A DNA stretch of 52,632 nt from Clostridiales bacterium (GTDB taxonomy: Bacteria > Bacillota > Clostridia > Lachnospirales > Lachnospiraceae): contig JAJQCD010000018.1 of NCBI GenBank assembly GCA_021202925.1, forward strand, positions 1 through 52,632, read 5' to 3'. Position numbers and translations under genes: made by a program. The notes under the pieces were generated by a model. It ran no database searches. It saw nothing but the letters and a program-made list of their open reading frames with translations, and had not been told where the DNA came from. How positions within the stretch are numbered: the stretch's first letter is position 1; the number at the start of each line of letters is the position of its first letter. Shown one piece after another: positions 1 to 52,632 of the stretch.

Positions 1-199
1 CTGCGGCTTCCGTCACGGCTGCCCTGGTAACTGCCGCCCTGGCCGTCTCTGCGGCTTCCGTCACGGCTGCCCTGGTAACTGCCGCCCTGGCCGTCTCTGC
101 GGCTTCCGTCACGGCTGCCCTGGTAACTGCCGCCCTGGCCGTCTCTGCGGCTTCCGTCACGGCTGCCCTGGTAACTGCCGCCCTGGCCGTCTCTGCGGC
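1..199 (-). repeat. Perfect 48-bp tandem repeats inside infB
   Basis: Four identical 48-bp units fill 1-192, and a fifth partial unit (193-199) diverges. The array probably continues to the left of the window. The unit is exactly 16 codons and in frame with infB, encoding RDGQGGSYQGSRDGSR read in the coding direction. Identity between copies at the nucleotide level, including synonymous positions, points to recent expansion by slippage or recombination rather than old duplication. Confidence 0.97.
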
Positions 200-815
200 G
201 ATTGCCGTCCCGGCCGCCCGCAGTTGTCTCCCGGCGGCTTCCATCCCGGCTGCCCTGATAGCCCTCTCTCTGCGTTCCGCGTCCACCATCGCGACTTCCC
301 TGGCTGCCGTCTCTGCGGCCTCCATCCCGGCTTTCCCGGGCACCCTGGCCATCTCTGACGCTCTCTGCCTGGTTCTTCACAGGCGCCTTCTGCGTCGGCT
401 GCGGCGCCACGCTGCCCGCTCCGGCGTCGGTTCCTGCACTGGCAGCTGCCGGCCGTGTCGTCTGTCTGGCCGGAGCGACCGCTGCGTCCGGACGCGTCTG
501 CACACCCGAAGCAGACCGCCGAGGAGCCGGTGCGGCAGAAGCATTCTCACCGCCTGCATTCCTTCCCGTCGGCGCACCCGTGCGGGGAGCGGCCGGCTTC
601 GGCGGACGCTGCTGCGAATTCTGCGGCCGGTAAACAGCCGCCAGTTTTTTCTTCGGCGGATCCGCTGCCAGGCCAAACGCCTTCTTCACCATCCGGACCT
701 GCCCGTCTGTAATGCTGGCCGAATAGGTCTGTACATCCTGATCATTTCTCTTTAATATATCCAGAACTTCCCGGTTGGTTTTCCCCAACTCCTTAGCAAG
801 ATCACTTACTCTCAT
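1..815 (-). CDS. infB: Translation initiation factor IF-2, N-terminal part (runs off the left edge)
   Basis: IF-2 is the GTPase that brings initiator fMet-tRNA to the 30S subunit. Only the first 271 codons lie in the window. The start MRVSDLAKELGKTNREVLDI is the typical IF2_N domain (about residues 1-52). It is followed by a Pro/Ala-rich linker and then an Arg/Gly/Asp/Ser-rich stretch that becomes a perfect 16-residue repeat at the window edge. The GTPase domain is outside. The ATG at 815 has a GGAGG ribosome binding site just upstream and lies 13 bases before the end-side of ylxQ, so it belongs to the rimP-nusA-ylxR-ylxQ-infB operon. IF-2 linkers are known to vary in length and to be disordered. 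Identification rests on the N-terminal domain and on the gene order. Confidence 0.93.
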   Translation of the reverse strand, partial: MRVSDLAKELGKTNREVLDILKRNDQDVQTYSASITDGQVRMVKKAFGLAADPPKKKLAAVYRPQNSQQRPPKPAAPRTGAPTGRNAGGENASAAPAPRRSASGVQTRPDAAVAPARQTTRPAAASAGTDAGAGSVAPQPTQKAPVKNQAESVRDGQGARESRDGGRRDGSQGSRDGGRGTQREGYQGSRDGSRRETTAGGRDGNRRRDGQGGSYQGSRDGSRRDGQGGSYQGSRDGSRRDGQGGSYQGSRDGSRRDGQGGSYQGSRDGSR

Positions 816-1137
816 ACTCACTACCTCCGATTAATTTCATTTGTTTCACGACTGCACCCGCAAACCCTGCGTCCACGACTGCCAGAGACGCCCGCATCTC
901 TTTTCCCATCGCACGCCCAAGTTCACTCTTGTTTCCAAAATAACAGATAGGAACCTTATAGTAAGTACACATATCCGCAAACATCTTCTTCGTATTCGCC
1001 GAAGCCTCTTCCGAAACCATCACCAGCCTGGCCTTTCCGTTTTTGACCGCCTTCTCGGTGGAGAATTCCCCACTGACCGTCTTCCCGGCTTTCGTCGCCA
1101 GTCCGATCAGACCCAGCAATTTTTCTCTGTTATCCAA
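802..1137 (-). CDS. ylxQ: YlxQ, L7Ae-family RNA-binding protein
   Basis: This is a small ribosomal-protein-L7Ae/L30e-like protein (111 aa) that sits between ylxR and infB in Firmicutes, where it binds kink-turn RNA. The sequence shows the family pattern LLGLIGLATKAGKTVSGEF, then LVMVSEEASANTKK and a C-terminal VVDAGFAGAVVKQM. I chose the TTG at 1137 because the protein then begins DNREKLLGLIG as in homologues. A GGAG about 10 bases upstream also fits. This start overlaps the end of ylxR by 8 bases; longer readings from further upstream run antiparallel to no known domain and overlap ylxR heavily. Confidence 0.85.
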   Translation of the reverse strand: MDNREKLLGLIGLATKAGKTVSGEFSTEKAVKNGKARLVMVSEEASANTKKMFADMCTYYKVPICYFGNKSELGRAMGKEMRASLAVVDAGFAGAVVKQMKLIGGSEYESK

Positions 1138-1435
1138 GCTGATCCATCTCCTTTTCCAGTGTCTCGTACACTTCCTTCGGAATGGCCATCCGGAACGAAC
1201 GATCCAGTCCCCGGCTTCGGATCGCTTTTGCCAGGCAATCCTTTGACGGGCAAAGATACGCGCCCCTGCCGTTCTTCCTTCCGGTCGCGTCCAGAACAAA
1301 TTCTCCCTCCGGTGTTTTGAGGATCCGGATCATGTCCTTCTTGTTTTTCAGTTCTCCGCACCCGATACACTGGCGCTGGGGATACTTTTTGATACCTGCC
1401 AAATGCTCACTTCCTATCTGTCTGCTTTTTGTCAC
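1130..1435 (-). CDS. ylxR: YlxR (RnpM-type) RNA-binding protein, DUF448
   Basis: YlxR proteins are small nucleic-acid-binding proteins in the nusA-infB operon; the family has been linked to RNase P modulation. The 101-aa product contains the hallmark RQCIGCGELKNKKDMIRIL with paired cysteines, and the GRKNGRGAYLCPSKDCLAKA segment (GRGAY/C motif). The GTG at 1435 overlaps the nusA stop as GTGA, which suggests translational coupling. A TTG further in (before AGIKKYPQRQ), with AGGAAG upstream, is an alternative start that would remove about 11 residues. Confidence 0.88.
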   Translation of the reverse strand: MTKSRQIGSEHLAGIKKYPQRQCIGCGELKNKKDMIRILKTPEGEFVLDATGRKNGRGAYLCPSKDCLAKAIRSRGLDRSFRMAIPKEVYETLEKEMDQLG

Positions 1436-2592
1436 TGTCCATCGTAATAATCGGTATTCTGGTAGTCATTGGAAGCGGAAACCTCGAAATCCGTCTCAAA
1501 CTCGTCATAAACGCCCTCTTCCTGATAATCAATTCCCATCTGCTCAAAGAGCCCCATTTCTCTTGCCTGCGTCTCGCTTTTGATATCGATCTTATAACCG
1601 GTCAGTCTTGCCGCCAGTCTTGCGTTCTGACCTTCCTTACCGATCGCGAGAGACAGCTGGTAATCCGGAACAATCACCTGTGCCTCGCGCACCTCTTCAT
1701 CCGCCACCACGCAGATGACCTTCGCCGGACTCAGGGCATTCTCAATCAGGAACGCCGGGTTCTCATCCCAGGTAATGATGTCTATCTTTTCTCCCCGCAG
1801 TTCATTTACCACGGAATTCACACGGGCGCCATTCAGGCCCACACACGCGCCCACCGGATCAACGTTGGCGTCGTGGGACGTCACCGCCATCTTCGTCCGC
1901 GACCCCGCCTCGCGGGCAATCGCCTTAATCTCTACCGTACCGTCGCGAACCTCCGTCACTTCTTCCTCAAACAGGCGCTTCACCAGATCCGGATGCGTCC
2001 GGGATACGGAAATCCGGGGTCCCTTCGGCGTATCCTTGACTTCAAGGACGAACACCTTGATCCGCTCGGTCGGCCGGAATACTTCGCCTTTGACCATCTC
2101 GGACTCATTCAGAATGGCGTCGACCCGTCCCAGATTAACGCTGACGTTGCGCCCAAGATATCGCTGCACGATACCGGTCACCACATCCTTCTCCTTGCGG
2201 TACCACTCGTTGAACTGCATGCTGCGTTCTTCCTCGCGGATCTTCTGCAGAATCACATTCTTCGCGTTCTGCGTCGCGATTCGTCCAAAAGATTTGGATT
2301 CGATCGGCACCGGCACCGTATCGCCGATTTCGTATCTCGGATCCTTCATTTTGGCCTCAGCAAGGCTGATCTGAAGAACCGGATCCTCCACTTCCTCCAC
2401 AACCTCTTTTGATGCGATCACAGAGAAATCACCGGTCTCCGGATCGATCGTCACCTTCACGTTGTCCGCCTTGCCAAAATGATTCTTGCACGCGGTAAGC
2501 AGAGAATTTTCAATCGCTTCCAGAAGAGTTGTCTTGCTGATATTTTTCTCCTTCTCAAGCAAATCCAACGCTTCAATTAATTCTTTATTCAT
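1432..2592 (-). CDS. nusA: Transcription termination/antitermination factor NusA
   Basis: NusA binds RNA polymerase and nascent RNA and modulates pausing, termination and antitermination. The 386-aa product has the N-terminal polymerase-binding domain (MNKELIEALDLLEKEKNISK), an S1 domain around residues 135-200 (VVTGIVQRYLGRNVSVNLGR) and two KH domains with GACVGLNGARVNSVVNEL and AIGKEGQNARLAARLTGYKI. The length is normal for Firmicutes, which lack the C-terminal acidic repeats of proteobacterial NusA. The tail is acidic and Tyr/Asp-rich. It follows rimP after a gap of about 80 bases and is coupled to ylxR by overlapping stop and start codons. Confidence 0.97.
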   Translation of the reverse strand: MNKELIEALDLLEKEKNISKTTLLEAIENSLLTACKNHFGKADNVKVTIDPETGDFSVIASKEVVEEVEDPVLQISLAEAKMKDPRYEIGDTVPVPIESKSFGRIATQNAKNVILQKIREEERSMQFNEWYRKEKDVVTGIVQRYLGRNVSVNLGRVDAILNESEMVKGEVFRPTERIKVFVLEVKDTPKGPRISVSRTHPDLVKRLFEEEVTEVRDGTVEIKAIAREAGSRTKMAVTSHDANVDPVGACVGLNGARVNSVVNELRGEKIDIITWDENPAFLIENALSPAKVICVVADEEVREAQVIVPDYQLSLAIGKEGQNARLAARLTGYKIDIKSETQAREMGLFEQMGIDYQEEGVYDEFETDFEVSASNDYQNTDYYDGQ

Positions 2593-2670
2593 GACTTTTT
2601 CATCCTCCTATTTCTCAAAACCCACGGATCAGAGCCAATAAAACCAGCCGTCAGCAGCTTTCTGCCCATG

Positions 2671-3141
2671 TCACGGCATCTCAAAGGCCAGTCTGACTAA
2701 CGCAATCTCTCCGCGTGCGAACACTTCCTCGCCGCCATCCTCCGTGCCGATCGTCACCGTATCTTTATCGTATCCATTCAGAGTTCCGGCAAATTCCTTC
2801 TGTCCGTCCCGGGGACGATAAAGCCGGATCTCAATCTCCTCACCCAGGCTCCACTCAAAGTCACGATCCTTCTTCAGCGCCCGGCCGAGTCCCGGAGAGC
2901 TGACCTCCAGCACATAACTGTCTTCGATAAAATCTTCTCTGTCCAGCCAGTCGCTCAAAGACCGGCTGACTGTCTCGCAGTCGTCCACGGTAATTCCGCC
3001 TTCTTTATCAATATAGGCTCTCAGATACCAGGTTCCTGCTTCCTTCACATATTCCACATCCCACAATTCGAATCCATGCTCAGCCAGAAGCGGCAGCAGA
3101 AACTTCTCCGTCCTTGACTCGTATCCCTCTCGTCTTGTCAT
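2671..3141 (-). CDS. rimP: Ribosome maturation factor RimP
   Basis: RimP is needed for 30S subunit maturation. The 156-aa protein has the family motifs GFELWDVEYVKEAGTWYLRAYID, GGITVDDCETVSRSLSDWLD and YVLEVSSPGLGRALKKDRDF, followed by a C-terminal Sm-like beta domain. The ATG at 3141 has GAAAGAGGTGATT upstream. It is the first gene of the rimP-nusA-ylxR-ylxQ-infB operon, transcribed from a promoter about 120 bases upstream. Confidence 0.96.
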   Translation of the reverse strand: MTRREGYESRTEKFLLPLLAEHGFELWDVEYVKEAGTWYLRAYIDKEGGITVDDCETVSRSLSDWLDREDFIEDSYVLEVSSPGLGRALKKDRDFEWSLGEEIEIRLYRPRDGQKEFAGTLNGYDKDTVTIGTEDGGEEVFARGEIALVRLAFEMP

Positions 3142-3211
3142 CCAATCACCTCTTTCATCTTCCCATCATACATTAACTATATGGCAAATAACCATGCAAA
3201 ACACATAAAGT

Positions 3212-3235
3212 AAGAGTGGACCGGAGTCCACTCTT
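3212..3235. promoter_or_regulatory. 10-bp inverted repeat in the rimP-nusA leader
   Basis: The arms AAGAGTGGAC and GTCCACTCTT are perfectly complementary with a 4-nt loop. On the minus strand the hairpin lies inside the presumed 5' leader of rimP and is followed by ACTTTATG. On the plus strand it is followed by TTATTG, upstream of the ABC ATPase gene. It could be an attenuator or a protein operator; neither strand shows a strong uridine tract. Confidence 0.6.
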
Positions 3236-3264
3236 TATTGTCAGTCTGTTATGTTATCATGTGT

Positions 3265-3293
3265 ATTGTAGCACCGGTCTTAAGGAAATGCAA
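3265..3293 (-). promoter_or_regulatory. Promoter of the rimP-nusA-infB operon
   Basis: On the minus strand TTGCAT (3293-3288), a 17-nt spacer and TACAAT (3270-3265) form a SigA-type promoter. Transcription would start near 3258, giving a leader of about 115 bases before rimP that contains the 3212-3235 hairpin. Confidence 0.65.
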
Positions 3294-3320
3294 GAGTTTT
3301 TTCACGTTTTGGAGGTATTT

Positions 3321-4235
3321 ATGAGCACGAAACTTCTGGTCCATCATATCAGCAGCTCTTATCATTCGCCGCGCGGGGCGACTCCGGCACTCTCGGACGT
3401 CTCTTTTTCCGTAGAAACAGGAGAGTTCTTCGCGATTGTCGGCCCGTCCGGCTGTGGCAAATCAACCCTGCTCTCGCTGATTGCCGGGCTGATGCAGCCC
3501 GAGGAAGGAAGCATTCTGCTTGACGGCCTTCCGGTCTCCGAGGCAAAATCCCACGTCGGATATATGCTGCAGCGCGATCATCTGTTCGAATGGCGCACCA
3601 TCTACGGCAATGTTTCTCTCGGCCCGGAAATCCGGGCGCGAAAAGAGCATCCCTTCGCCGCGCTGCCATTCCCGCATCCGCGACGCCGGAATCTGCCGCC
3701 CGCAGCTGCAGCCATATACTCCGGCCAGTCCGAACATCCGTACCAGGATCGACTGCTGCGGATGATGCAGGAATATGGTCTTTCCGGTTTCGAACAGGCG
3801 CGCCCGTCTGCGCTCTCCGGCGGCATGCGTCAGCGCGCCGCCCTGATCCGCACGCTGGCGCTGGCTCCGGAACTGCTGCTCCTGGACGAACCGTTCTCCG
3901 CACTTGATTACCAGACCAGGCTCTCCGTCTGCGACGACATCAACGGCATTATCCGCAGCAACGGAAACACCGCCATCCTCGTCACCCACGACCTGTCTGA
4001 AGCAATCAGTACCGCAGACCGTATTCTTGTCCTCTCAGCGCGTCCTGGCAGGGTAAAAGCGATTCTTCCCGTCTCCTTTGATCCGCAATACGACAGTCCG
4101 TTAAAACGCAGAAACGCGCCGGAATTTTCCCGTTATTTCAACCGGCTCTGGGCTCTCCTGCGTACCGACGAGACCAGGCGACAGGATCCGCCGCAGGCAT
4201 TTCCCTCCATATGTCAGGAAAATGAGGAAGAATAG
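3321..4235 (+). CDS. ABC transporter ATP-binding protein (nitrate/sulfonate/taurine type), orphan
   Basis: This is the ATPase subunit of an importer of the SsuB/TauB/ThiZ class (304 aa). Walker A GPSGCGKST is at about residues 41-49, the Q-loop glutamine near 84 (YMLQRDHLFEW), the signature LSGGMRQRAALIRTLA near 165, Walker B LLLLDEPFSALD near 188 and the switch histidine in LVTHDLSEA. The helical domain holds a Pro/Arg/Ala-rich stretch of roughly 35 residues (HPRRRNLPPAAAAIYSG) between the Q-loop and the signature that is unusual for the class. The ATG at 3321 has GGAGG seven bases upstream. No permease or binding protein lies next to it. Its stop directly abuts the stop of the convergent membrane-protein gene. 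Substrate unknown. Confidence 0.85.
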   Translation: MSTKLLVHHISSSYHSPRGATPALSDVSFSVETGEFFAIVGPSGCGKSTLLSLIAGLMQPEEGSILLDGLPVSEAKSHVGYMLQRDHLFEWRTIYGNVSLGPEIRARKEHPFAALPFPHPRRRNLPPAAAAIYSGQSEHPYQDRLLRMMQEYGLSGFEQARPSALSGGMRQRAALIRTLALAPELLLLDEPFSALDYQTRLSVCDDINGIIRSNGNTAILVTHDLSEAISTADRILVLSARPGRVKAILPVSFDPQYDSPLKRRNAPEFSRYFNRLWALLRTDETRRQDPPQAFPSICQENEEE

Positions 4236-5891
4236 TCAGGCGTCTGCGCGCCCTCTTTTCCGGCTCATGACCACGAGCAGAACCGGCGCACACAGCAGCG
4301 TGCCGAACATGTAACGAATCTGAATGCAAGGGCCGAGCGCAAGTGTCAGAACATAGGCAAACAGATACAGCGGACCGGCCATTTCCAGATACCGTTTCTC
4401 CGCAAACAGCGTTCCGAGACAGAAATACAGCACCCAGGCGTAAAACGAGGTGTAGAACACCATTCCGACCAGAGGAAACGTCCGGCGGATGTTTTCGTTC
4501 TGAAACCACCGATAGGCCTCCTGCAGCGCGGGCAGCCGGCTGTCCGGCTCGATGACATGCGCATCATCAAATATCCACGCCTGCCCGAAATCCACATAAC
4601 AGCTGGAGTCGCCGGTCAGATACCAGAGTCCCATCGTGTTATATAGCGGCGACAGGATATATTCTGCCGGATATTCCCGTCCCAACCGGGCCCAGAGCGA
4701 CACAAACCCGCCCGGATCCTCCTTCACGCCAATCAGATTCAGCCCCGATTTCACCGGATCGGAGAGATAGTACGTATAACCATTCAGAGACACCTCCGGA
4801 ATATAATAAAACAGCTGTTCTTTTTCCTCCTCCGTCATCTCATCCCCATGGTAAATCCAGGTTCTTGCCAGCTGCTGGCAGGGAACGCTGAGCATCTCCG
4901 CAACGCTGCCCTCATATGCATCAAACACCCGGATCAGGGCCCGGTTCATCCCGCCGATTCCGGCCGCACAGACCAGAAACAACACCGTGATCTGCAGAAG
5001 AAGAGGATTGCTTTTTCTGCGGACCGCATGATGCAGGCAGGCAATCGCCAGAGCGATCAGAACAAACAGGACTCCGTAGACGGCATTGTTGCGAAACAGC
5101 CCCATCAGAATCATGACGATCGCAAAAAGCGCCAGCCGCCAGCCGCGGTATAACGCATGTCCGTAGGTCATCTCCGCCAGCCCCACGATGACAATCAGAC
5201 AGAGTGCGCCGTAGATCACATCCTTCGTCGTGCTGATTCCCATGATCGGAAAGAAGGGGAAAAGCATGTAAAATGCCGCCGCCGTCACCCACACCTTCTT
5301 TGGGGTGCGAATCTTTACCAGCCAGCGGACGGCAAATGCCACACTGCCGGAAAGAATAAGCAGCTGGAAAAGGGCATACAGCGCCAGCCCTTCATTCCAG
5401 GAGCCAAAGAGCTGGCGCCCCAGCCGAAATAGCGTTCCGGACAGCCAGGTGTGAAGCAGCGAATGATGCGTACTATATCCCTCTCCCTCATACATCGACC
5501 ATTGCCAGCCGATATCATAGGTATAAAGTCCGGGATAGAACGCCAGGAAGCAGGGAATCCAGGCAAGGAAGGTAAGAATCCAGGACATCGCAAATACGCG
5601 ATTCGGATGACGGGCCGGACCATCTGCGGTACCCTCACGCCAGCCGGCTCCCATCAGACGAAACAAAAGTGGCTCCGCCACTGTCGTCAGCGCCAGCGTC
5701 CCAACCGCAAAAAGTAAAACCGTCCCAACGCCCGGTAGTGCCACTCTCTCATCCATGGCCGACCGCAGAAGCGAGCCTCCCAGAAATTCCGAAAACAGGA
5801 GCAGAAAAGACAGCAGGGAGGCCACCACGGCCCTCCTCCTGTCTGCCGCAAAGTCCTGCATGATCCACATTCTGTTCCATCTGCTTCGCAA
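4236..5891 (-). CDS. Large polytopic membrane protein, DUF6020-like
   Basis: The protein (about 551 aa) has many hydrophobic segments, for example ASLLSFLLLFSEFLGGSLL, LLFAVGTLALTTVAEPLLF, LTFLAWIPCFLAFYPGLY and VPVLLVV near the C-terminus. A loop after the third segment, YDIGWQWSMYEGEGYSTHHS followed by LLHTWLSG, resembles the extracytoplasmic loop of DUF6020 and glycosyltransferase-like membrane families. I set the start at TTG 5891, which has AGGAGG eight bases upstream; the first ATG (5870) lacks a ribosome binding site. It follows holA by about 38 bases and is likely co-transcribed. No function can be assigned; a lipid-linked sugar or cell-envelope role is only a guess from topology. Confidence 0.72.
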   Translation of the reverse strand: MRSRWNRMWIMQDFAADRRRAVVASLLSFLLLFSEFLGGSLLRSAMDERVALPGVGTVLLFAVGTLALTTVAEPLLFRLMGAGWREGTADGPARHPNRVFAMSWILTFLAWIPCFLAFYPGLYTYDIGWQWSMYEGEGYSTHHSLLHTWLSGTLFRLGRQLFGSWNEGLALYALFQLLILSGSVAFAVRWLVKIRTPKKVWVTAAAFYMLFPFFPIMGISTTKDVIYGALCLIVIVGLAEMTYGHALYRGWRLALFAIVMILMGLFRNNAVYGVLFVLIALAIACLHHAVRRKSNPLLLQITVLFLVCAAGIGGMNRALIRVFDAYEGSVAEMLSVPCQQLARTWIYHGDEMTEEEKEQLFYYIPEVSLNGYTYYLSDPVKSGLNLIGVKEDPGGFVSLWARLGREYPAEYILSPLYNTMGLWYLTGDSSCYVDFGQAWIFDDAHVIEPDSRLPALQEAYRWFQNENIRRTFPLVGMVFYTSFYAWVLYFCLGTLFAEKRYLEMAGPLYLFAYVLTLALGPCIQIRYMFGTLLCAPVLLVVMSRKRGRADA

Positions 5892-5929
5892 GCTCCAATC
5901 CTCCTCCTGCGCTCTCCTGTCCGGGAAAG

Positions 5930-6919
5930 TTATCCATATTTCTTTGTGATCAGAAGCTCCACCGCGAGCCGATCCTGCATTCTTCCCGTCTTTACCGCCT
6001 CCTCTGCGTCGACACAAAGCTGCACATAAGACAGGATCTGCTCCCTGGTAAATATCTTCGCCTGCGGCATCGTACGACCGACGACAAACGGCTTCATCTT
6101 CAGTTTCGTAGCAATCGTGTTTCTGTCGCACCCCTGTCCCATCAGCTCCTTTACCTGGAGAATCTCGTTAAACTGACGCGCGATCAGATACAGAATCCGC
6201 ATCGGCGGCTCCTTCAGCGTCAGAAGGTCTTCATAGAGTTCCATCGCCTTCTTTGGCTGGCGGTTCGCGATTGCCGCCACCATATCAAAGATCCGGTTCG
6301 TCACCCGCACGGAACCGATTGCCCGCACATCCTCCTCCGTGATCACCTCACGCCCATAAGTATAGCTGATCAGCTTTTCCAGCTCCATACGGATATTTTC
6401 CATATCGTCGCCGGTCATACCCAGGAAATATTCCATCGTGCGACCGGTAATTTTCTTTCCCGCCTTTGAGAGAATTCCTCCGGCCCAGCGCGACAGCATG
6501 GCCGGACTCTGCCTCCCCAGCTCCGCCGCGTATCCCCGTTCCTTTACCTTCTTATACAGTCGGCTCCGCTTATCCACTTCAGACTCCACAAACACCAGAC
6601 AGGTTGTCTCCGGCATTGTCGGCAGGTAAGTAACCAGTGTGTCCGGCGCACTTTTAAACATACCGCTGTCCTCCACCAGAACCATCCGCTTTTCCGCGAA
6701 AAAAGGCATCGTATCCGCCATACGGATCAGTTCATCCACATCCACATTTTTTCCCACGAACGTCGTAACGTTCATCGTATCTTCGCCCACGACCGCTTCC
6801 CGCAGCTGTTTCTTGTAGCTGTTCTTCAGAAACGTTTCTTCTCCGTACAGAAGATACACCGGCCGGAAGGTACGGTTTTTGATATCCTGATTTAACGTCT
6901 GCATCTTATTCTTTCCCAT
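5930..6919 (-). CDS. holA: DNA polymerase III subunit delta
   Basis: HolA is the delta subunit of the clamp loader, which opens the beta clamp. The 329-aa product starts with the typical PVYLLYGEETFLKNSYKKQL and carries FFAEKRMVLVEDSGMF, CLVFVESEVDKRSRLYK and the C-terminal AKIFTREQILSYVQLCVDAE segment. The gene overlaps the end of comEC by 14 bases. The comEC-holA order is common in Firmicutes. The final residues ITKKYG are followed by the downstream membrane-protein gene. Confidence 0.93.
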   Translation of the reverse strand: MGKNKMQTLNQDIKNRTFRPVYLLYGEETFLKNSYKKQLREAVVGEDTMNVTTFVGKNVDVDELIRMADTMPFFAEKRMVLVEDSGMFKSAPDTLVTYLPTMPETTCLVFVESEVDKRSRLYKKVKERGYAAELGRQSPAMLSRWAGGILSKAGKKITGRTMEYFLGMTGDDMENIRMELEKLISYTYGREVITEEDVRAIGSVRVTNRIFDMVAAIANRQPKKAMELYEDLLTLKEPPMRILYLIARQFNEILQVKELMGQGCDRNTIATKLKMKPFVVGRTMPQAKIFTREQILSYVQLCVDAEEAVKTGRMQDRLAVELLITKKYG

Positions 6920-9446
6920 CCCCTGCGTTACTCAGAAAGGGAAGCCAGCGAATCGTCTTCCCGTCTGTTTTCATCGTCACCGCGCCCGTATCTGTCGTCT
7001 GATAAATCAACGTCTGATGACTCTTCAGGCGCTCCATCGTCTCTGCGTGGGGATGGCCGTAACGATTGCCTTCCCCGCAGGAAACCACTGCCCAGACCGG
7101 CTTCAGCGCATCCAGCCAGACATCCGAGGTGGAATATTTCGAACCATGATGAGCAACCTTCAGCACCTGCACTCCCGCAAGCTCCGGCAGAGACCCGTCT
7201 GCATCAGCGAAAGCCAGCAATTCTGCCTCCCCCTCCGCACTCATGTCACCGGTCAGCAGCAGGCCCGAATCTCCGTAATTCACGCGCAGCACCAGGGAAT
7301 GCTCATTCCGGTCCGTACCATCCGGCAGCGGATTGTCTCTGGTCTCATCCGGATACAGACAGGTCACAGTCAGCCGTCCCAGCAAAAGACAGTCGCCGCG
7401 TTCCAGCCAGATGACCGCGCATCCTCTCTCTGCAGCCAGTGTTTCCAGTGTCTCATATGACTCGTCCCCATATCCGGCAGCAGGAAGGAGCAGGTTGCGA
7501 ATCGTGACGCCGGTCTCCTCTTCCAGAAGATACGTCAGACCACTGATATGATCCTGATCGCCATGACTGACAATTGCGTAATCCACCGTGCGGATTCCCC
7601 TGCTTTTCAGAAAAGGAAGCAGACGATTCTCCCCTAGTCTCTTCTGATCCGTACTTCCGCCATCCGTAAGGATCACAAAGCGGTCGGTCCGCAGGCAGAT
7701 CCCATCGCCCTGTCCCACATCCAGGAACGTCACCTCCAGCCCGCGAACCGGAACCGGGAACAGCACCAGTACGGACAGCACCAGCAAAACCGTCAGGCGG
7801 GCATTCTCTCCGCGGCGTTTCCTGCATCCCATATCCTCCCGCATCAGCCACATACCCGCTCCCACCGCTCCCGCAAGGATACCGTAGCTGGCTCCCATCT
7901 GCCAGATTTCCGGTCTGCCGGCGATCAGTGCGCTGCCCGGCAGTTTCTCAAATATGCGGCAGCACCACTCATACCAGCGCAGCACCGCACAGGCCCCTCC
8001 AGCCGCAAAGCGGCCGCCTGCCAGGCTGAAGTTTCCCACCACAATCCCGGCTGCCCCCGAGCCCACCAGAATACCGGCAAAGGGCACTACAATCAGATTC
8101 AGAAACATGCTGTAAAGAGGGATCTGAAAAAAATGGTACAGAACCAGAGGTATGGTCACAAGCTGCATGGAAACACTGACCCGAAATACCTGAGCCGCTT
8201 TTGTGCTCACCCGTCTGATGCGCCCCTGCGCCTCCGTCTCCCGACGCTTCTTTGCGTCTTTGCCTGTTTCCTGTCCGTTCCTGTCGGCGCCTTTTTCCGG
8301 AGACTCCGGATCGTTTCGTCCGCTCTCCCCGTCCACTCCCTGGATTTTCTCCAGGCACGGCGCGAGTCCGCCGATCCCGACCAGTGCCGCAAACGAAAGC
8401 TGCACCCCCGCCTGACTCAGCCCATAGGGACTGTCCCAGGCGATCACCAGTGCGGAAAGCCCCAGCGCCGTCAGAAGATCACAGGTCCGTCCCAGCCAGG
8501 CCGCCAGGAACCCGCACAGAGCCATGATCAGCGCCCGGATCACCGACGAACCGGAGCCACTTAAGATCGCATAAGCTGTGAGCAGCACACCGCCGGTCAG
8601 AGCGGCAGACCCATATCCGGCTCCCAGTCGGCGGATCAGCCCATAGGCTGCCAGGCTCACCAGCGTCAGATGCAGTCCGCTCACCGCCAGCATATGGGCG
8701 ATTCCGCTTCTCTGATAGAGTGAACGCACTTCTTCGGGCAAGGCTGTCCGGTCTCCGAGAATCACTGCCCGCAAAACGCCCGCATCCTCCTCTGACACAA
8801 TCGAATCGAGAACCATTGCCGCATGTTCCGAGAGCCGTCTCAGGCCTTCCCGGAAACGATGGTATCCGCTATCCGTCACCCGAAGCGAATCGCCGAACAC
8901 GCGATAACTCATCTTCAGCGACCAATAATACCGGCGATAATCGAACTCGCCCGGATTTCTCGCCGTCTCAAACAGGGCAAATTCTCCCTGCACACTCACC
9001 CGGTTCCCGATGCGGATCTCACCTGCGTCAAAGCGCTCCGCATCCAGATAGACCGGAACCTTCCGCAGGGCATAGCCGCCCGCCTCCACATCGCCCAGTT
9101 CCAGAATCAGCCAGCCGTTCTTCACTGACACACGGGTCACTGTACCCTCCAGAAGCGACTCTGTCCCATCCAGACCATAAGCCGCCTCCGTCTCACATCG
9201 CCGAAGTTCCCGCCAGCCCCGAAACGCTCCCACGACAGCCGCCAGAATGGCCACCACAATCCAGAACCGCACCGTCTCATCCAGGCCCGGCAGACTGACA
9301 TGCGTATGCCACAACGCACACACCAGAACAGGCAGCGCCGCAGCGATCGCCGCGAACAGCGCTGTCCAGACCGTTCTCCCCGACAGAATCATTCCCTCTC
9401 CAAGGACAAATCCACCCGCCAGAAGCAGAAGCGGTCGTCTGATCAA
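6906..9446 (-). CDS. comEC: ComEC/Rec2 family DNA-uptake channel protein
   Basis: ComEC forms the inner-membrane channel for single-stranded DNA during natural transformation. The 846-aa protein has an N-terminal DUF4131-like part, a polytopic competence domain (ISEEDAGVLRAVILGDRT, then RSGIAHMLAVSGLHLTLVSL) and a C-terminal metallo-beta-lactamase domain with VTFLDVGQGDGICLRT, SHGDQDHISGL, LLLTGDMS and VLKVAHHGSKYSTSD. I chose TTG 9446, giving IRRPLLLLAGGF, because GAGAGGAG lies upstream. Between transmembrane segments near residues 370-420 is a charged insertion rich in Glu, Lys and Arg (ESPEKGADRNGQETGKDAKK). No comEA is adjacent, so competence cannot be concluded. Confidence 0.92.
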   Translation of the reverse strand: MIRRPLLLLAGGFVLGEGMILSGRTVWTALFAAIAAALPVLVCALWHTHVSLPGLDETVRFWIVVAILAAVVGAFRGWRELRRCETEAAYGLDGTESLLEGTVTRVSVKNGWLILELGDVEAGGYALRKVPVYLDAERFDAGEIRIGNRVSVQGEFALFETARNPGEFDYRRYYWSLKMSYRVFGDSLRVTDSGYHRFREGLRRLSEHAAMVLDSIVSEEDAGVLRAVILGDRTALPEEVRSLYQRSGIAHMLAVSGLHLTLVSLAAYGLIRRLGAGYGSAALTGGVLLTAYAILSGSGSSVIRALIMALCGFLAAWLGRTCDLLTALGLSALVIAWDSPYGLSQAGVQLSFAALVGIGGLAPCLEKIQGVDGESGRNDPESPEKGADRNGQETGKDAKKRRETEAQGRIRRVSTKAAQVFRVSVSMQLVTIPLVLYHFFQIPLYSMFLNLIVVPFAGILVGSGAAGIVVGNFSLAGGRFAAGGACAVLRWYEWCCRIFEKLPGSALIAGRPEIWQMGASYGILAGAVGAGMWLMREDMGCRKRRGENARLTVLLVLSVLVLFPVPVRGLEVTFLDVGQGDGICLRTDRFVILTDGGSTDQKRLGENRLLPFLKSRGIRTVDYAIVSHGDQDHISGLTYLLEEETGVTIRNLLLPAAGYGDESYETLETLAAERGCAVIWLERGDCLLLGRLTVTCLYPDETRDNPLPDGTDRNEHSLVLRVNYGDSGLLLTGDMSAEGEAELLAFADADGSLPELAGVQVLKVAHHGSKYSTSDVWLDALKPVWAVVSCGEGNRYGHPHAETMERLKSHQTLIYQTTDTGAVTMKTDGKTIRWLPFLSNAGDGKE

Positions 9447-9459
9447 ACAATCTCCTCTC

Positions 9460-10407
9460 TCAGTCAGAATTTCCGATGACAATATAATCCAGATTCCGTT
9501 CAAACAGAGTATTTAACGAAACCGTATCCCGGAACATCACATCCTGACTGCCATTCACGCTGATCTGCACCCGATTCACCGATAACTGCTCCAGAAGAGA
9601 GTTGACGATGGAATAAATCGGAATATAATCCTTTACCTCCAGCGTGTTATTTAAAAATGTAGCGTCCAGATTCAGATAACAGACATTTTCGTTGACGGAC
9701 ACATTCAGCACCCGTGTGGACGGATTCAGCGTCGGCCGCAGAGACGAGGACTCCGGCCCGCCAATCAGCTCATCCACAATCACGCGCTCCACAGAGGTAT
9801 TGACGTTGTGCATCACACTACGTGTCTCCGGATACAGAAATTCTCCCTCCTCATCAGTAAAGTACAGGGTCAGTTCCGCCCGCTCATACGCATTGACGTC
9901 CGTAATGCTGTCCACAAAATTCGACGCCGAGATCATTCCCACCGGCATCTGGCTCGAATCCAGAAGCGGCTGTCCGCCGGAATAAATATTGATATAGTCC
10001 ACGCCCGGCGCCTGCGTCAGCGTCAGCGTCAGCGCGGCCCGGCAGAGAATCTCCCGATACGAGCTCATGGCAGAATAATTGTTGTCGAAGAACAGATACA
10101 GAACCATGTCCTCTTTCCGGTATCCCTGATACTCTACCTTATCCGTCATCGCCACCTGCGCGTCCAGCTCCGCAGGAACACGCATCAGATTCTCCATCAG
10201 CTCCTGCAGCAGCGAATCGACATCCTCCGTCGCCGTATCATAATCATATGCCACCAGGCGGGTCGCAGCCGAATTCAGATAATAGATCGAATACCGCTGC
10301 TCTCCCTCGCGCGGTCCCTCCTTGCGGGCGCACCCGGACACGACAGCCAGCACCGCAAACAGAAGCAAAACCACCGCCGGAACGCGGACGCTTCGTTGTT
10401 GTCTCAT
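9460..10407 (-). CDS. GerMN-domain lipoprotein
   Basis: This 315-aa exported lipoprotein has an N-terminal signal peptide ending in a lipobox (AVVSGC). Two copies of a GerMN-like fold are recognisable: one from IYYLNSAATRLVAYDY to about residue 150, the second from ELTLYFTDEEGEFLYPETRS through VIVDELIGGPESSSLRPTLN to the C-terminus. GerMN domains occur in spore-germination protein GerM and in LpqB of actinobacteria. The ATG at 10407 has GGAGG eight bases upstream. It lies about 35 bases after the sensor-kinase stop, so the two are probably co-transcribed. A role as an extracellular partner of that kinase is inferred from context only. Confidence 0.82.
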   Translation of the reverse strand: MRQQRSVRVPAVVLLLFAVLAVVSGCARKEGPREGEQRYSIYYLNSAATRLVAYDYDTATEDVDSLLQELMENLMRVPAELDAQVAMTDKVEYQGYRKEDMVLYLFFDNNYSAMSSYREILCRAALTLTLTQAPGVDYINIYSGGQPLLDSSQMPVGMISASNFVDSITDVNAYERAELTLYFTDEEGEFLYPETRSVMHNVNTSVERVIVDELIGGPESSSLRPTLNPSTRVLNVSVNENVCYLNLDATFLNNTLEVKDYIPIYSIVNSLLEQLSVNRVQISVNGSQDVMFRDTVSLNTLFERNLDYIVIGNSD

Positions 10408-10441
10408 AAACATTTCCTCCAGCTTCCCCCGAAACGGTTCC

Positions 10442-11896
10442 TCAGGCGACATAATTCAGAGGAATCCGAAGCGTAAACGTGCTCCCCTCCCCCTCTTTGC
10501 TGCTCAGCTTGATCGCACCCTTATGCATCAGTACGACACTCCGCGTGATGGCCAGTCCCAGCCCGCTTCCTCCGGTCTCCCGCGAACGCGCCTTGTCCAC
10601 CCGGTAAAAGCGGTCAAAAATCCGATCCTGCACATCCTCCAGAATCCCGATCCCGGAGTCCGTCACCTTCACATAGAAAAACTTGTGATCCGCATCCAGC
10701 GTCACCCGGACCCAGCCGTCCTCCCGGTTGTATTTCACGGCGTTCTCCACCAGATTGGAAATGGCGAGCGATATCTTTACTTCATCCACATCCGCCGTCA
10801 CCTCCCGGATGCTCTCAAAGACCAGCTCCACCTTCTGTTTGTTCGCAATCGGTCGCAGCCGCTTCAGGATCTGCTCCACCAGGGCATTGATGTTCACCTG
10901 GCTCACATTCAGTTCCGCCTCGGACTTGTCCATCTTCACCAGCGTCAGCAAATCATTGATAATATTGCTTTCCCGGTCAATTTCAACGGAAATGTCCTCC
11001 ATGAACTCCCGGTACAGTTCAACCGGCGCATCCCCCATTCCCATCAGCGAATCCGCCAGCACCCGGATCGATGTGATCGGCGTCTTCAGTTCATGAGAGA
11101 CATTGGATACAAACTCCTGCCTGGACTGGTCAACCTCTCTCAGCTTCGAGATCGTCAGTTCCACCTCCTGAGAAATATCCCTCGTCTCCTGATACGCATC
11201 CGTAATGATATCGGTATCCAGCGCCCCCTGTGCCACATGGTTCAGCTTTACCCGCAGTTCCCGCAATGGTTTCGTCAGGAAAACAGATGCCGCCACTGCC
11301 GCCACCACCGCCACCAGCATGACAATACACTGCAAAAGCAGCGTCTTGTCCGCCACACTCTCTGTCACGGACAGAAGGGGTTCGGTCGACGCGGTCATAA
11401 TCAGCGCGCCCACCACCGTCTTATCCTCACTCGACGCGTAAATCGGCGCCGTTACCGCGAAATAACGTTTTTCTTTATTATAGCGGTTGCTCGTCTCTCC
11501 CTGAAAACAGCGAATCACTGTCTCCGCGATGTGATAACGGTTCTCTGCAATGTGAAAGGTGTCCTCAATGATACGGAAGTCCTGGTTGACCACGACAATC
11601 CGGCCGTCATACACGTCCGCCGCCGTCTGAATCTCGCCCTCCATCGCCGCCCGCCCTTCCCCGGACAGATAATTCACCCGCATCATCTTATCGCTCAGGA
11701 TCCGGATTTCACTCTGTACACGCGCCATGCGGTCGTCTACCTGCGCCTGGCTCATCGAGACAATGACCGTCTGCGTACAGAGAACCATCGGAATCAGCGC
11801 AAACAGCACCAGAAGAATGGCAACCGGCAGCTTCATGCTGACCGTTATCCGCGGTTTCCACGGGAATTTTCTCCATGGTCTCTCCTCATAATCCAT
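10442..11896 (-). CDS. Membrane sensor histidine kinase (HAMP-HisKA-HATPase)
   Basis: The two-component sensor kinase has a transmembrane helix near residues 20-42 (LPVAILLVLFALIPMVL), an extracytoplasmic domain of about 150 residues, a second helix (LQCIVMLVAVVAAVAASVF), a HAMP segment (TKPLRELRVKLNHVAQG), the phospho-acceptor H-box FVSNVSHELKTPITSIRVL, an N-box (ISLAISNLVENAVKYN), DSGIGI and GGSGLGLAITRSVV. The overall plan is WalK/PhoR-like. No response regulator gene is adjacent: upstream is gpmI, downstream the GerMN lipoprotein. The ATG at 11896 (MDYEERP) has GAGG about nine bases upstream; an ATG at 11905 is an alternative. Confidence 0.9.
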   Translation of the reverse strand: MDYEERPWRKFPWKPRITVSMKLPVAILLVLFALIPMVLCTQTVIVSMSQAQVDDRMARVQSEIRILSDKMMRVNYLSGEGRAAMEGEIQTAADVYDGRIVVVNQDFRIIEDTFHIAENRYHIAETVIRCFQGETSNRYNKEKRYFAVTAPIYASSEDKTVVGALIMTASTEPLLSVTESVADKTLLLQCIVMLVAVVAAVAASVFLTKPLRELRVKLNHVAQGALDTDIITDAYQETRDISQEVELTISKLREVDQSRQEFVSNVSHELKTPITSIRVLADSLMGMGDAPVELYREFMEDISVEIDRESNIINDLLTLVKMDKSEAELNVSQVNINALVEQILKRLRPIANKQKVELVFESIREVTADVDEVKISLAISNLVENAVKYNREDGWVRVTLDADHKFFYVKVTDSGIGILEDVQDRIFDRFYRVDKARSRETGGSGLGLAITRSVVLMHKGAIKLSSKEGEGSTFTLRIPLNYVA

Positions 11897-11937
11897 CACT
11901 CTCATTCCTCATCCATGTCAGTCTCATTTTGTGCGGA

Positions 11938-11972
11938 ATGCCCGCTGCCTCCATATCGCGGGCAGCGGGCAT
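11938..11972. terminator. 12-bp hairpin between gpmI and the sensor kinase gene
   Basis: ATGCCCGCTGCC and GGCAGCGGGCAT are perfectly complementary across an 11-nt loop. The uridine-rich flank (TTTTA) is on the plus side, whereas transcription from gpmI runs on the minus strand, where the stem is followed by TCC. It is therefore either a weak terminator for gpmI or an attenuator before the kinase gene. Confidence 0.5.
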
Positions 11973-12030
11973 TTTATCCTCAGTAATCCATCCGGCTTAA
12001 GACACCGGCCAGGCTCAGCATCGTCGTCAT

Positions 12031-13572
12031 TTACTCCGTCAGCAGCGACCTGCCGGTCATCTCCTTCGGCTGCTCCATTCCCATCAGTTCAATCAGGGTC
12101 GGAACAATATCCGCCAGGCATCCGCCTTCACGTAGCCCGTACTTCGGATCTGCGTTCACCAGAATAAAGGGAACCGGGTTCGTCGTATGCGCCGTCCAGG
12201 GCTCGCCGGTCTCATAATCGATCAGCTGCTCTGCATTGCCATGATCCGCGCAGATGAACAGCACGCCGCCCACTTCCTTCACGGCATCCACCGCACGACC
12301 CACACACTCATCCACCGTCTCGATCGCCCGCACAGCCGCGGACTCGACGCCGGTATGACCAACCATATCCGGGTTTGCAAAGTTGATGATAATCACATCG
12401 TATGCTCCGCCCTTTATGCAGTCGACGAGACGGTCGCAGACCGCCGGTGCGCTCATCTCCGGTTTGAGATCGTAGGTGGGAACCTCCTTCGGAGAAGGAA
12501 TCAGGAAACGGTCCTCTCCCTCGTTCGGCTCTTCCACGCCGCCATTGAAAAAGAACGTCACATGCGCATATTTCTCTGTCTCGGCAATTCTCGCCTGCTT
12601 CAGGCCGTTCGCAGCCAGGAATTCTCCGAACGTATTCGTCACGCCTTCCTTGACAAAGGCCACCAGCTTATTGGAAATGGTCTCGTCATAATCCGTGAAG
12701 CATACATAGGTCGTCTTCACGCGCGGCCCACGGTCAAATCCATCAAACTCATCATCACAGAATACATGGGTAATCTCCCTCGCGCGATCCGGACGGAAAT
12801 TGTAAAAGATCACCGAATCGCCATCCTGGATCAGACCCACCGGCTTTCCGTTCTCGCAGACCACAGTCGGATACACAAACTCATCCGTCTTCCCGTCATC
12901 ATAAGACGCCTGGATGCCGCCGGTCGCGCTGTCTGCTGCATGGCCGATTCCCTTCGTCAGAGCATCGTAGGCAATCTGGATGCGATCCCAGTTCTTGTCA
13001 CGATCCATCGCATAATAACGACCATGTACGGAAGCCACCTTGCCGACGCCCAGTTCCGCCATCTTCTCTTCCAGCTCTGCCACGAACTCCCTGCCGGAAG
13101 TCGGCGGCGTGTCACGGCCGTCCAGGAAGCAGTGTACATACACCTTCTGCAAGCCGCTCCGCTTTGCCAGTTCCAGCAGACCGTAAATATGCGTCATATG
13201 GCTGTGGACGCCACCGTCTGAAACCAGACCGTACATATGCAGGGCGGAATCATTCTTCCTGCAGTTCTCAATCGCTTCCAGAAATGCCGGTTTCTCAAAA
13301 AAGTCCCCGTCCTGAATGGACTTCGTGATGCGGGTCAGCTCCTGATAAACGATACGACCCGCGCCCATATTCATATGGCCCACTTCTGAATTCCCCATCT
13401 GGCCATCCGGCAGACCCACTGCAAGGCCACTCGCCTCGCCCTTCACAAACGGGCACTGGCTCATCAGCTGATCCATCACCGGGGTTCTTCCCTCGCAGAC
13501 GGCATTGTGCTCACAATTCGCGTTCAGGCCATAGCCGTCCAGAATCATCAATACAACCGGTCTCTTGTCCAT
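12031..13572 (-). CDS. gpmI: 2,3-bisphosphoglycerate-independent phosphoglycerate mutase
   Basis: GpmI interconverts 3- and 2-phosphoglycerate in glycolysis using two Mn ions. The 513-aa protein has the N-terminal metal motif [10 protein letters not shown], the phospho-acceptor serine in [34 protein letters not shown], the [14 protein letters not shown] segment and the C-terminal [10 protein letters not shown] metal motif. The ATG at 13572 has AAGGAG nine bases upstream; longer readings are not needed. Its own promoter lies at 13667-13695. No other glycolytic gene is adjacent. Confidence 0.97.
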
Positions 13573-13666
13573 TGCACTATCTCCTTCTTTCATGACCGCG
13601 GCATGCGCGGCCGGATTCACGTAGCTGTCTCGTCATCTATTGTCTAAAATTTGACGAATCATAGTT

Positions 13667-13695
13667 ATTGTACTTCATTTTCCCCCGTTTTTCAA
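13667..13695 (-). promoter_or_regulatory. Promoter of gpmI
   Basis: On the minus strand TTGAAA (13695-13690), a 17-nt spacer and TACAAT (13672-13667) lie about 95 bases before the gpmI start. A second TATAAT-like element occurs just upstream. Confidence 0.65.
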
Positions 13696-13709
13696 GATAT
13701 GAATCAAAA

Positions 13710-14255
13710 TTATAGCGATTGCCGGCTCTGTTCCCGGAGATGTCCCCGCAGGAAGCACAAAAAGTCATTTTGGGCTTCCGCAAGCGGCCGGTCGTTGTCG
13801 TAATACCAGTCGTAATCGCCCTGCTCCACCTCGTCGTCCGAGCGGTTGCCCCAGCTCGGAGAAGCTGCGCCGCGCCGGATCAGCAGCGTATAACAGGGCG
13901 TCTGCCCCATGGCAAGGATACGTTCTCTGAATTTGCGGATTTCTTCGATCTCCCGGATGTGTACAAAGAGAAGTTCTCCGTCGCTTTCGAGGAAGTTCCG
14001 GTATTCCGCTTCCAGATAGCGGCAGGGCGCGTCACAGTAATCCACGAGAAGCGCCTTCAGGTCCGAAAGGAATTTTCTCGATTTTGAATCCTTTCGTTCG
14101 TCGCTCCAGCCCGCATAGTTGCGGGCAATCTCCTTCACCTGATCGACCGAAGAGCGATTCGCCACACGATACTCCGCGGCTGCGAACCCACACAGCGTGT
14201 CCTTGCCCACACCCCCGGCTCCGTTTATGATAATGACTGCTTTTCCCTGCATCAT
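13710..14255 (-). CDS. P-loop kinase, dNMP-kinase-like
   Basis: The 181-aa P-loop NTPase has Walker A GAGGVGKDT near residues 13-21 (VIIINGAGGVGKDTLCGFAA), which resembles deoxynucleotide monophosphate kinases and related small-molecule kinases. Other recognisable segments are RSSVDQVKEIARNYAGW and the strand ELLFVHIREIEEIRKFRE. The C-terminus contains an acidic/aromatic stretch (DYDWYYDNDRPLAEAQNDF). An ATG at 14255 with GGAGG ten bases upstream starts the gene, 15 bases downstream of the stop of the EF-G/NYN fusion, so they are probably co-transcribed. The substrate is not determinable from the sequence. Confidence 0.72.
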   Translation of the reverse strand: MMQGKAVIIINGAGGVGKDTLCGFAAAEYRVANRSSVDQVKEIARNYAGWSDERKDSKSRKFLSDLKALLVDYCDAPCRYLEAEYRNFLESDGELLFVHIREIEEIRKFRERILAMGQTPCYTLLIRRGAASPSWGNRSDDEVEQGDYDWYYDNDRPLAEAQNDFLCFLRGHLREQSRQSL

Positions 14256-14270
14256 GACTGTCCATCCTCC

Positions 14271-17147
14271 TCATTCTTCTGTCCCGCGTAGCTTCTTTAA
14301 ACCGGCGCGCGTCTCCTCGTCCACGCCGGCAAACAGTCCCGCCTTCTGCGGTCGTTCCAGACGTTCCAGATTCTCTGCGATCCATCCGTCTGCCCGGGCA
14401 ATGTCTTCCCGCAGCTCCTTTGCCGACATCAGGATACAGCCCTGTCCGTGAATGATCAGCTGCTCCAGTCCATCGGACGTCGCTACCGTCACGCGATATT
14501 TACGGCCAATCCGGTGAGCCAGCTTCTCGATATACTGATCCGCCGTCTCCGCCTCCTTCGTGTAGACCACATGAATGTTGTGGTAGTCCTGTGCACTGCC
14601 CAGTCCGCCCGTCACCTTGTACGCGTCAAACACGACAATCAGCGTACAGCCCCGGTAAGGCTGATAATTGCACAGAATATCCATCAGGTGGCGTCTGGCG
14701 CCGTCAATCGTCGTCTCCGCCAGTTCGCGCAGCTCCTCCCATGCATAGATGATGTTGTAACCGTCTACCAGAAGGTATTCCGGCAGCTTCGCCGCCGATT
14801 TGCGGTCATAACCGGGACGGCCCATCGTCGGCAGGGCATCTGCCCGGCTCCCGCCGCGATCCGTCCCCTCGCCAAAAGCAGCCGCAGATTCTCCTCCACG
14901 GTATGTCACACGCCTCGGACTGCTCTCTGCTATCGTCCTTCGCCTGCTCTCGCCGTACGTCCGCGTAAAAATCGCTTCCAGCTCCTTCTCGTCCGCGCCA
15001 TATGCACGGGAGCCGGTTCGCTCCGGGACAGCCGACACGCCGCCCCGTCCGGCAAGTCTCCTGACTGTGGGAAACGTCTCCTCCTGACCGGCAGCCGTCT
15101 CCCGGTCTGCCTCCGGCTCCCCGCTCCACCGGCGGATTACGGCCGCCACCGCGGGCGGCGTCTGCAGATGCATATACTGTTTTACCTCATCCCATGGCAC
15201 CACGAATCCGGCACCGTGCGCACAGAAAACCGAACCGGTCGGATTCTCCATATCCGCATCCGCCTCGTAATGGATGGCGGCAATCACCTCATCCTCGTTC
15301 TGACATGGAAAATATCCCGCCAGATCGCAGGCGAGCCTCCCCCGCCCCTTCGTGTAAGAGACGAGCTCCCGCTGATAATCCCGCATCGCGCGCACCGGCG
15401 CCGTTCCCGTCATCACCATCTGCTCACCGTCCGGCTCCGGTCCCAAAAAGGTCCCGTTCATCTGTTCCAGATCCGTCATCGCCCGTCCGACATTCTCCGC
15501 CGGGATCTCCAGCCGGAACTGATAAAACGGCTCCAGTAACCTGCACTGCGCTTCGCACAGCCCCTGCCGGACCGCCCGGTACGTCGCCTGACGGAAATCA
15601 CCGCCCTCCGTATGTTTCAGATGCGCCCGTCCGGCGACCAACGTAATCTTCATATCCGTGATCTCCGAACCTGTCAGCACGCCCCGGTGGCTTTTCTCCT
15701 CCAGATGAGTCAGGATCAGTCTCTGCCAGTTCCGGTCCAGCACATCCTCGCTGACTGCCGCCTCAAACTGCAGGCCGCTCCCCGGCTCCCCCGGCTCCAT
15801 CAGAAGGTGAACCTCCGCGTAATGGCGCAGCGGCTCAAAATGGCCGACGCCCTCCACCGGATTTACAATCGTCTCTTTGTATACAATATTCCCCGTTCCG
15901 AAGCGGACATCCACACCGTAGCGTTCCAGAATCCGCGCCCGCAGAATCTCCGTCTGCACATCACCCATGATCTGCACCTGGATATCTCCATGTTCTTCAT
16001 CCCAGACCACATGCAGTTCCGGCTCTTCATCCTCCAGCTGGCGGATGTTCCGGAGCATCTGCGCCGCATCACAGCCCTCCGGCAATTCCAGCCGACAGGT
16101 CAGCACCGGTTCCAGTACCGGCAGCTCCGATTCCCGCTCCGCGCCCAGCCCCTGTCCCGGACGGGTCTCTGAGGGTCCCGTCACAGCGCAGACCGTACCC
16201 GCGTCTGCCTCCGTCACACTCTCGTATTTCATCCCGGAATAGATACGGATCTGATTCACCTTTTCCTGCGTCCCCGGCAGACACTCCTTCACCTTCAACG
16301 TACCGCCTGTCACCTTCAGATGCGTCAGGCGGTTGCCCTGGCCATCGCGCGTAATCTTAAAGACCTTCGCTCCGAAATCCGCGTTCTTTTTCCCGCTGCT
16401 CCGGCTCCACATACGGATTCCGGAGAGCAGCTCCGATATTCCCTTCACCCTCAGCGCAGAACCGAAGAAACAGGGAAACAGCTTCCTCTCCGCGATCATC
16501 CGCCGCACATCCGCTGCCTTTACCTTTCCCGACTCCAGGTAGCTCTCCAGCACGGCCTCATCGCAGACAGCAAGGTTCTCCAGCCACGCTTCCGGGCGCC
16601 CCTTCAGCCATTCATCGCCCCGTACCGCGCGTTCCGACAACGTATCCCGCACATCGGCCTCACCGTCCCGGCTGTCCCAGCCGCCGAAATCCACACATCC
16701 GTCGTCCAGCCGTTGCCACAGCTCCTCCATCAGCCGTTCCCGGTCTGTCCCGGCCTGATCCATTTTGTTCACAAACAGAACCGTCGGAATCCGGTAACGC
16801 CGAAGCAGCCGCCACAGCGTCTCGGTATGTCCCTGCACTCCGTCCGCGCCGCTCACCACCAGCACCGCATAATCCAGCACCTGCAGAGTCCGCTCCATCT
16901 CCGGAGAAAAATCCACATGTCCCGGCGTATCCAGAAGCGTCATGCTCCGGTCACCCAGCGGAAATACCGCCTGGCTGGAAAAAATCGTGATCCCCCGCTC
17001 CCGCTCAATCTCGTCAGTGTCCAGGAACGCGTCCCGGTTATCCACCCGTCCCAGCCTGCGGATGCTGCCGGTCAGATACAGCATCGCTTCCGACAACGTT
17101 GTCTTCCCTGCGTCCACATGCGCCAAAATTCCGATTACCAGTTTCAT
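14271..17147 (-). CDS. EF-G/Tet(M)-like translational GTPase fused to a C-terminal NYN (YacP/Rae1-like) domain
   Basis: The 958-aa protein joins two parts. Residues 1 to about 650 are an EF-G-like GTPase of the ribosomal-protection class: G1 AHVDAGKTT, switch region ERERGITIFSSQ, DTPGHVDF, VNKMDQAG, then EF-G domains II-V including GHFEPLRHYAEVHLLMEPGE. A linker rich in Arg, Gly and Glu follows (about 650-788). From about 790 comes a NYN domain starting EYLLVDGYNIIYAWEELREL, with further acidic positions in VVFDAYKV, AETADQYIEKL and VATSDGLEQLI. YacP/Rae1 NYN proteins cleave mRNA in the ribosomal A site, whereas Tet(M)-type proteins act at the same site. The fusion thus suggests a ribosome-rescue or mRNA-cleaving factor; tetracycline resistance should not be assumed. 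The start at 17147 gives MKLVIGILAHVDAGKT. Confidence 0.88.
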   Translation of the reverse strand: MKLVIGILAHVDAGKTTLSEAMLYLTGSIRRLGRVDNRDAFLDTDEIERERGITIFSSQAVFPLGDRSMTLLDTPGHVDFSPEMERTLQVLDYAVLVVSGADGVQGHTETLWRLLRRYRIPTVLFVNKMDQAGTDRERLMEELWQRLDDGCVDFGGWDSRDGEADVRDTLSERAVRGDEWLKGRPEAWLENLAVCDEAVLESYLESGKVKAADVRRMIAERKLFPCFFGSALRVKGISELLSGIRMWSRSSGKKNADFGAKVFKITRDGQGNRLTHLKVTGGTLKVKECLPGTQEKVNQIRIYSGMKYESVTEADAGTVCAVTGPSETRPGQGLGAERESELPVLEPVLTCRLELPEGCDAAQMLRNIRQLEDEEPELHVVWDEEHGDIQVQIMGDVQTEILRARILERYGVDVRFGTGNIVYKETIVNPVEGVGHFEPLRHYAEVHLLMEPGEPGSGLQFEAAVSEDVLDRNWQRLILTHLEEKSHRGVLTGSEITDMKITLVAGRAHLKHTEGGDFRQATYRAVRQGLCEAQCRLLEPFYQFRLEIPAENVGRAMTDLEQMNGTFLGPEPDGEQMVMTGTAPVRAMRDYQRELVSYTKGRGRLACDLAGYFPCQNEDEVIAAIHYEADADMENPTGSVFCAHGAGFVVPWDEVKQYMHLQTPPAVAAVIRRWSGEPEADRETAAGQEETFPTVRRLAGRGGVSAVPERTGSRAYGADEKELEAIFTRTYGESRRRTIAESSPRRVTYRGGESAAAFGEGTDRGGSRADALPTMGRPGYDRKSAAKLPEYLLVDGYNIIYAWEELRELAETTIDGARRHLMDILCNYQPYRGCTLIVVFDAYKVTGGLGSAQDYHNIHVVYTKEAETADQYIEKLAHRIGRKYRVTVATSDGLEQLIIHGQGCILMSAKELREDIARADGWIAENLERLERPQKAGLFAGVDEETRAGLKKLRGTEE

Positions 17148-17191
17148 CCTGCTGTCAAATCCTTTACTGTCTATTTCATTTCTCTGCAACC

Positions 17192-17220
17192 ACTGTATCA
17201 AGAATCCATTTCTTTGTCAA
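17192..17220 (-). promoter_or_regulatory. Promoter of the EF-G/NYN fusion gene
   Basis: On the minus strand TTGACA (17220-17215), a 17-nt spacer and TACAGT (17197-17192) stand directly after the ftsH terminator hairpin and about 50 bases before the start codon. Confidence 0.6.
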
Positions 17221-17268
17221 GACAGGGGATGCCGGGCGGCGCGCATGCGTCGTCCGGCATCCCCTGTC
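17221..17268 (-). terminator. 15-bp hairpin downstream of ftsH
   Basis: GACAGGGGATGCCGG and CCGGCATCCCCTGTC pair perfectly around an 18-nt GC-rich loop that can fold further. It begins about 14 bases after the ftsH stop. The following TCTTG is a weak uridine tract on the minus strand, but position and stability fit a terminator that separates ftsH from the next promoter. Confidence 0.7.
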
Positions 17269-17281
17269 AGCCTTTCTGTAT

Positions 17282-19096
<1,815 letters not shown>

Positions 19097-19143
19097 GTCT
19101 GTTCCTCCGATTTCAGTTTATTTCTCATCTCCCCCACCGGTTT

Positions 19144-19149
19144 ATTATA
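19144..19149 (-). promoter_or_regulatory. Extended -10 element upstream of ftsH
   Basis: TGTTATAAT on the minus strand (a TATAAT hexamer with an upstream TG) lies about 50 bases before the ftsH start. I see no convincing -35 hexamer, which fits an extended -10 promoter. Confidence 0.4.
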
Positions 19150-19194
19150 ACATGAGAAAAGCCAATCGAAAATCTACAAATCCGGGAAAAATGT

Positions 19195-21063
19195 CTATTT
19201 TGACAGCTGCTCCAGCACCCAGTCCACGTCGTCCGTAGTTTTCAGTGTTTCCAGCAGATTCGGATCTTCCAGCATTGTACACAGATTTGCCAGCAGATCC
19301 AGATGTTCGTCACCGATGCCGGCAATTCCGAATACCAGCTGTGCCTTCTCCATGCCAAAGTCCACGCCTTCCGGATACTGCAGGAAAACAATACCGGTTT
19401 TCTTTACCGTACCCTTAGCCTGTGTGGTGCCGTGTGGAATCGCAACGCCCATGCCGATGTAGGTTGACACCAGGCGCTCCCTCTCCTGCATGGCGTCCAC
19501 ATAAGAATGATCGACATAGCCAAGCTTCTCCAGCAGCTCGCCCGCCGCCTGAATCGCTTCCTCCTTGGTCACCGGCGTCTGACCCAGCCGGATGCCGTCC
19601 GCAACGATAACCTGTTTCTTCACCGTCACTTCCGGAATCACAATATCCGTATTCTCGCCGCCTGGCGCCGCTACCGGCGCGTCCCCGGTTGTCAGCTGGA
19701 CATAGAGCGCGTCCAGAGCCGGGTCTGCCAGGAAATTACCGATGGTAATCAGCTGTGCCTGCGGCGCAGATTTTCTCGCCCGGTCAGCTAACGTCGTCTG
19801 CACGACGGCAATGTCACAGTCGGAAGGAATGTTATCCACCGAGGTATTCGACACACTGATGTCCGGACGATTCGCCTTGATACGGTTACGGAACTTCGTC
19901 GCACCCATGGCGGATGAGCCCATCCCGGCGTCACAGGCAAAGATAATCTTCTTCACCTGAGCCGAATTCGCAACTGTCCCCGGCGCCACCGTCTCTCCTT
20001 TTGACTCGGCCTTCATGGCTGCCATTTCGCTCTGTGCTTCTTCCAGGCTCTTGCCGCCCGCCATCTTCACAATCGGAGAAGCAATCGCAAACGACACCGC
20101 TGCCGCCAGCACCACGCCGGCCAGCACCTTGACCATATCCGAACCCGGCGTCATCATCAGATAAGCGATGATGGAACCCGGAGAAGCCGGACCGACCAGA
20201 CCGCAGCCGGTCACATTGAACCAGAAGATCGCCACCATATTTCCCACAATCGGAGCGATGATCACCAACGGGTTCATCAGGACATACGGGAAGTAAATCT
20301 CATGAATTCCACCAAGCAGATGAATGATCACCGCACCGGGCGCGGAATCCTTTGTCGCCTTATCCTTACAGAAGAACATGTATGCCAGCAGCACGCCCAG
20401 TCCGGGACCCGGGTTCGGCTCCAGCATGTACATGATCGACTTGCCGGTCTCCGCCGCCTGCGCAGTCGCCAACGGAGTGAAAATACCATGATTGATGGCG
20501 TTATTGAGGAACAGCACCTTTGCCGGCTCAATAAAAATGGCGATCGCCGGAAGCAGGTTATTCTCCACCAGAACGCTGACACCGGCTGACAGAATCATCA
20601 GAATCGCACTCATAACCGGCCCGATCACCAGATATCCCAGAAGCGCCAGCAGCATACCGATAATACCGACCGAAAAATTGTTGATCAGCATCTCAAAACC
20701 GGCCGGCATATGGCCGTCCATGGCGTCATCAAACTTTTTGATGCACCAGCCGGCCAACGGCCCCATCACCATGGCCGCCATCAGCATGGTAATCTCCGTA
20801 TTGCTCATAATGGCGCCAATGACCGCGATCGCTCCCGCGACACGCCCCCGGTCGCCGCCGATCATGCGGCCGCCCGTAGAAGCGATCAGAATCGGAATCA
20901 GATAAGAAAGCATCGGGCTGACCATGCTGTTGAAGCCCGCGTTCGGAATCCATCCGCTGTCTATAAACAGCGCAGCCAGAAAGCCAAAGGCAATCAGGGC
21001 GCCAATATTCGGCATTACCATCGCCGACAGAAATTTGCCAAAACGCTGTACCGCATTTTTCAT
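19195..21063 (-). CDS. mtlA: PTS mannitol-type transporter, fused EIICBA
   Basis: This fused PTS permease imports and phosphorylates a hexitol-like sugar. The 622-aa protein has an EIIC domain with NHGIFTPLATAQAAETG and GGIHEIYFPYVLMNPLVI, typical of mannitol permeases, then an EIIB domain with phospho-cysteine in IIFACDAGMGSSAMGA near residue 375, and an EIIA domain with phospho-histidine in GMGVAIPHGT near residue 545. It is the last gene of the fruK-dehydrogenase-deoR-PTS operon. No mtlD or mtlR lies nearby, so the true substrate may not be mannitol. The ATG at 21063 has AAGGAG upstream. Confidence 0.9.
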   Translation of the reverse strand: MKNAVQRFGKFLSAMVMPNIGALIAFGFLAALFIDSGWIPNAGFNSMVSPMLSYLIPILIASTGGRMIGGDRGRVAGAIAVIGAIMSNTEITMLMAAMVMGPLAGWCIKKFDDAMDGHMPAGFEMLINNFSVGIIGMLLALLGYLVIGPVMSAILMILSAGVSVLVENNLLPAIAIFIEPAKVLFLNNAINHGIFTPLATAQAAETGKSIMYMLEPNPGPGLGVLLAYMFFCKDKATKDSAPGAVIIHLLGGIHEIYFPYVLMNPLVIIAPIVGNMVAIFWFNVTGCGLVGPASPGSIIAYLMMTPGSDMVKVLAGVVLAAAVSFAIASPIVKMAGGKSLEEAQSEMAAMKAESKGETVAPGTVANSAQVKKIIFACDAGMGSSAMGATKFRNRIKANRPDISVSNTSVDNIPSDCDIAVVQTTLADRARKSAPQAQLITIGNFLADPALDALYVQLTTGDAPVAAPGGENTDIVIPEVTVKKQVIVADGIRLGQTPVTKEEAIQAAGELLEKLGYVDHSYVDAMQERERLVSTYIGMGVAIPHGTTQAKGTVKKTGIVFLQYPEGVDFGMEKAQLVFGIAGIGDEHLDLLANLCTMLEDPNLLETLKTTDDVDWVLEQLSK

Positions 21064-21188
21064 TTCATTCTCTCCTTCAAAATTCAGAAGTTATTTTGAG
21101 TATGGCAAACACACACGCGGCCGCCGTCTGTTCCGGCCGCGCGTTTCCTGCCATGTGCTCATCTGTAACCATTTATCATGAAACCTGT

Positions 21189-21950
21189 CTATAACACTTC
21201 GACCCCGTATCTCCTGCACTCCGCAAGAAATTCTTCGGGAAGATTTCCATCTGATACAATCACATCTACCTCAGAAAGACCACAGATCTGAAAGCTGCAT
21301 TTCACGCCGACTTTCGATGAATCCATCAGCGCGATTACCTGTTCGGACTGATGAATCGCCGTCTGCTTCATAAACGCCTCATCATTGATTCCACAGGTAA
21401 AACCGGCCGCCGTGTGATAACCGGTGATGCCCAGAAAAGCCTGGTCAAAATTCACCCGCTCCAGTTCCCGGATCGCCGAAAATCCATACACACTCTGGCT
21501 GAAATGATTCAGCCTGCCGCCCGGAATCATGACGGTCGTTCTCATCAGGCGCGACAATTCCACCGCACAGCTTAAGCCCGTCGTGTAGATCAGATAGGAC
21601 TGATCCGGAATCCGCCGTGCGAACTCTGTCGCCGTGCTTCCGGAATCCAGAAAAACCGTCGTATCCGTATGCAGAAGAGCGAGCGCCTTCTTCGCAATCT
21701 CCTGCTTCTGCGCGATGTTGCGAACCGAACGGCGGTTCAGGAAATCGTCCGTTCCCACCAGAACCTGAACCGACTTTGCGCCGCCGTGGATCCGCAGAAT
21801 TTTCTTTTCTCCGTCCAGATATTTCAGATCCGTGCGCAGAGTCATCTCTGACACATTGGGAAACGCCTGTTTCATCTCGGCAAAACTCACCGTTCCCTTT
21901 TCATTGATCAGCTGTACCAGCGCCTCTCTGCGCGATTCCATCGTATCCAT
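21189..21950 (-). CDS. DeoR-family transcriptional regulator of the sugar operon
   Basis: The 253-aa regulator has an N-terminal winged helix-turn-helix (RREALVQLINEKGTVSFAEM, then SEMTLRTDLKYLD) and a DeoRC sugar-phosphate-sensing domain with VFLDSGSTATEFAR, YTTGLSCAVELSR and FLGITGYHTAAGFTCG. Such repressors usually release DNA on binding a sugar phosphate made by the operon. The gene sits inside the operon, between the dehydrogenase and the PTS gene. Twin 13-bp sites around the fruK promoter are good operator candidates. The ATG at 21950 follows AGGAGG. Confidence 0.9.
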   Translation of the reverse strand: MDTMESRREALVQLINEKGTVSFAEMKQAFPNVSEMTLRTDLKYLDGEKKILRIHGGAKSVQVLVGTDDFLNRRSVRNIAQKQEIAKKALALLHTDTTVFLDSGSTATEFARRIPDQSYLIYTTGLSCAVELSRLMRTTVMIPGGRLNHFSQSVYGFSAIRELERVNFDQAFLGITGYHTAAGFTCGINDEAFMKQTAIHQSEQVIALMDSSKVGVKCSFQICGLSEVDVIVSDGNLPEEFLAECRRYGVEVL

Positions 21951-22065
21951 CTTTTTCCTCCTGTCTGCCGGTCATCCCGTCTCCCCGAATCCGAACGTCA
22001 CGTCCTTCCGATTCGCCGGACCGGATGACACATCGCCTGCAGACAGAACGGTTGTCATCCGGGGA

Positions 22066-23337
22066 TTACCGGTTCTCAATAAAATTTGCCAGCAGATACT
22101 CCTCCGCATCCGGATTCCACAGTCCCTGATGCGCGTCCACGATATCCGCCAGAGCAATGTAACGCTCGTCACCATCTGCCTCGCCCTTTGCCCGCAGATC
22201 CGTCAGAGCAATCAATGGCATGGTCAGATGCGTATAAATCAGCTTCTTGCCGCCCGGAATCTTCGGCAGATTCAGTGTCGTCTCCGCCACCGCATCCAGG
22301 CCTCCGATGTGGGTCACCATCACCGCCGGATCGATGCGGCCCGCCGCAGTCAGTTCCAGGGACTCGATCATATCCGCCGTATTACCGCCCGTCGTACCCA
22401 TCACATGCGTGGAATTGTAATGTACATCATAGAAATTCATGGTTGCGGAAAACTTCTTGTCTGTCGGGCCGGCAAAGAAATTCAGGCAGCCGTCACGGCC
22501 GAGAATATCGCTCGACTGTTTCACCACCGACGCGACCGGCGCATAACAGAATACATCATCGTAACCGGTACCGCCGGAAATCTTCAGCAGTTCGGCAACC
22601 GGATCCTCATAATTGCCCGTGTTCACGAAATGCAGTTCGATGCCTTCCTTTGCAATCTCTGCCGGCGGGAACAGCAACGCTGCCCGGTCCAGACGATCCT
22701 GATTCAGATCCGTCACGACAACCATACCCGGACGGACATCGCGGTGTAGCGCATAGGTCAGCGCCCCCAGCCCCATCGGACCGGCGCCTGCCATGATCGC
22801 CAGCTTGCCGCCCTCCTTAATACCCATGAAATGCTCATAAACGCCCATCTTTGTGTGATATGCCGCATTGAAGGCTCCTATGCTGCACGACATCGGCTCC
22901 GCCAGAGACGCCTCATAGTAAGCCTTGCCGGTATACTCCAGGAAGCATCCCAGTTCAAACACCTCCGCCGGGATAATGCAATAGATCGCGTCTCCGCCAA
23001 AGAACTCATAGGAATAACCCGGACTCCACATCGTCCCCTTGTAATTCAGCGCCGGCTGTACGGTGAACTTCATCCCCGCCCGATACTTATCCTGCAGATT
23101 CTTTCCGACCTTCACAATATCGCCCGCGAACTCATGGCCCATAATCGCCGGATGCTCCGCTACATCCGCATGTACTCTCTTGTGGCCCGTGCCCAGGATC
23201 GCGCACTTGTAAGTCGACATGCAGATGCTGTCTGACACGACCTTCACCAGAATCTCGTCATCTGTGATCTCCGGAAGTTCGAATTCCTCCAGTCTCAGAT
23301 CATTTGCCGCATGAAGTCTGACGCCTTTTGCTTTCAT
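22066..23337 (-). CDS. Zinc-type medium-chain dehydrogenase, L-sorbose-1-phosphate reductase-like
   Basis: This 423-aa medium-chain alcohol dehydrogenase-like protein begins MKAKGVRLHAANDLRLEEFE. It carries AIMGHEFAGDIVKVG (the GHE zinc-binding motif), and a Rossmann segment LAIMAGAGPMGLGALTYAL with a downstream acidic residue (VVTDLNQDRL). The length and the MWSPGYSYEFFGGDAIY segment recall SorE-type L-sorbose-1-phosphate reductases. Catalytic Cys appears as SICMSTYKCA near residue 40. It would oxidise or reduce the phosphorylated sugar delivered by the PTS. The ATG at 23337 has AAAAGGAG seven bases upstream. Substrate assignment is uncertain. Confidence 0.78.
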   Translation of the reverse strand: MKAKGVRLHAANDLRLEEFELPEITDDEILVKVVSDSICMSTYKCAILGTGHKRVHADVAEHPAIMGHEFAGDIVKVGKNLQDKYRAGMKFTVQPALNYKGTMWSPGYSYEFFGGDAIYCIIPAEVFELGCFLEYTGKAYYEASLAEPMSCSIGAFNAAYHTKMGVYEHFMGIKEGGKLAIMAGAGPMGLGALTYALHRDVRPGMVVVTDLNQDRLDRAALLFPPAEIAKEGIELHFVNTGNYEDPVAELLKISGGTGYDDVFCYAPVASVVKQSSDILGRDGCLNFFAGPTDKKFSATMNFYDVHYNSTHVMGTTGGNTADMIESLELTAAGRIDPAVMVTHIGGLDAVAETTLNLPKIPGGKKLIYTHLTMPLIALTDLRAKGEADGDERYIALADIVDAHQGLWNPDAEEYLLANFIENR

Positions 23338-23434
23338 AATCAATCTCCTTTTCTGATTTTATGATAAAAATAATTTCTTTTCAACAGGTTTCGATTCAAA
23401 ACATCTATGCTAAGCTTCGCTGTATATATGAAAG

Positions 23435-24370
23435 TTACCGTAGTTTATGAAATGCCACCTTCGGAAGCAGTTCCCGGATCACATCGTATTCCGCCGCCTG
23501 AGTGCCGCTGCACATCACATTCGCCGCTCCGGTCGCCGTCGAAAGACGAACCGTCTCCTCCAGGCTCATCCCGGACTCCTCCGCCACGGCCAGCGCCGCC
23601 ACCACGCTGTCCCCGGCTCCGACGGTGCTGCCGACCGGCACCTTCAGGCCCTCCGCGTAAACCGTCTCCTCTTCGGTCACATAAAGCGCTCCGTCTCCCC
23701 CCATGGAGACGACGACCTTCACGATCCCGTATTTCTCCATCAGCTCCCGGGCAACCGCCTCCAGCTCCTCCGTCGTCTTAAGCTCCCGGCCGACCAGCAT
23801 CGAAAGCTCGTGATTGTTCGGCTTAATCAGATACGGGGACGCAGCGAGTCCTGCCTTAAGCAGCGCGCCGTCCGCGTCCAGAATCACCTTTGCGCCCTTC
23901 TCCCGAAACGCCTTCGTCCACTTGTAATATGTATCCTGCGGCGATCCCTTCGGCATGCTCCCCGAAATCGCCACGATGTCTCCTTCCTCCAGATTGCTGA
24001 GGATCGTATCCAGCAGTCCGTCCAGAATCTCCTCCGAGACGATGACGCCGGGTTCATTGATGTCCGTATTCGTATGACTGACCGGATCAATGATCTTCAT
24101 GTTCGTCCGCGTCTCTCCCTCCACGAACTGAAACCAGGTCTCCAGCTTCATGGCAGTTAACGCCGACTCGATTGCGCGCCCCGTATCCCCTCCCAGAATA
24201 CCGGTGGCAATGCTCCTGCTGCCCAGCTTGTCAATGACCTTGGAGACGTTGATCCCCTTCCCGCCCGGATCCGTCCGCATCGTCGTAATCCGGTTCACCG
24301 CGTCAATCGTCAGGGACGGAATCTCGACGGTCTTGTCAAGCGCCGGATTCAGTGTGACTGTGTAAATCAT
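23435..24370 (-). CDS. fruK: 1-phosphofructokinase family kinase (PfkB type)
   Basis: FruK-type kinases convert fructose 1-phosphate (or tagatose 6-phosphate) to the bisphosphate. The 311-aa protein starts MIYTVTLNPALDKTVEIPSL, has PGGKGINVSKVIDKLGS, the PfkB signature region ISGSMPKGSP and KPNNHELSMLVGR, and the catalytic-base motif VGAGDSVVAALAVAEE near residue 250. It is the first gene of the operon, 23-30 bases after its strong ribosome binding site. The neighbouring dehydrogenase and PTS suggest a pathway ending in fructose 1,6-bisphosphate or its epimer. Confidence 0.87.
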   Translation of the reverse strand: MIYTVTLNPALDKTVEIPSLTIDAVNRITTMRTDPGGKGINVSKVIDKLGSRSIATGILGGDTGRAIESALTAMKLETWFQFVEGETRTNMKIIDPVSHTNTDINEPGVIVSEEILDGLLDTILSNLEEGDIVAISGSMPKGSPQDTYYKWTKAFREKGAKVILDADGALLKAGLAASPYLIKPNNHELSMLVGRELKTTEELEAVARELMEKYGIVKVVVSMGGDGALYVTEEETVYAEGLKVPVGSTVGAGDSVVAALAVAEESGMSLEETVRLSTATGAANVMCSGTQAAEYDVIRELLPKVAFHKLR

Positions 24371-24403
24371 GGTAACCCTCCTTTTTAATTCAAAAGTTCC
24401 TGA

Positions 24404-24416
24404 ATTGTTGTTTCAA
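24404..24416 (-). promoter_or_regulatory. Putative DeoR operator, promoter-proximal copy
   Basis: The 13-mer ATTGTTGTTTCAA (plus strand) is identical to a second copy at 24487-24499. This one lies just downstream of the -10 hexamer of the fruK promoter, where binding would block transcription. Confidence 0.6.
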
Positions 24417-24430
24417 CACCTTATGTTTTT

Positions 24431-24458
24431 ATAATAGCACTCATTTTTGAAATGTCAA
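24431..24458 (-). promoter_or_regulatory. Promoter of the fruK-PTS operon
   Basis: On the minus strand TTGACA (24458-24453), a 16-nt spacer and TATTAT (24436-24431) lie about 65 bases before the fruK start. The promoter is bracketed by the two identical 13-bp sites. Confidence 0.75.
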
Positions 24459-24486
24459 GCCTTTTTGAAAAAATATTTTTGATTTG

Positions 24487-24499
24487 ATTGTTGTTTCAA
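24487..24499 (-). promoter_or_regulatory. Putative DeoR operator, upstream copy
   Basis: This is the second identical copy of ATTGTTGTTTCAA, 83 bp from the first (about eight helical turns) and about 30 bp upstream of the -35 hexamer. The arrangement would suit looping repression by a DeoR-family oligomer. Confidence 0.55.
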
Positions 24500-24575
24500 A
24501 AGTCTTTGACGGAACCATCTACAATAATCATCAGAAAGAGTAAGCAACACCACGACGGATCTCCGGCGCAAAAAG

Positions 24576-24614
24576 AAAAAGGTGATTTCCTTTTTCAAGG
24601 ACAGCACCTTTTTT
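24576..24614. terminator. Bidirectional terminator after the DUF4143 ATPase gene
   Basis: AAAAAGGTG pairs with CACCTTTTTT, and an inner TCCTT/AAGGA stem extends the structure. On the minus strand it is followed by TTTTTCTTTTTG, on the plus strand by TTTTTTCGCTTTT. It serves the DUF4143 ATPase gene, which ends at 24678. Confidence 0.8.
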
Positions 24615-24677
24615 CGCTTTTCCGTCTTATCGGTGTTCCCCGTCAATTTGCCACTCTGCCACGCAAAAGCAACCCGG

Positions 24678-25901
24678 TTAAATCATCCAGATTGGAATGA
24701 TATAATGATCTGCATTGACAGCTGACAACCGGGGACGCATACAAAGAACAGCTCCTTTACCGCGCGGCACGGAAGATTTATCCAGCAGATGAAAAGCCTG
24801 AAGCAATTCACTGCCCGGATTGACAGATCGCTTGATTTCCAGTGGATGAAGCAGACCGTCGCTCTCGATAACCATATCGATTTCATTGCTGTTCTTGTCC
24901 CGATAATACCATAGCAGACACTCTCTGGCGTTATTATGATAGGTTTTCAGCATCTCCGCTACAACATAATTTTCCAGAATCGCCCCATTCATGGCACCGT
25001 TAGCGAGAATCTTTGACGAAGAATACCATGTCAGATAAGCAACGAGACCTGTGTCAAAAAAATACAGCTTAGGCGTCTTTACCATCCGCTTCAGCAGATT
25101 GTTGGAATATGGACGCAGATAAAAGATCACATCCGATTTTTCCAGGACCTGTAACCAGCGTCTGGCCGTGTCGTCAGACACACCAACATCCTGCGCAATA
25201 TCATGCACATTCAGCATCTGACCGACACGGCAGGCTGCAGCACGGATAAAATCACGGAACAGCAACGGATCGGATAACTGCACCTGATCCCTCACATCAC
25301 GATCAATATAAGTCTGCAGATAGCTGGAATAAAAAACTTCCCTGTCAGTAAATTTTCCGCTGACAAGGCCCGGCATGGTTCCTCGCCAGATGCGTTCATA
25401 AATCTCCGTGATATCAGCAGGTGCATTCGTTTTTTCGCGATTTTTCAAAGCGTCCAGATCCAATGTAAATGGCGTACATTTTCCCGTTCCATATATCTCA
25501 TGCTGAGACAGCGTACTCATATGAAGAATCGCCACACGACCAGCCAGGGATTCCTGCGCCAGTTCCATCAGATGAAACGCCTGAGAGCCCGTGAGCCAGT
25601 AAGTGCCTGGGGCCGCGCCCCTGTCAATCTCCATTTTAATATAAGAGAACAATTCCGGCGCATACTGGACCTCATCAATCAGAACAGGAGTAGAGTGCAT
25701 TTGCAAAAACAAAGCAGGATCACGCCTGGCAAGTCCCCGCTCCTCCATATCATCCAGCGTGACATACTCACGTTCATTATCCATAAGCTGACGCAGCACA
25801 GTAGTCTTTCCAACCTGTCTGGGGCCGGTAATCAGAATACAGGAATACTCTCTCGATAAAGAAATAATTTTATCTTCCAGATCACGTTTGATGTAAGTCA
25901 C
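24678..25901 (-). CDS. AAA ATPase with DUF4143 (AAA_14 family)
   Basis: The 407-aa protein has Walker A GPRQVGKTT near residues 26-34, an acidic Walker B strand (STPVLIDEVQYAPELF) and a sensor-like LTGSQAFHLM, followed by the DUF4143 domain with YFFDTGLVAYLTW and LENYVVAEMLKTY. Near the C-terminus, NEIDMVIESDGLLHPLEIK is a PD-(D/E)xK-nuclease-like motif common in this family. The GTG at 25901 has GGAGG eight bases upstream. These ATPases are widespread, often strain-specific and of unknown function. It stands next to a toxin-antitoxin-like cassette and has its own promoter and terminator, which suggests an accessory insertion. AT content here is higher than in the neighbours. Confidence 0.9.
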   Translation of the reverse strand: MTYIKRDLEDKIISLSREYSCILITGPRQVGKTTVLRQLMDNEREYVTLDDMEERGLARRDPALFLQMHSTPVLIDEVQYAPELFSYIKMEIDRGAAPGTYWLTGSQAFHLMELAQESLAGRVAILHMSTLSQHEIYGTGKCTPFTLDLDALKNREKTNAPADITEIYERIWRGTMPGLVSGKFTDREVFYSSYLQTYIDRDVRDQVQLSDPLLFRDFIRAAACRVGQMLNVHDIAQDVGVSDDTARRWLQVLEKSDVIFYLRPYSNNLLKRMVKTPKLYFFDTGLVAYLTWYSSSKILANGAMNGAILENYVVAEMLKTYHNNARECLLWYYRDKNSNEIDMVIESDGLLHPLEIKRSVNPGSELLQAFHLLDKSSVPRGKGAVLCMRPRLSAVNADHYIIPIWMI

Positions 25902-25938
25902 CGAAATTCCTCCTCAGGCCAAAATTTGATGTAATCTT

Positions 25939-25968
25939 ATTTTAGCCCATGTTCACATCAATCGTCAA
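25939..25968 (-). promoter_or_regulatory. Promoter of the DUF4143 ATPase gene
   Basis: On the minus strand TTGACG (25968-25963), an 18-nt spacer and TAAAAT (25944-25939) lie about 40 bases before the GTG start. Confidence 0.5.
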
Positions 25969-26001
25969 GATTTCCTTTTTCATTTCCATTCTCCTCACAC
26001 C

Positions 26002-26030
26002 TTGACCTTTTATAGCAAATTTGCTATAAT
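26002..26030 (+). promoter_or_regulatory. Promoter of the DUF4160-DUF2442-XRE cassette
   Basis: TTGACC (26002-26007), a 17-nt spacer and a perfect TATAAT (26025-26030) lie 27 bases before the first start codon. The spacer and the -10 hexamer overlap an 18-bp perfect palindrome. Confidence 0.8.
26011..26028 (+). promoter_or_regulatory. 18-bp perfect palindrome, probable operator of the cassette
   Basis: TATAGCAAATTTGCTATA is its own reverse complement and covers the spacer and most of the -10 element. XRE antitoxins commonly repress their own operon at such sites, so the XRE protein encoded at 26497-26715 is the natural candidate ligand. Confidence 0.7.
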
Positions 26031-26056
26031 CCAGACTTGTAAAGGAGGTAAATCTT

Positions 26057-26188
26057 ATGCCTACAATATCAATGTTTTTAGGTATTATCATTCGTATGTA
26101 CAATAATGGAGAACATAATCCGCCTCACTTTCACGCATCTTATCAGGGATACAATGCCATTTTCAATATGGACCTCTCTATAAAATAG
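26057..26188 (+). pseudogene. DUF4160 protein, truncated
   Basis: The 43-codon reading frame begins MPTISMFLGIIIRMYNNGEH and continues NPPHFHASYQGYNAIFNMD, the N-terminal half of DUF4160 proteins, which are usually about 80-100 aa. It stops at TAG 26186 shortly after the HxH motif. No continuation is evident in the other frames before the next gene. AAAGGAGG precedes the start. Full-length members usually stand before a DUF2442 gene, as here. I therefore read it as a truncated relic, though expression of the short peptide is possible. Confidence 0.7.
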
Positions 26189-26237
26189 AACCTCTGCGAT
26201 GATTGATTACACCTTATTACACAAAGGAGAAAAGCGT

Positions 26238-26504
26238 ATGACTAAAAATCCCATATGGGTCGTAACCGATGTACAGCCCCGCGCAGATTATACCCTGCTT
26301 CTCACCTTCGTCACCGGAGAAAAGCGAATTTACGATGCCAGACCACTATTACAAAAAACAATCTATCTGCCATTAAATAATCTGAACTTTTTTATGAATG
26401 CAAAAGCAGACTATGGCACTGTCACATGGAATGAAGATATCGATATCGCGCCGGAACACCTTTATGAATGCAGCATCCCGGCAGGAGGTTCTTCCAATGC
26501 CTGA
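26238..26504 (+). CDS. DUF2442 protein
   Basis: The 88-aa protein MTKNPIWVVTDVQPRADYTL... contains the DUF2442 pattern: LLTFVTGEKRIYDARPLLQK, then YGTVTWNEDIDIAPEHLYE. The family typically forms pairs with DUF4160 proteins in toxin-antitoxin-like arrangements, with no proven biochemical role that I can cite. The ATG at 26238 has AAAGGAG upstream and replaces a longer upstream reading. Its end overlaps the XRE gene start by 8 bases, which implies translational coupling. Confidence 0.85.
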   Translation: MTKNPIWVVTDVQPRADYTLLLTFVTGEKRIYDARPLLQKTIYLPLNNLNFFMNAKADYGTVTWNEDIDIAPEHLYECSIPAGGSSNA

Positions 26505-26715
26505 GAACTGCGTTTTTATTATCGATCAACTAATCGAACAGCGCCATAACAAGGGCATGACACAACAAGAACTGGCTCACGCCGCATGTCTTACACAATC
26601 TGTCATTGCACGACTGGAAAGCAAGAAAACAATGCCACAGCTTGATACATTGTTAAAAATCGTGAATGCTCTGGGGTGTGATCTTACGATCATTTCTTCC
26701 ACCGCTGATTCCTGA
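26497..26715 (+). CDS. XRE-family helix-turn-helix protein, antitoxin-like
   Basis: The 72-aa protein has one HTH_3 domain: FIIDQLIEQRHNKGMTQQEL, then LTQSVIARLESKKTMPQLDT and LLKIVNALGCDLTI. AGGAGG lies six bases before the ATG at 26497, inside the end of the DUF2442 gene. It is probably the regulator of the cassette, acting at the palindrome over the promoter. Confidence 0.88.
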   Translation: MPENCVFIIDQLIEQRHNKGMTQQELAHAACLTQSVIARLESKKTMPQLDTLLKIVNALGCDLTIISSTADS

Positions 26716-26767
26716 AACTTTCAAACATACATTTTCCATCCGGAACCAATCGTTCACCCCATCTCTT

Positions 26768-27514
26768 TTACTGTGCCAGCAGAACAATCCGACTGGCCGC
26801 TCCATCGGCATCCAGCCACAGCAGACACTCGGAGCCCTCGCGGATGTCCTCCATCCGCACAATGTTCTTCGTCAGGAAGGGCTGTATCCTGGCATCTTCC
26901 GCAATCCGATACTCTGTTCCATCGCTCGCGGTCAGCACCTGCATACCGTCGCTCTCCGCCACGGCTCCCGCCGCGATCAGATAGAGCGGCGCCGCCGCAT
27001 CTTCCGGAATGTTCACGATCACCGCGTAAGGCGTCGTCTGCGGCGGCAGCGACATGGTCATGGCCGGGCCAAGGTAAGCCTGAAAGCTACCGGTCTGGAT
27101 TTCCTCCATTGCCACCGGCAGACCATTTGCTCCATCCAGCACATAAGTAAAATCCGGATCAATCATCAATTCAATCTCTCCCGGCGAAGACACGCCCGAC
27201 TGGTTATCCACGGTAATGACATGTTCCCCTGTCTCTGTCACCACACCCCAGATGCGGACTGGCGCCGTCCGTTCTTCCCTTCCTTCTGCTTCCGGCTCTT
27301 CTGTCTCCACTGCCGGTTCTTCTGCGACAACCGTGCCCGTTCCAGGCTCCTCTGCTTCCACCTCTTCGTCAGGTCCCGCCGTCTCCATGCTTTCCATCGC
27401 TGCACTGCTGTCCGCGACCGTCTCCGTCGTCTGTCCCTGCGCCTGTGTACATCCGGTAGCCACGACCATGGAAAGCATGATCCCCGCTGCCAGCAAACAT
27501 ATCGATTTTTTCAT
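26768..27514 (-). CDS. Putative lipoprotein of unknown function
   Basis: The 248-aa protein has a lipoprotein signal peptide (MKKSICLLAAGIMLSMVVAT followed by lipobox GC), a Glu/Val/Thr-rich low-complexity spacer (about residues 30-82) and a C-terminal globular part, starting RIWGVVTETGEHVITVDNQS, with beta-type repeats such as LMIDPDFTYVLDGANGLPV. I do not recognise a family. It is the last gene behind TIGR04076-aldo/keto reductase-NhaC with a 131-base gap before it, so co-transcription is possible but not shown. Confidence 0.75.
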   Translation of the reverse strand: MKKSICLLAAGIMLSMVVATGCTQAQGQTTETVADSSAAMESMETAGPDEEVEAEEPGTGTVVAEEPAVETEEPEAEGREERTAPVRIWGVVTETGEHVITVDNQSGVSSPGEIELMIDPDFTYVLDGANGLPVAMEEIQTGSFQAYLGPAMTMSLPPQTTPYAVIVNIPEDAAAPLYLIAAGAVAESDGMQVLTASDGTEYRIAEDARIQPFLTKNIVRMEDIREGSECLLWLDADGAASRIVLLAQ

Positions 27515-27645
27515 CGTGATCCTCTCCCTGTTCTTCTTTTATTTCGCGGCGCTGGTCTGGACACAGCCCATAGGAACCGCTTCTGCCATAAGTATATCAT
27601 CACGCAGGGCCTGCGGTCTTTACGATTCTCTGTCTCTTTCTTAAT

Positions 27646-29031
27646 TTATGATATCTCTTTTTTCCGTCCCCATCCGGTCAGAACCGCAACCAGGAATACC
27701 ACAAACAGCGCAAATCCATACACGCTTCCTGCGGCAACCACCACCGGCGACAATCCGGTCAGCGCCGCGCCGATAAATACAAACACACTCATAAACGGTA
27801 CGATGGCGGGAAGGCTGTTTGCCGTGCCGTCCAGAAGATTAGCCCGGCGATACGGGTGGATATTCTTCGCCGATCCGATCTTGTTCAGAATCGGACCGAA
27901 CGTCAGGATGGACGCACTGGTCACACCGCCGAGAAGAACCGTCGTCACCGCAATCCCGGCCATACATACCAGCTCCGCTCCCGTATCGGTCTGCGCCATT
28001 TTGCTGTTCAGAATACTCTCTGCAATCAGATTCAGCATCCCGGCGTCATTCAGCACTCCCATGATCCCAAACACCGAGATCACCAGCGCACAGGTTGGAA
28101 GGATGCCATTCACACCGTCAATCAGAAAGCCAACTGCCGCGTTGTTCGCCGCGTCATTGGCGAAGACTGCTTCAAAGGGAAACAATCCGGTCGCGAGCCC
28201 AACCACGGTGCCGAGGCACAGGCCGACAAAAATCCCCTCGTAAATGTTTCTGGTCCTGGTCGAGACCGTCAGCATCACCACAACCGGGATCAGCATCACC
28301 AGAGAAACGGGATTCGCGACCGCGTCAATTTCTCCGCCCTGCCAGGTGCCGCCCACTCCGCCGAACACCGCGAAAATCACCAGAGAAATCAGACCGGCAA
28401 CTGCTGAATATTTCAGGCGGCTGGAGACCACGCCGCCGATATCCGCCGGGCGCCCGTCCCGAAACTGCTGCGTAGAGGAGGAAGCAATCGTCGTATCCGA
28501 AATCGGCGCCAGATTATCTCCGAAAATCGCCCCCGATACAATACTTCCCGCCATCAGCATCTCATTGCCGCCCAGGATCAGGCCCGCCGGGTAAAAAATC
28601 GGGAAGGCAATGAACATGGTTCCGATTGACGACCCCGTAGCCGTAGACACGATACAGGTAGCAAGGAAGGTAAACGCCACAAACAGCCCACCCTGAATTC
28701 CCATCGTATTCGCAATCCACACAAATCCGCCGGACAGTCCGCAGGTCTTGATCAGCTGACTGAACATCCCCACCAGAAGAAGAATCACAACCACAGAAAC
28801 CGACGTAATCGACGAAATGCCGCGGATTGCGCTGTCCCAGAAGTCTGTATAGCTCGTGCAGAATACGCCTCCGATCAGAAGCGCGAGAAACCCGCCTACC
28901 GCCAGCGCCTCCATGTTAAACGCCTTAAAGCCGATAAACAGCACCATGCAGAAAAACACATAAATCACTACCGGAACCAGAGAAAACCCGATTCCTCCCC
29001 GAAATGTCAGTTTCTTTTCCTTTTGGTCCAT
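27646..29031 (-). CDS. NhaC-family Na+/H+ antiporter-like transporter
   Basis: The 461-aa polytopic membrane protein belongs to the NhaC/ArsB-like ion transporter superfamily. Signature segments are TFLATCIVSTATGSSIGTMF, GAIFGDNLAPISDTTIASSS and GGVTSASILTFGPILNKIGS. Members of this superfamily include predicted amino-acid transporters (LysW, MetT, TyrT) controlled by riboswitches or T-boxes. The T-box leader of this operon therefore makes an amino-acid substrate plausible, whereas plain Na+/H+ exchange is the default annotation. It lies 57 bases after the aldo/keto reductase gene. Confidence 0.85.
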   Translation of the reverse strand: MDQKEKKLTFRGGIGFSLVPVVIYVFFCMVLFIGFKAFNMEALAVGGFLALLIGGVFCTSYTDFWDSAIRGISSITSVSVVVILLLVGMFSQLIKTCGLSGGFVWIANTMGIQGGLFVAFTFLATCIVSTATGSSIGTMFIAFPIFYPAGLILGGNEMLMAGSIVSGAIFGDNLAPISDTTIASSSTQQFRDGRPADIGGVVSSRLKYSAVAGLISLVIFAVFGGVGGTWQGGEIDAVANPVSLVMLIPVVVMLTVSTRTRNIYEGIFVGLCLGTVVGLATGLFPFEAVFANDAANNAAVGFLIDGVNGILPTCALVISVFGIMGVLNDAGMLNLIAESILNSKMAQTDTGAELVCMAGIAVTTVLLGGVTSASILTFGPILNKIGSAKNIHPYRRANLLDGTANSLPAIVPFMSVFVFIGAALTGLSPVVVAAGSVYGFALFVVFLVAVLTGWGRKKEIS

Positions 29032-29088
29032 GACCTGCTGCCTTCCTTTCCTGACTGGCGGATCGTATCGGAACGTTCCGCCCTTTTG

Positions 29089-30156
29089 TTACGCTTTGTT
29101 CAGGTTCATTTTCATAATATTGCGATAACGGGATCCCGGTGTCCGCTCCAGTGTGAACGGCTCGCCCTCCGGCATCGGATACTGCCCGATGAAGGAACGA
29201 ATCCGCTCCATTTCTTCCTCTGTCAGGTTAAAGCTCAAAATCCTCGCGTTGTCCTCGACATGGCGGCTGTTTCTGCAGCCTACCATCACCGCTCCCACCC
29301 CCGGCTGATTCAGAATATACCGCACCGCCACATTGGAAATGCTGACCTGGTATTTGTCCGCAATCTCCTTCAGCAGCAGAAGAATCTTCTGATATCCGTC
29401 CCATCCAAGGGAATCCTCAATAATCTGCAGATACTTGACGTGCGACCGGGTCTCCGGTTCAAACTGGCTGCGGTCCGCACCAATCCATCGCTCCGCAAGG
29501 AAACCGCCCGCCAGCGTGCCATAACAGAAGCTGTAGACGTCATGCTCCCTCGAATACGGAAGCAGCGCCTTTTCCGGCCTGCGGTCAAATACCGAATACT
29601 GTGTCTGATTGGACACCACCGGAATCCCCGCATCGATCATCTGTTTCAGATGTTCCGTATCAAAATTGCACATGGCAATGTTGCGGATCTTCCCCTTCTC
29701 CTGAAGCTTTACCAGGTCAAAGGCCGTTTCCATCATCCCCGGCACCTCATAATCCCACCAGTGGAACTGCACCAGATCCAGACAGTCCCGGTGCATCCGC
29801 AGGAGACTGCGGTCGACTACCTTCTCCGTATACGCGAAATCCACCTGATCAAGAATATTCAGATCCGGGACATACTTCGTGTGGATCTGGATGTCGTCGT
29901 GCGAATATCCACCCATCGACTTTAATTCATTGACAAACCGTCCGAGGATTTCTTCCACGCCGGTATAGATGTCCGCGCAGTCAAACGTCGTCAGCCCACG
30001 TTCCTTCAGCTGATGAAACGCTTTCAATGCATCGTCGTAATTCAGCTGTCCTTTCAGGCAATGCTCCGCAGACAGCTGCCAGCAGCCGTTAATCACGCGG
30101 CTGAACGTATAGCCGTTGTCCAATGTGATTTTTGATGAAGTGATTTGGTTGATCAT
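29089..30156 (-). CDS. Aldo/keto reductase
   Basis: The 355-aa NAD(P)-dependent oxidoreductase of the aldo/keto reductase family has the TIM-barrel pattern VINGCWQLS, FDCADIYTGVEEILGRF (catalytic Asp/Tyr), HTKYVPDLNI (Lys) and LVQFHWWDY (His), plus NQTQYSVFDRRPEKAL. The catalytic tetrad Asp-Tyr-Lys-His can thus be located. The ATG overlaps the stop of the TIGR04076 gene as ATGA, so the two are coupled. The substrate is unknown. Confidence 0.92.
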   Translation of the reverse strand: MINQITSSKITLDNGYTFSRVINGCWQLSAEHCLKGQLNYDDALKAFHQLKERGLTTFDCADIYTGVEEILGRFVNELKSMGGYSHDDIQIHTKYVPDLNILDQVDFAYTEKVVDRSLLRMHRDCLDLVQFHWWDYEVPGMMETAFDLVKLQEKGKIRNIAMCNFDTEHLKQMIDAGIPVVSNQTQYSVFDRRPEKALLPYSREHDVYSFCYGTLAGGFLAERWIGADRSQFEPETRSHVKYLQIIEDSLGWDGYQKILLLLKEIADKYQVSISNVAVRYILNQPGVGAVMVGCRNSRHVEDNARILSFNLTEEEMERIRSFIGQYPMPEGEPFTLERTPGSRYRNIMKMNLNKA

Positions 30157-30500
30157 TGCTTTTCTTCCTCCTTCTGAACGGGAACGACCGTACAGTCCCC
30201 GTGTTTTAACACTCGTTTGCGAATCCTGGTGATTTTAAACCTGGCCCCGCAGTTTGGATCCGGACAGGCGATCAGACTGTCTGAAAGCATCCAGTCATTT
30301 TGCTGAAGCGGACGCTGCTTCGCCGGAAGGAGCGGAAGCAGCGCGGCCAGCGCATACATGGAAAAGGACTGCGTCTGCGGAAACACCAGATTTTCCCCTT
30401 CCACCAGGAAATAATCTCCCACCCGGTGGCTGCACACCATCGGCCTGTCCGTCGCGACCACCTCAACCTTTAAGTCGTACAGTTCAAAGCTGTCATCCAT
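30153..30500 (-). CDS. TIGR04076-family small protein
   Basis: The 115-aa protein begins MDDSFELYDLKVEVVATDRP and has the family traits of TIGR04076: a conserved cysteine near the N-terminus (MVCSHRVGDYF) and a C-terminal cysteine motif (LIACPDPNCGARFKITR). It may bind metal through these cysteines. The ATG at 30500 has AGGGAG ten bases upstream; longer readings extend into the T-box leader and are rejected. It is the first gene after the T-box terminator. Confidence 0.78.
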   Translation of the reverse strand: MDDSFELYDLKVEVVATDRPMVCSHRVGDYFLVEGENLVFPQTQSFSMYALAALLPLLPAKQRPLQQNDWMLSDSLIACPDPNCGARFKITRIRKRVLKHGDCTVVPVQKEEEKQ

Positions 30501-30579
30501 GACTCCTTTTCTCCCTTCCCTGTCTTCCGAAAAACGGCCGGAGCTGTCACTGGCAACGTCTTTCATATGCTGTGAAAAC

Positions 30580-30841
30580 AAAAAGCCCGTCCCTGAAACA
30601 TTCTTCAAGGACAGGCTCTGAAACCTGCGGTACCACCTTTCTTGACATCGAAACGATGCCCACTCTCACGGAATGGATTCCATTCCTGGCCCTGTAACGT
30701 TAGCCATACGTCTCAACTAATAGGTTCTCCCGTTCATCTCGCCCTCCGGGGCCCACCCGACTTCACTGATATCATCCGGTTTCCACCATCCCGGATTCTC
30801 TGAAGACCGTTTGAAATCGGAACTTCCCCATCACTGGTTTC
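30580..30841 (-). promoter_or_regulatory. T-box riboswitch (leader of the TIGR04076-aldo/keto reductase-NhaC operon)
   Basis: The minus strand carries the T-box core AAGGTGGTACCGCA (30639-30626), followed by an intrinsic terminator: AGCCTGTCCTTGA, a loop, TCAGGGACGGGCT and TTTTGTTTT (30617-30576). Upstream, the Stem I region has AGAGA and a distal hairpin AUCCGG-GAUGGUGGAAA-CCGGAU. T-boxes sense uncharged tRNA through a specifier triplet; I could not fix that triplet by hand, because candidates depend on the fold. The element lies directly before the TIGR04076 gene. Confidence 0.9.
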
Positions 30842-30847
30842 TTTTTT

Positions 30848-30876
30848 ATTGTATCCACAATTTCCGGGAATGTCAA
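30848..30876 (-). promoter_or_regulatory. Promoter of the T-box operon
   Basis: On the minus strand TTGACA (30876-30871), a 17-nt spacer and TACAAT (30853-30848) give a start near 30841, immediately before the T-box leader. Confidence 0.75.
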
Positions 30877-31111
30877 CCCGGTTTGACGGGCAAATTTTGC
30901 TCCTCCCGGGATTCCGTCCCATTCCGATAACAGGTTCTTCCCTCACGGCTTGACAAAAGCTGCCTGACACAAACGTCATACCGATGAACAATCCAACGCC
31001 GGAATTTCGTAATTTTGTCACGAATATACAGGAACAGATATTCGATCAGACAGATATTTTCGAATAACGGAAACATGAATATTGCTGAAACCGTCTGGAA
31101 AAATCACAAAA
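30877..31111. other. Intergenic stretch with no gene recognised
   Basis: Between the T-box promoter and the cre box there is no reading frame with a recognisable domain, and no hairpin or repeat that I could support. It includes inverted AACCCGGTTTGACGGG remnants next to the promoter only. Confidence 0.5.
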
Positions 31112-31125
31112 TGTAAGCGCTTACA
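31112..31125. promoter_or_regulatory. Catabolite-responsive element (cre), perfect palindrome
   Basis: TGTAAGCGCTTACA matches the cre consensus TGWAARCGYTWNCW at every position and is a perfect 14-bp palindrome. It lies about 95 bases upstream of the presumed start of the HPr-like transcript, where CcpA binding often activates rather than represses. Confidence 0.8.
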
Positions 31126-31183
31126 ATGGCAAAATCAGGCAATTTGTCCACTGAAATCGATTTCGATTTCCTGACCCCCGAAT

Positions 31184-31212
31184 TTGACAAGCTGTATAAA
31201 ATATGCTATACC
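31184..31212 (+). promoter_or_regulatory. Promoter of the HPr-like gene
   Basis: TTGACA (31184-31189), a 17-nt spacer and TATACC (31207-31212) lie about 85 bases before the start codon at 31298. Confidence 0.6.
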
Positions 31213-31297
31213 TGATGCAACGCCGATGCTGATCACATAAATGATACATAGCGATACCATATGGAAATAACACGAATAAAAAGGGGTTGTTCCAATT

Positions 31298-31546
31298 ATG
31301 AAAACAATGAAAATTAAACTGGCAACTGTGGAAGAAGCAAAGGATTTTGTGAATGCGGCAGCCAGATGCGATTTCGACGTCAATGTATCTTACAATCATG
31401 TTATCATCGATGCGAAATCGATTCTTGGTGTTTTCAGTATGGACTTAAGACAGGTACTGACTGTCTCGATGAATGGAGACGATGAGACCTTTGAAGACTA
31501 TCTGAGGACGCTGGCTCCCGTTTCTGAAATGAAAAGGATTGCATAA
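31298..31546 (+). CDS. HPr-like protein lacking the phosphoryl-accepting histidine
   Basis: The 82-aa protein has the HPr fold pattern: MKTMKIKLATVEEAKDFVNA, then VNVSYNHVIIDAKSILGVFS and VLTVSMNGDDETFEDYLRTL. The active-site region GIHARPA with His15 is missing; that position reads ATVEEAKDF. The regulatory region KSIMGV around Ser46 of true HPr is kept as KSILGV with Ser41. This resembles Crh of bacilli, which acts only as a CcpA corepressor after phosphorylation on Ser46. Here the preceding cre box fits such a role. AAAGGGG precedes the ATG. No other PTS gene is adjacent. Confidence 0.85.
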   Translation: MKTMKIKLATVEEAKDFVNAAARCDFDVNVSYNHVIIDAKSILGVFSMDLRQVLTVSMNGDDETFEDYLRTLAPVSEMKRIA

Positions 31547-31588
31547 CACCTTTCCCTTCGAGTCAACAACGACAGCATACCGACGTTT

Positions 31589-31615
31589 GACATAGATGAC
31601 ATAGATGACATAGAT
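31589..31615 (+). repeat. Short 9-bp tandem repeat (three copies)
   Basis: GACATAGAT is repeated three times without change between the HPr-like gene and the radA terminator. No function is evident. Confidence 0.9.
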
Positions 31616-31671
31616 GAAAACCGACATCATTTCCGGCGACGGACTCTGCGCCCGCCGGGCTGAGAAACGAC

Positions 31672-31701
31672 AACGGGGTGAGTTCCAGGACTCACCCCGT
31701 T
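31672..31701. terminator. Bidirectional terminator between the HPr-like gene and radA
   Basis: AACGGGGTGAGT and ACTCACCCCGTT pair perfectly around a 6-nt loop. TTTTCC follows on the plus strand and TTGTCGTTTC on the minus strand, so it can serve both convergent transcripts. Confidence 0.8.
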
Positions 31702-31714
31702 TTCCGACGCTCAG

Positions 31715-33085
31715 TCAGATCAGCAAAATGGCTTCCCGGATATTGCTCACTCCGCACAACCGGATTCCATCTTTTTTCTTCATTTTATCCAGATTCACCT
31801 TTGGCAGAATGCATGTCTCAAATCCCAGCTTCACTGCTTCCTTCACTCTCTGCTCTGCCATAGACACCGCCCGGACCTCGCCTGACAGACCGACCTCACC
31901 GAAAATAATCGTCTTCGGATCCACCGGCTTGTCCTTCATACTGGAAACCAGAGCCAGGACAATGGCCAGATCCAGCGCCGGTTCATTCATCCTCATACCG
32001 CCTGCGATATTGATATACGCGTCATAGCGATTCATCTCATAATGGCACCGCTTCTCCAGCACCGCCATTAACAGATTGACCCGGTTATAATCCGTCCCTG
32101 CCGTTGTCCGTCTTGGAAGTCCAAAATTACTTTGCGCGACCAGCGCCTGCACTTCCAGAAGAATCGGGCGCGTACCTTCAATCAGACAGGCGACCACAGC
32201 GCCGGAAGCCTCCTCCGGTCTGCCGTTCAACAGGTACTCGGACGGATTCTCTACCTCGACCAGTCCCTTTTCCCGCATTTCAAAAACACCAATCTCATTC
32301 GTCGAACCGAAACGGTTCTTTGCGCCGCGCAGAATGCGGTACGACACATTGCGCTCTCCCTCGAAATAAAGCACCGTGTCAACCATATGTTCCAGGACGC
32401 GTGGTCCGGCCACCACGCCCTCCTTTGTCACATGACCAACGATAAAAACCGCAATTCCCATCCCTTTGGCAATCTGCATCAGTACGTTGGTGGATTCCCG
32501 CACCTGGCTCACGCTGCCGGGCGCCGACGATACATCCTCCCGGTACATCGTCTGAATCGAGTCAACAATCACCACCTCCGGGGATATCTCCCGGATCGTC
32601 TCTTCGATATTATCCAGGCTGGTTTCACACAGAAACAGCAGGTCACCGCTTATCGACCCGATGCGGTTGGCCCGCAGCTTGATCTGTTTGAGCGATTCCT
32701 CACCGGAAATATAAAGAACCCTGTGCCCATCCTCAGCCAGATTCCGGCACACCTGCAGCAGCAGCGTCGACTTGCCGATTCCGGGATCGCCTCCAACCAA
32801 AACCAGGGAGCCGGCAACAATGCCGCTCCCCAGTACGCGATCCAGTTCCCGGTAGCCGGTCGGAATCCGGTCCTCTTCTTCAATGGATATCTCATCCAGT
32901 CTGACCGGTTTCTGTACCGGACGGGCGCCCGGTGAAGGCGAATGGCTCAGGGTCTTCTCGCGCTTTGCTGTCGGCTCCTCAACCATGGTGTTCCATGCCC
33001 GGCACGCCGGGCACTGGCCCATCCATTTGGCCGATTCATATCCGCACTCCTTACAGAAAAACGCTGTCGTTCTTGCCTTCGCCAT
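31715..33085 (-). CDS. radA: DNA repair protein RadA/Sms
   Basis: RadA is a RecA-like DnaB-type helicase that helps branch migration. The 456-aa protein has an N-terminal zinc finger (FFCKECGYESAKWMGQCPAC), Walker A GGDPGIGKST near residue 95, the RadA-specific KNRFG motif (RGAKNRFGSTNEIGVFEM) and a C-terminal Lon-like domain (DYNRVNLLMAVLEKRCHYEM). It follows the small conserved protein gene after a few bases; the order clpC-small protein-radA is normal for this group. Confidence 0.96.
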   Translation of the reverse strand: MAKARTTAFFCKECGYESAKWMGQCPACRAWNTMVEEPTAKREKTLSHSPSPGARPVQKPVRLDEISIEEEDRIPTGYRELDRVLGSGIVAGSLVLVGGDPGIGKSTLLLQVCRNLAEDGHRVLYISGEESLKQIKLRANRIGSISGDLLFLCETSLDNIEETIREISPEVVIVDSIQTMYREDVSSAPGSVSQVRESTNVLMQIAKGMGIAVFIVGHVTKEGVVAGPRVLEHMVDTVLYFEGERNVSYRILRGAKNRFGSTNEIGVFEMREKGLVEVENPSEYLLNGRPEEASGAVVACLIEGTRPILLEVQALVAQSNFGLPRRTTAGTDYNRVNLLMAVLEKRCHYEMNRYDAYINIAGGMRMNEPALDLAIVLALVSSMKDKPVDPKTIIFGEVGLSGEVRAVSMAEQRVKEAVKLGFETCILPKVNLDKMKKKDGIRLCGVSNIREAILLI

Positions 33086-33091
33086 ATCTGT

Positions 33092-33511
33092 CTATCCCTG
33101 TTTTCTGACAAACCGGACTTCCGTCGAATTGCCGCCCGCAAGTTCCACGCGAATCGCCAGCTTACCGCTCATATTGGTCTCCATGCTTCCAACCGACTCG
33201 CCATCCACGAATACCTCATACTCTGTATCTTCCTCCAGCTGAACGGTAATCTGCGAACTGCGATATCCTTCCACCGTAAAGGAAACGCCGTCTCCTGCCA
33301 CACAGAAATTCGCCACAGCTGTCCCCGGAACCGATTCATAAACAAAGGAACCGTTCCGCTCCAGCTTCGTGATCTCGTAAAAGGTTTTGATCTTATACAG
33401 GTCTCCCGCATGTTCAAAATCCTGCAGTTTTGACTTCGTATTCAGCGTATAATTTCCGAAACTGATGGTTCCGTCTTCTTCGGTGCGGATTAATGCTTCG
33501 ATTACTGGCAT
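33092..33511 (-). CDS. Conserved Lachnospiraceae protein of unknown function
   Basis: The 139-aa protein begins MPVIEALIRTEEDGTISFGN and is rich in beta-strand patterns (DLYKIKTFYEITKLERNGSF, then YEVFVDGESVGSMETNMSG). Similar proteins are often found next to radA in Lachnospiraceae and are sometimes labelled endosialidase, a name the sequence does not support. The ATG at 33511 with AGGAGG upstream is chosen over a longer reading that would start in a palindrome. The likely -10 TATAAT for this gene lies at about 33600, with the 38-nt palindrome in the leader. Confidence 0.8.
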   Translation of the reverse strand: MPVIEALIRTEEDGTISFGNYTLNTKSKLQDFEHAGDLYKIKTFYEITKLERNGSFVYESVPGTAVANFCVAGDGVSFTVEGYRSSQITVQLEEDTEYEVFVDGESVGSMETNMSGKLAIRVELAGGNSTEVRFVRKQG

Positions 33512-33552
33512 TTTGTTGCCCTCCTGGTCTTTATCATATTGTGTAGATACCC

Positions 33553-33590
33553 GTTCCGAACGACAACCGGATCCGGTTGTCGTTCGGAAC
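33553..33590. terminator. 38-nt perfect palindrome between clpC and the small gene
   Basis: The whole segment from GTTCCGAACG to CGTTCGGAAC is its own reverse complement: 19 bp each side with no loop. No uridine run follows on the minus strand (GGGTATCTAC). It could act as a transcript-end structure for clpC, as an RNase-processing hairpin, or as a cruciform; the terminator call is tentative. Confidence 0.5.
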
Positions 33591-33622
33591 AGTTTCATTA
33601 TATCATTCGAATTTTAAAATGA

Positions 33623-36082
33623 CTAGCAGTTTATCCGTTCAGCGGCCAGAAATTGCAGCCTGTCTCCGTCCTTTGTCACCTTTACTTCATCGCCCGCGCA
33701 GACCCTTCCATCCAGAACAGCCTCTGCCAGTTTGTCCTCCAGGTGATTCTGAATCGCCCGCCGCAGCGGCCTCGCGCCATACTTTTCATCATAGCCCTTC
33801 TCCACCAGAAAGGCTTTCGCGCTCTCATCGACATCCAGCTTCAGATTCATCTGGCGAACCGTCCGCTTGCCGATGCTGCTCAGCATAATCTCTACGATTT
33901 TCTTCATTTCTTCCAGCGTAAGCGGATGGAAGACGATCGTTTCATCGATACGATTCAGAAATTCCGGTTTGAAAATGCGCTTCACTTCTTCCATCACCCG
34001 GTTCTTCATAAACTGATACCGCTCTCCCGCATCATCCGATGCGGCAAATCCAAGCCGCTTAGGAGAAATGATATTCTCCGCGCCTGCGTTCGACGTCATA
34101 ATCAGAATCGTATTCTTAAAGTTGATTTTTCTGCCCTGCGCGTCTGTAATATGGCCGTCATCCAGTACCTGCAGAAGAATGTTAAATACGTCCGGGTGTG
34201 CCTTTTCAATCTCATCAAAGAGAATCACAGAATAGGGGTTGCGGCGCACCTTCTCACTGAGCTGGCCGCCCTCATCGTAACCCACATATCCAGGCGGAGA
34301 GCCAATCATCTTCGAGACGCTGTGCTTCTCCATATATTCCGACATATCCACACGAATCAGGGCATTCTCCGTGCCAAACATTGCCTCCGCGAGCGCCTTG
34401 CACAATTCCGTCTTGCCAACGCCGGTCGGACCCAGGAACAAAAATGAACCAATCGGGCGCTTCGGATCCTTCAGTCCCACCCGGCCGCGGCGGATCGCAC
34501 GGGATACCGCGGAGACAGCTTCCTCCTGCCCGACCACCCGCTCATGAAGAATGGTTTCCAGCTTCTTTAAGCGTTCCGTCTCTTCCTCTTCCAGCTTGCG
34601 TACCGGAATCTTCGTCCATCCGGACACGACATCCGCGATCTCACCCTCGCCGACAATCAGTTTGCGAGCCGTCTTCTCTCGATCCCACTTTGCACGCAGC
34701 CTGGCGATCTCTTCCCGTTTCCCTTCCTGCAGCTTTTTGATCTCACCGGCTTTCTCGTAAGCCTCATCCTTGATCGCCGACTCCTTCTGCTGCTCCATGG
34801 CATCAATCTCATTCTCCAGCTCCCGGATCTCTGCCGGCTCCACATACGTCGTCAGGCGAACCTTCGAAGAAGCCTCGTCGATCAGGTCAATCGCCTTGTC
34901 CGGCAGGAAGCGGTCATTGATATACCTGGCAGACAGCCGTACCGCCGCAACCAGCGCATCATCGGTAATCGTTACACGATGGTGATCTTCATATCTGGGA
35001 CGCAGTCCCTGAAGAATCCGAATCGATTCTTCCTCGGTCGGCTCATCGACCGTTACCGGCTGAAACCTTCGTTCCAGTGCCGCATCCTTCTCAATATACT
35101 TCCGGTATTCCTCAATCGTCGTCGCGCCGATCAGCTGAATCTCTCCACGGGCCAGAGACGGTTTCAGAATATTCGACGCGTCAATCGCCCCCTCCGCGCC
35201 CCCGGCGCCGATAATGGTATGAATCTCATCGATGAAAAGCAGGACCTCTCCGTCTTCCTTTACCTCGGAGAGAACCTTCTTGATCCGCTCCTCAAACTCA
35301 CCGCGATACTTCGACCCGGCCACCATCCCTGACAAATCGAGTGTCAGGACCCGCTTGTCTGCGATAATATCCGGAATATCGCCCGACGCAATCATCTGCG
35401 CCAGCCCTTCCACCACTGCAGTCTTCCCGACGCCGGGCTCTCCGATCAGGCACGGATTGTTCTTCGTCCTGCGGCTCAGGATCTGGACGACCCTCTGGAT
35501 CTCCAGCTCTCTTCCAATCACCGGGTCCAGCTTTCCCTCCCGGGCCAGCGCCGTCAGATCGCGGCTGTAACTGTTCAGGGTCGGCGTACTGGTCTTTCCT
35601 CTGGATCCCTTCGCTCCCTGCAATTCCTCCCGGCCGGCTGGCGCGTCCTCACCCATAGCGGCCAGCAATTCCACATACAGCTTCTGCAGACTGATTCCCA
35701 TCGTGTTTAACAGCCTGGCTGCCACACAGTCATTTTCACGGATCAGCGCGATCAGCAGATGCTCCGTGCCAATTAACGGCGCCTTAAAGCGCACGGCCTC
35801 CCGATAGCTGTTTTCCAGGACCCGGGTCGCACTCGGCGTATACGTGCTCCTCTCTATCATTCCCACCGACTGGTTCGGGGAAATCAGCTGGTTCACCAGC
35901 TGCAGCACCTTCTCTGCGGTCACTCCACACGAATCCAGCACTCTTGCGGCAACGCCTTCTTCTTCCTGTATCAGTCCGATCAGCAGATGCTCGGTTCCCA
36001 CATAGCTGTGCCCAAGCGCCTCCGCTGCATCGACGGCGAGACCGATCGCCTGCCTCGCCTGCTCTGTAAAACGATCAATCAT
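33623..36082 (-). CDS. clpC: ATP-dependent Clp protease ATPase subunit ClpC
   Basis: ClpC unfolds proteins for ClpP. The 819-aa protein has two N-terminal Clp_N repeats (SYVGTEHLLIGLIQEEEGVA and RFKAPLIGTEHLLIALIREN), the first AAA domain with GEPGVGKTAVVEGLAQ, a UVR-containing middle region, and the second AAA domain with FLGPTGVGKTELCKALAE, followed by the C-terminal ClpB_D2-small domain. The ATG at 36082 has GAGGAGG upstream. It follows mcsB by 25 bases in the mcsA-mcsB-clpC order. Confidence 0.97.
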   Translation of the reverse strand: MIDRFTEQARQAIGLAVDAAEALGHSYVGTEHLLIGLIQEEEGVAARVLDSCGVTAEKVLQLVNQLISPNQSVGMIERSTYTPSATRVLENSYREAVRFKAPLIGTEHLLIALIRENDCVAARLLNTMGISLQKLYVELLAAMGEDAPAGREELQGAKGSRGKTSTPTLNSYSRDLTALAREGKLDPVIGRELEIQRVVQILSRRTKNNPCLIGEPGVGKTAVVEGLAQMIASGDIPDIIADKRVLTLDLSGMVAGSKYRGEFEERIKKVLSEVKEDGEVLLFIDEIHTIIGAGGAEGAIDASNILKPSLARGEIQLIGATTIEEYRKYIEKDAALERRFQPVTVDEPTEEESIRILQGLRPRYEDHHRVTITDDALVAAVRLSARYINDRFLPDKAIDLIDEASSKVRLTTYVEPAEIRELENEIDAMEQQKESAIKDEAYEKAGEIKKLQEGKREEIARLRAKWDREKTARKLIVGEGEIADVVSGWTKIPVRKLEEEETERLKKLETILHERVVGQEEAVSAVSRAIRRGRVGLKDPKRPIGSFLFLGPTGVGKTELCKALAEAMFGTENALIRVDMSEYMEKHSVSKMIGSPPGYVGYDEGGQLSEKVRRNPYSVILFDEIEKAHPDVFNILLQVLDDGHITDAQGRKINFKNTILIMTSNAGAENIISPKRLGFAASDDAGERYQFMKNRVMEEVKRIFKPEFLNRIDETIVFHPLTLEEMKKIVEIMLSSIGKRTVRQMNLKLDVDESAKAFLVEKGYDEKYGARPLRRAIQNHLEDKLAEAVLDGRVCAGDEVKVTKDGDRLQFLAAERINC

Positions 36083-36107
36083 TTCGTTTCAATCCTCCTC
36101 AATCCGG

Positions 36108-37139
36108 TCACAGCACGACCGGCAATTCCGCACGCAGATAATCTGCCCGTGCCCGGTCAATCTCAGCCTTTCCCAATGGCCGGTCCGAACGTTTCTGAAG
36201 GTTCGCCGGCTGAATACCAAGCATCAGACGATACACCTGAAACGGGCTCTCTGTCCTGAGGACGCCGGTTGATATGCCAAGCATAATCTGGGAAAGCAGC
36301 ATCATGGCATCCTTGCGCGTCAGCCTGCGGGCATATTTCAGAATACCATATGACTTGTATGCCTCATCTTCCCTCTCCAGCCTGTGCTTCTCCAGCGACA
36401 GGTTCCTGACCTGCTGCTCCTGCGCAGCCAGCTGTATCGCAACCTTGGAAACCAGATCAATGATTTCTTTCTCACTCAAACCAAGTGTCCGCTGATTGGA
36501 TACCTCATATAAGGCTCCGTAATTCTCATCGCCTTCTCCGTACACACCCTTGACGATCGCTCCAAACCTTCCCATCTCTGCCACCAGGCCGCTGAACTTC
36601 TTGCCCTGGCAGAGTGTCGGTAAATGAAGGATCACCGATGCGCGCATCCCTGTGCCGACATTTGTCGGAAATGCAGTCAGATATCCATACTTATCGTCAA
36701 ACGCATAAGAAAAACGTTCATTCACATAATCGTCCAGCTGATCCACGCACTTCCACAGCTCATCCAGATGAAAGCCAGTCGACACCACCTGCAGCCGGAT
36801 GTGATCACTCCCGTTCAGAAGAATCCCCGTATCCTCTTCTTCTGACAGATACAGACCGGTCGGCGCCTTCCTGGCCGCGATCGTTGAATTAAACACCCGG
36901 CGCTCCCAGAGCGCCTTCCGCTGCAGCTCATCCACTTCCTTCAGATAACAGTATTCGTATCGCCTGCCATCAAATCCACTGATATCCTTCAATCCAAATT
37001 CCAGGCGATGGAGCATTTCCTCACTGTCCCGTTCGGACAGCTTCGCCGGAAAGACATATTCATCCCAATTGCGTGCCAGACGCACCCGGCTGCTGACCAC
37101 ACCCGGGCGCCCCTCGTCCGCTCTCTCGTACCATTTCAT
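36108..37139 (-). CDS. mcsB: McsB-like protein-arginine kinase homologue with altered active site
   Basis: McsB belongs to the phosphagen-kinase family and marks proteins with phospho-arginine for ClpCP. The 343-aa protein keeps the fold landmarks SSRVRLARN, NVGTGMRASVILHLP, GVYGEGDENYGALYEVSNQR and a C-terminal pArg-site-like IDRARADYLRAEL. Two hallmark positions differ: the catalytic-glutamate motif NEEDH reads NGSDH, and the reactive cysteine of CPTN reads FPTN (codon TTT at about residue 165). In B. subtilis these are Glu121 and Cys167. The protein may therefore be a non-catalytic adaptor. The ATG at 37139 has GGAGG ten bases upstream; a GTG at 37148 is less likely. Confidence 0.9.
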   Translation of the reverse strand: MKWYERADEGRPGVVSSRVRLARNWDEYVFPAKLSERDSEEMLHRLEFGLKDISGFDGRRYEYCYLKEVDELQRKALWERRVFNSTIAARKAPTGLYLSEEEDTGILLNGSDHIRLQVVSTGFHLDELWKCVDQLDDYVNERFSYAFDDKYGYLTAFPTNVGTGMRASVILHLPTLCQGKKFSGLVAEMGRFGAIVKGVYGEGDENYGALYEVSNQRTLGLSEKEIIDLVSKVAIQLAAQEQQVRNLSLEKHRLEREDEAYKSYGILKYARRLTRKDAMMLLSQIMLGISTGVLRTESPFQVYRLMLGIQPANLQKRSDRPLGKAEIDRARADYLRAELPVVL

Positions 37140-37166
37140 CGCAATCACACCTCCGGTATCCTTCTG

Positions 37167-37748
37167 CTATTGCACTCCGGCTCCGTTGTTCGCCTTCAGC
37201 TCCCGGATACGATCCCGGCACTGAGCCGCAACCTCATACTGTTCTCTCTTCAGAGCTTCCTTCAGACGCGCGTCCAGAATCCGGATCTGCTCCTGCACAT
37301 CATCATCAACGGCATCCTCCGCAACCGCCTCCGTCTTCTCGTCAGGAAGAACCGCGCGGACCGTGAACTGTCTGCGCATCTTCGGCTGCTTTCCCTTGTG
37401 TGAGACATTTCCCTGCAGCTGCTTGATCTTCTCATTAATCAGCAGATCAAAAACGCCATAGCAATCCGGGCACCCGAATCGACTGTCCTTCACAAATTCG
37501 CTGTAACTGGTTCCACAGGTCGGGCAGACGACCTGCCGGGTCCGGTCATCTTCCTGCGACTCCCCGATACCAAGCAGCCCGGACAAGAGCTTGCCCAACG
37601 GAAAGTCACTGTCAAAAATCGCAGAATAGGGGCCAAAGTCAAGTTCCCGCGCACACTGGGCACAAAAATGGTGTTCGGTCTTCACCCCGTTTGCAATCTC
37701 CGTGTACTGGATATTGGCCTCCCTTATCTTACAACGCTCACAAAGCAT
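37167..37748 (-). CDS. mcsA: McsA, zinc-binding partner of McsB
   Basis: McsA activates McsB and helps ClpC recognise substrates. The 193-aa protein has four CxxC-type pairs (CERCKI, CAQCAREL, CPTCGTSY, CPDCYGVF) in the N-terminal two-thirds and a C-terminal UVR domain (LKEALKREQYEVAAQCRDRI). The ATG at 37748 has GGAGGGG upstream. It is 27 bases upstream of mcsB. All zinc ligands are present, unlike the active site of its partner. Confidence 0.92.
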   Translation of the reverse strand: MLCERCKIREANIQYTEIANGVKTEHHFCAQCARELDFGPYSAIFDSDFPLGKLLSGLLGIGESQEDDRTRQVVCPTCGTSYSEFVKDSRFGCPDCYGVFDLLINEKIKQLQGNVSHKGKQPKMRRQFTVRAVLPDEKTEAVAEDAVDDDVQEQIRILDARLKEALKREQYEVAAQCRDRIRELKANNGAGVQ

Positions 37749-37840
37749 AGTTCCCCTCCATCTGATCTGTCGCACCGGAAATCTTGCGACCTCCGCTCCC
37801 GTCGTCAGCCCGCCCGGTGATGAGCGGGCGCCGACAACGG

Positions 37841-38218
37841 CTATTTTCTGATCGTATAGTAGTCATAAATCTCATCTATGATAGTATGTACCTCTTCACG
37901 GCTCACATTCTTGCAAATGCTTCTCGCCAGCAAAACGGACAGATGTTCTCTCAGATTCTGTATCTCCTCAATCTTGTCGATATCCAGAGCGATCACTGCG
38001 CCTCTCCTGCGGTCCAGGCGGATGAACCCCTCCTGGCGCAACAGAGCATACGCCTTATTTACTGTATGCATGTTGATGCCTATGGTTCCTGCCATCTGGC
38101 GCACGGACGGAAGCGAATCTCCCTCGCGTATGGTCGCGGTCGCAATTCCCATAATAATCTGATTGCGAAGCTGAATATAAATTGCCTCTTCGCTTTCAAA
38201 ATCGATATTTAATACCAT
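37841..38218 (-). CDS. GntR-family regulator, YtrA subfamily
   Basis: The 125-aa protein has an N-terminal winged helix (EAIYIQLRNQIIMGIATATI, then SVRQMAGTIGINMHTVNKAY) and a short C-terminal helical tail, as in YtrA-type GntR regulators. It stands where ctsR stands in many Firmicutes, 92 bases before mcsA. A perfect inverted repeat over its own promoter suggests autoregulation. The partner of YtrA-type regulators is usually an ABC transporter operon; none is present here, so the neighbouring clp operon may be its target. Confidence 0.9.
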   Translation of the reverse strand: MVLNIDFESEEAIYIQLRNQIIMGIATATIREGDSLPSVRQMAGTIGINMHTVNKAYALLRQEGFIRLDRRRGAVIALDIDKIEEIQNLREHLSVLLARSICKNVSREEVHTIIDEIYDYYTIRK

Positions 38219-38244
38219 CTGTTCACCATCTTTCGTCTGTTTGC

Positions 38245-38275
38245 ATGATTGTTATATTTTCAGTATAACAATCAT
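38245..38275 (-). promoter_or_regulatory. Operator-like inverted repeat of the GntR gene
   Basis: ATGATTGTTATA and TATAACAATCAT are perfectly complementary 12-bp arms with a 7-nt spacer, overlapping the -10 hexamer and the start region. This is the expected position for autorepression by the GntR protein. Confidence 0.75.
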
Positions 38276-38299
38276 ACACGAAGCACCAAATGTTGTCAA
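38271..38299 (-). promoter_or_regulatory. Promoter of the GntR (and possibly mcsA-mcsB-clpC) transcript
   Basis: On the minus strand TTGACA (38299-38294), a 17-nt spacer and TATGAT (38276-38271) form a strong promoter about 50 bases before the GntR start. Confidence 0.75.
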
Positions 38300-38342
38300 C
38301 ATAGTTTTCCATGAAAGTCCGGCACTATTCACCACAACACAA

Positions 38343-38374
38343 CAGCCAGACACACATCTGACTGTGTCTGGCTG
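38343..38374 (-). terminator. Terminator after the cohesin-like gene
   Basis: CAGCCAGACACA and TGTGTCTGGCTG form a perfect 12-bp stem with an 8-nt loop about 20 bases after the stop of the upstream minus-strand gene. TTGTGTTG follows on the minus strand. Confidence 0.75.
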
Positions 38375-38391
38375 TACGGACTGGCTATGGA

Positions 38392-40002
38392 TTATTCATC
38401 TTCGTCCAGATCCAAAAATTCAAAATCATCGTCTTCGGCCGCATCCTCTTTGGCGGCGGCTGCCAGACTGGAGGCGAGCTGATCCTTGAGGATTCTCTCC
38501 TCCTGCTCCGCTTTTTTCTCATCTTCAGCTGCGCGATCCGACGACTGCGTCTTCGGCCTGGAAACAGGGATCAGGTCAATTTCCGGCTCCCTCTGTCCGG
38601 AGCCTCTGCTTCCGGAATCTTCCTCGTCCATGTAATCGTCTTCCTGCTCTTCTTCTCCCATCAGATAGCGTTCCTTCCGCGAAATTTTTCCGGCTGCGGC
38701 TTTCTGACTCTCCCTGCGGGCTTTGACCTTACGGGCAGGCGCATCGTCAAACATTTCCTCCCGGGCCTCCCGGGCCGCCGCCTTCCTCGAAGCGGCATTC
38801 CTTCCAATTATCAAAGCGATCAGAAGAATCACAGCCACCACGCCAGCCACAATCGCAATGATTCTCATCCGCATGTAATCCTCACGCAGCTCATTGTAAA
38901 GCATGACTGCATCTTCGTATTCTCCGTCGCCCTCAATTAGCGAACTGCTATCCTGGAAGTACCGCTGCAATGTCTTATCCGTCATATCGTAGCGATAGAA
39001 GCCCTGTGCGCCCTCCTCGGTTACGCCATAGAATACAACATACTCCGGTGTGCTTCCGTCAGAGACCACCGGCGTCCACCCAGTCACCTTGGTATCACCT
39101 ATGGTAATCTGGCTCTCCTTCAGGCCTGCCGGTGCTTCCACTCCGGCCGGAAGCGCTGTCACACCGATCTTTGTCAGATTCCTGGAGGACTCCAGTTCCG
39201 CAAGCACTTCCAGTTCCTCGGCCGGAACCGTCTCCTCGCTGCCCTCCGGTGCGCTTTCGCCACCCTCCACTTTATTCACTGTGATTGTGTAAGTCTTCTT
39301 TGTCGTTCCATCCTCAGCTGTCACTGTACAGACAACGGTATTCTCGCCTTCCTGAAGGCCACTGTCACCTTCCACGGAAACGGACGCCCCGCTGTCATTT
39401 GCCACCGCGCTGACCGTCAGCCGCTCGGTATCCAGGCTGACCGAAGCCGTGTAAGAATCCACATCCGACTGGAACTCCGGATCCAGCGTGCCGGGAGAAA
39501 TCCGCAGAGACGCAAGCGTCGCATCATCCGAGTACGTCGCTCCCGCTTTTGCACTGATTGTGATCGAAGAACTTCCGATCTGAACCATGTTCAGGCTCTG
39601 TCCATCACTGTCATATCCCTCCGAATTATCCGTGATCACCTGAATCTTCGCATTACCGGGTTTCAACGCATTGAAATAAAGCTGCGTCGCAACCTCCGTC
39701 TTGCCCTCCATGCCGCTCGTAACGATAATCGTGCCCGAACCGCCATTGGCATTCGACGAAGACTTGTCCGATAAAAATTCAATCAGATCCGAATCGTAAG
39801 TCAGATATACACTGGTATTCCCCAGTACATCGCCGCTGGTGGACGTGAATTTCATCGTCACGCTGAATTCATCTCCAACGGTAGCGCTTGGATCCGAAAA
39901 CGCGATCTTGGCATCCGCGGCATAAGTCGCAAACGGAACCGCGACAAGCAGCATAAGCGCCGCGGCCGCCGATAAAAGAAATCTGCTTAATTTCCTGTTC
40001 AT
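38392..40002 (-). CDS. Cell-surface protein with a cohesin-like domain, cadherin-like domain and cytoplasmic tail
   Basis: The 536-aa protein starts with a signal peptide (FLLSAAAALMLLVAVPFATYAADA), followed by a cohesin-type beta domain (KIAFSDPSATVGDEFSVTMK, then VYLTYDSDLIEFLS) to about residue 150. Next comes a cadherin-like beta-sandwich segment (LASLRISPGTLDPEF, then YTASVSLDTERLTVSAVAND). A transmembrane helix follows near residue 400 (IIAIVAGVVAVILLIALIIG), then a basic and highly acidic cytoplasmic tail (EDDDFEFLDLDEDE at the end). I do not recognise a named function; the layout suggests a membrane-anchored exported protein. The ATG at 40002 has GGAG upstream. Confidence 0.78.
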   Translation of the reverse strand: MNRKLSRFLLSAAAALMLLVAVPFATYAADAKIAFSDPSATVGDEFSVTMKFTSTSGDVLGNTSVYLTYDSDLIEFLSDKSSSNANGGSGTIIVTSGMEGKTEVATQLYFNALKPGNAKIQVITDNSEGYDSDGQSLNMVQIGSSSITISAKAGATYSDDATLASLRISPGTLDPEFQSDVDSYTASVSLDTERLTVSAVANDSGASVSVEGDSGLQEGENTVVCTVTAEDGTTKKTYTITVNKVEGGESAPEGSEETVPAEELEVLAELESSRNLTKIGVTALPAGVEAPAGLKESQITIGDTKVTGWTPVVSDGSTPEYVVFYGVTEEGAQGFYRYDMTDKTLQRYFQDSSSLIEGDGEYEDAVMLYNELREDYMRMRIIAIVAGVVAVILLIALIIGRNAASRKAAAREAREEMFDDAPARKVKARRESQKAAAGKISRKERYLMGEEEQEDDYMDEEDSGSRGSGQREPEIDLIPVSRPKTQSSDRAAEDEKKAEQEERILKDQLASSLAAAAKEDAAEDDDFEFLDLDEDE

Positions 40003-40071
40003 ACTATCTCCAATCCTTTTTTGTTTATGAAACCTCCGAACCTGCAACCGGAAGGGAATCCCTTCCCGGCA

Positions 40072-40094
40072 ACCGGGCGGCTCAGCCGCCCGGT
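40072..40094 (-). terminator. Hairpin with the stop codon in its loop
   Basis: ACCGGGCGGC and GCCGCCCGGT pair perfectly; the 3-nt loop is exactly the TGA stop of the upstream surface-protein gene. It is followed by a second short palindrome (GGAAGGGAATCCCTTCC). No uridine tract follows, so it may be an attenuator or a processing signal. Confidence 0.55.
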
Positions 40095-42292
40095 CCGACA
40101 ACTACCACGGCACTCCCTCCGGAACCGGATTCCGACGCGCTTCCAAGCGCCGAACCGGTCTCCGGCGTGATACTGACGCCGGATGACTCACTACCGCCCG
40201 GAGTCGAACTGACGCCCGGCCCGACGACCGGACTGGTCGTCGTACTTTCGGATAACGTACTGCTTCCCGTCGATGTGGAAGCATCCCCACTGTATGTGGA
40301 ACCACCGGCCTGTCGTACCACGTAGATCATATACGTTCTCTGGCTTCCATTCGCCGCCGTCACGACAACCGCAATCTGCGTCGAATCCTGAAGTTCAATC
40401 ACGCCCGCTCCACTGATGGAAGCGCCGGAATCAATCGCCGTAGCCTGTACATTGACACTCGTCACCGAGGTATCAACAATCAGATTATATGCCTCATTGT
40501 CTCTGCTGAAGGTAGGCGTCAGCGTAAAGCCGTCTACCGTCAGGCTGCTCAGCTTGTTGTTCGGACTTCCGTCCGCAGTCGGCAGCGCGCATGCCGTCTC
40601 AGGCATGTTGGAATAAACCGGAATCTTGAAATTCAATGCCGTATTCTTAATCGCATCGGAGAATCCCTCCCCATAGGTAGAACCCTCGGAGGCAGCCGCC
40701 TCCACATTGGTCATATACTGATGTTTGTATATATTCTCACCCTGCACATTGAATTTCTTCAAATACAGCGTATCCTGTCCCACGCTGACATAATTCGTTC
40801 CGTAGAACTGGGCGCCGCCAATGATCGAAGCCTCCGGAGACGTCCAGGGACGATTATAGGTTCCCGACTGGGAAGCATACCACAGTCCCCGCTCTACCGC
40901 CGACATGCCGTCCGACGCATAAGCTCCCACGTTAAAGTAATTGTAATAGCCGACATAACCGGAGTAGGTACCGGAGATGGAATTGCCACGTCCATCGCTT
41001 CCCTGTTCCTGTATAATCATGGCCGCAATCACATACGGACTGATGCCGCTGCTCTCTGCCGCATTCATAATAATATCCGCATAGGATGTACTGCCTGTCA
41101 GCGTAGCCGTCGACGTCGAAGACGAAGCAGACGACGTCCCTCCCGGCGTCGCAGATACACCGCCGCTTCCCTGGCCCGCTGTAATCACCGCGCTTTCCGC
41201 AACCCGCTGCGTCTCATGGAGACTCACAGACGCGGACGGTCCTTCAAACCGAACCTCCGGAGTCGCAGTCGGCTCCGTATACGAAGAGGTGCCGGAAGAA
41301 GAGGTTCCCGGTGTGACTACCGTCGAGCTCTGCCCGCCTGGTGTGGACGACGTACTGTCCGTGTCCGCGGAAGACGATGACGTGCCGGGGCCGCCCGACG
41401 ACGAAGAAGACGTGCTTGCGGAAGAAGATGACACCCCAGGTCCGACCACCGGCGACGTACCGGAAGAAGATCCGGAACTTCCTGTATCTGTTCCGGCAGA
41501 GCCGGAAACACTGCCCGATGAGACGGCACTGCCCTCCATAAACGTCCCGCTCAGCATGGAAACCAGACCATCTCTCGTGTGAATCGCCGGATCATATACC
41601 TGCGACAGGAACTGATAAATATAGATGGAATCCAGGAAATTCCTCGGATCCATATAATACCGGATCACATCCTCCGAAGCTGCTACCCAGGTACTGCCAT
41701 CAAAACCGGTCCATGTTCCCGAATCCCAGTTATATGCGCCATCTGCCGTGGACTTGAACGAGGAAACACTCCCGCTACTCACCAGGTTCCTGCCCAGAAC
41801 GCTCTCGTTCTGGATTACCGTTTCCCAGTCGAGTCCCGTATTGTAAGCGGTAAACGTCCAGTTCGGATATTGTGCGTGCAGCTGCCGCAGACTCTCCTTA
41901 TAGGATTCCGGAAATCCCTGAGCTGCCAGCTGTGACTCAAAGCTCGAATCCGTACTGTAAGACACCGGGAAGCTCACATAGGTACTGAGTACATATCCGG
42001 TCGTCTGTGTGCCACCGCTGCCGGTAAAACGAATCTGGTACCAGGTGTTCCCGTCCGTTCCTGTCGTCTCATCAATAACGGTAATCGCTGTTCCTTTTGC
42101 CAGCTTTGCCAGGGACGTATAAGAGGTCCCCGCTCCGCTTCTCACATTCAGAGTCGTCGCGCCCACCGTCGCGCTCCTGGCCGTATATGCGTATACCTGT
42201 CCGGGAGCCAGCGCAGTACAGACGAGCATATGTATTCCGAGTACCAGCCCCGTCACGGCAGCCAGCCCTCTCATCCATAATTGTTTCTTCAT
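40082..42292 (-). CDS. Secreted SH3- and glucosaminidase-domain protein (cell-wall hydrolase)
   Basis: The 736-aa exported protein has a signal peptide, a bacterial SH3 domain (VGATTLNVRSGAGTSYTSLA, then WYQIRF), a segment typical of beta-N-acetylglucosaminidases (YPNWTFTAYNTGLDWETVIQ), a Ser/Gly/Thr-rich linker, and the glucosaminidase core SGISPYVIAAMIIQEQGSDG with GYYNYFNVGAYASDG; the Glu in IIQEQG is the likely catalytic acid. A cadherin-like segment and a Ser/Gly tail follow. It probably cleaves peptidoglycan. The ATG at 42292 has AAAGGGAG upstream. Confidence 0.88.
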   Translation of the reverse strand: MKKQLWMRGLAAVTGLVLGIHMLVCTALAPGQVYAYTARSATVGATTLNVRSGAGTSYTSLAKLAKGTAITVIDETTGTDGNTWYQIRFTGSGGTQTTGYVLSTYVSFPVSYSTDSSFESQLAAQGFPESYKESLRQLHAQYPNWTFTAYNTGLDWETVIQNESVLGRNLVSSGSVSSFKSTADGAYNWDSGTWTGFDGSTWVAASEDVIRYYMDPRNFLDSIYIYQFLSQVYDPAIHTRDGLVSMLSGTFMEGSAVSSGSVSGSAGTDTGSSGSSSGTSPVVGPGVSSSSASTSSSSSGGPGTSSSSADTDSTSSTPGGQSSTVVTPGTSSSGTSSYTEPTATPEVRFEGPSASVSLHETQRVAESAVITAGQGSGGVSATPGGTSSASSSTSTATLTGSTSYADIIMNAAESSGISPYVIAAMIIQEQGSDGRGNSISGTYSGYVGYYNYFNVGAYASDGMSAVERGLWYASQSGTYNRPWTSPEASIIGGAQFYGTNYVSVGQDTLYLKKFNVQGENIYKHQYMTNVEAAASEGSTYGEGFSDAIKNTALNFKIPVYSNMPETACALPTADGSPNNKLSSLTVDGFTLTPTFSRDNEAYNLIVDTSVTSVNVQATAIDSGASISGAGVIELQDSTQIAVVVTAANGSQRTYMIYVVRQAGGSTYSGDASTSTGSSTLSESTTTSPVVGPGVSSTPGGSESSGVSITPETGSALGSASESGSGGSAVVVVGPGG

Positions 42293-42334
42293 ATGTTTTC
42301 TCCCTTTGGGATTTCTTTTCGTAACAACCATTCC

Positions 42335-42363
42335 ATTATAATTATAAAAAGAAAAGACGTCAA
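42335..42363 (-). promoter_or_regulatory. Promoter of the SH3/glucosaminidase gene
   Basis: On the minus strand TTGACG (42363-42358), a 17-nt spacer and a perfect TATAAT (42340-42335) lie about 43 bases before the start. Confidence 0.75.
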
Positions 42364-42407
42364 CCTCAAGTCAGGAATCTTCACAGTTTTATCGTAAATC
42401 GTAAGAA

Positions 42408-42442
42408 ACGGGCAGCCACACCTCATCGGTGAAGCTGCCCGT
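42408..42442 (-). terminator. Terminator of the Na+-pump operon
   Basis: ACGGGCAGC and GCTGCCCGT form a 9-bp stem about 15 bases after the stop of the operon's last gene, with an inner ACC/GGT pairing. TTTCTT follows on the minus strand. Confidence 0.8.
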
Positions 42443-42456
42443 CTGTATGATCATTC

Positions 42457-43869
42457 TTATACCGGATATGCCTTGTCAGCCACATCCGCCACCGTGGAAT
42501 CCACCCGTGTCTGCTGAGCCTCGCGATACTTGAAGAACTCCTCCGCTACCTTCGGGAACAACGCATAGGAAAGGACATCCTCGTCCTGCTGCTTCCACTG
42601 TGCGCACTCCTTTTCGAACTGCGGCAGCTGCGGCGGGATCAGGTCTGCCGGACGGCAGGTGATCGGCGTCTCATTGCCGATGATCTTCTTCTGTACCTCC
42701 GGATTGAACGGTTTCACCGTCTGTCCGAACTCACCAAGCATAATCTTCTTGGACTCCTTCGGAACCAGCTTGTAACGCTCACCGGCGATGACATTCATCA
42801 CGGCCTGCGTACCGACGATCTGAGAGGATGGCGTGACTAACGGCGGTTCGCCAAAGTCCTTCCGCACGCGCGGAATCTCTTCCAGCACATCTCGATACAG
42901 ATCCTCTCTGCCTGCCTCTTTCAGCTGGCTGACCAGATTGGAGAGCATACCGCCCGGCACCTGATAACGCAGAGTCTTGATATTCACGCCAAGGACCTTG
43001 GTATTCAGAAGACCCGACTTGATCGCTTCCTCACGAATCGGAGTAAAGTAATCCGCAATGTCCGCAAGGATATCCTGGCTCAATCCGGTGTCATAGGGCG
43101 TACCCTTCAGAGTTTCAACCATTACTTCCGTCGCCGGCTGGCTGGTACCCAGAGCCAGCGGAGAAATCGCGGTATCAATACGGTCGCAGCCTGCTTCCAC
43201 TGCCTTCAGATAGGTCATGGACGCAACGCCGGACGTATAATGCGTATGCAGATCAATATCAAGTGAGGTGGACTCCTTCAGAGCCGTCACCAGTTCCTGT
43301 GCCGCATACGGAACCAGAAGACCAGCCATATCCTTGATACAGATGGAATTGGCACCCATATCCTCGATCCGCTTCGCGATATCCTTCCAGTAATCCAGGG
43401 TATACGCGTCGCCCAGCGTATAGCTCAGGGCGATCTGAACCTCTGCTTTTTCCTTGTTGGCCGCCTTAACCGCGGTCTCCAGATTGCGCAGGTCATTCAG
43501 GCAGTCAAAAATACGAATCACATCAATACCGTTCGCCACAGACTTCTGCACAAAATATTCTACCACATCATCTGAGTAGTGATTGTAACCCAGAATATTC
43601 TGGCCACGGAACAGCATCTGCAGTCTGGTATTCTTAAATCCGGCTCTCAGCTTTCTCAGTCTGTCCCACGGATCCTCCTTCAGGAAGCGCAGGCAGGCGT
43701 CAAACGTCGCACCGCCCCAGCACTCGACCGCATAATATCCGACCTTATCCATCGTGTCGATGATCGGAAGCATCTGTTCGGTCGTCATTCTGGTCGCCAT
43801 CAGAGACTGGTGTGCATCACGAAGACCGGTTTCCACGATCTTAACCGGCTTTTTCTGAATCTCTGCCAT
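42457..43869 (-). CDS. oadA: Carboxyltransferase subunit, oxaloacetate decarboxylase alpha / pyruvate carboxylase B type (5S-like)
   Basis: The 470-aa protein has the biotin-dependent oxaloacetate/pyruvate carboxyltransferase TIM barrel: IVETGLRDAHQSLMATRMTT, ECWGGATFDACLRFLKEDPW, then LQMLFRGQNILGY and ICIKDMAGLL. The metal-binding DLHTHYTSG is present. It lacks a C-terminal biotin domain; a separate biotin carrier is encoded three genes upstream. The length matches the 5S subunit of transcarboxylase and stand-alone OadA. The ATG at 43869 follows a GGAGG. It is the last gene of the operon. Confidence 0.9.
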   Translation of the reverse strand: MAEIQKKPVKIVETGLRDAHQSLMATRMTTEQMLPIIDTMDKVGYYAVECWGGATFDACLRFLKEDPWDRLRKLRAGFKNTRLQMLFRGQNILGYNHYSDDVVEYFVQKSVANGIDVIRIFDCLNDLRNLETAVKAANKEKAEVQIALSYTLGDAYTLDYWKDIAKRIEDMGANSICIKDMAGLLVPYAAQELVTALKESTSLDIDLHTHYTSGVASMTYLKAVEAGCDRIDTAISPLALGTSQPATEVMVETLKGTPYDTGLSQDILADIADYFTPIREEAIKSGLLNTKVLGVNIKTLRYQVPGGMLSNLVSQLKEAGREDLYRDVLEEIPRVRKDFGEPPLVTPSSQIVGTQAVMNVIAGERYKLVPKESKKIMLGEFGQTVKPFNPEVQKKIIGNETPITCRPADLIPPQLPQFEKECAQWKQQDEDVLSYALFPKVAEEFFKYREAQQTRVDSTVADVADKAYPV

Positions 43870-43899
43870 AATATATCTTACCTCCATGTTTTAGTCTAG

Positions 43900-45048
43900 T
43901 TAAACACCGAATATCGCCATAAAGGTACCGGCCGCAACGGCTGTACCGATCACGCCTGCCACGTTCGCTCCCATCGCGTGCATCAGCAGGAAATTCGTCG
44001 GATCCGCTTCCGCGCCGACCTTCTGAGAGACACGGGCCGCCATCGGCACCGCGGATACACCGGCCGAACCGATCAGCGGATTGATCTTGCGGCCAGTCGC
44101 ATAACAGAGGATCTTGCCCAGGATCACACCTCCGGCCGTACCAAACGCAAACGCGACCAGACCAAGGAACACAATCTTTAAGGTCGTCGCCTTCAGGAAC
44201 GCTTCCGCACTCGTGCTCGCGCCGACAGAAGTACCAAGCAGAATGACGACGATGTACATCAGCGCATTGCTTGCGGTCTCAGTCAGCTGCTTCACCACGC
44301 CGGACTCCCGGAACAGATTGCCCAGCATCAGCATACCGACAAGCGGAGCCGTGGTCGGCAGAATCAGGCAGACGATAACCGTAACCACAATCGGGAACAG
44401 GATCTTCTCCAGCTTTGACACCGGACGGAGCTGTTCCATACGGATCTCACGCTCTTCCTTCGTGGTCAGAAGCTTCATGATCGGCGGCTGAATAATCGGA
44501 ACCAGCGACATGTATGAATATGCCGCCACCGCAATCGGTCCCATAAACTCGGACTGCCCCAGCTTACCGGCCAGGAAAATGGAGGTCGGGCCGTCTGCTC
44601 CGCCGATGATGGAGATCGCTGCTGCCGCCTTATCATTGAATCCGAGGAAAATTGCCAGGAAATACGCCATATAAATACCCAGCTGCGCCGCCGCACCCAT
44701 CAGGAAGCTGATCGGGTTCGCAATCAGCGGTCCAAAATCCGTCATGGCGCCTACGCCCATGAAGATCAGGGACGGCAGGATACTCCACTCATCCAGAATA
44801 TAGAAATAATGAAGCAGTCCGCCCACGCCATTGGACATGTCCTTCGGCTCCGCCATGATATCCGGATAGATATTCACGAGCAGCATGCCGAACGCGATCG
44901 GGAGAAGCAGAAGCGGCTCAAACCCCCATTTAATCGCCAGATACAGGAACACGAACGCTACCAGGATCATGATGAAGTTTCCGTATGTCAGGTTAAAAAA
45001 CGCGGTCTGGTGAACTAAATTTCCCAGTGTTGTACTTATATATTCCAT
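43900..45048 (-). CDS. oadB: Sodium ion-translocating decarboxylase beta subunit
   Basis: OadB/MmdB/GcdB decarboxylates the carboxybiotin and pumps Na+ across the membrane. The 382-aa protein has polytopic segments and conserved motifs: GGADGPTSIFLAGKL near residue 165, LLMLGNLFRESGVV and the C-terminal NPLIGSAGVSAVPMAARVSQ and LLMHAMGANVAGVIGTAVAA. The ATG at 45048 has GGGAGGG upstream. It lies between the biotin carrier and the alpha-type subunit. Confidence 0.93.
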   Translation of the reverse strand: MEYISTTLGNLVHQTAFFNLTYGNFIMILVAFVFLYLAIKWGFEPLLLLPIAFGMLLVNIYPDIMAEPKDMSNGVGGLLHYFYILDEWSILPSLIFMGVGAMTDFGPLIANPISFLMGAAAQLGIYMAYFLAIFLGFNDKAAAAISIIGGADGPTSIFLAGKLGQSEFMGPIAVAAYSYMSLVPIIQPPIMKLLTTKEEREIRMEQLRPVSKLEKILFPIVVTVIVCLILPTTAPLVGMLMLGNLFRESGVVKQLTETASNALMYIVVILLGTSVGASTSAEAFLKATTLKIVFLGLVAFAFGTAGGVILGKILCYATGRKINPLIGSAGVSAVPMAARVSQKVGAEADPTNFLLMHAMGANVAGVIGTAVAAGTFMAIFGV

Positions 45049-45092
45049 TCTAATCCCTCCATAGGAACCTGCATCGTCTTACGATACAGGCT

Positions 45093-45482
45093 TTAGTTCA
45101 AGGTAGCCAGGGTGGCTCCGGACTCTACGGAGTCGCCGACCGATACGTTCACGGTTGCAATCGTTCCGTCCTGCGGAGCGACGATGTCGTTCTCCATCTT
45201 CATCGCTTCCATCACCATGATCGCATCGCCCTTCTTGACTGCCTGTCCCGCTGTCGCCTTCACAGACAGAATCTTGCCCGGCATTGGTGCGGTGACGGTA
45301 ACAGAACCAGCCGCGCCTGCCGGTGCCGCCGGAGCAGGAGCCGGTGCCGCCACAGGAGCTGCCGGTGCCACGGGAGCCGCCGCAACCGGCGCCGCTGCCG
45401 CCACAGGAGCTGCACCGCCTGCGCCCTCTTCCACTGTTACAGCATATGCCTTACCATTGACTGTGATTGTATATGTCTTCAT
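45093..45482 (-). CDS. Biotin carboxyl carrier protein subunit
   Basis: The 129-aa protein has an N-terminal strand (MKTYTITVNGKAYAVTVEEG), an Ala/Pro-rich flexible linker and a C-terminal biotinyl domain with PMPGKILSVKATAGQ and the biotinylation motif VMEAMKMENDI. It shuttles the carboxyl group between the transferase subunits and the Na+ pump. The start at 45482 is preceded by AGGAGG. Confidence 0.95.
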   Translation of the reverse strand: MKTYTITVNGKAYAVTVEEGAGGAAPVAAAAPVAAAPVAPAAPVAAPAPAPAAPAGAAGSVTVTAPMPGKILSVKATAGQAVKKGDAIMVMEAMKMENDIVAPQDGTIATVNVSVGDSVESGATLATLN

Positions 45483-45509
45483 AATCAGAAATCCTCCTGT
45501 CTGGAATTA

Positions 45510-46337
45510 TTAATATCTTTTCTTTGTCCTGCGTCCATGACTGATCGGACGCACTACCAGCGGATCCGAAGATACATAAGCCGGAACTGCCGGTGCCTGG
45601 GTATCTGCCTCATAAGCCGCAATCGCCGCCGCGATCACCGCCTGGATTTCTCCTTCGTCTTCCACCACGGAAGCCACCGGTGCCGCCGGAGCGGGTGCCG
45701 GAGCCACTGCAGGAGCAGGTGCAGGCGCCGCTGCAACCACAGGAGCCTCCTCCTTCTTTCCGTTCTTCAGGCTGTCCAGTGCCGGATTGATAAAACGGAA
45801 GCAGTAGATAATCAGGCTGATGAAAACCAGTACACAGAATACGGTGCCAATTCCCATGGCCGTATTCATGGCCGCCTTCACCATCTTCTCACCGAACGTA
45901 TAGTCCGGATTCACCGAAACGGAATCGATCGCATCAATCTGCTGCCCGTCCGAAGACGTGAACAGGAACTTGAACTCGACCAGTCTCTTTTCGCACTGAG
46001 CCATGACGGTGCCCGTATAATACTCCTCCGAGATACCCGCCTCGGAAGAGACGACTCTCACAAACGCGCCCGTGTCGCTGTATGAATTCTGCCAGGACTC
46101 GACGGCTCCCGAAAGCCCGGTCTCACCCTGTTTCTGCAGGTAAGCCGCGGTCTCGGTGTCTTCCGGCCCAATGGCTGCGACGCCAATGGTCAGCTGTTCT
46201 GACAGCTGGGAGATATAGGCCGCCATCTGAGGATCCAGCATCTCCACCTCGCTGTTCGCGGAAGCACAGGCAGTCAGGGCAAAGAAGCAGGCCATCATGC
46301 AAAGTGCCAATGCTATTCTTTTTACAAACTGTTTCAT
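45510..46337 (-). CDS. oadG: OadG-like small membrane subunit with lipoprotein-type extracellular domain
   Basis: The 275-aa protein has a signal sequence with lipobox LTAC, an extracytoplasmic domain of about 130 residues (YISQLSEQLTIGVAAIGPED), one transmembrane helix near residue 165 (GIGTVFCVLVFISLIIYCF) followed by FRFINPALDSL as in OadG, an Ala/Pro-rich linker and a basic C-terminus. OadG-family subunits assemble the pump. The long exported domain is atypical; classical OadG is about 80-100 residues. Confidence 0.82.
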   Translation of the reverse strand: MKQFVKRIALALCMMACFFALTACASANSEVEMLDPQMAAYISQLSEQLTIGVAAIGPEDTETAAYLQKQGETGLSGAVESWQNSYSDTGAFVRVVSSEAGISEEYYTGTVMAQCEKRLVEFKFLFTSSDGQQIDAIDSVSVNPDYTFGEKMVKAAMNTAMGIGTVFCVLVFISLIIYCFRFINPALDSLKNGKKEEAPVVAAAPAPAPAVAPAPAPAAPVASVVEDEGEIQAVIAAAIAAYEADTQAPAVPAYVSSDPLVVRPISHGRRTKKRY

Positions 46338-46353
46338 ATACCTGTCACCTCAT

Positions 46354-47808
46354 TTAAACCGTTCCATGTTTTCTGTCCGGACGATCCTCTCTCTTGGTAA
46401 ATAACATCTCAAACGCCGCAATCACACGTTTTCTCGTATCCGCCGCTTCGATGATGTCATCGACATAACCTCTCTTTGCCGCTGCGAGCGCACTCGACTG
46501 CAGTTCCCGATAGGAAGCCGCCTTCTCATTGATCAGCGCCGTCTTATCATCCGCCGCCGCAATCTCATCCGCATACATAATCTTTGCCGCTGCGGACGCT
46601 TCCATCATACCGATCACGGCATTCGGCCATGCATACACCACATCCGCCCCGATGGACTTGCTATTCATCGTCAGATAAGCGGTACCATATGCCTCACCGG
46701 TGATGACCGTTACTTTCGGAACACTTGCATTCGCAAACGCATAGGTCAGACGACCCGCAGCCTTGGCGATCCGCTTCTCGGTGCTCTTGCTGCCCTTGTA
46801 TCCCTTGACATTGACCAGCGTCAGGATCGGGATGTTGAATGCGTCACAGAAGGATACAAACTTCTCCGCCTTCTCACAGCCGTTGGCCGTAAGCACCGGC
46901 TCATATTCCGCTTCCTTCTTGCCGTTCTCCCCGTAAACCTGCGTGCGATTCGCAACACAGCCGACCATCGCACCGTTCAGGCGAATGAAGCCGGTTACCA
47001 TCGAAGGTGCAAAATTCTTCTTCACTTCCAGGAAGAAGCCACCGTCTGAAATCTCCTTCAGCGCCAGATCCGACGCTCCGACATAACCAGCTAACGCCGC
47101 GCTGCCGCGATTCAGGTCATCGGTGCAGTCACTGTAGGACGCATCGTCCTCATTGTTCGCCGGAAGGACAGAAACCAGGGTGCGAATCTGCGCCAGGATT
47201 GAAGCCTCATCACCCGTGAAATCTACCAGGCCGGCTTCCTCACTCTGGAACGCCGCACCGGCGGTATTGCACTTCTCCGTATAATTGCCCTCCAGGGCAT
47301 TCGGAGCGTTGACAAAAAGCTTAGCCTTCTTGTCCTCCATGAAAATAAAATCAGCCATAGCCGAGGAAACCGCCATTCCGCCGCCGCAGGTGCCAAAGAT
47401 CGCGGAAATCTGCGGAACAACGCCGGAGGCCATCACCTGGCTCAAATACATCTGGCCGAAGCCATCCAGCGCGTCAGTGGATTCCTGAAGACGAAGACCG
47501 GCGCAATCGATCAGACCAATGACCGGCGCTCCCATCTTCTCTGCCATGGCGTAAAGCCTGGAAATTTTCTTCGCATGCATCTCGCCGATGGACCCGCCCA
47601 GCACGGACGCATCCTGACTGTACACATACACCAGGCTTCCGTCGATGGTTCCGTAACCAGTCATTACGCCATCCTCTGGAGTCGCCTTCTCAGCCATATT
47701 GAAATCAGTGCTTCTCGCTGTAATATAAGCGCCGACTTCAACAAAACTGTTCTCATCAAGTAACGCCGCAATACGCTTACTTGCTGATGTTTGTGCTGAA
47801 TTACTCAT
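46354..47808 (-). CDS. Acyl-CoA carboxyltransferase subunit (methylmalonyl-CoA decarboxylase alpha / 12S type)
   Basis: The 484-aa crotonase-like carboxyltransferase acts on acyl-CoA. It has an oxyanion segment LIDCAGLRLQESTDALDGFG, then SAIFGTCGGGMAVSSAMADF and, in the C-terminal half, VNVKGYKGSKSTEKR and VITGEAYGTAYLTMNSKSIG with ADVVYAWPNAVIGMMEASAA. This places it with MmdA/PccB/12S subunits. It is the first gene of the operon; the ATG at 47808 has GGAGG eight bases upstream. The acyl-CoA substrate is not certain. Confidence 0.87.
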   Translation of the reverse strand: MSNSAQTSASKRIAALLDENSFVEVGAYITARSTDFNMAEKATPEDGVMTGYGTIDGSLVYVYSQDASVLGGSIGEMHAKKISRLYAMAEKMGAPVIGLIDCAGLRLQESTDALDGFGQMYLSQVMASGVVPQISAIFGTCGGGMAVSSAMADFIFMEDKKAKLFVNAPNALEGNYTEKCNTAGAAFQSEEAGLVDFTGDEASILAQIRTLVSVLPANNEDDASYSDCTDDLNRGSAALAGYVGASDLALKEISDGGFFLEVKKNFAPSMVTGFIRLNGAMVGCVANRTQVYGENGKKEAEYEPVLTANGCEKAEKFVSFCDAFNIPILTLVNVKGYKGSKSTEKRIAKAAGRLTYAFANASVPKVTVITGEAYGTAYLTMNSKSIGADVVYAWPNAVIGMMEASAAAKIMYADEIAAADDKTALINEKAASYRELQSSALAAAKRGYVDDIIEAADTRKRVIAAFEMLFTKREDRPDRKHGTV

Positions 47809-47916
47809 ATTGCAAACCTCCATTTTGTAGTATTGTCACGACCTGCCGCACCGCACGGCGTCCGCATGGACAACCTGCGGCAAATCGCTTGGTAAAACCA
47901 ATTTCTGCCGAGTTTA

Positions 47917-47945
47917 ATTGTATCGTGATATACCGCAAATTTCAA
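47917..47945 (-). promoter_or_regulatory. Promoter of the Na+-pump operon
   Basis: On the minus strand TTGAAA (47945-47940), a 17-nt spacer and TACAAT (47922-47917) give a leader of about 100 bases before the first start. I see no riboswitch in this leader. Confidence 0.65.
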
Positions 47946-48061
47946 GTAAATTTTAATATTTCCTTACGAATATTCCCCCGGTACATCCAAACCCGGCGCG
48001 CATGGTGAAAACCTCTGTCTTTATTTTATCCTTCACATCTTACACAGCGAAGACAATTTTC

Positions 48062-49273
48062 TTACAGTCCGTTAAGGAAACATTCCCCGGTCAGCCAGAT
48101 GCAATATTCCAGGCTCCATTGCTCCCTGGATGAAGTCGTATAAAGCGGATACGCACGCAATACTTCTCCGTTCAGCAGGTAAAGCACACGTCCCACCGCT
48201 TCCCCTTTGCCCACCGGTGCGTCCAGATGATCCGGCAGCTCCGTTTTCCTTGTGACCTGCTCCCTGTCAGAAAGAAGGATACGCAGGCAGCGTTCCTCTT
48301 CCCGCAGGCCATCCGTCAGGAATATGGGTTCCTCCGTGACGCCGCCCGTCACCGGCAACGCCCAGCTTTGTTGCTCCACCGGAATCTCACGAAACGCGTA
48401 CCGCAAGGCTCCATAAGAAAATAATTTCCTGACGTCTTCCCATTTATATCCTTTGTGCGGCGGCCATCCGCAGCCCAGGAGCGCCGCCACAAATCTGCGC
48501 CCCTCGTTTTCATAAGCCGCGACATAACAGTAACCGGCCTCGCCGGTAAACCCGGTCTTGCCGCTCACCGCGCCATCTAGCATCTGCAAAAGTGCATTAT
48601 GATTGCCGCAGTAATAGGAGCGTGTCCCGGACACATCGGCAAAGGAGTGGCTGGCAGACTGCGTAATTTTCAGAAATTCCCCGCGTTTTGGCGACTCATA
48701 CACGCAATATCGCATGATCCGCGCCAGGTCGGCAGCCGTGGTACTGTGTTGCCGTTTCGAACCATCCGCAAGCGTTACCGTCGCATCCAGGCCATTGGGC
48801 GTCACAAACCAGGAATCCCGACATCCAATGTCCGCCGCTTTCCGGTTCATCCGTGCCGCAAAGGTTTCCACGTCTCCACTGATCTGCTCGGCAATGGCGA
48901 CCGCCGAGTCGTTGTGCGATTCCAGCATCAGAGAATACAGCAGATCCTCCAGTTGAAACTGAGTCCCGGTCGGCGCTCCCAGGTGTACCTGCGGCTGCGA
49001 GGCCGCGTACCGCGAAAACGTACAGATCTCGGAAAGCGTTCCATTTTCCAGCGCCAGGATGCAGGTCAGAATCTTGGTCGTGCTCGCCATTGGGAGCGCC
49101 AGATCCGCGTCCTTTTCATAGAGAATCCGTCCGGAATCCGCGTCCATCAGAACAGCGCTCCGCGCATGAAGAATCAGTTCCTCTTCTTCATCCGCCAGAA
49201 CATTTGTCTGGTATTTCATGGTTAAAACAACGATCACCAGCACAGCACAAAGCATTTTTTTCAGGCGTTTCAT
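48062..49273 (-). CDS. D-alanyl-D-alanine carboxypeptidase (DacF/PBP5-type)
   Basis: This serine peptidase trims pentapeptides in peptidoglycan. The 403-aa protein has a signal peptide, the SxxK motif STTK at residues 64-67, SHN (MLESHNDSAVAIAEQ) and KTG (AVSGKTGFTGEAGY), all typical of class C low-molecular-mass PBPs. A C-terminal PBP5_C-like beta domain and a terminal hydrophobic/aromatic stretch (WSLEYCIWLTGECFLNGL) follow. It is related to sporulation-associated DacF, but the sequence cannot show that role. Confidence 0.92.
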   Translation of the reverse strand: MKRLKKMLCAVLVIVVLTMKYQTNVLADEEEELILHARSAVLMDADSGRILYEKDADLALPMASTTKILTCILALENGTLSEICTFSRYAASQPQVHLGAPTGTQFQLEDLLYSLMLESHNDSAVAIAEQISGDVETFAARMNRKAADIGCRDSWFVTPNGLDATVTLADGSKRQHSTTAADLARIMRYCVYESPKRGEFLKITQSASHSFADVSGTRSYYCGNHNALLQMLDGAVSGKTGFTGEAGYCYVAAYENEGRRFVAALLGCGWPPHKGYKWEDVRKLFSYGALRYAFREIPVEQQSWALPVTGGVTEEPIFLTDGLREEERCLRILLSDREQVTRKTELPDHLDAPVGKGEAVGRVLYLLNGEVLRAYPLYTTSSREQWSLEYCIWLTGECFLNGL

Positions 49274-49343
49274 CCTGCCCTCGTTTCATCGCGCACGGTT
49301 ACCATCATCCTATTCCGGAAAAACCTGTACTATGTGGCGATTC

Positions 49344-50840
49344 TTATCTTCCAATCCGCAGGCCCTTCGGGTAATGATTTTTCAGTATGCCGCCGGACGC
49401 CTTCGCCCAGCCAATTGAATATCCATCGGTGCAGACAAGCGTCCACCCTTTCCGGCTCCCCTCCGCCGACAGAGACTCTCCGGCCAGATAGGCGCGAATC
49501 TCTCCGCTTTCCGCCGGATAATCCACTGTATGGCGGACATCGTCCGCATGCAAAAACAGAGCCAGTGCATAAGAAGGTTCAAACCGATTCTTCTTAAGCG
49601 TACCGAGATGCAGACCCGGGCGCAGCACATGCAATCCGGAAAGTTCTCCTTCTGCAAACGGTTCCGGCAGACGATAAACCTGATCTCCAAACAAAGTCAT
49701 TGTCTCCCGGGTACGTTCACGGCGTCGGAAAAACCGTTCCTTTCCGTGTTCCGTCAGACTTTCGTCAAACCAGTGTCTCATACACAGAATTTCTTCTCTG
49801 TCCATTCGCGAGGCCGGTTTCTGTCCGCCTCCCCTTCCGGTTTTTTCCTCCCGCCTTGTCGGTCCGAAAGCAGGAAGCACAGACTGCGGTTTCTTCTCAA
49901 AAAGAGCCAGAAAATGTCCCTCTCCCTCCGTCCGCTGCGGCCAGATCCGAATCGTATGCTCGATGTCCAGCTCCTTATTCTTTGTCCATTCCAGGCAGCC
50001 CTGCGACAATCCCCATGCACTCCATCCATCCGGCACAGGCAGAAGATGGAAATCCGGATGACGCTCCAGAAATGCTTCTGCCGCCTGCTCATCTTCCTCC
50101 GGTGCAAAGGTGCAGGTCGAATAAACCAGCCTGCCGCCCGGCTTTAGCATCTGCGAGGCACGATCCAGAATCTCCTCCTGCATGCGAACGCAGTTGCAGA
50201 CATTAGCCGCACTCCACTCCGTTCTTGCCCGCTCATCCTTACGGAACATTCCCTCTCCGGAACACGGGGCGTCAACCAGAATCCGGTCAAAAAAATCCGG
50301 AAAACGCTGACTCAGACGGGTGGAATCCTCGTTCATCACGATTGCATTTTCCACTCCCATCCGCTCCACATTCTGAGAAAGAATCCTCGCCCGCGCAGGG
50401 TGAATCTCATTGCTTACCAGCAGACCGTCTCCATGCAACCGCTCCGCAATGTGGCTGGTCTTTCCTCCAGGCGCCGCGCACAGATCCAGCACCCGCTCCC
50501 CCGGCTTTGGATCCAGCAGTCCGACTGCCGCCATGGCACTCGGTTCCTGCAGATAATAGACCCCCGCCTCATGATACGGGTGACGCCCCGGACGCGTGGA
50601 TTCCTCATAATAAAAACCTTCCCGGCACCAGGGAACCGGGCGCAGCCCAAACCTTCCCTCATGCCGGGATACCATGGCATCCAGATTGTCTTTCAGCGTA
50701 TTAAAACGAAGGCCGAAGGTTCTTCCAGCCTCATAACTCTTTAAAAATTCCGGATATTCTGTCCCCAGCATCCGTCTCATCCGGATCTGAAACTCCTCCG
50801 GCAAACCGGCCATTGCCGCCTCCCGCTCTGCTACGCCCAT
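49344..50840 (-). CDS. RsmF-family 16S rRNA m5C methyltransferase
   Basis: The 498-aa protein has the RsmB/RsmF Rossmann methyltransferase core: VLDLCAAPGGKTSHIAERL (SAM binding), ILVDAPCSGEGMFRKDE (cysteine motif) and LVYSTCTFAPEEDEQAAEAF (catalytic cysteine). The C-terminal half contains an RsmF_methylt_C-like and a PUA-like segment ending GILKNHYPKGLRI. It methylates a cytosine of rRNA. The ATG at 50840 has AGGGG upstream; a slightly shorter start at MAGLPEEF is possible. Confidence 0.92.
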   Translation of the reverse strand: MGVAEREAAMAGLPEEFQIRMRRMLGTEYPEFLKSYEAGRTFGLRFNTLKDNLDAMVSRHEGRFGLRPVPWCREGFYYEESTRPGRHPYHEAGVYYLQEPSAMAAVGLLDPKPGERVLDLCAAPGGKTSHIAERLHGDGLLVSNEIHPARARILSQNVERMGVENAIVMNEDSTRLSQRFPDFFDRILVDAPCSGEGMFRKDERARTEWSAANVCNCVRMQEEILDRASQMLKPGGRLVYSTCTFAPEEDEQAAEAFLERHPDFHLLPVPDGWSAWGLSQGCLEWTKNKELDIEHTIRIWPQRTEGEGHFLALFEKKPQSVLPAFGPTRREEKTGRGGGQKPASRMDREEILCMRHWFDESLTEHGKERFFRRRERTRETMTLFGDQVYRLPEPFAEGELSGLHVLRPGLHLGTLKKNRFEPSYALALFLHADDVRHTVDYPAESGEIRAYLAGESLSAEGSRKGWTLVCTDGYSIGWAKASGGILKNHYPKGLRIGR

Positions 50841-50849
50841 GCATTCCCC

Positions 50850-51326
50850 TTACAATCCGATCTTATAATCGTCCGATCCTTCACCATTTACAACGTAATA
50901 GGCTACATTTTCTTCCGGTTTTACATAGATTTCGATGGTTTTTATCTCCACATCCGCATGTGAATTCCGGAAATTTTCCGCCGCCAGAGCGGCAAGATCC
51001 TTCGTTGCAATTTCTTTCTCGTCATACTGAAGCACAATGGACACCTCCGGCGCCGCTGCCTTCTTTGCCGCCGGTTTCCTGCCCGGTCTCTTCTTCGGTG
51101 TCTCCGCAGCCGACGTCTCCGCCGATACCGCTTCCTCCGCTTTCTTCGCCGCAGGCTTTCTGCCCGGCCTCTTCTTCGGCTCCGTTACGGCCTCTGCCGC
51201 TTCCAACTCCTCTGTCTTTTTCCTTCTGCCCGGTCTCTTCTTCGGCGTCTCGGCCACTGCAATTTCTTCTTTTATTTCCGCGCCGGTTTCCACTGTCTCA
51301 ACGGCACTTTTTCTGGCTGCTGCCAT
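50850..51326 (-). CDS. DUF6465-like protein with Lys/Arg-rich AT-hook-like repeats
   Basis: The 158-aa protein has a basic N-terminal half with three KKRPGR-type repeats (TPKKRPGRRKK, EPKKRPGRKPAAKK, TPKKRPGRKPAAKK) separated by acidic linkers, and a C-terminal beta domain (VSIVLQYDEKEIATKDLAAL, then VEIKTIEIYVKPEENVAYYV). The RPGRKP core resembles AT-hooks, suggesting DNA or RNA binding. The ATG at 51326 has GGAGG eight bases upstream and is preferred to the longer MNKEETD reading. It has its own consensus promoter. Confidence 0.82.
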   Translation of the reverse strand: MAAARKSAVETVETGAEIKEEIAVAETPKKRPGRRKKTEELEAAEAVTEPKKRPGRKPAAKKAEEAVSAETSAAETPKKRPGRKPAAKKAAAPEVSIVLQYDEKEIATKDLAALAAENFRNSHADVEIKTIEIYVKPEENVAYYVVNGEGSDDYKIGL

Positions 51327-51420
51327 ATCTGTTTCCTCCTTATTCATCTCTGAACGGTTCTGTCATTCTTGTTCCCGGCATTCCGCGGCCCCTGTTTCGA
51401 CCCACGGACAAACCGAGGGC

Positions 51421-51449
51421 ATTATATATCGGTTTTATTTTTTTGTCAA
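51421..51449 (-). promoter_or_regulatory. Promoter of the DUF6465 gene
   Basis: On the minus strand a perfect TTGACA (51449-51444), a 17-nt spacer and a perfect TATAAT (51426-51421) form the strongest consensus promoter in the window. This suggests high expression. Confidence 0.85.
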
Positions 51450-51587
51450 TAAAATGCCGGGTTTTTGTGCCTTTTCCCCGCTCCGACACGGAGAAAAAGG
51501 TGGAATTTCCGCTTCAAAAAAGGTACAATAAAGATGGCATTTAAAAAGGCTGCCCCCATCCCAACATGGAACCCCGGAGGATATGAA

Positions 51588-52514
51588 ATGACCAGCAAAG
51601 AATTATTGTATGTAAAAACTGTGGCGGATGAGAAGAACATCTCCCGCGCCGCCAGGAAGCTCTATATGGCACAGCCATCCCTGAGCCAGTCCATCCAGCG
51701 GATCGAGGATTCCGTCGGCACTCCCCTGTTTCTTCGCACCAATACCGGAATGACCCTGACCTTCGCCGGTGAATGCTATTACCGGATGGCCTGTCAGGTA
51801 CTGAAGATGTTTGAGGATTTCGAAATGGAAATCAGCGATATCAACAACCTGAAAACCGGCCGCATCCGACTGGGTATCACCAATCATCTCGGCACGCTGA
51901 TTCTGCCGAAGGTCATGCCCCGGTATCGGGAAATCTGCCCACATGTGGAGGTGGAAGTCATCGAAGAAACCACGGCCCGCCTGGAACAGATGTTGCTGGC
52001 CTGCGAACTCGATTTTGCCTTTACTCACACGCCGCCGCTCGAATACATCCAGCCCCAGATTCACTATGATGGCATGAACCGGGATCCCTTTGTTATCGTA
52101 TTGAACCAGGAGCATCCTCTGAACCGGAGAGCAGTCGTAAAAGAAGGCTATCCTTACCCGGTTCTTGATCTGAAACTGCTGAAAGACGAACGTTTCCTGA
52201 TGCTGTTCCGCACGCAGCGAATCCGGCAGATTACCGACGCGGTTCTCATAAAAGTGGGAATTCGTCAGCCGGACATCTTCCTGACCTTGCGCAATTTCGA
52301 GACCGCTCAGGCCCTGGCAGCCGTCGGCACTGGTGTCACATTACTTCCGACACAGTATTGCCAGCTCTCCTCTGCTGAATACCATCCCTCATTCTTAAGC
52401 ATTGACAAATCCTATCAGGCCGAATGGGAGCTCTGTATTGCCTCGCTGGAAGGTGGATTTCTCTCCAAAGCGGATCAGCTCTTTATCCGCATCACCAAGG
52501 AAATACTGGCATAA
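51588..52514 (+). CDS. LysR-family transcriptional regulator
   Basis: The 308-aa protein has the N-terminal winged helix-turn-helix of LysR regulators (LLYVKTVADEKNISRAARKL followed by YMAQPSLSQSIQRIEDSVG and LFLRTNTGMTLTFAG) and a periplasmic-binding-like effector domain (RIRLGITNHLGTLILP, then ALAAVGTGVTLLPTQY). The ATG at 51588 has GGAGG upstream; the longer reading from 51465 is rejected. Its target may be the divergent DUF6465 gene or genes to the right; effector unknown. Confidence 0.92.
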   Translation: MTSKELLYVKTVADEKNISRAARKLYMAQPSLSQSIQRIEDSVGTPLFLRTNTGMTLTFAGECYYRMACQVLKMFEDFEMEISDINNLKTGRIRLGITNHLGTLILPKVMPRYREICPHVEVEVIEETTARLEQMLLACELDFAFTHTPPLEYIQPQIHYDGMNRDPFVIVLNQEHPLNRRAVVKEGYPYPVLDLKLLKDERFLMLFRTQRIRQITDAVLIKVGIRQPDIFLTLRNFETAQALAAVGTGVTLLPTQYCQLSSAEYHPSFLSIDKSYQAEWELCIASLEGGFLSKADQLFIRITKEILA

Positions 52515-52520
52515 CAGGAA

Positions 52521-52565
52521 CCGGCGGCGGATACAGGAGTTTTCCCTCCGTGTCCCGCCGCCCGG
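52521..52565. terminator. GC-rich hairpin between convergent genes
   Basis: CCGGCGGCGG pairs with CCGCCGCCCGG (one extra C), extended by TACAGGAG/CTCCGTG, between the LysR stop (52514) and the minus-strand stop at 52571. There is no uridine tract on either side, so it is only a likely terminator. Confidence 0.5.
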
Positions 52566-52570
52566 ACTGG

Positions 52571-52632
52571 TTACTTAAATTCAAACGGCTTAATCTGCCG
52601 CACGACGTCCATAATGGTCCCGTCTCTCGCCT
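52571..52632 (-). CDS. C-terminal end of an unidentified protein (runs off the right edge)
   Basis: The minus-strand frame ends ARDGTIMDVVRQIKPFEFK before TAA at 52573-52571. Only about 19 residues are visible, too few to name a family. A terminator-like hairpin follows it. Confidence 0.5.
   Translation of the reverse strand, partial: ARDGTIMDVVRQIKPFEFK

Follow-up and report, generated by a model that had tools for sequence, protein, structure and literature searches.

Tet proteins carrying a YacP-like NYN domain were described in ten Clostridiales species by Atkinson 2015 (PMC4342817), where, in the portion of the paper available, a single sentence presents them as Tet proteins that might contribute to resistance. 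The nuclease Rae1 destabilises mRNA in a translation-dependent manner, according to the accessible part of PMC10100781, and SmrB of E. coli is described, in the accessible part of PMC10897456, as an mRNA-cleaving nuclease acting at collided ribosomes. The stretch of Clostridiales DNA analysed here (the window, 52,632 nucleotides) encodes a Tet-like GTPase and a YacP-like NYN domain in one protein, likewise in the Clostridia. The proteins of Atkinson 2015 share this architecture and bacterial group and, judged from that paper's description in the portion available, very probably belong to the same family. The fusion itself has been in print since 2015, of which the original prediction made for this DNA was unaware. 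What is new here is the position of the GTPase outside the Tet clade, a much wider spread, a conserved motif in the linker, free relatives of both halves and the rarity of a free Rae1 beside the fusion. Among the titles listed in searches of the available part of the literature, none concerned the fusion.

The fusion gene lies on the minus strand, as do all features described below, at positions 14271-17147; it starts with ATG and encodes 958 residues, and the coordinates of the original prediction were exact. Residues 1-618 (15294-17147) form the GTPase core, in which Pfam identified GTP_EFTU at residues 4-244 (E 2.1e-50), EF-G_D2 at 259-328 (8.7e-6; 26.2 bits, slightly below the cut-off of 27), EFG_III at 346-417 (2.3e-9), EFG_IV at 420-534 (1.1e-18) and EFG_C at 536-618 (2.5e-19). 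The core is followed by a C-terminal extension (residues 619-668; 15144-15293), a linker (residues 669-790; 14778-15143) and a Rae1-type NYN_YacP nuclease domain (residues 792-954; 14286-14774), the last matched at 4.2e-49 with 167.2 bits against a curated cut-off of 24.6 over profile positions 1-165 of 166. The open reading frame is therefore a five-domain EF-G-type GTPase with an extension, a linker and a complete YacP/Rae1 NYN nuclease domain. The predicted joining of a GTPase to an NYN nuclease was borne out by both Pfam domain sets and by the match of the NYN part to solved B. subtilis YacP/Rae1, and the domain search proposed for residues 650-958 located NYN_YacP within them.

The residues presumed to be required for catalysis were inspected in both halves. 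Solved chains of B. subtilis YacP/Rae1 match the NYN part over nearly its whole length (5mq9, 3e-29; 5mq8, 7.4e-29). The NYN alignment comprised 148 rows, with 121 fused (119 distinct) and 27 free sequences including B. subtilis Rae1. Rae1 residues D7, N10, D53, D81 and D104, which we take to be catalytic, correspond to D795, N798, D841, D870 and D892 of the window protein, and all five are unchanged in 121/121 fused and 27/27 free rows. The GTPase motifs of the window protein are also complete (AHVDAGKTT, T54, DTPGH and NKMD), and with domains G, 2, III, IV and V, domain 2 slightly below the Pfam cut-off, they are those of an EF2-type translational GTPase. Across a GTPase alignment of 131 rows (112 fused, 110 of them distinct, and 19 free), the P-loop AHVD[AS]GKTT is found in 127 rows, and DTPGH is retained in 130, including its presumably catalytic His. 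At the fourth motif, 102 rows have NKMD and 28 others NKTD, NKLD, NKID or TKMD; the commonest form of each motif occurs in at least 102 rows. The predicted completeness of the GTPase motifs and of the NYN acidic residues thus extends to the family as a whole, and both halves look active as judged from these residues.

The GTPase had been called EF-G/Tet(M)-like, a description of which the EF-G-like five-domain layout stands and the Tet(M) assignment does not, since the protein belongs to a separate subfamily with a different domain-IV tip. The window GTPase scores 435.6 bits on the NCBIfam model tet_protect, below its cut-off of 775, and four other family members score 389-442 bits, while the control Tet(O/W/32/O) reaches 853; on the EF-G model TIGR00484 it scores 298.6 bits, below the cut-off of 659.4. 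Its identity to Tet(M)/Tet(O) is about 29% over 91-92% of the 670-residue query, and 28-30% among the Tet rows listed. In a GTPase tree of 72 rows, which included 49 of the 112 fused rows and the 19 free ones, the fused GTPases group with the free ones in a single clade (support 100) apart from the Tet clade (100; two Tet sequences). EF-G domain IV is encoded by two further genes of the genome that carries the window, and two EF-G-type genes of this genome form a separate clade (100). The tip of domain IV (residues 506-518, GRAHLKHTEGGDF; 15594-15632) reads H-x-K-H-T-E-G-G-D-F in the family, with Lys511 at the alignment position of the drug-loop proline in Tet(S) and Tet(O/W/32/O). TetM Pro509 sits in the drug site, according to the available part of PMC8161019; at this position the family has Lys in 129/131 rows and Pro in 0/131, and a Pro one residue earlier occurs in 9/131 rows, the window not being among these. 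On account of the tet_protect score, the separate clade and the Lys at the drug-site proline position, an identity as a Tet ribosomal protection protein was not supported. The tip is nearly alike in free and fused members, so the ribosomal task of the GTPase is, as far as the sequences indicate, probably independent of the fusion. The earlier warning of mislabelling as tetracycline resistance proved apt: the Agathobacter rectalis relative is named 'TetM/TetW/TetO/TetS family tetracycline resistance ribosomal protection protein' in RefSeq, and the Monoglobus relative is named 'translation factor GTPase family protein'. A weak match of the GTPase to LeoA (0.00074) in a defence library was read as general GTPase likeness.

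The segments between the two halves evolve at markedly different rates. The C-terminal extension carries SVFCAHGAGFxVxW and is present in both fused and free members, and a Pfam search of its residues 619-668 gave no match. In an alignment of 70 sequences, C615 at its edge and C642 inside it are invariant, and the 19 free GTPases terminate either at the extension or no more than about a dozen residues away. The linker of the fused proteins has a median length of 74.5 residues in 70 sequences (range 55-139; 122 in the window) and is mostly fast-evolving. Within it, a conserved stretch with the motif DxELxxIFxRTYG was identified by alignment and rates at residues 719-737 (14937-14993), with E722 kept in 68/70 sequences, I726 in 69/70, R729 in 57/70, T730 in 59/70 and G732 in 57/70; a loose pattern for the second half of the motif is found in 54/70. 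The motif is absent from the 19 free GTPases, whose ends precede it. For 16 same-genus sequences, dN over GTPase dS was 0.142 for the GTPase, 0.145 for the extension, 0.118 for the motif and 0.092 for the NYN domain, with 0.80 and 0.52 for the remaining linker and 0.26 for the C-terminal tail. These estimates used 46 of 120 pairs, 74 being dropped for a GTPase dS of at least 2 or no value, and because the median dS of 1.53 is near saturation, the contrast in rates is meaningful and the absolute ratios are rough. The GTPase, the NYN domain and the linker motif are under purifying selection, the motif changing at roughly the slow pace of the folded domains, and we infer that DxELxxIFxRTYG may serve as a docking element of the fusion.

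The frequency of the fusion, whose survey had been proposed as a check, was determined in a draw of 391 genomes of the class, searched with NYN_YacP and with an 89-column marker of the GTPase C-terminal part, to which solved EF-G/Tet chains match mainly on the domain-V side. NYN_YacP matched in 249/391 genomes. The GTPase marker matched in 206/391 at E <=1e-3 and in 164/391 at better than 1e-15; matches around 1e-4 were taken as EF-G background, and only those better than 1e-15 were therefore counted. The fusion, defined by marker and NYN matches close together on one contig, with closeness judged by eye over the listings, is present in 140/391 genomes and in 26 family codes. An open frame of at least 841 residues is found in 127 of the 140, and frames of 313-789 residues, several near a contig start, in the other 13; G221 has its G domain on an ORF of its own (L141), and G224, with marker and NYN on different contigs, would bring the number of fusion genomes to 141. 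Within the genus, 22/24 genomes carry the fusion in frames of 909-1006 residues. In the two same-genus genomes without NYN (94 and 97% complete), only other translational GTPases were matched, at 30% identity or in EF-G-like parts. The recurrence of the same fusion in 140/391 class genomes and 22/24 of the genus rules out an assembly error as its source. A phylum-wide draw of 299 genomes, some of them shared with the class draw, was searched with the GTPase marker alone and yielded 20 genomes at better than 1e-15, with frames of at least 857 residues in 18 and of 651 and 657 residues in two. A scan of named genomes gave 591 confirmed stretches, and among the best 80, chosen by similarity to fused proteins, the GTPase and NYN matches share one ORF in 80/80 loci, with the whole GTPase in 77; L109 and L114 lack the GTPase start, and L131 has most of the GTPase on another ORF. 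The titles of these best 80 of 591 are from Clostridia, such as Lachnospiraceae, Oscillospiraceae, Ruminococcus, Butyrivibrio, Anaerovorax, Intestinimonas and Fusibacter. The fusion is common in gut-type Clostridia. With the window protein as a single query, no relative was found in viral contigs; the NYN part has matches in 23 plasmid and 13 phage records.

Both halves also occur apart from each other. A free GTPase was found in 23/391 class genomes (broken in G237), of which 15 have a separate NYN and eight have no NYN; an NYN without a family GTPase occurs in 93/391, and neither GTPase nor NYN in 134/391. The 93 genomes with a free NYN only and the eight with a GTPase but no NYN indicate that neither half is strictly dependent on the other. 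In genomes that lack the fusion, a separate NYN accompanies the free GTPase in 15/23 genomes versus 93/227 genomes without the GTPase (p 0.03, kinship ignored). Where the fusion is present, the fused NYN is the sole copy above the cut-off in 138/140 genomes. A second NYN match was seen in five fusion genomes: G133 has two fused copies, G330 has a fused and a free one, and the second matches of G136, G201 and G242 are weak (about 5e-4) and under the family cut-off. A free Rae1-type NYN alongside the fusion is therefore found in 1/140 genomes (G330), and the genome of the window has one NYN copy, the fused one. Most organisms with the fused protein thus have no other Rae1-type protein.

The number of fusion events was approached through trees of both halves. 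In the 72-row GTPase tree the fused rows are not united in one clade: two changes are required by starred branches, and L156_F falls outside at a support of 96. In a reduced 45-row GTPase tree the fused rows form one clade, with a support of 49 against the outgroups. The NYN trees behave similarly, the fused L156, L141, L126, L045 and L153 lying among free NYNs on unstarred branches in the 78-row tree, and the fused NYNs standing on one side together with the free NYN of G243 (96) in a 51-row tree without L141, L126 and L153. The reduced trees left out some fused rows that fell outside the main fused group. Given that the larger trees scatter some fused rows and the reduced trees give one group, a single fusion event is possible. 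Among 16 genomes of its family in the class draw, G243 is the only one with the halves apart; the free NYN of this genome shares 56% identity with the window NYN and groups with the fused NYNs, and its GTPase lies in the free clade. This arrangement may be a fission or a sister lineage that precedes the fusion (AU p 0.661).

Neighbouring genes were examined as possible partners. The P-loop gene at 13710-14255 has a weak AAA_18 match, below the Pfam cut-off; the original prediction had considered this following gene, as a P-loop kinase, a possible part of the system, and this was not upheld, as it is present in 0/60 relatives (23 of the same genus) and thus in its own genome only among the 61 searched. 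The upstream FtsH-like gene was also discarded: no FtsH match covering half the query was found in the fetched loci besides the window, and the fusion gene has a promoter-like site of its own. This site, TTGACA-N17-TACAGT with TG (17192-17220), lies about 45 bases before the ATG, directly after an inverted repeat behind ftsH that was read by eye and is unlisted by the terminator scan. Four sites of this type were observed versus 1.6 expected in the 3.8 kb scanned. From the form and position of the site, the fusion gene probably has its own promoter. No neighbour family occurs in more than 15/114 loci, which are of mixed lengths and may include spurious ORFs, and the commonest cluster (15/114) matches the histidine kinase of the window. 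An Rfam search of the whole window at gathering thresholds gave no matches.

Collectively, the fusion, the complete catalytic sets of both halves, the wide occurrence, the great rarity of a free Rae1 in fusion genomes and the purifying selection form the observed basis for a role as an mRNA endonuclease. We consider it fairly probable that the fusion is a house-keeping, ribosome-targeted mRNA endonuclease, in which Rae1 is mounted on its own translational GTPase as a carrier or timer. Delivery of the nuclease to paused ribosomes by the GTPase is plausible, and the two parts may be mechanically coupled. By analogy with EF-G, TetM and TetO, the GTP-bound EF-G-like part would dock at the factor site of a ribosome with an empty A site and place domain IV in the decoding region, where the tip (KHTEGGDF) and the C-terminal extension may select the ribosomes to engage. 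The NYN domain, tethered by 55-139 residues and possibly parked via DxELxxIFxRTYG, would enter the A site once domain IV withdraws after GTP hydrolysis; both parts cannot occupy the same site together. It would cut the mRNA in the A site, as proposed for Rae1, and the truncated message would be handed to ordinary decay and ribosome rescue. The fully specified version, a GTP-timed mRNA cutter in which domain IV probes the stalled A site and GTP hydrolysis swaps in the motif-docked, tethered Rae1 nuclease, is put forward more tentatively, as a possibility that we rate below an even chance. Against this reading, free Rae1 functions in B. subtilis, where no such GTPase partner is known, and the free occurrence of each half in other genomes shows that the two are separable. 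In the literature searched, no functional data on any family member were found.

Other readings of the same observations were weighed. The GTPase might bind ribosomes that are being assembled or stand idle, with the NYN domain trimming or destroying rRNA or tRNA there, in maturation or surveillance of rRNA or the subunits. EF-G-like GTPases are often active outside elongation, which suits such a role. An earlier proposal of rRNA and tRNA maturation by YacP-type NYN proteins is cited in the available part of Atkinson 2015 (PMC4342817). However, Rae1, the nearest studied relative, acts on mRNA in a translation-dependent manner (PMC10100781, accessible part), and the gene is not needed by all, since it has no match in two of the 24 genus genomes (94 and 97% complete) and neither half is present in 134/391 class genomes; we regard this reading as unlikely. 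Alternatively, a translational GTPase and a Rae1 that each act alone may have been fused for co-expression only, with uncoupled activities. The free occurrence of both halves (GTPase in 23 genomes, NYN only in 93) and a linker that is mostly fast-evolving and variable in length would fit this, but a free NYN is kept in just one of 140 fusion genomes, and the linker stretch missing from the 19 free GTPases is conserved about like the folded domains, which makes mere co-expression improbable.

A role in antibiotic protection, in which the protein removes tetracycline, or a different A-site drug, from the ribosome and the nuclease is part of the resistance, was suggested in Atkinson 2015 (PMC4342817, in the portion available) and agrees with the identity of about 29% to Tet(M)/Tet(O) and with one RefSeq name. 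Against it stand the tet_protect score of 436 bits versus a cut-off of 775 and the 853 of a true Tet(O/W/32/O), the Lys in 129/131 rows and Pro in 0/131 at the TetM Pro509 position, and the occurrence of fused genes in 26 family codes and 22/24 genus genomes, as expected of a core gene. We consider drug protection very improbable, although protection against a drug other than tetracycline is conceivable.

The GTPase-nuclease fusion is real and widespread, and it is filed in print under tetracycline resistance. RefSeq labels at least one member as conferring tetracycline resistance, and such naming could skew counts of resistance genes in gut genomes. The tie between Rae1 and a translational GTPase makes testable whether the GTPase gates mRNA cleavage on the ribosome. 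If the GTP-timed cutter were true, a large share of gut Clostridia would use a bacterial equivalent of no-go decay built into one protein, in which GTP hydrolysis acts as the timer separating slow from dead ribosomes.

Compared with known systems, the family shares the five-domain EF-G-like layout with Tet(M), Tet(O) and Tet(S), but differs from them in its own clade, its domain-IV tip, the C-terminal extension, the NYN domain and a score far below the cut-off. The domain layout and GTPase motifs are common to EF-G as well, from which the family is set apart by its clade, a different domain-IV tip and the added nuclease domain. Rae1/YacP of B. subtilis (5mq8, 5mq9) resembles it over the whole NYN domain (3e-29) with the aligned acidic residues retained; Rae1 is a free protein of 170 residues, whereas in the family it forms the C-terminal domain of a GTPase, with a free copy as well in 1/140 fusion genomes. 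The likeness to SmrB is a functional analogy alone, in that a nuclease is brought to stalled ribosomes and cleaves the message there: SmrB combines an SMR fold with collision sensing, whereas the family combines an NYN fold with a translational GTPase.

The gene for the EF-G-type GTPase fused to a Rae1-type NYN nuclease domain is flanked on both sides by genes on the minus strand. Directly upstream lies the gene for an FtsH-type AAA protease (17282-19096), which is followed by an inverted repeat at approximately 17221-17268, noticed by eye, so that gene and repeat together span 17221-19096. The gene for a P-loop NTPase of 181 aa (13710-14255) begins 15 bases after the fusion gene; the only Pfam match of this protein, to AAA_18, is weak, and relatives of it were found in none of 60 related genomes.

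The arrangement of the GTPase varies among the relatives. One genome of the class survey (G133, 61% complete) holds two fused copies on separate contigs, with frames of 894 and 890 aa. At locus L141 of genome G221, the GTPase is split over two ORFs (2541-4163 and 4398-5255), one of which carries the fused NYN domain. The free GTPase, which has no NYN domain attached, is broken into two ORFs at locus L166 (4246-6182) of G237, a genome with no NYN_YacP match. A free GTPase relative (45%) was also observed on a plasmid of the Lactobacillales species Ligilactobacillus salivarius (NZ_CP137609.1, L173, 4001-5886), where the match falls in two pieces and no gene is listed.

Two further minus-strand gene sets were recognized in the window. 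A sodium-pumping decarboxylase-like set (42457-47823) comprises carboxyltransferase, gamma, beta and PYC_OADA parts. Domain matches also identified a ClpC-type AAA ATPase (33623-36082) adjoining an ATP:guanido phosphotransferase domain (36108-37148), and this layout (33623-37148) is that of the McsB-ClpC pair.
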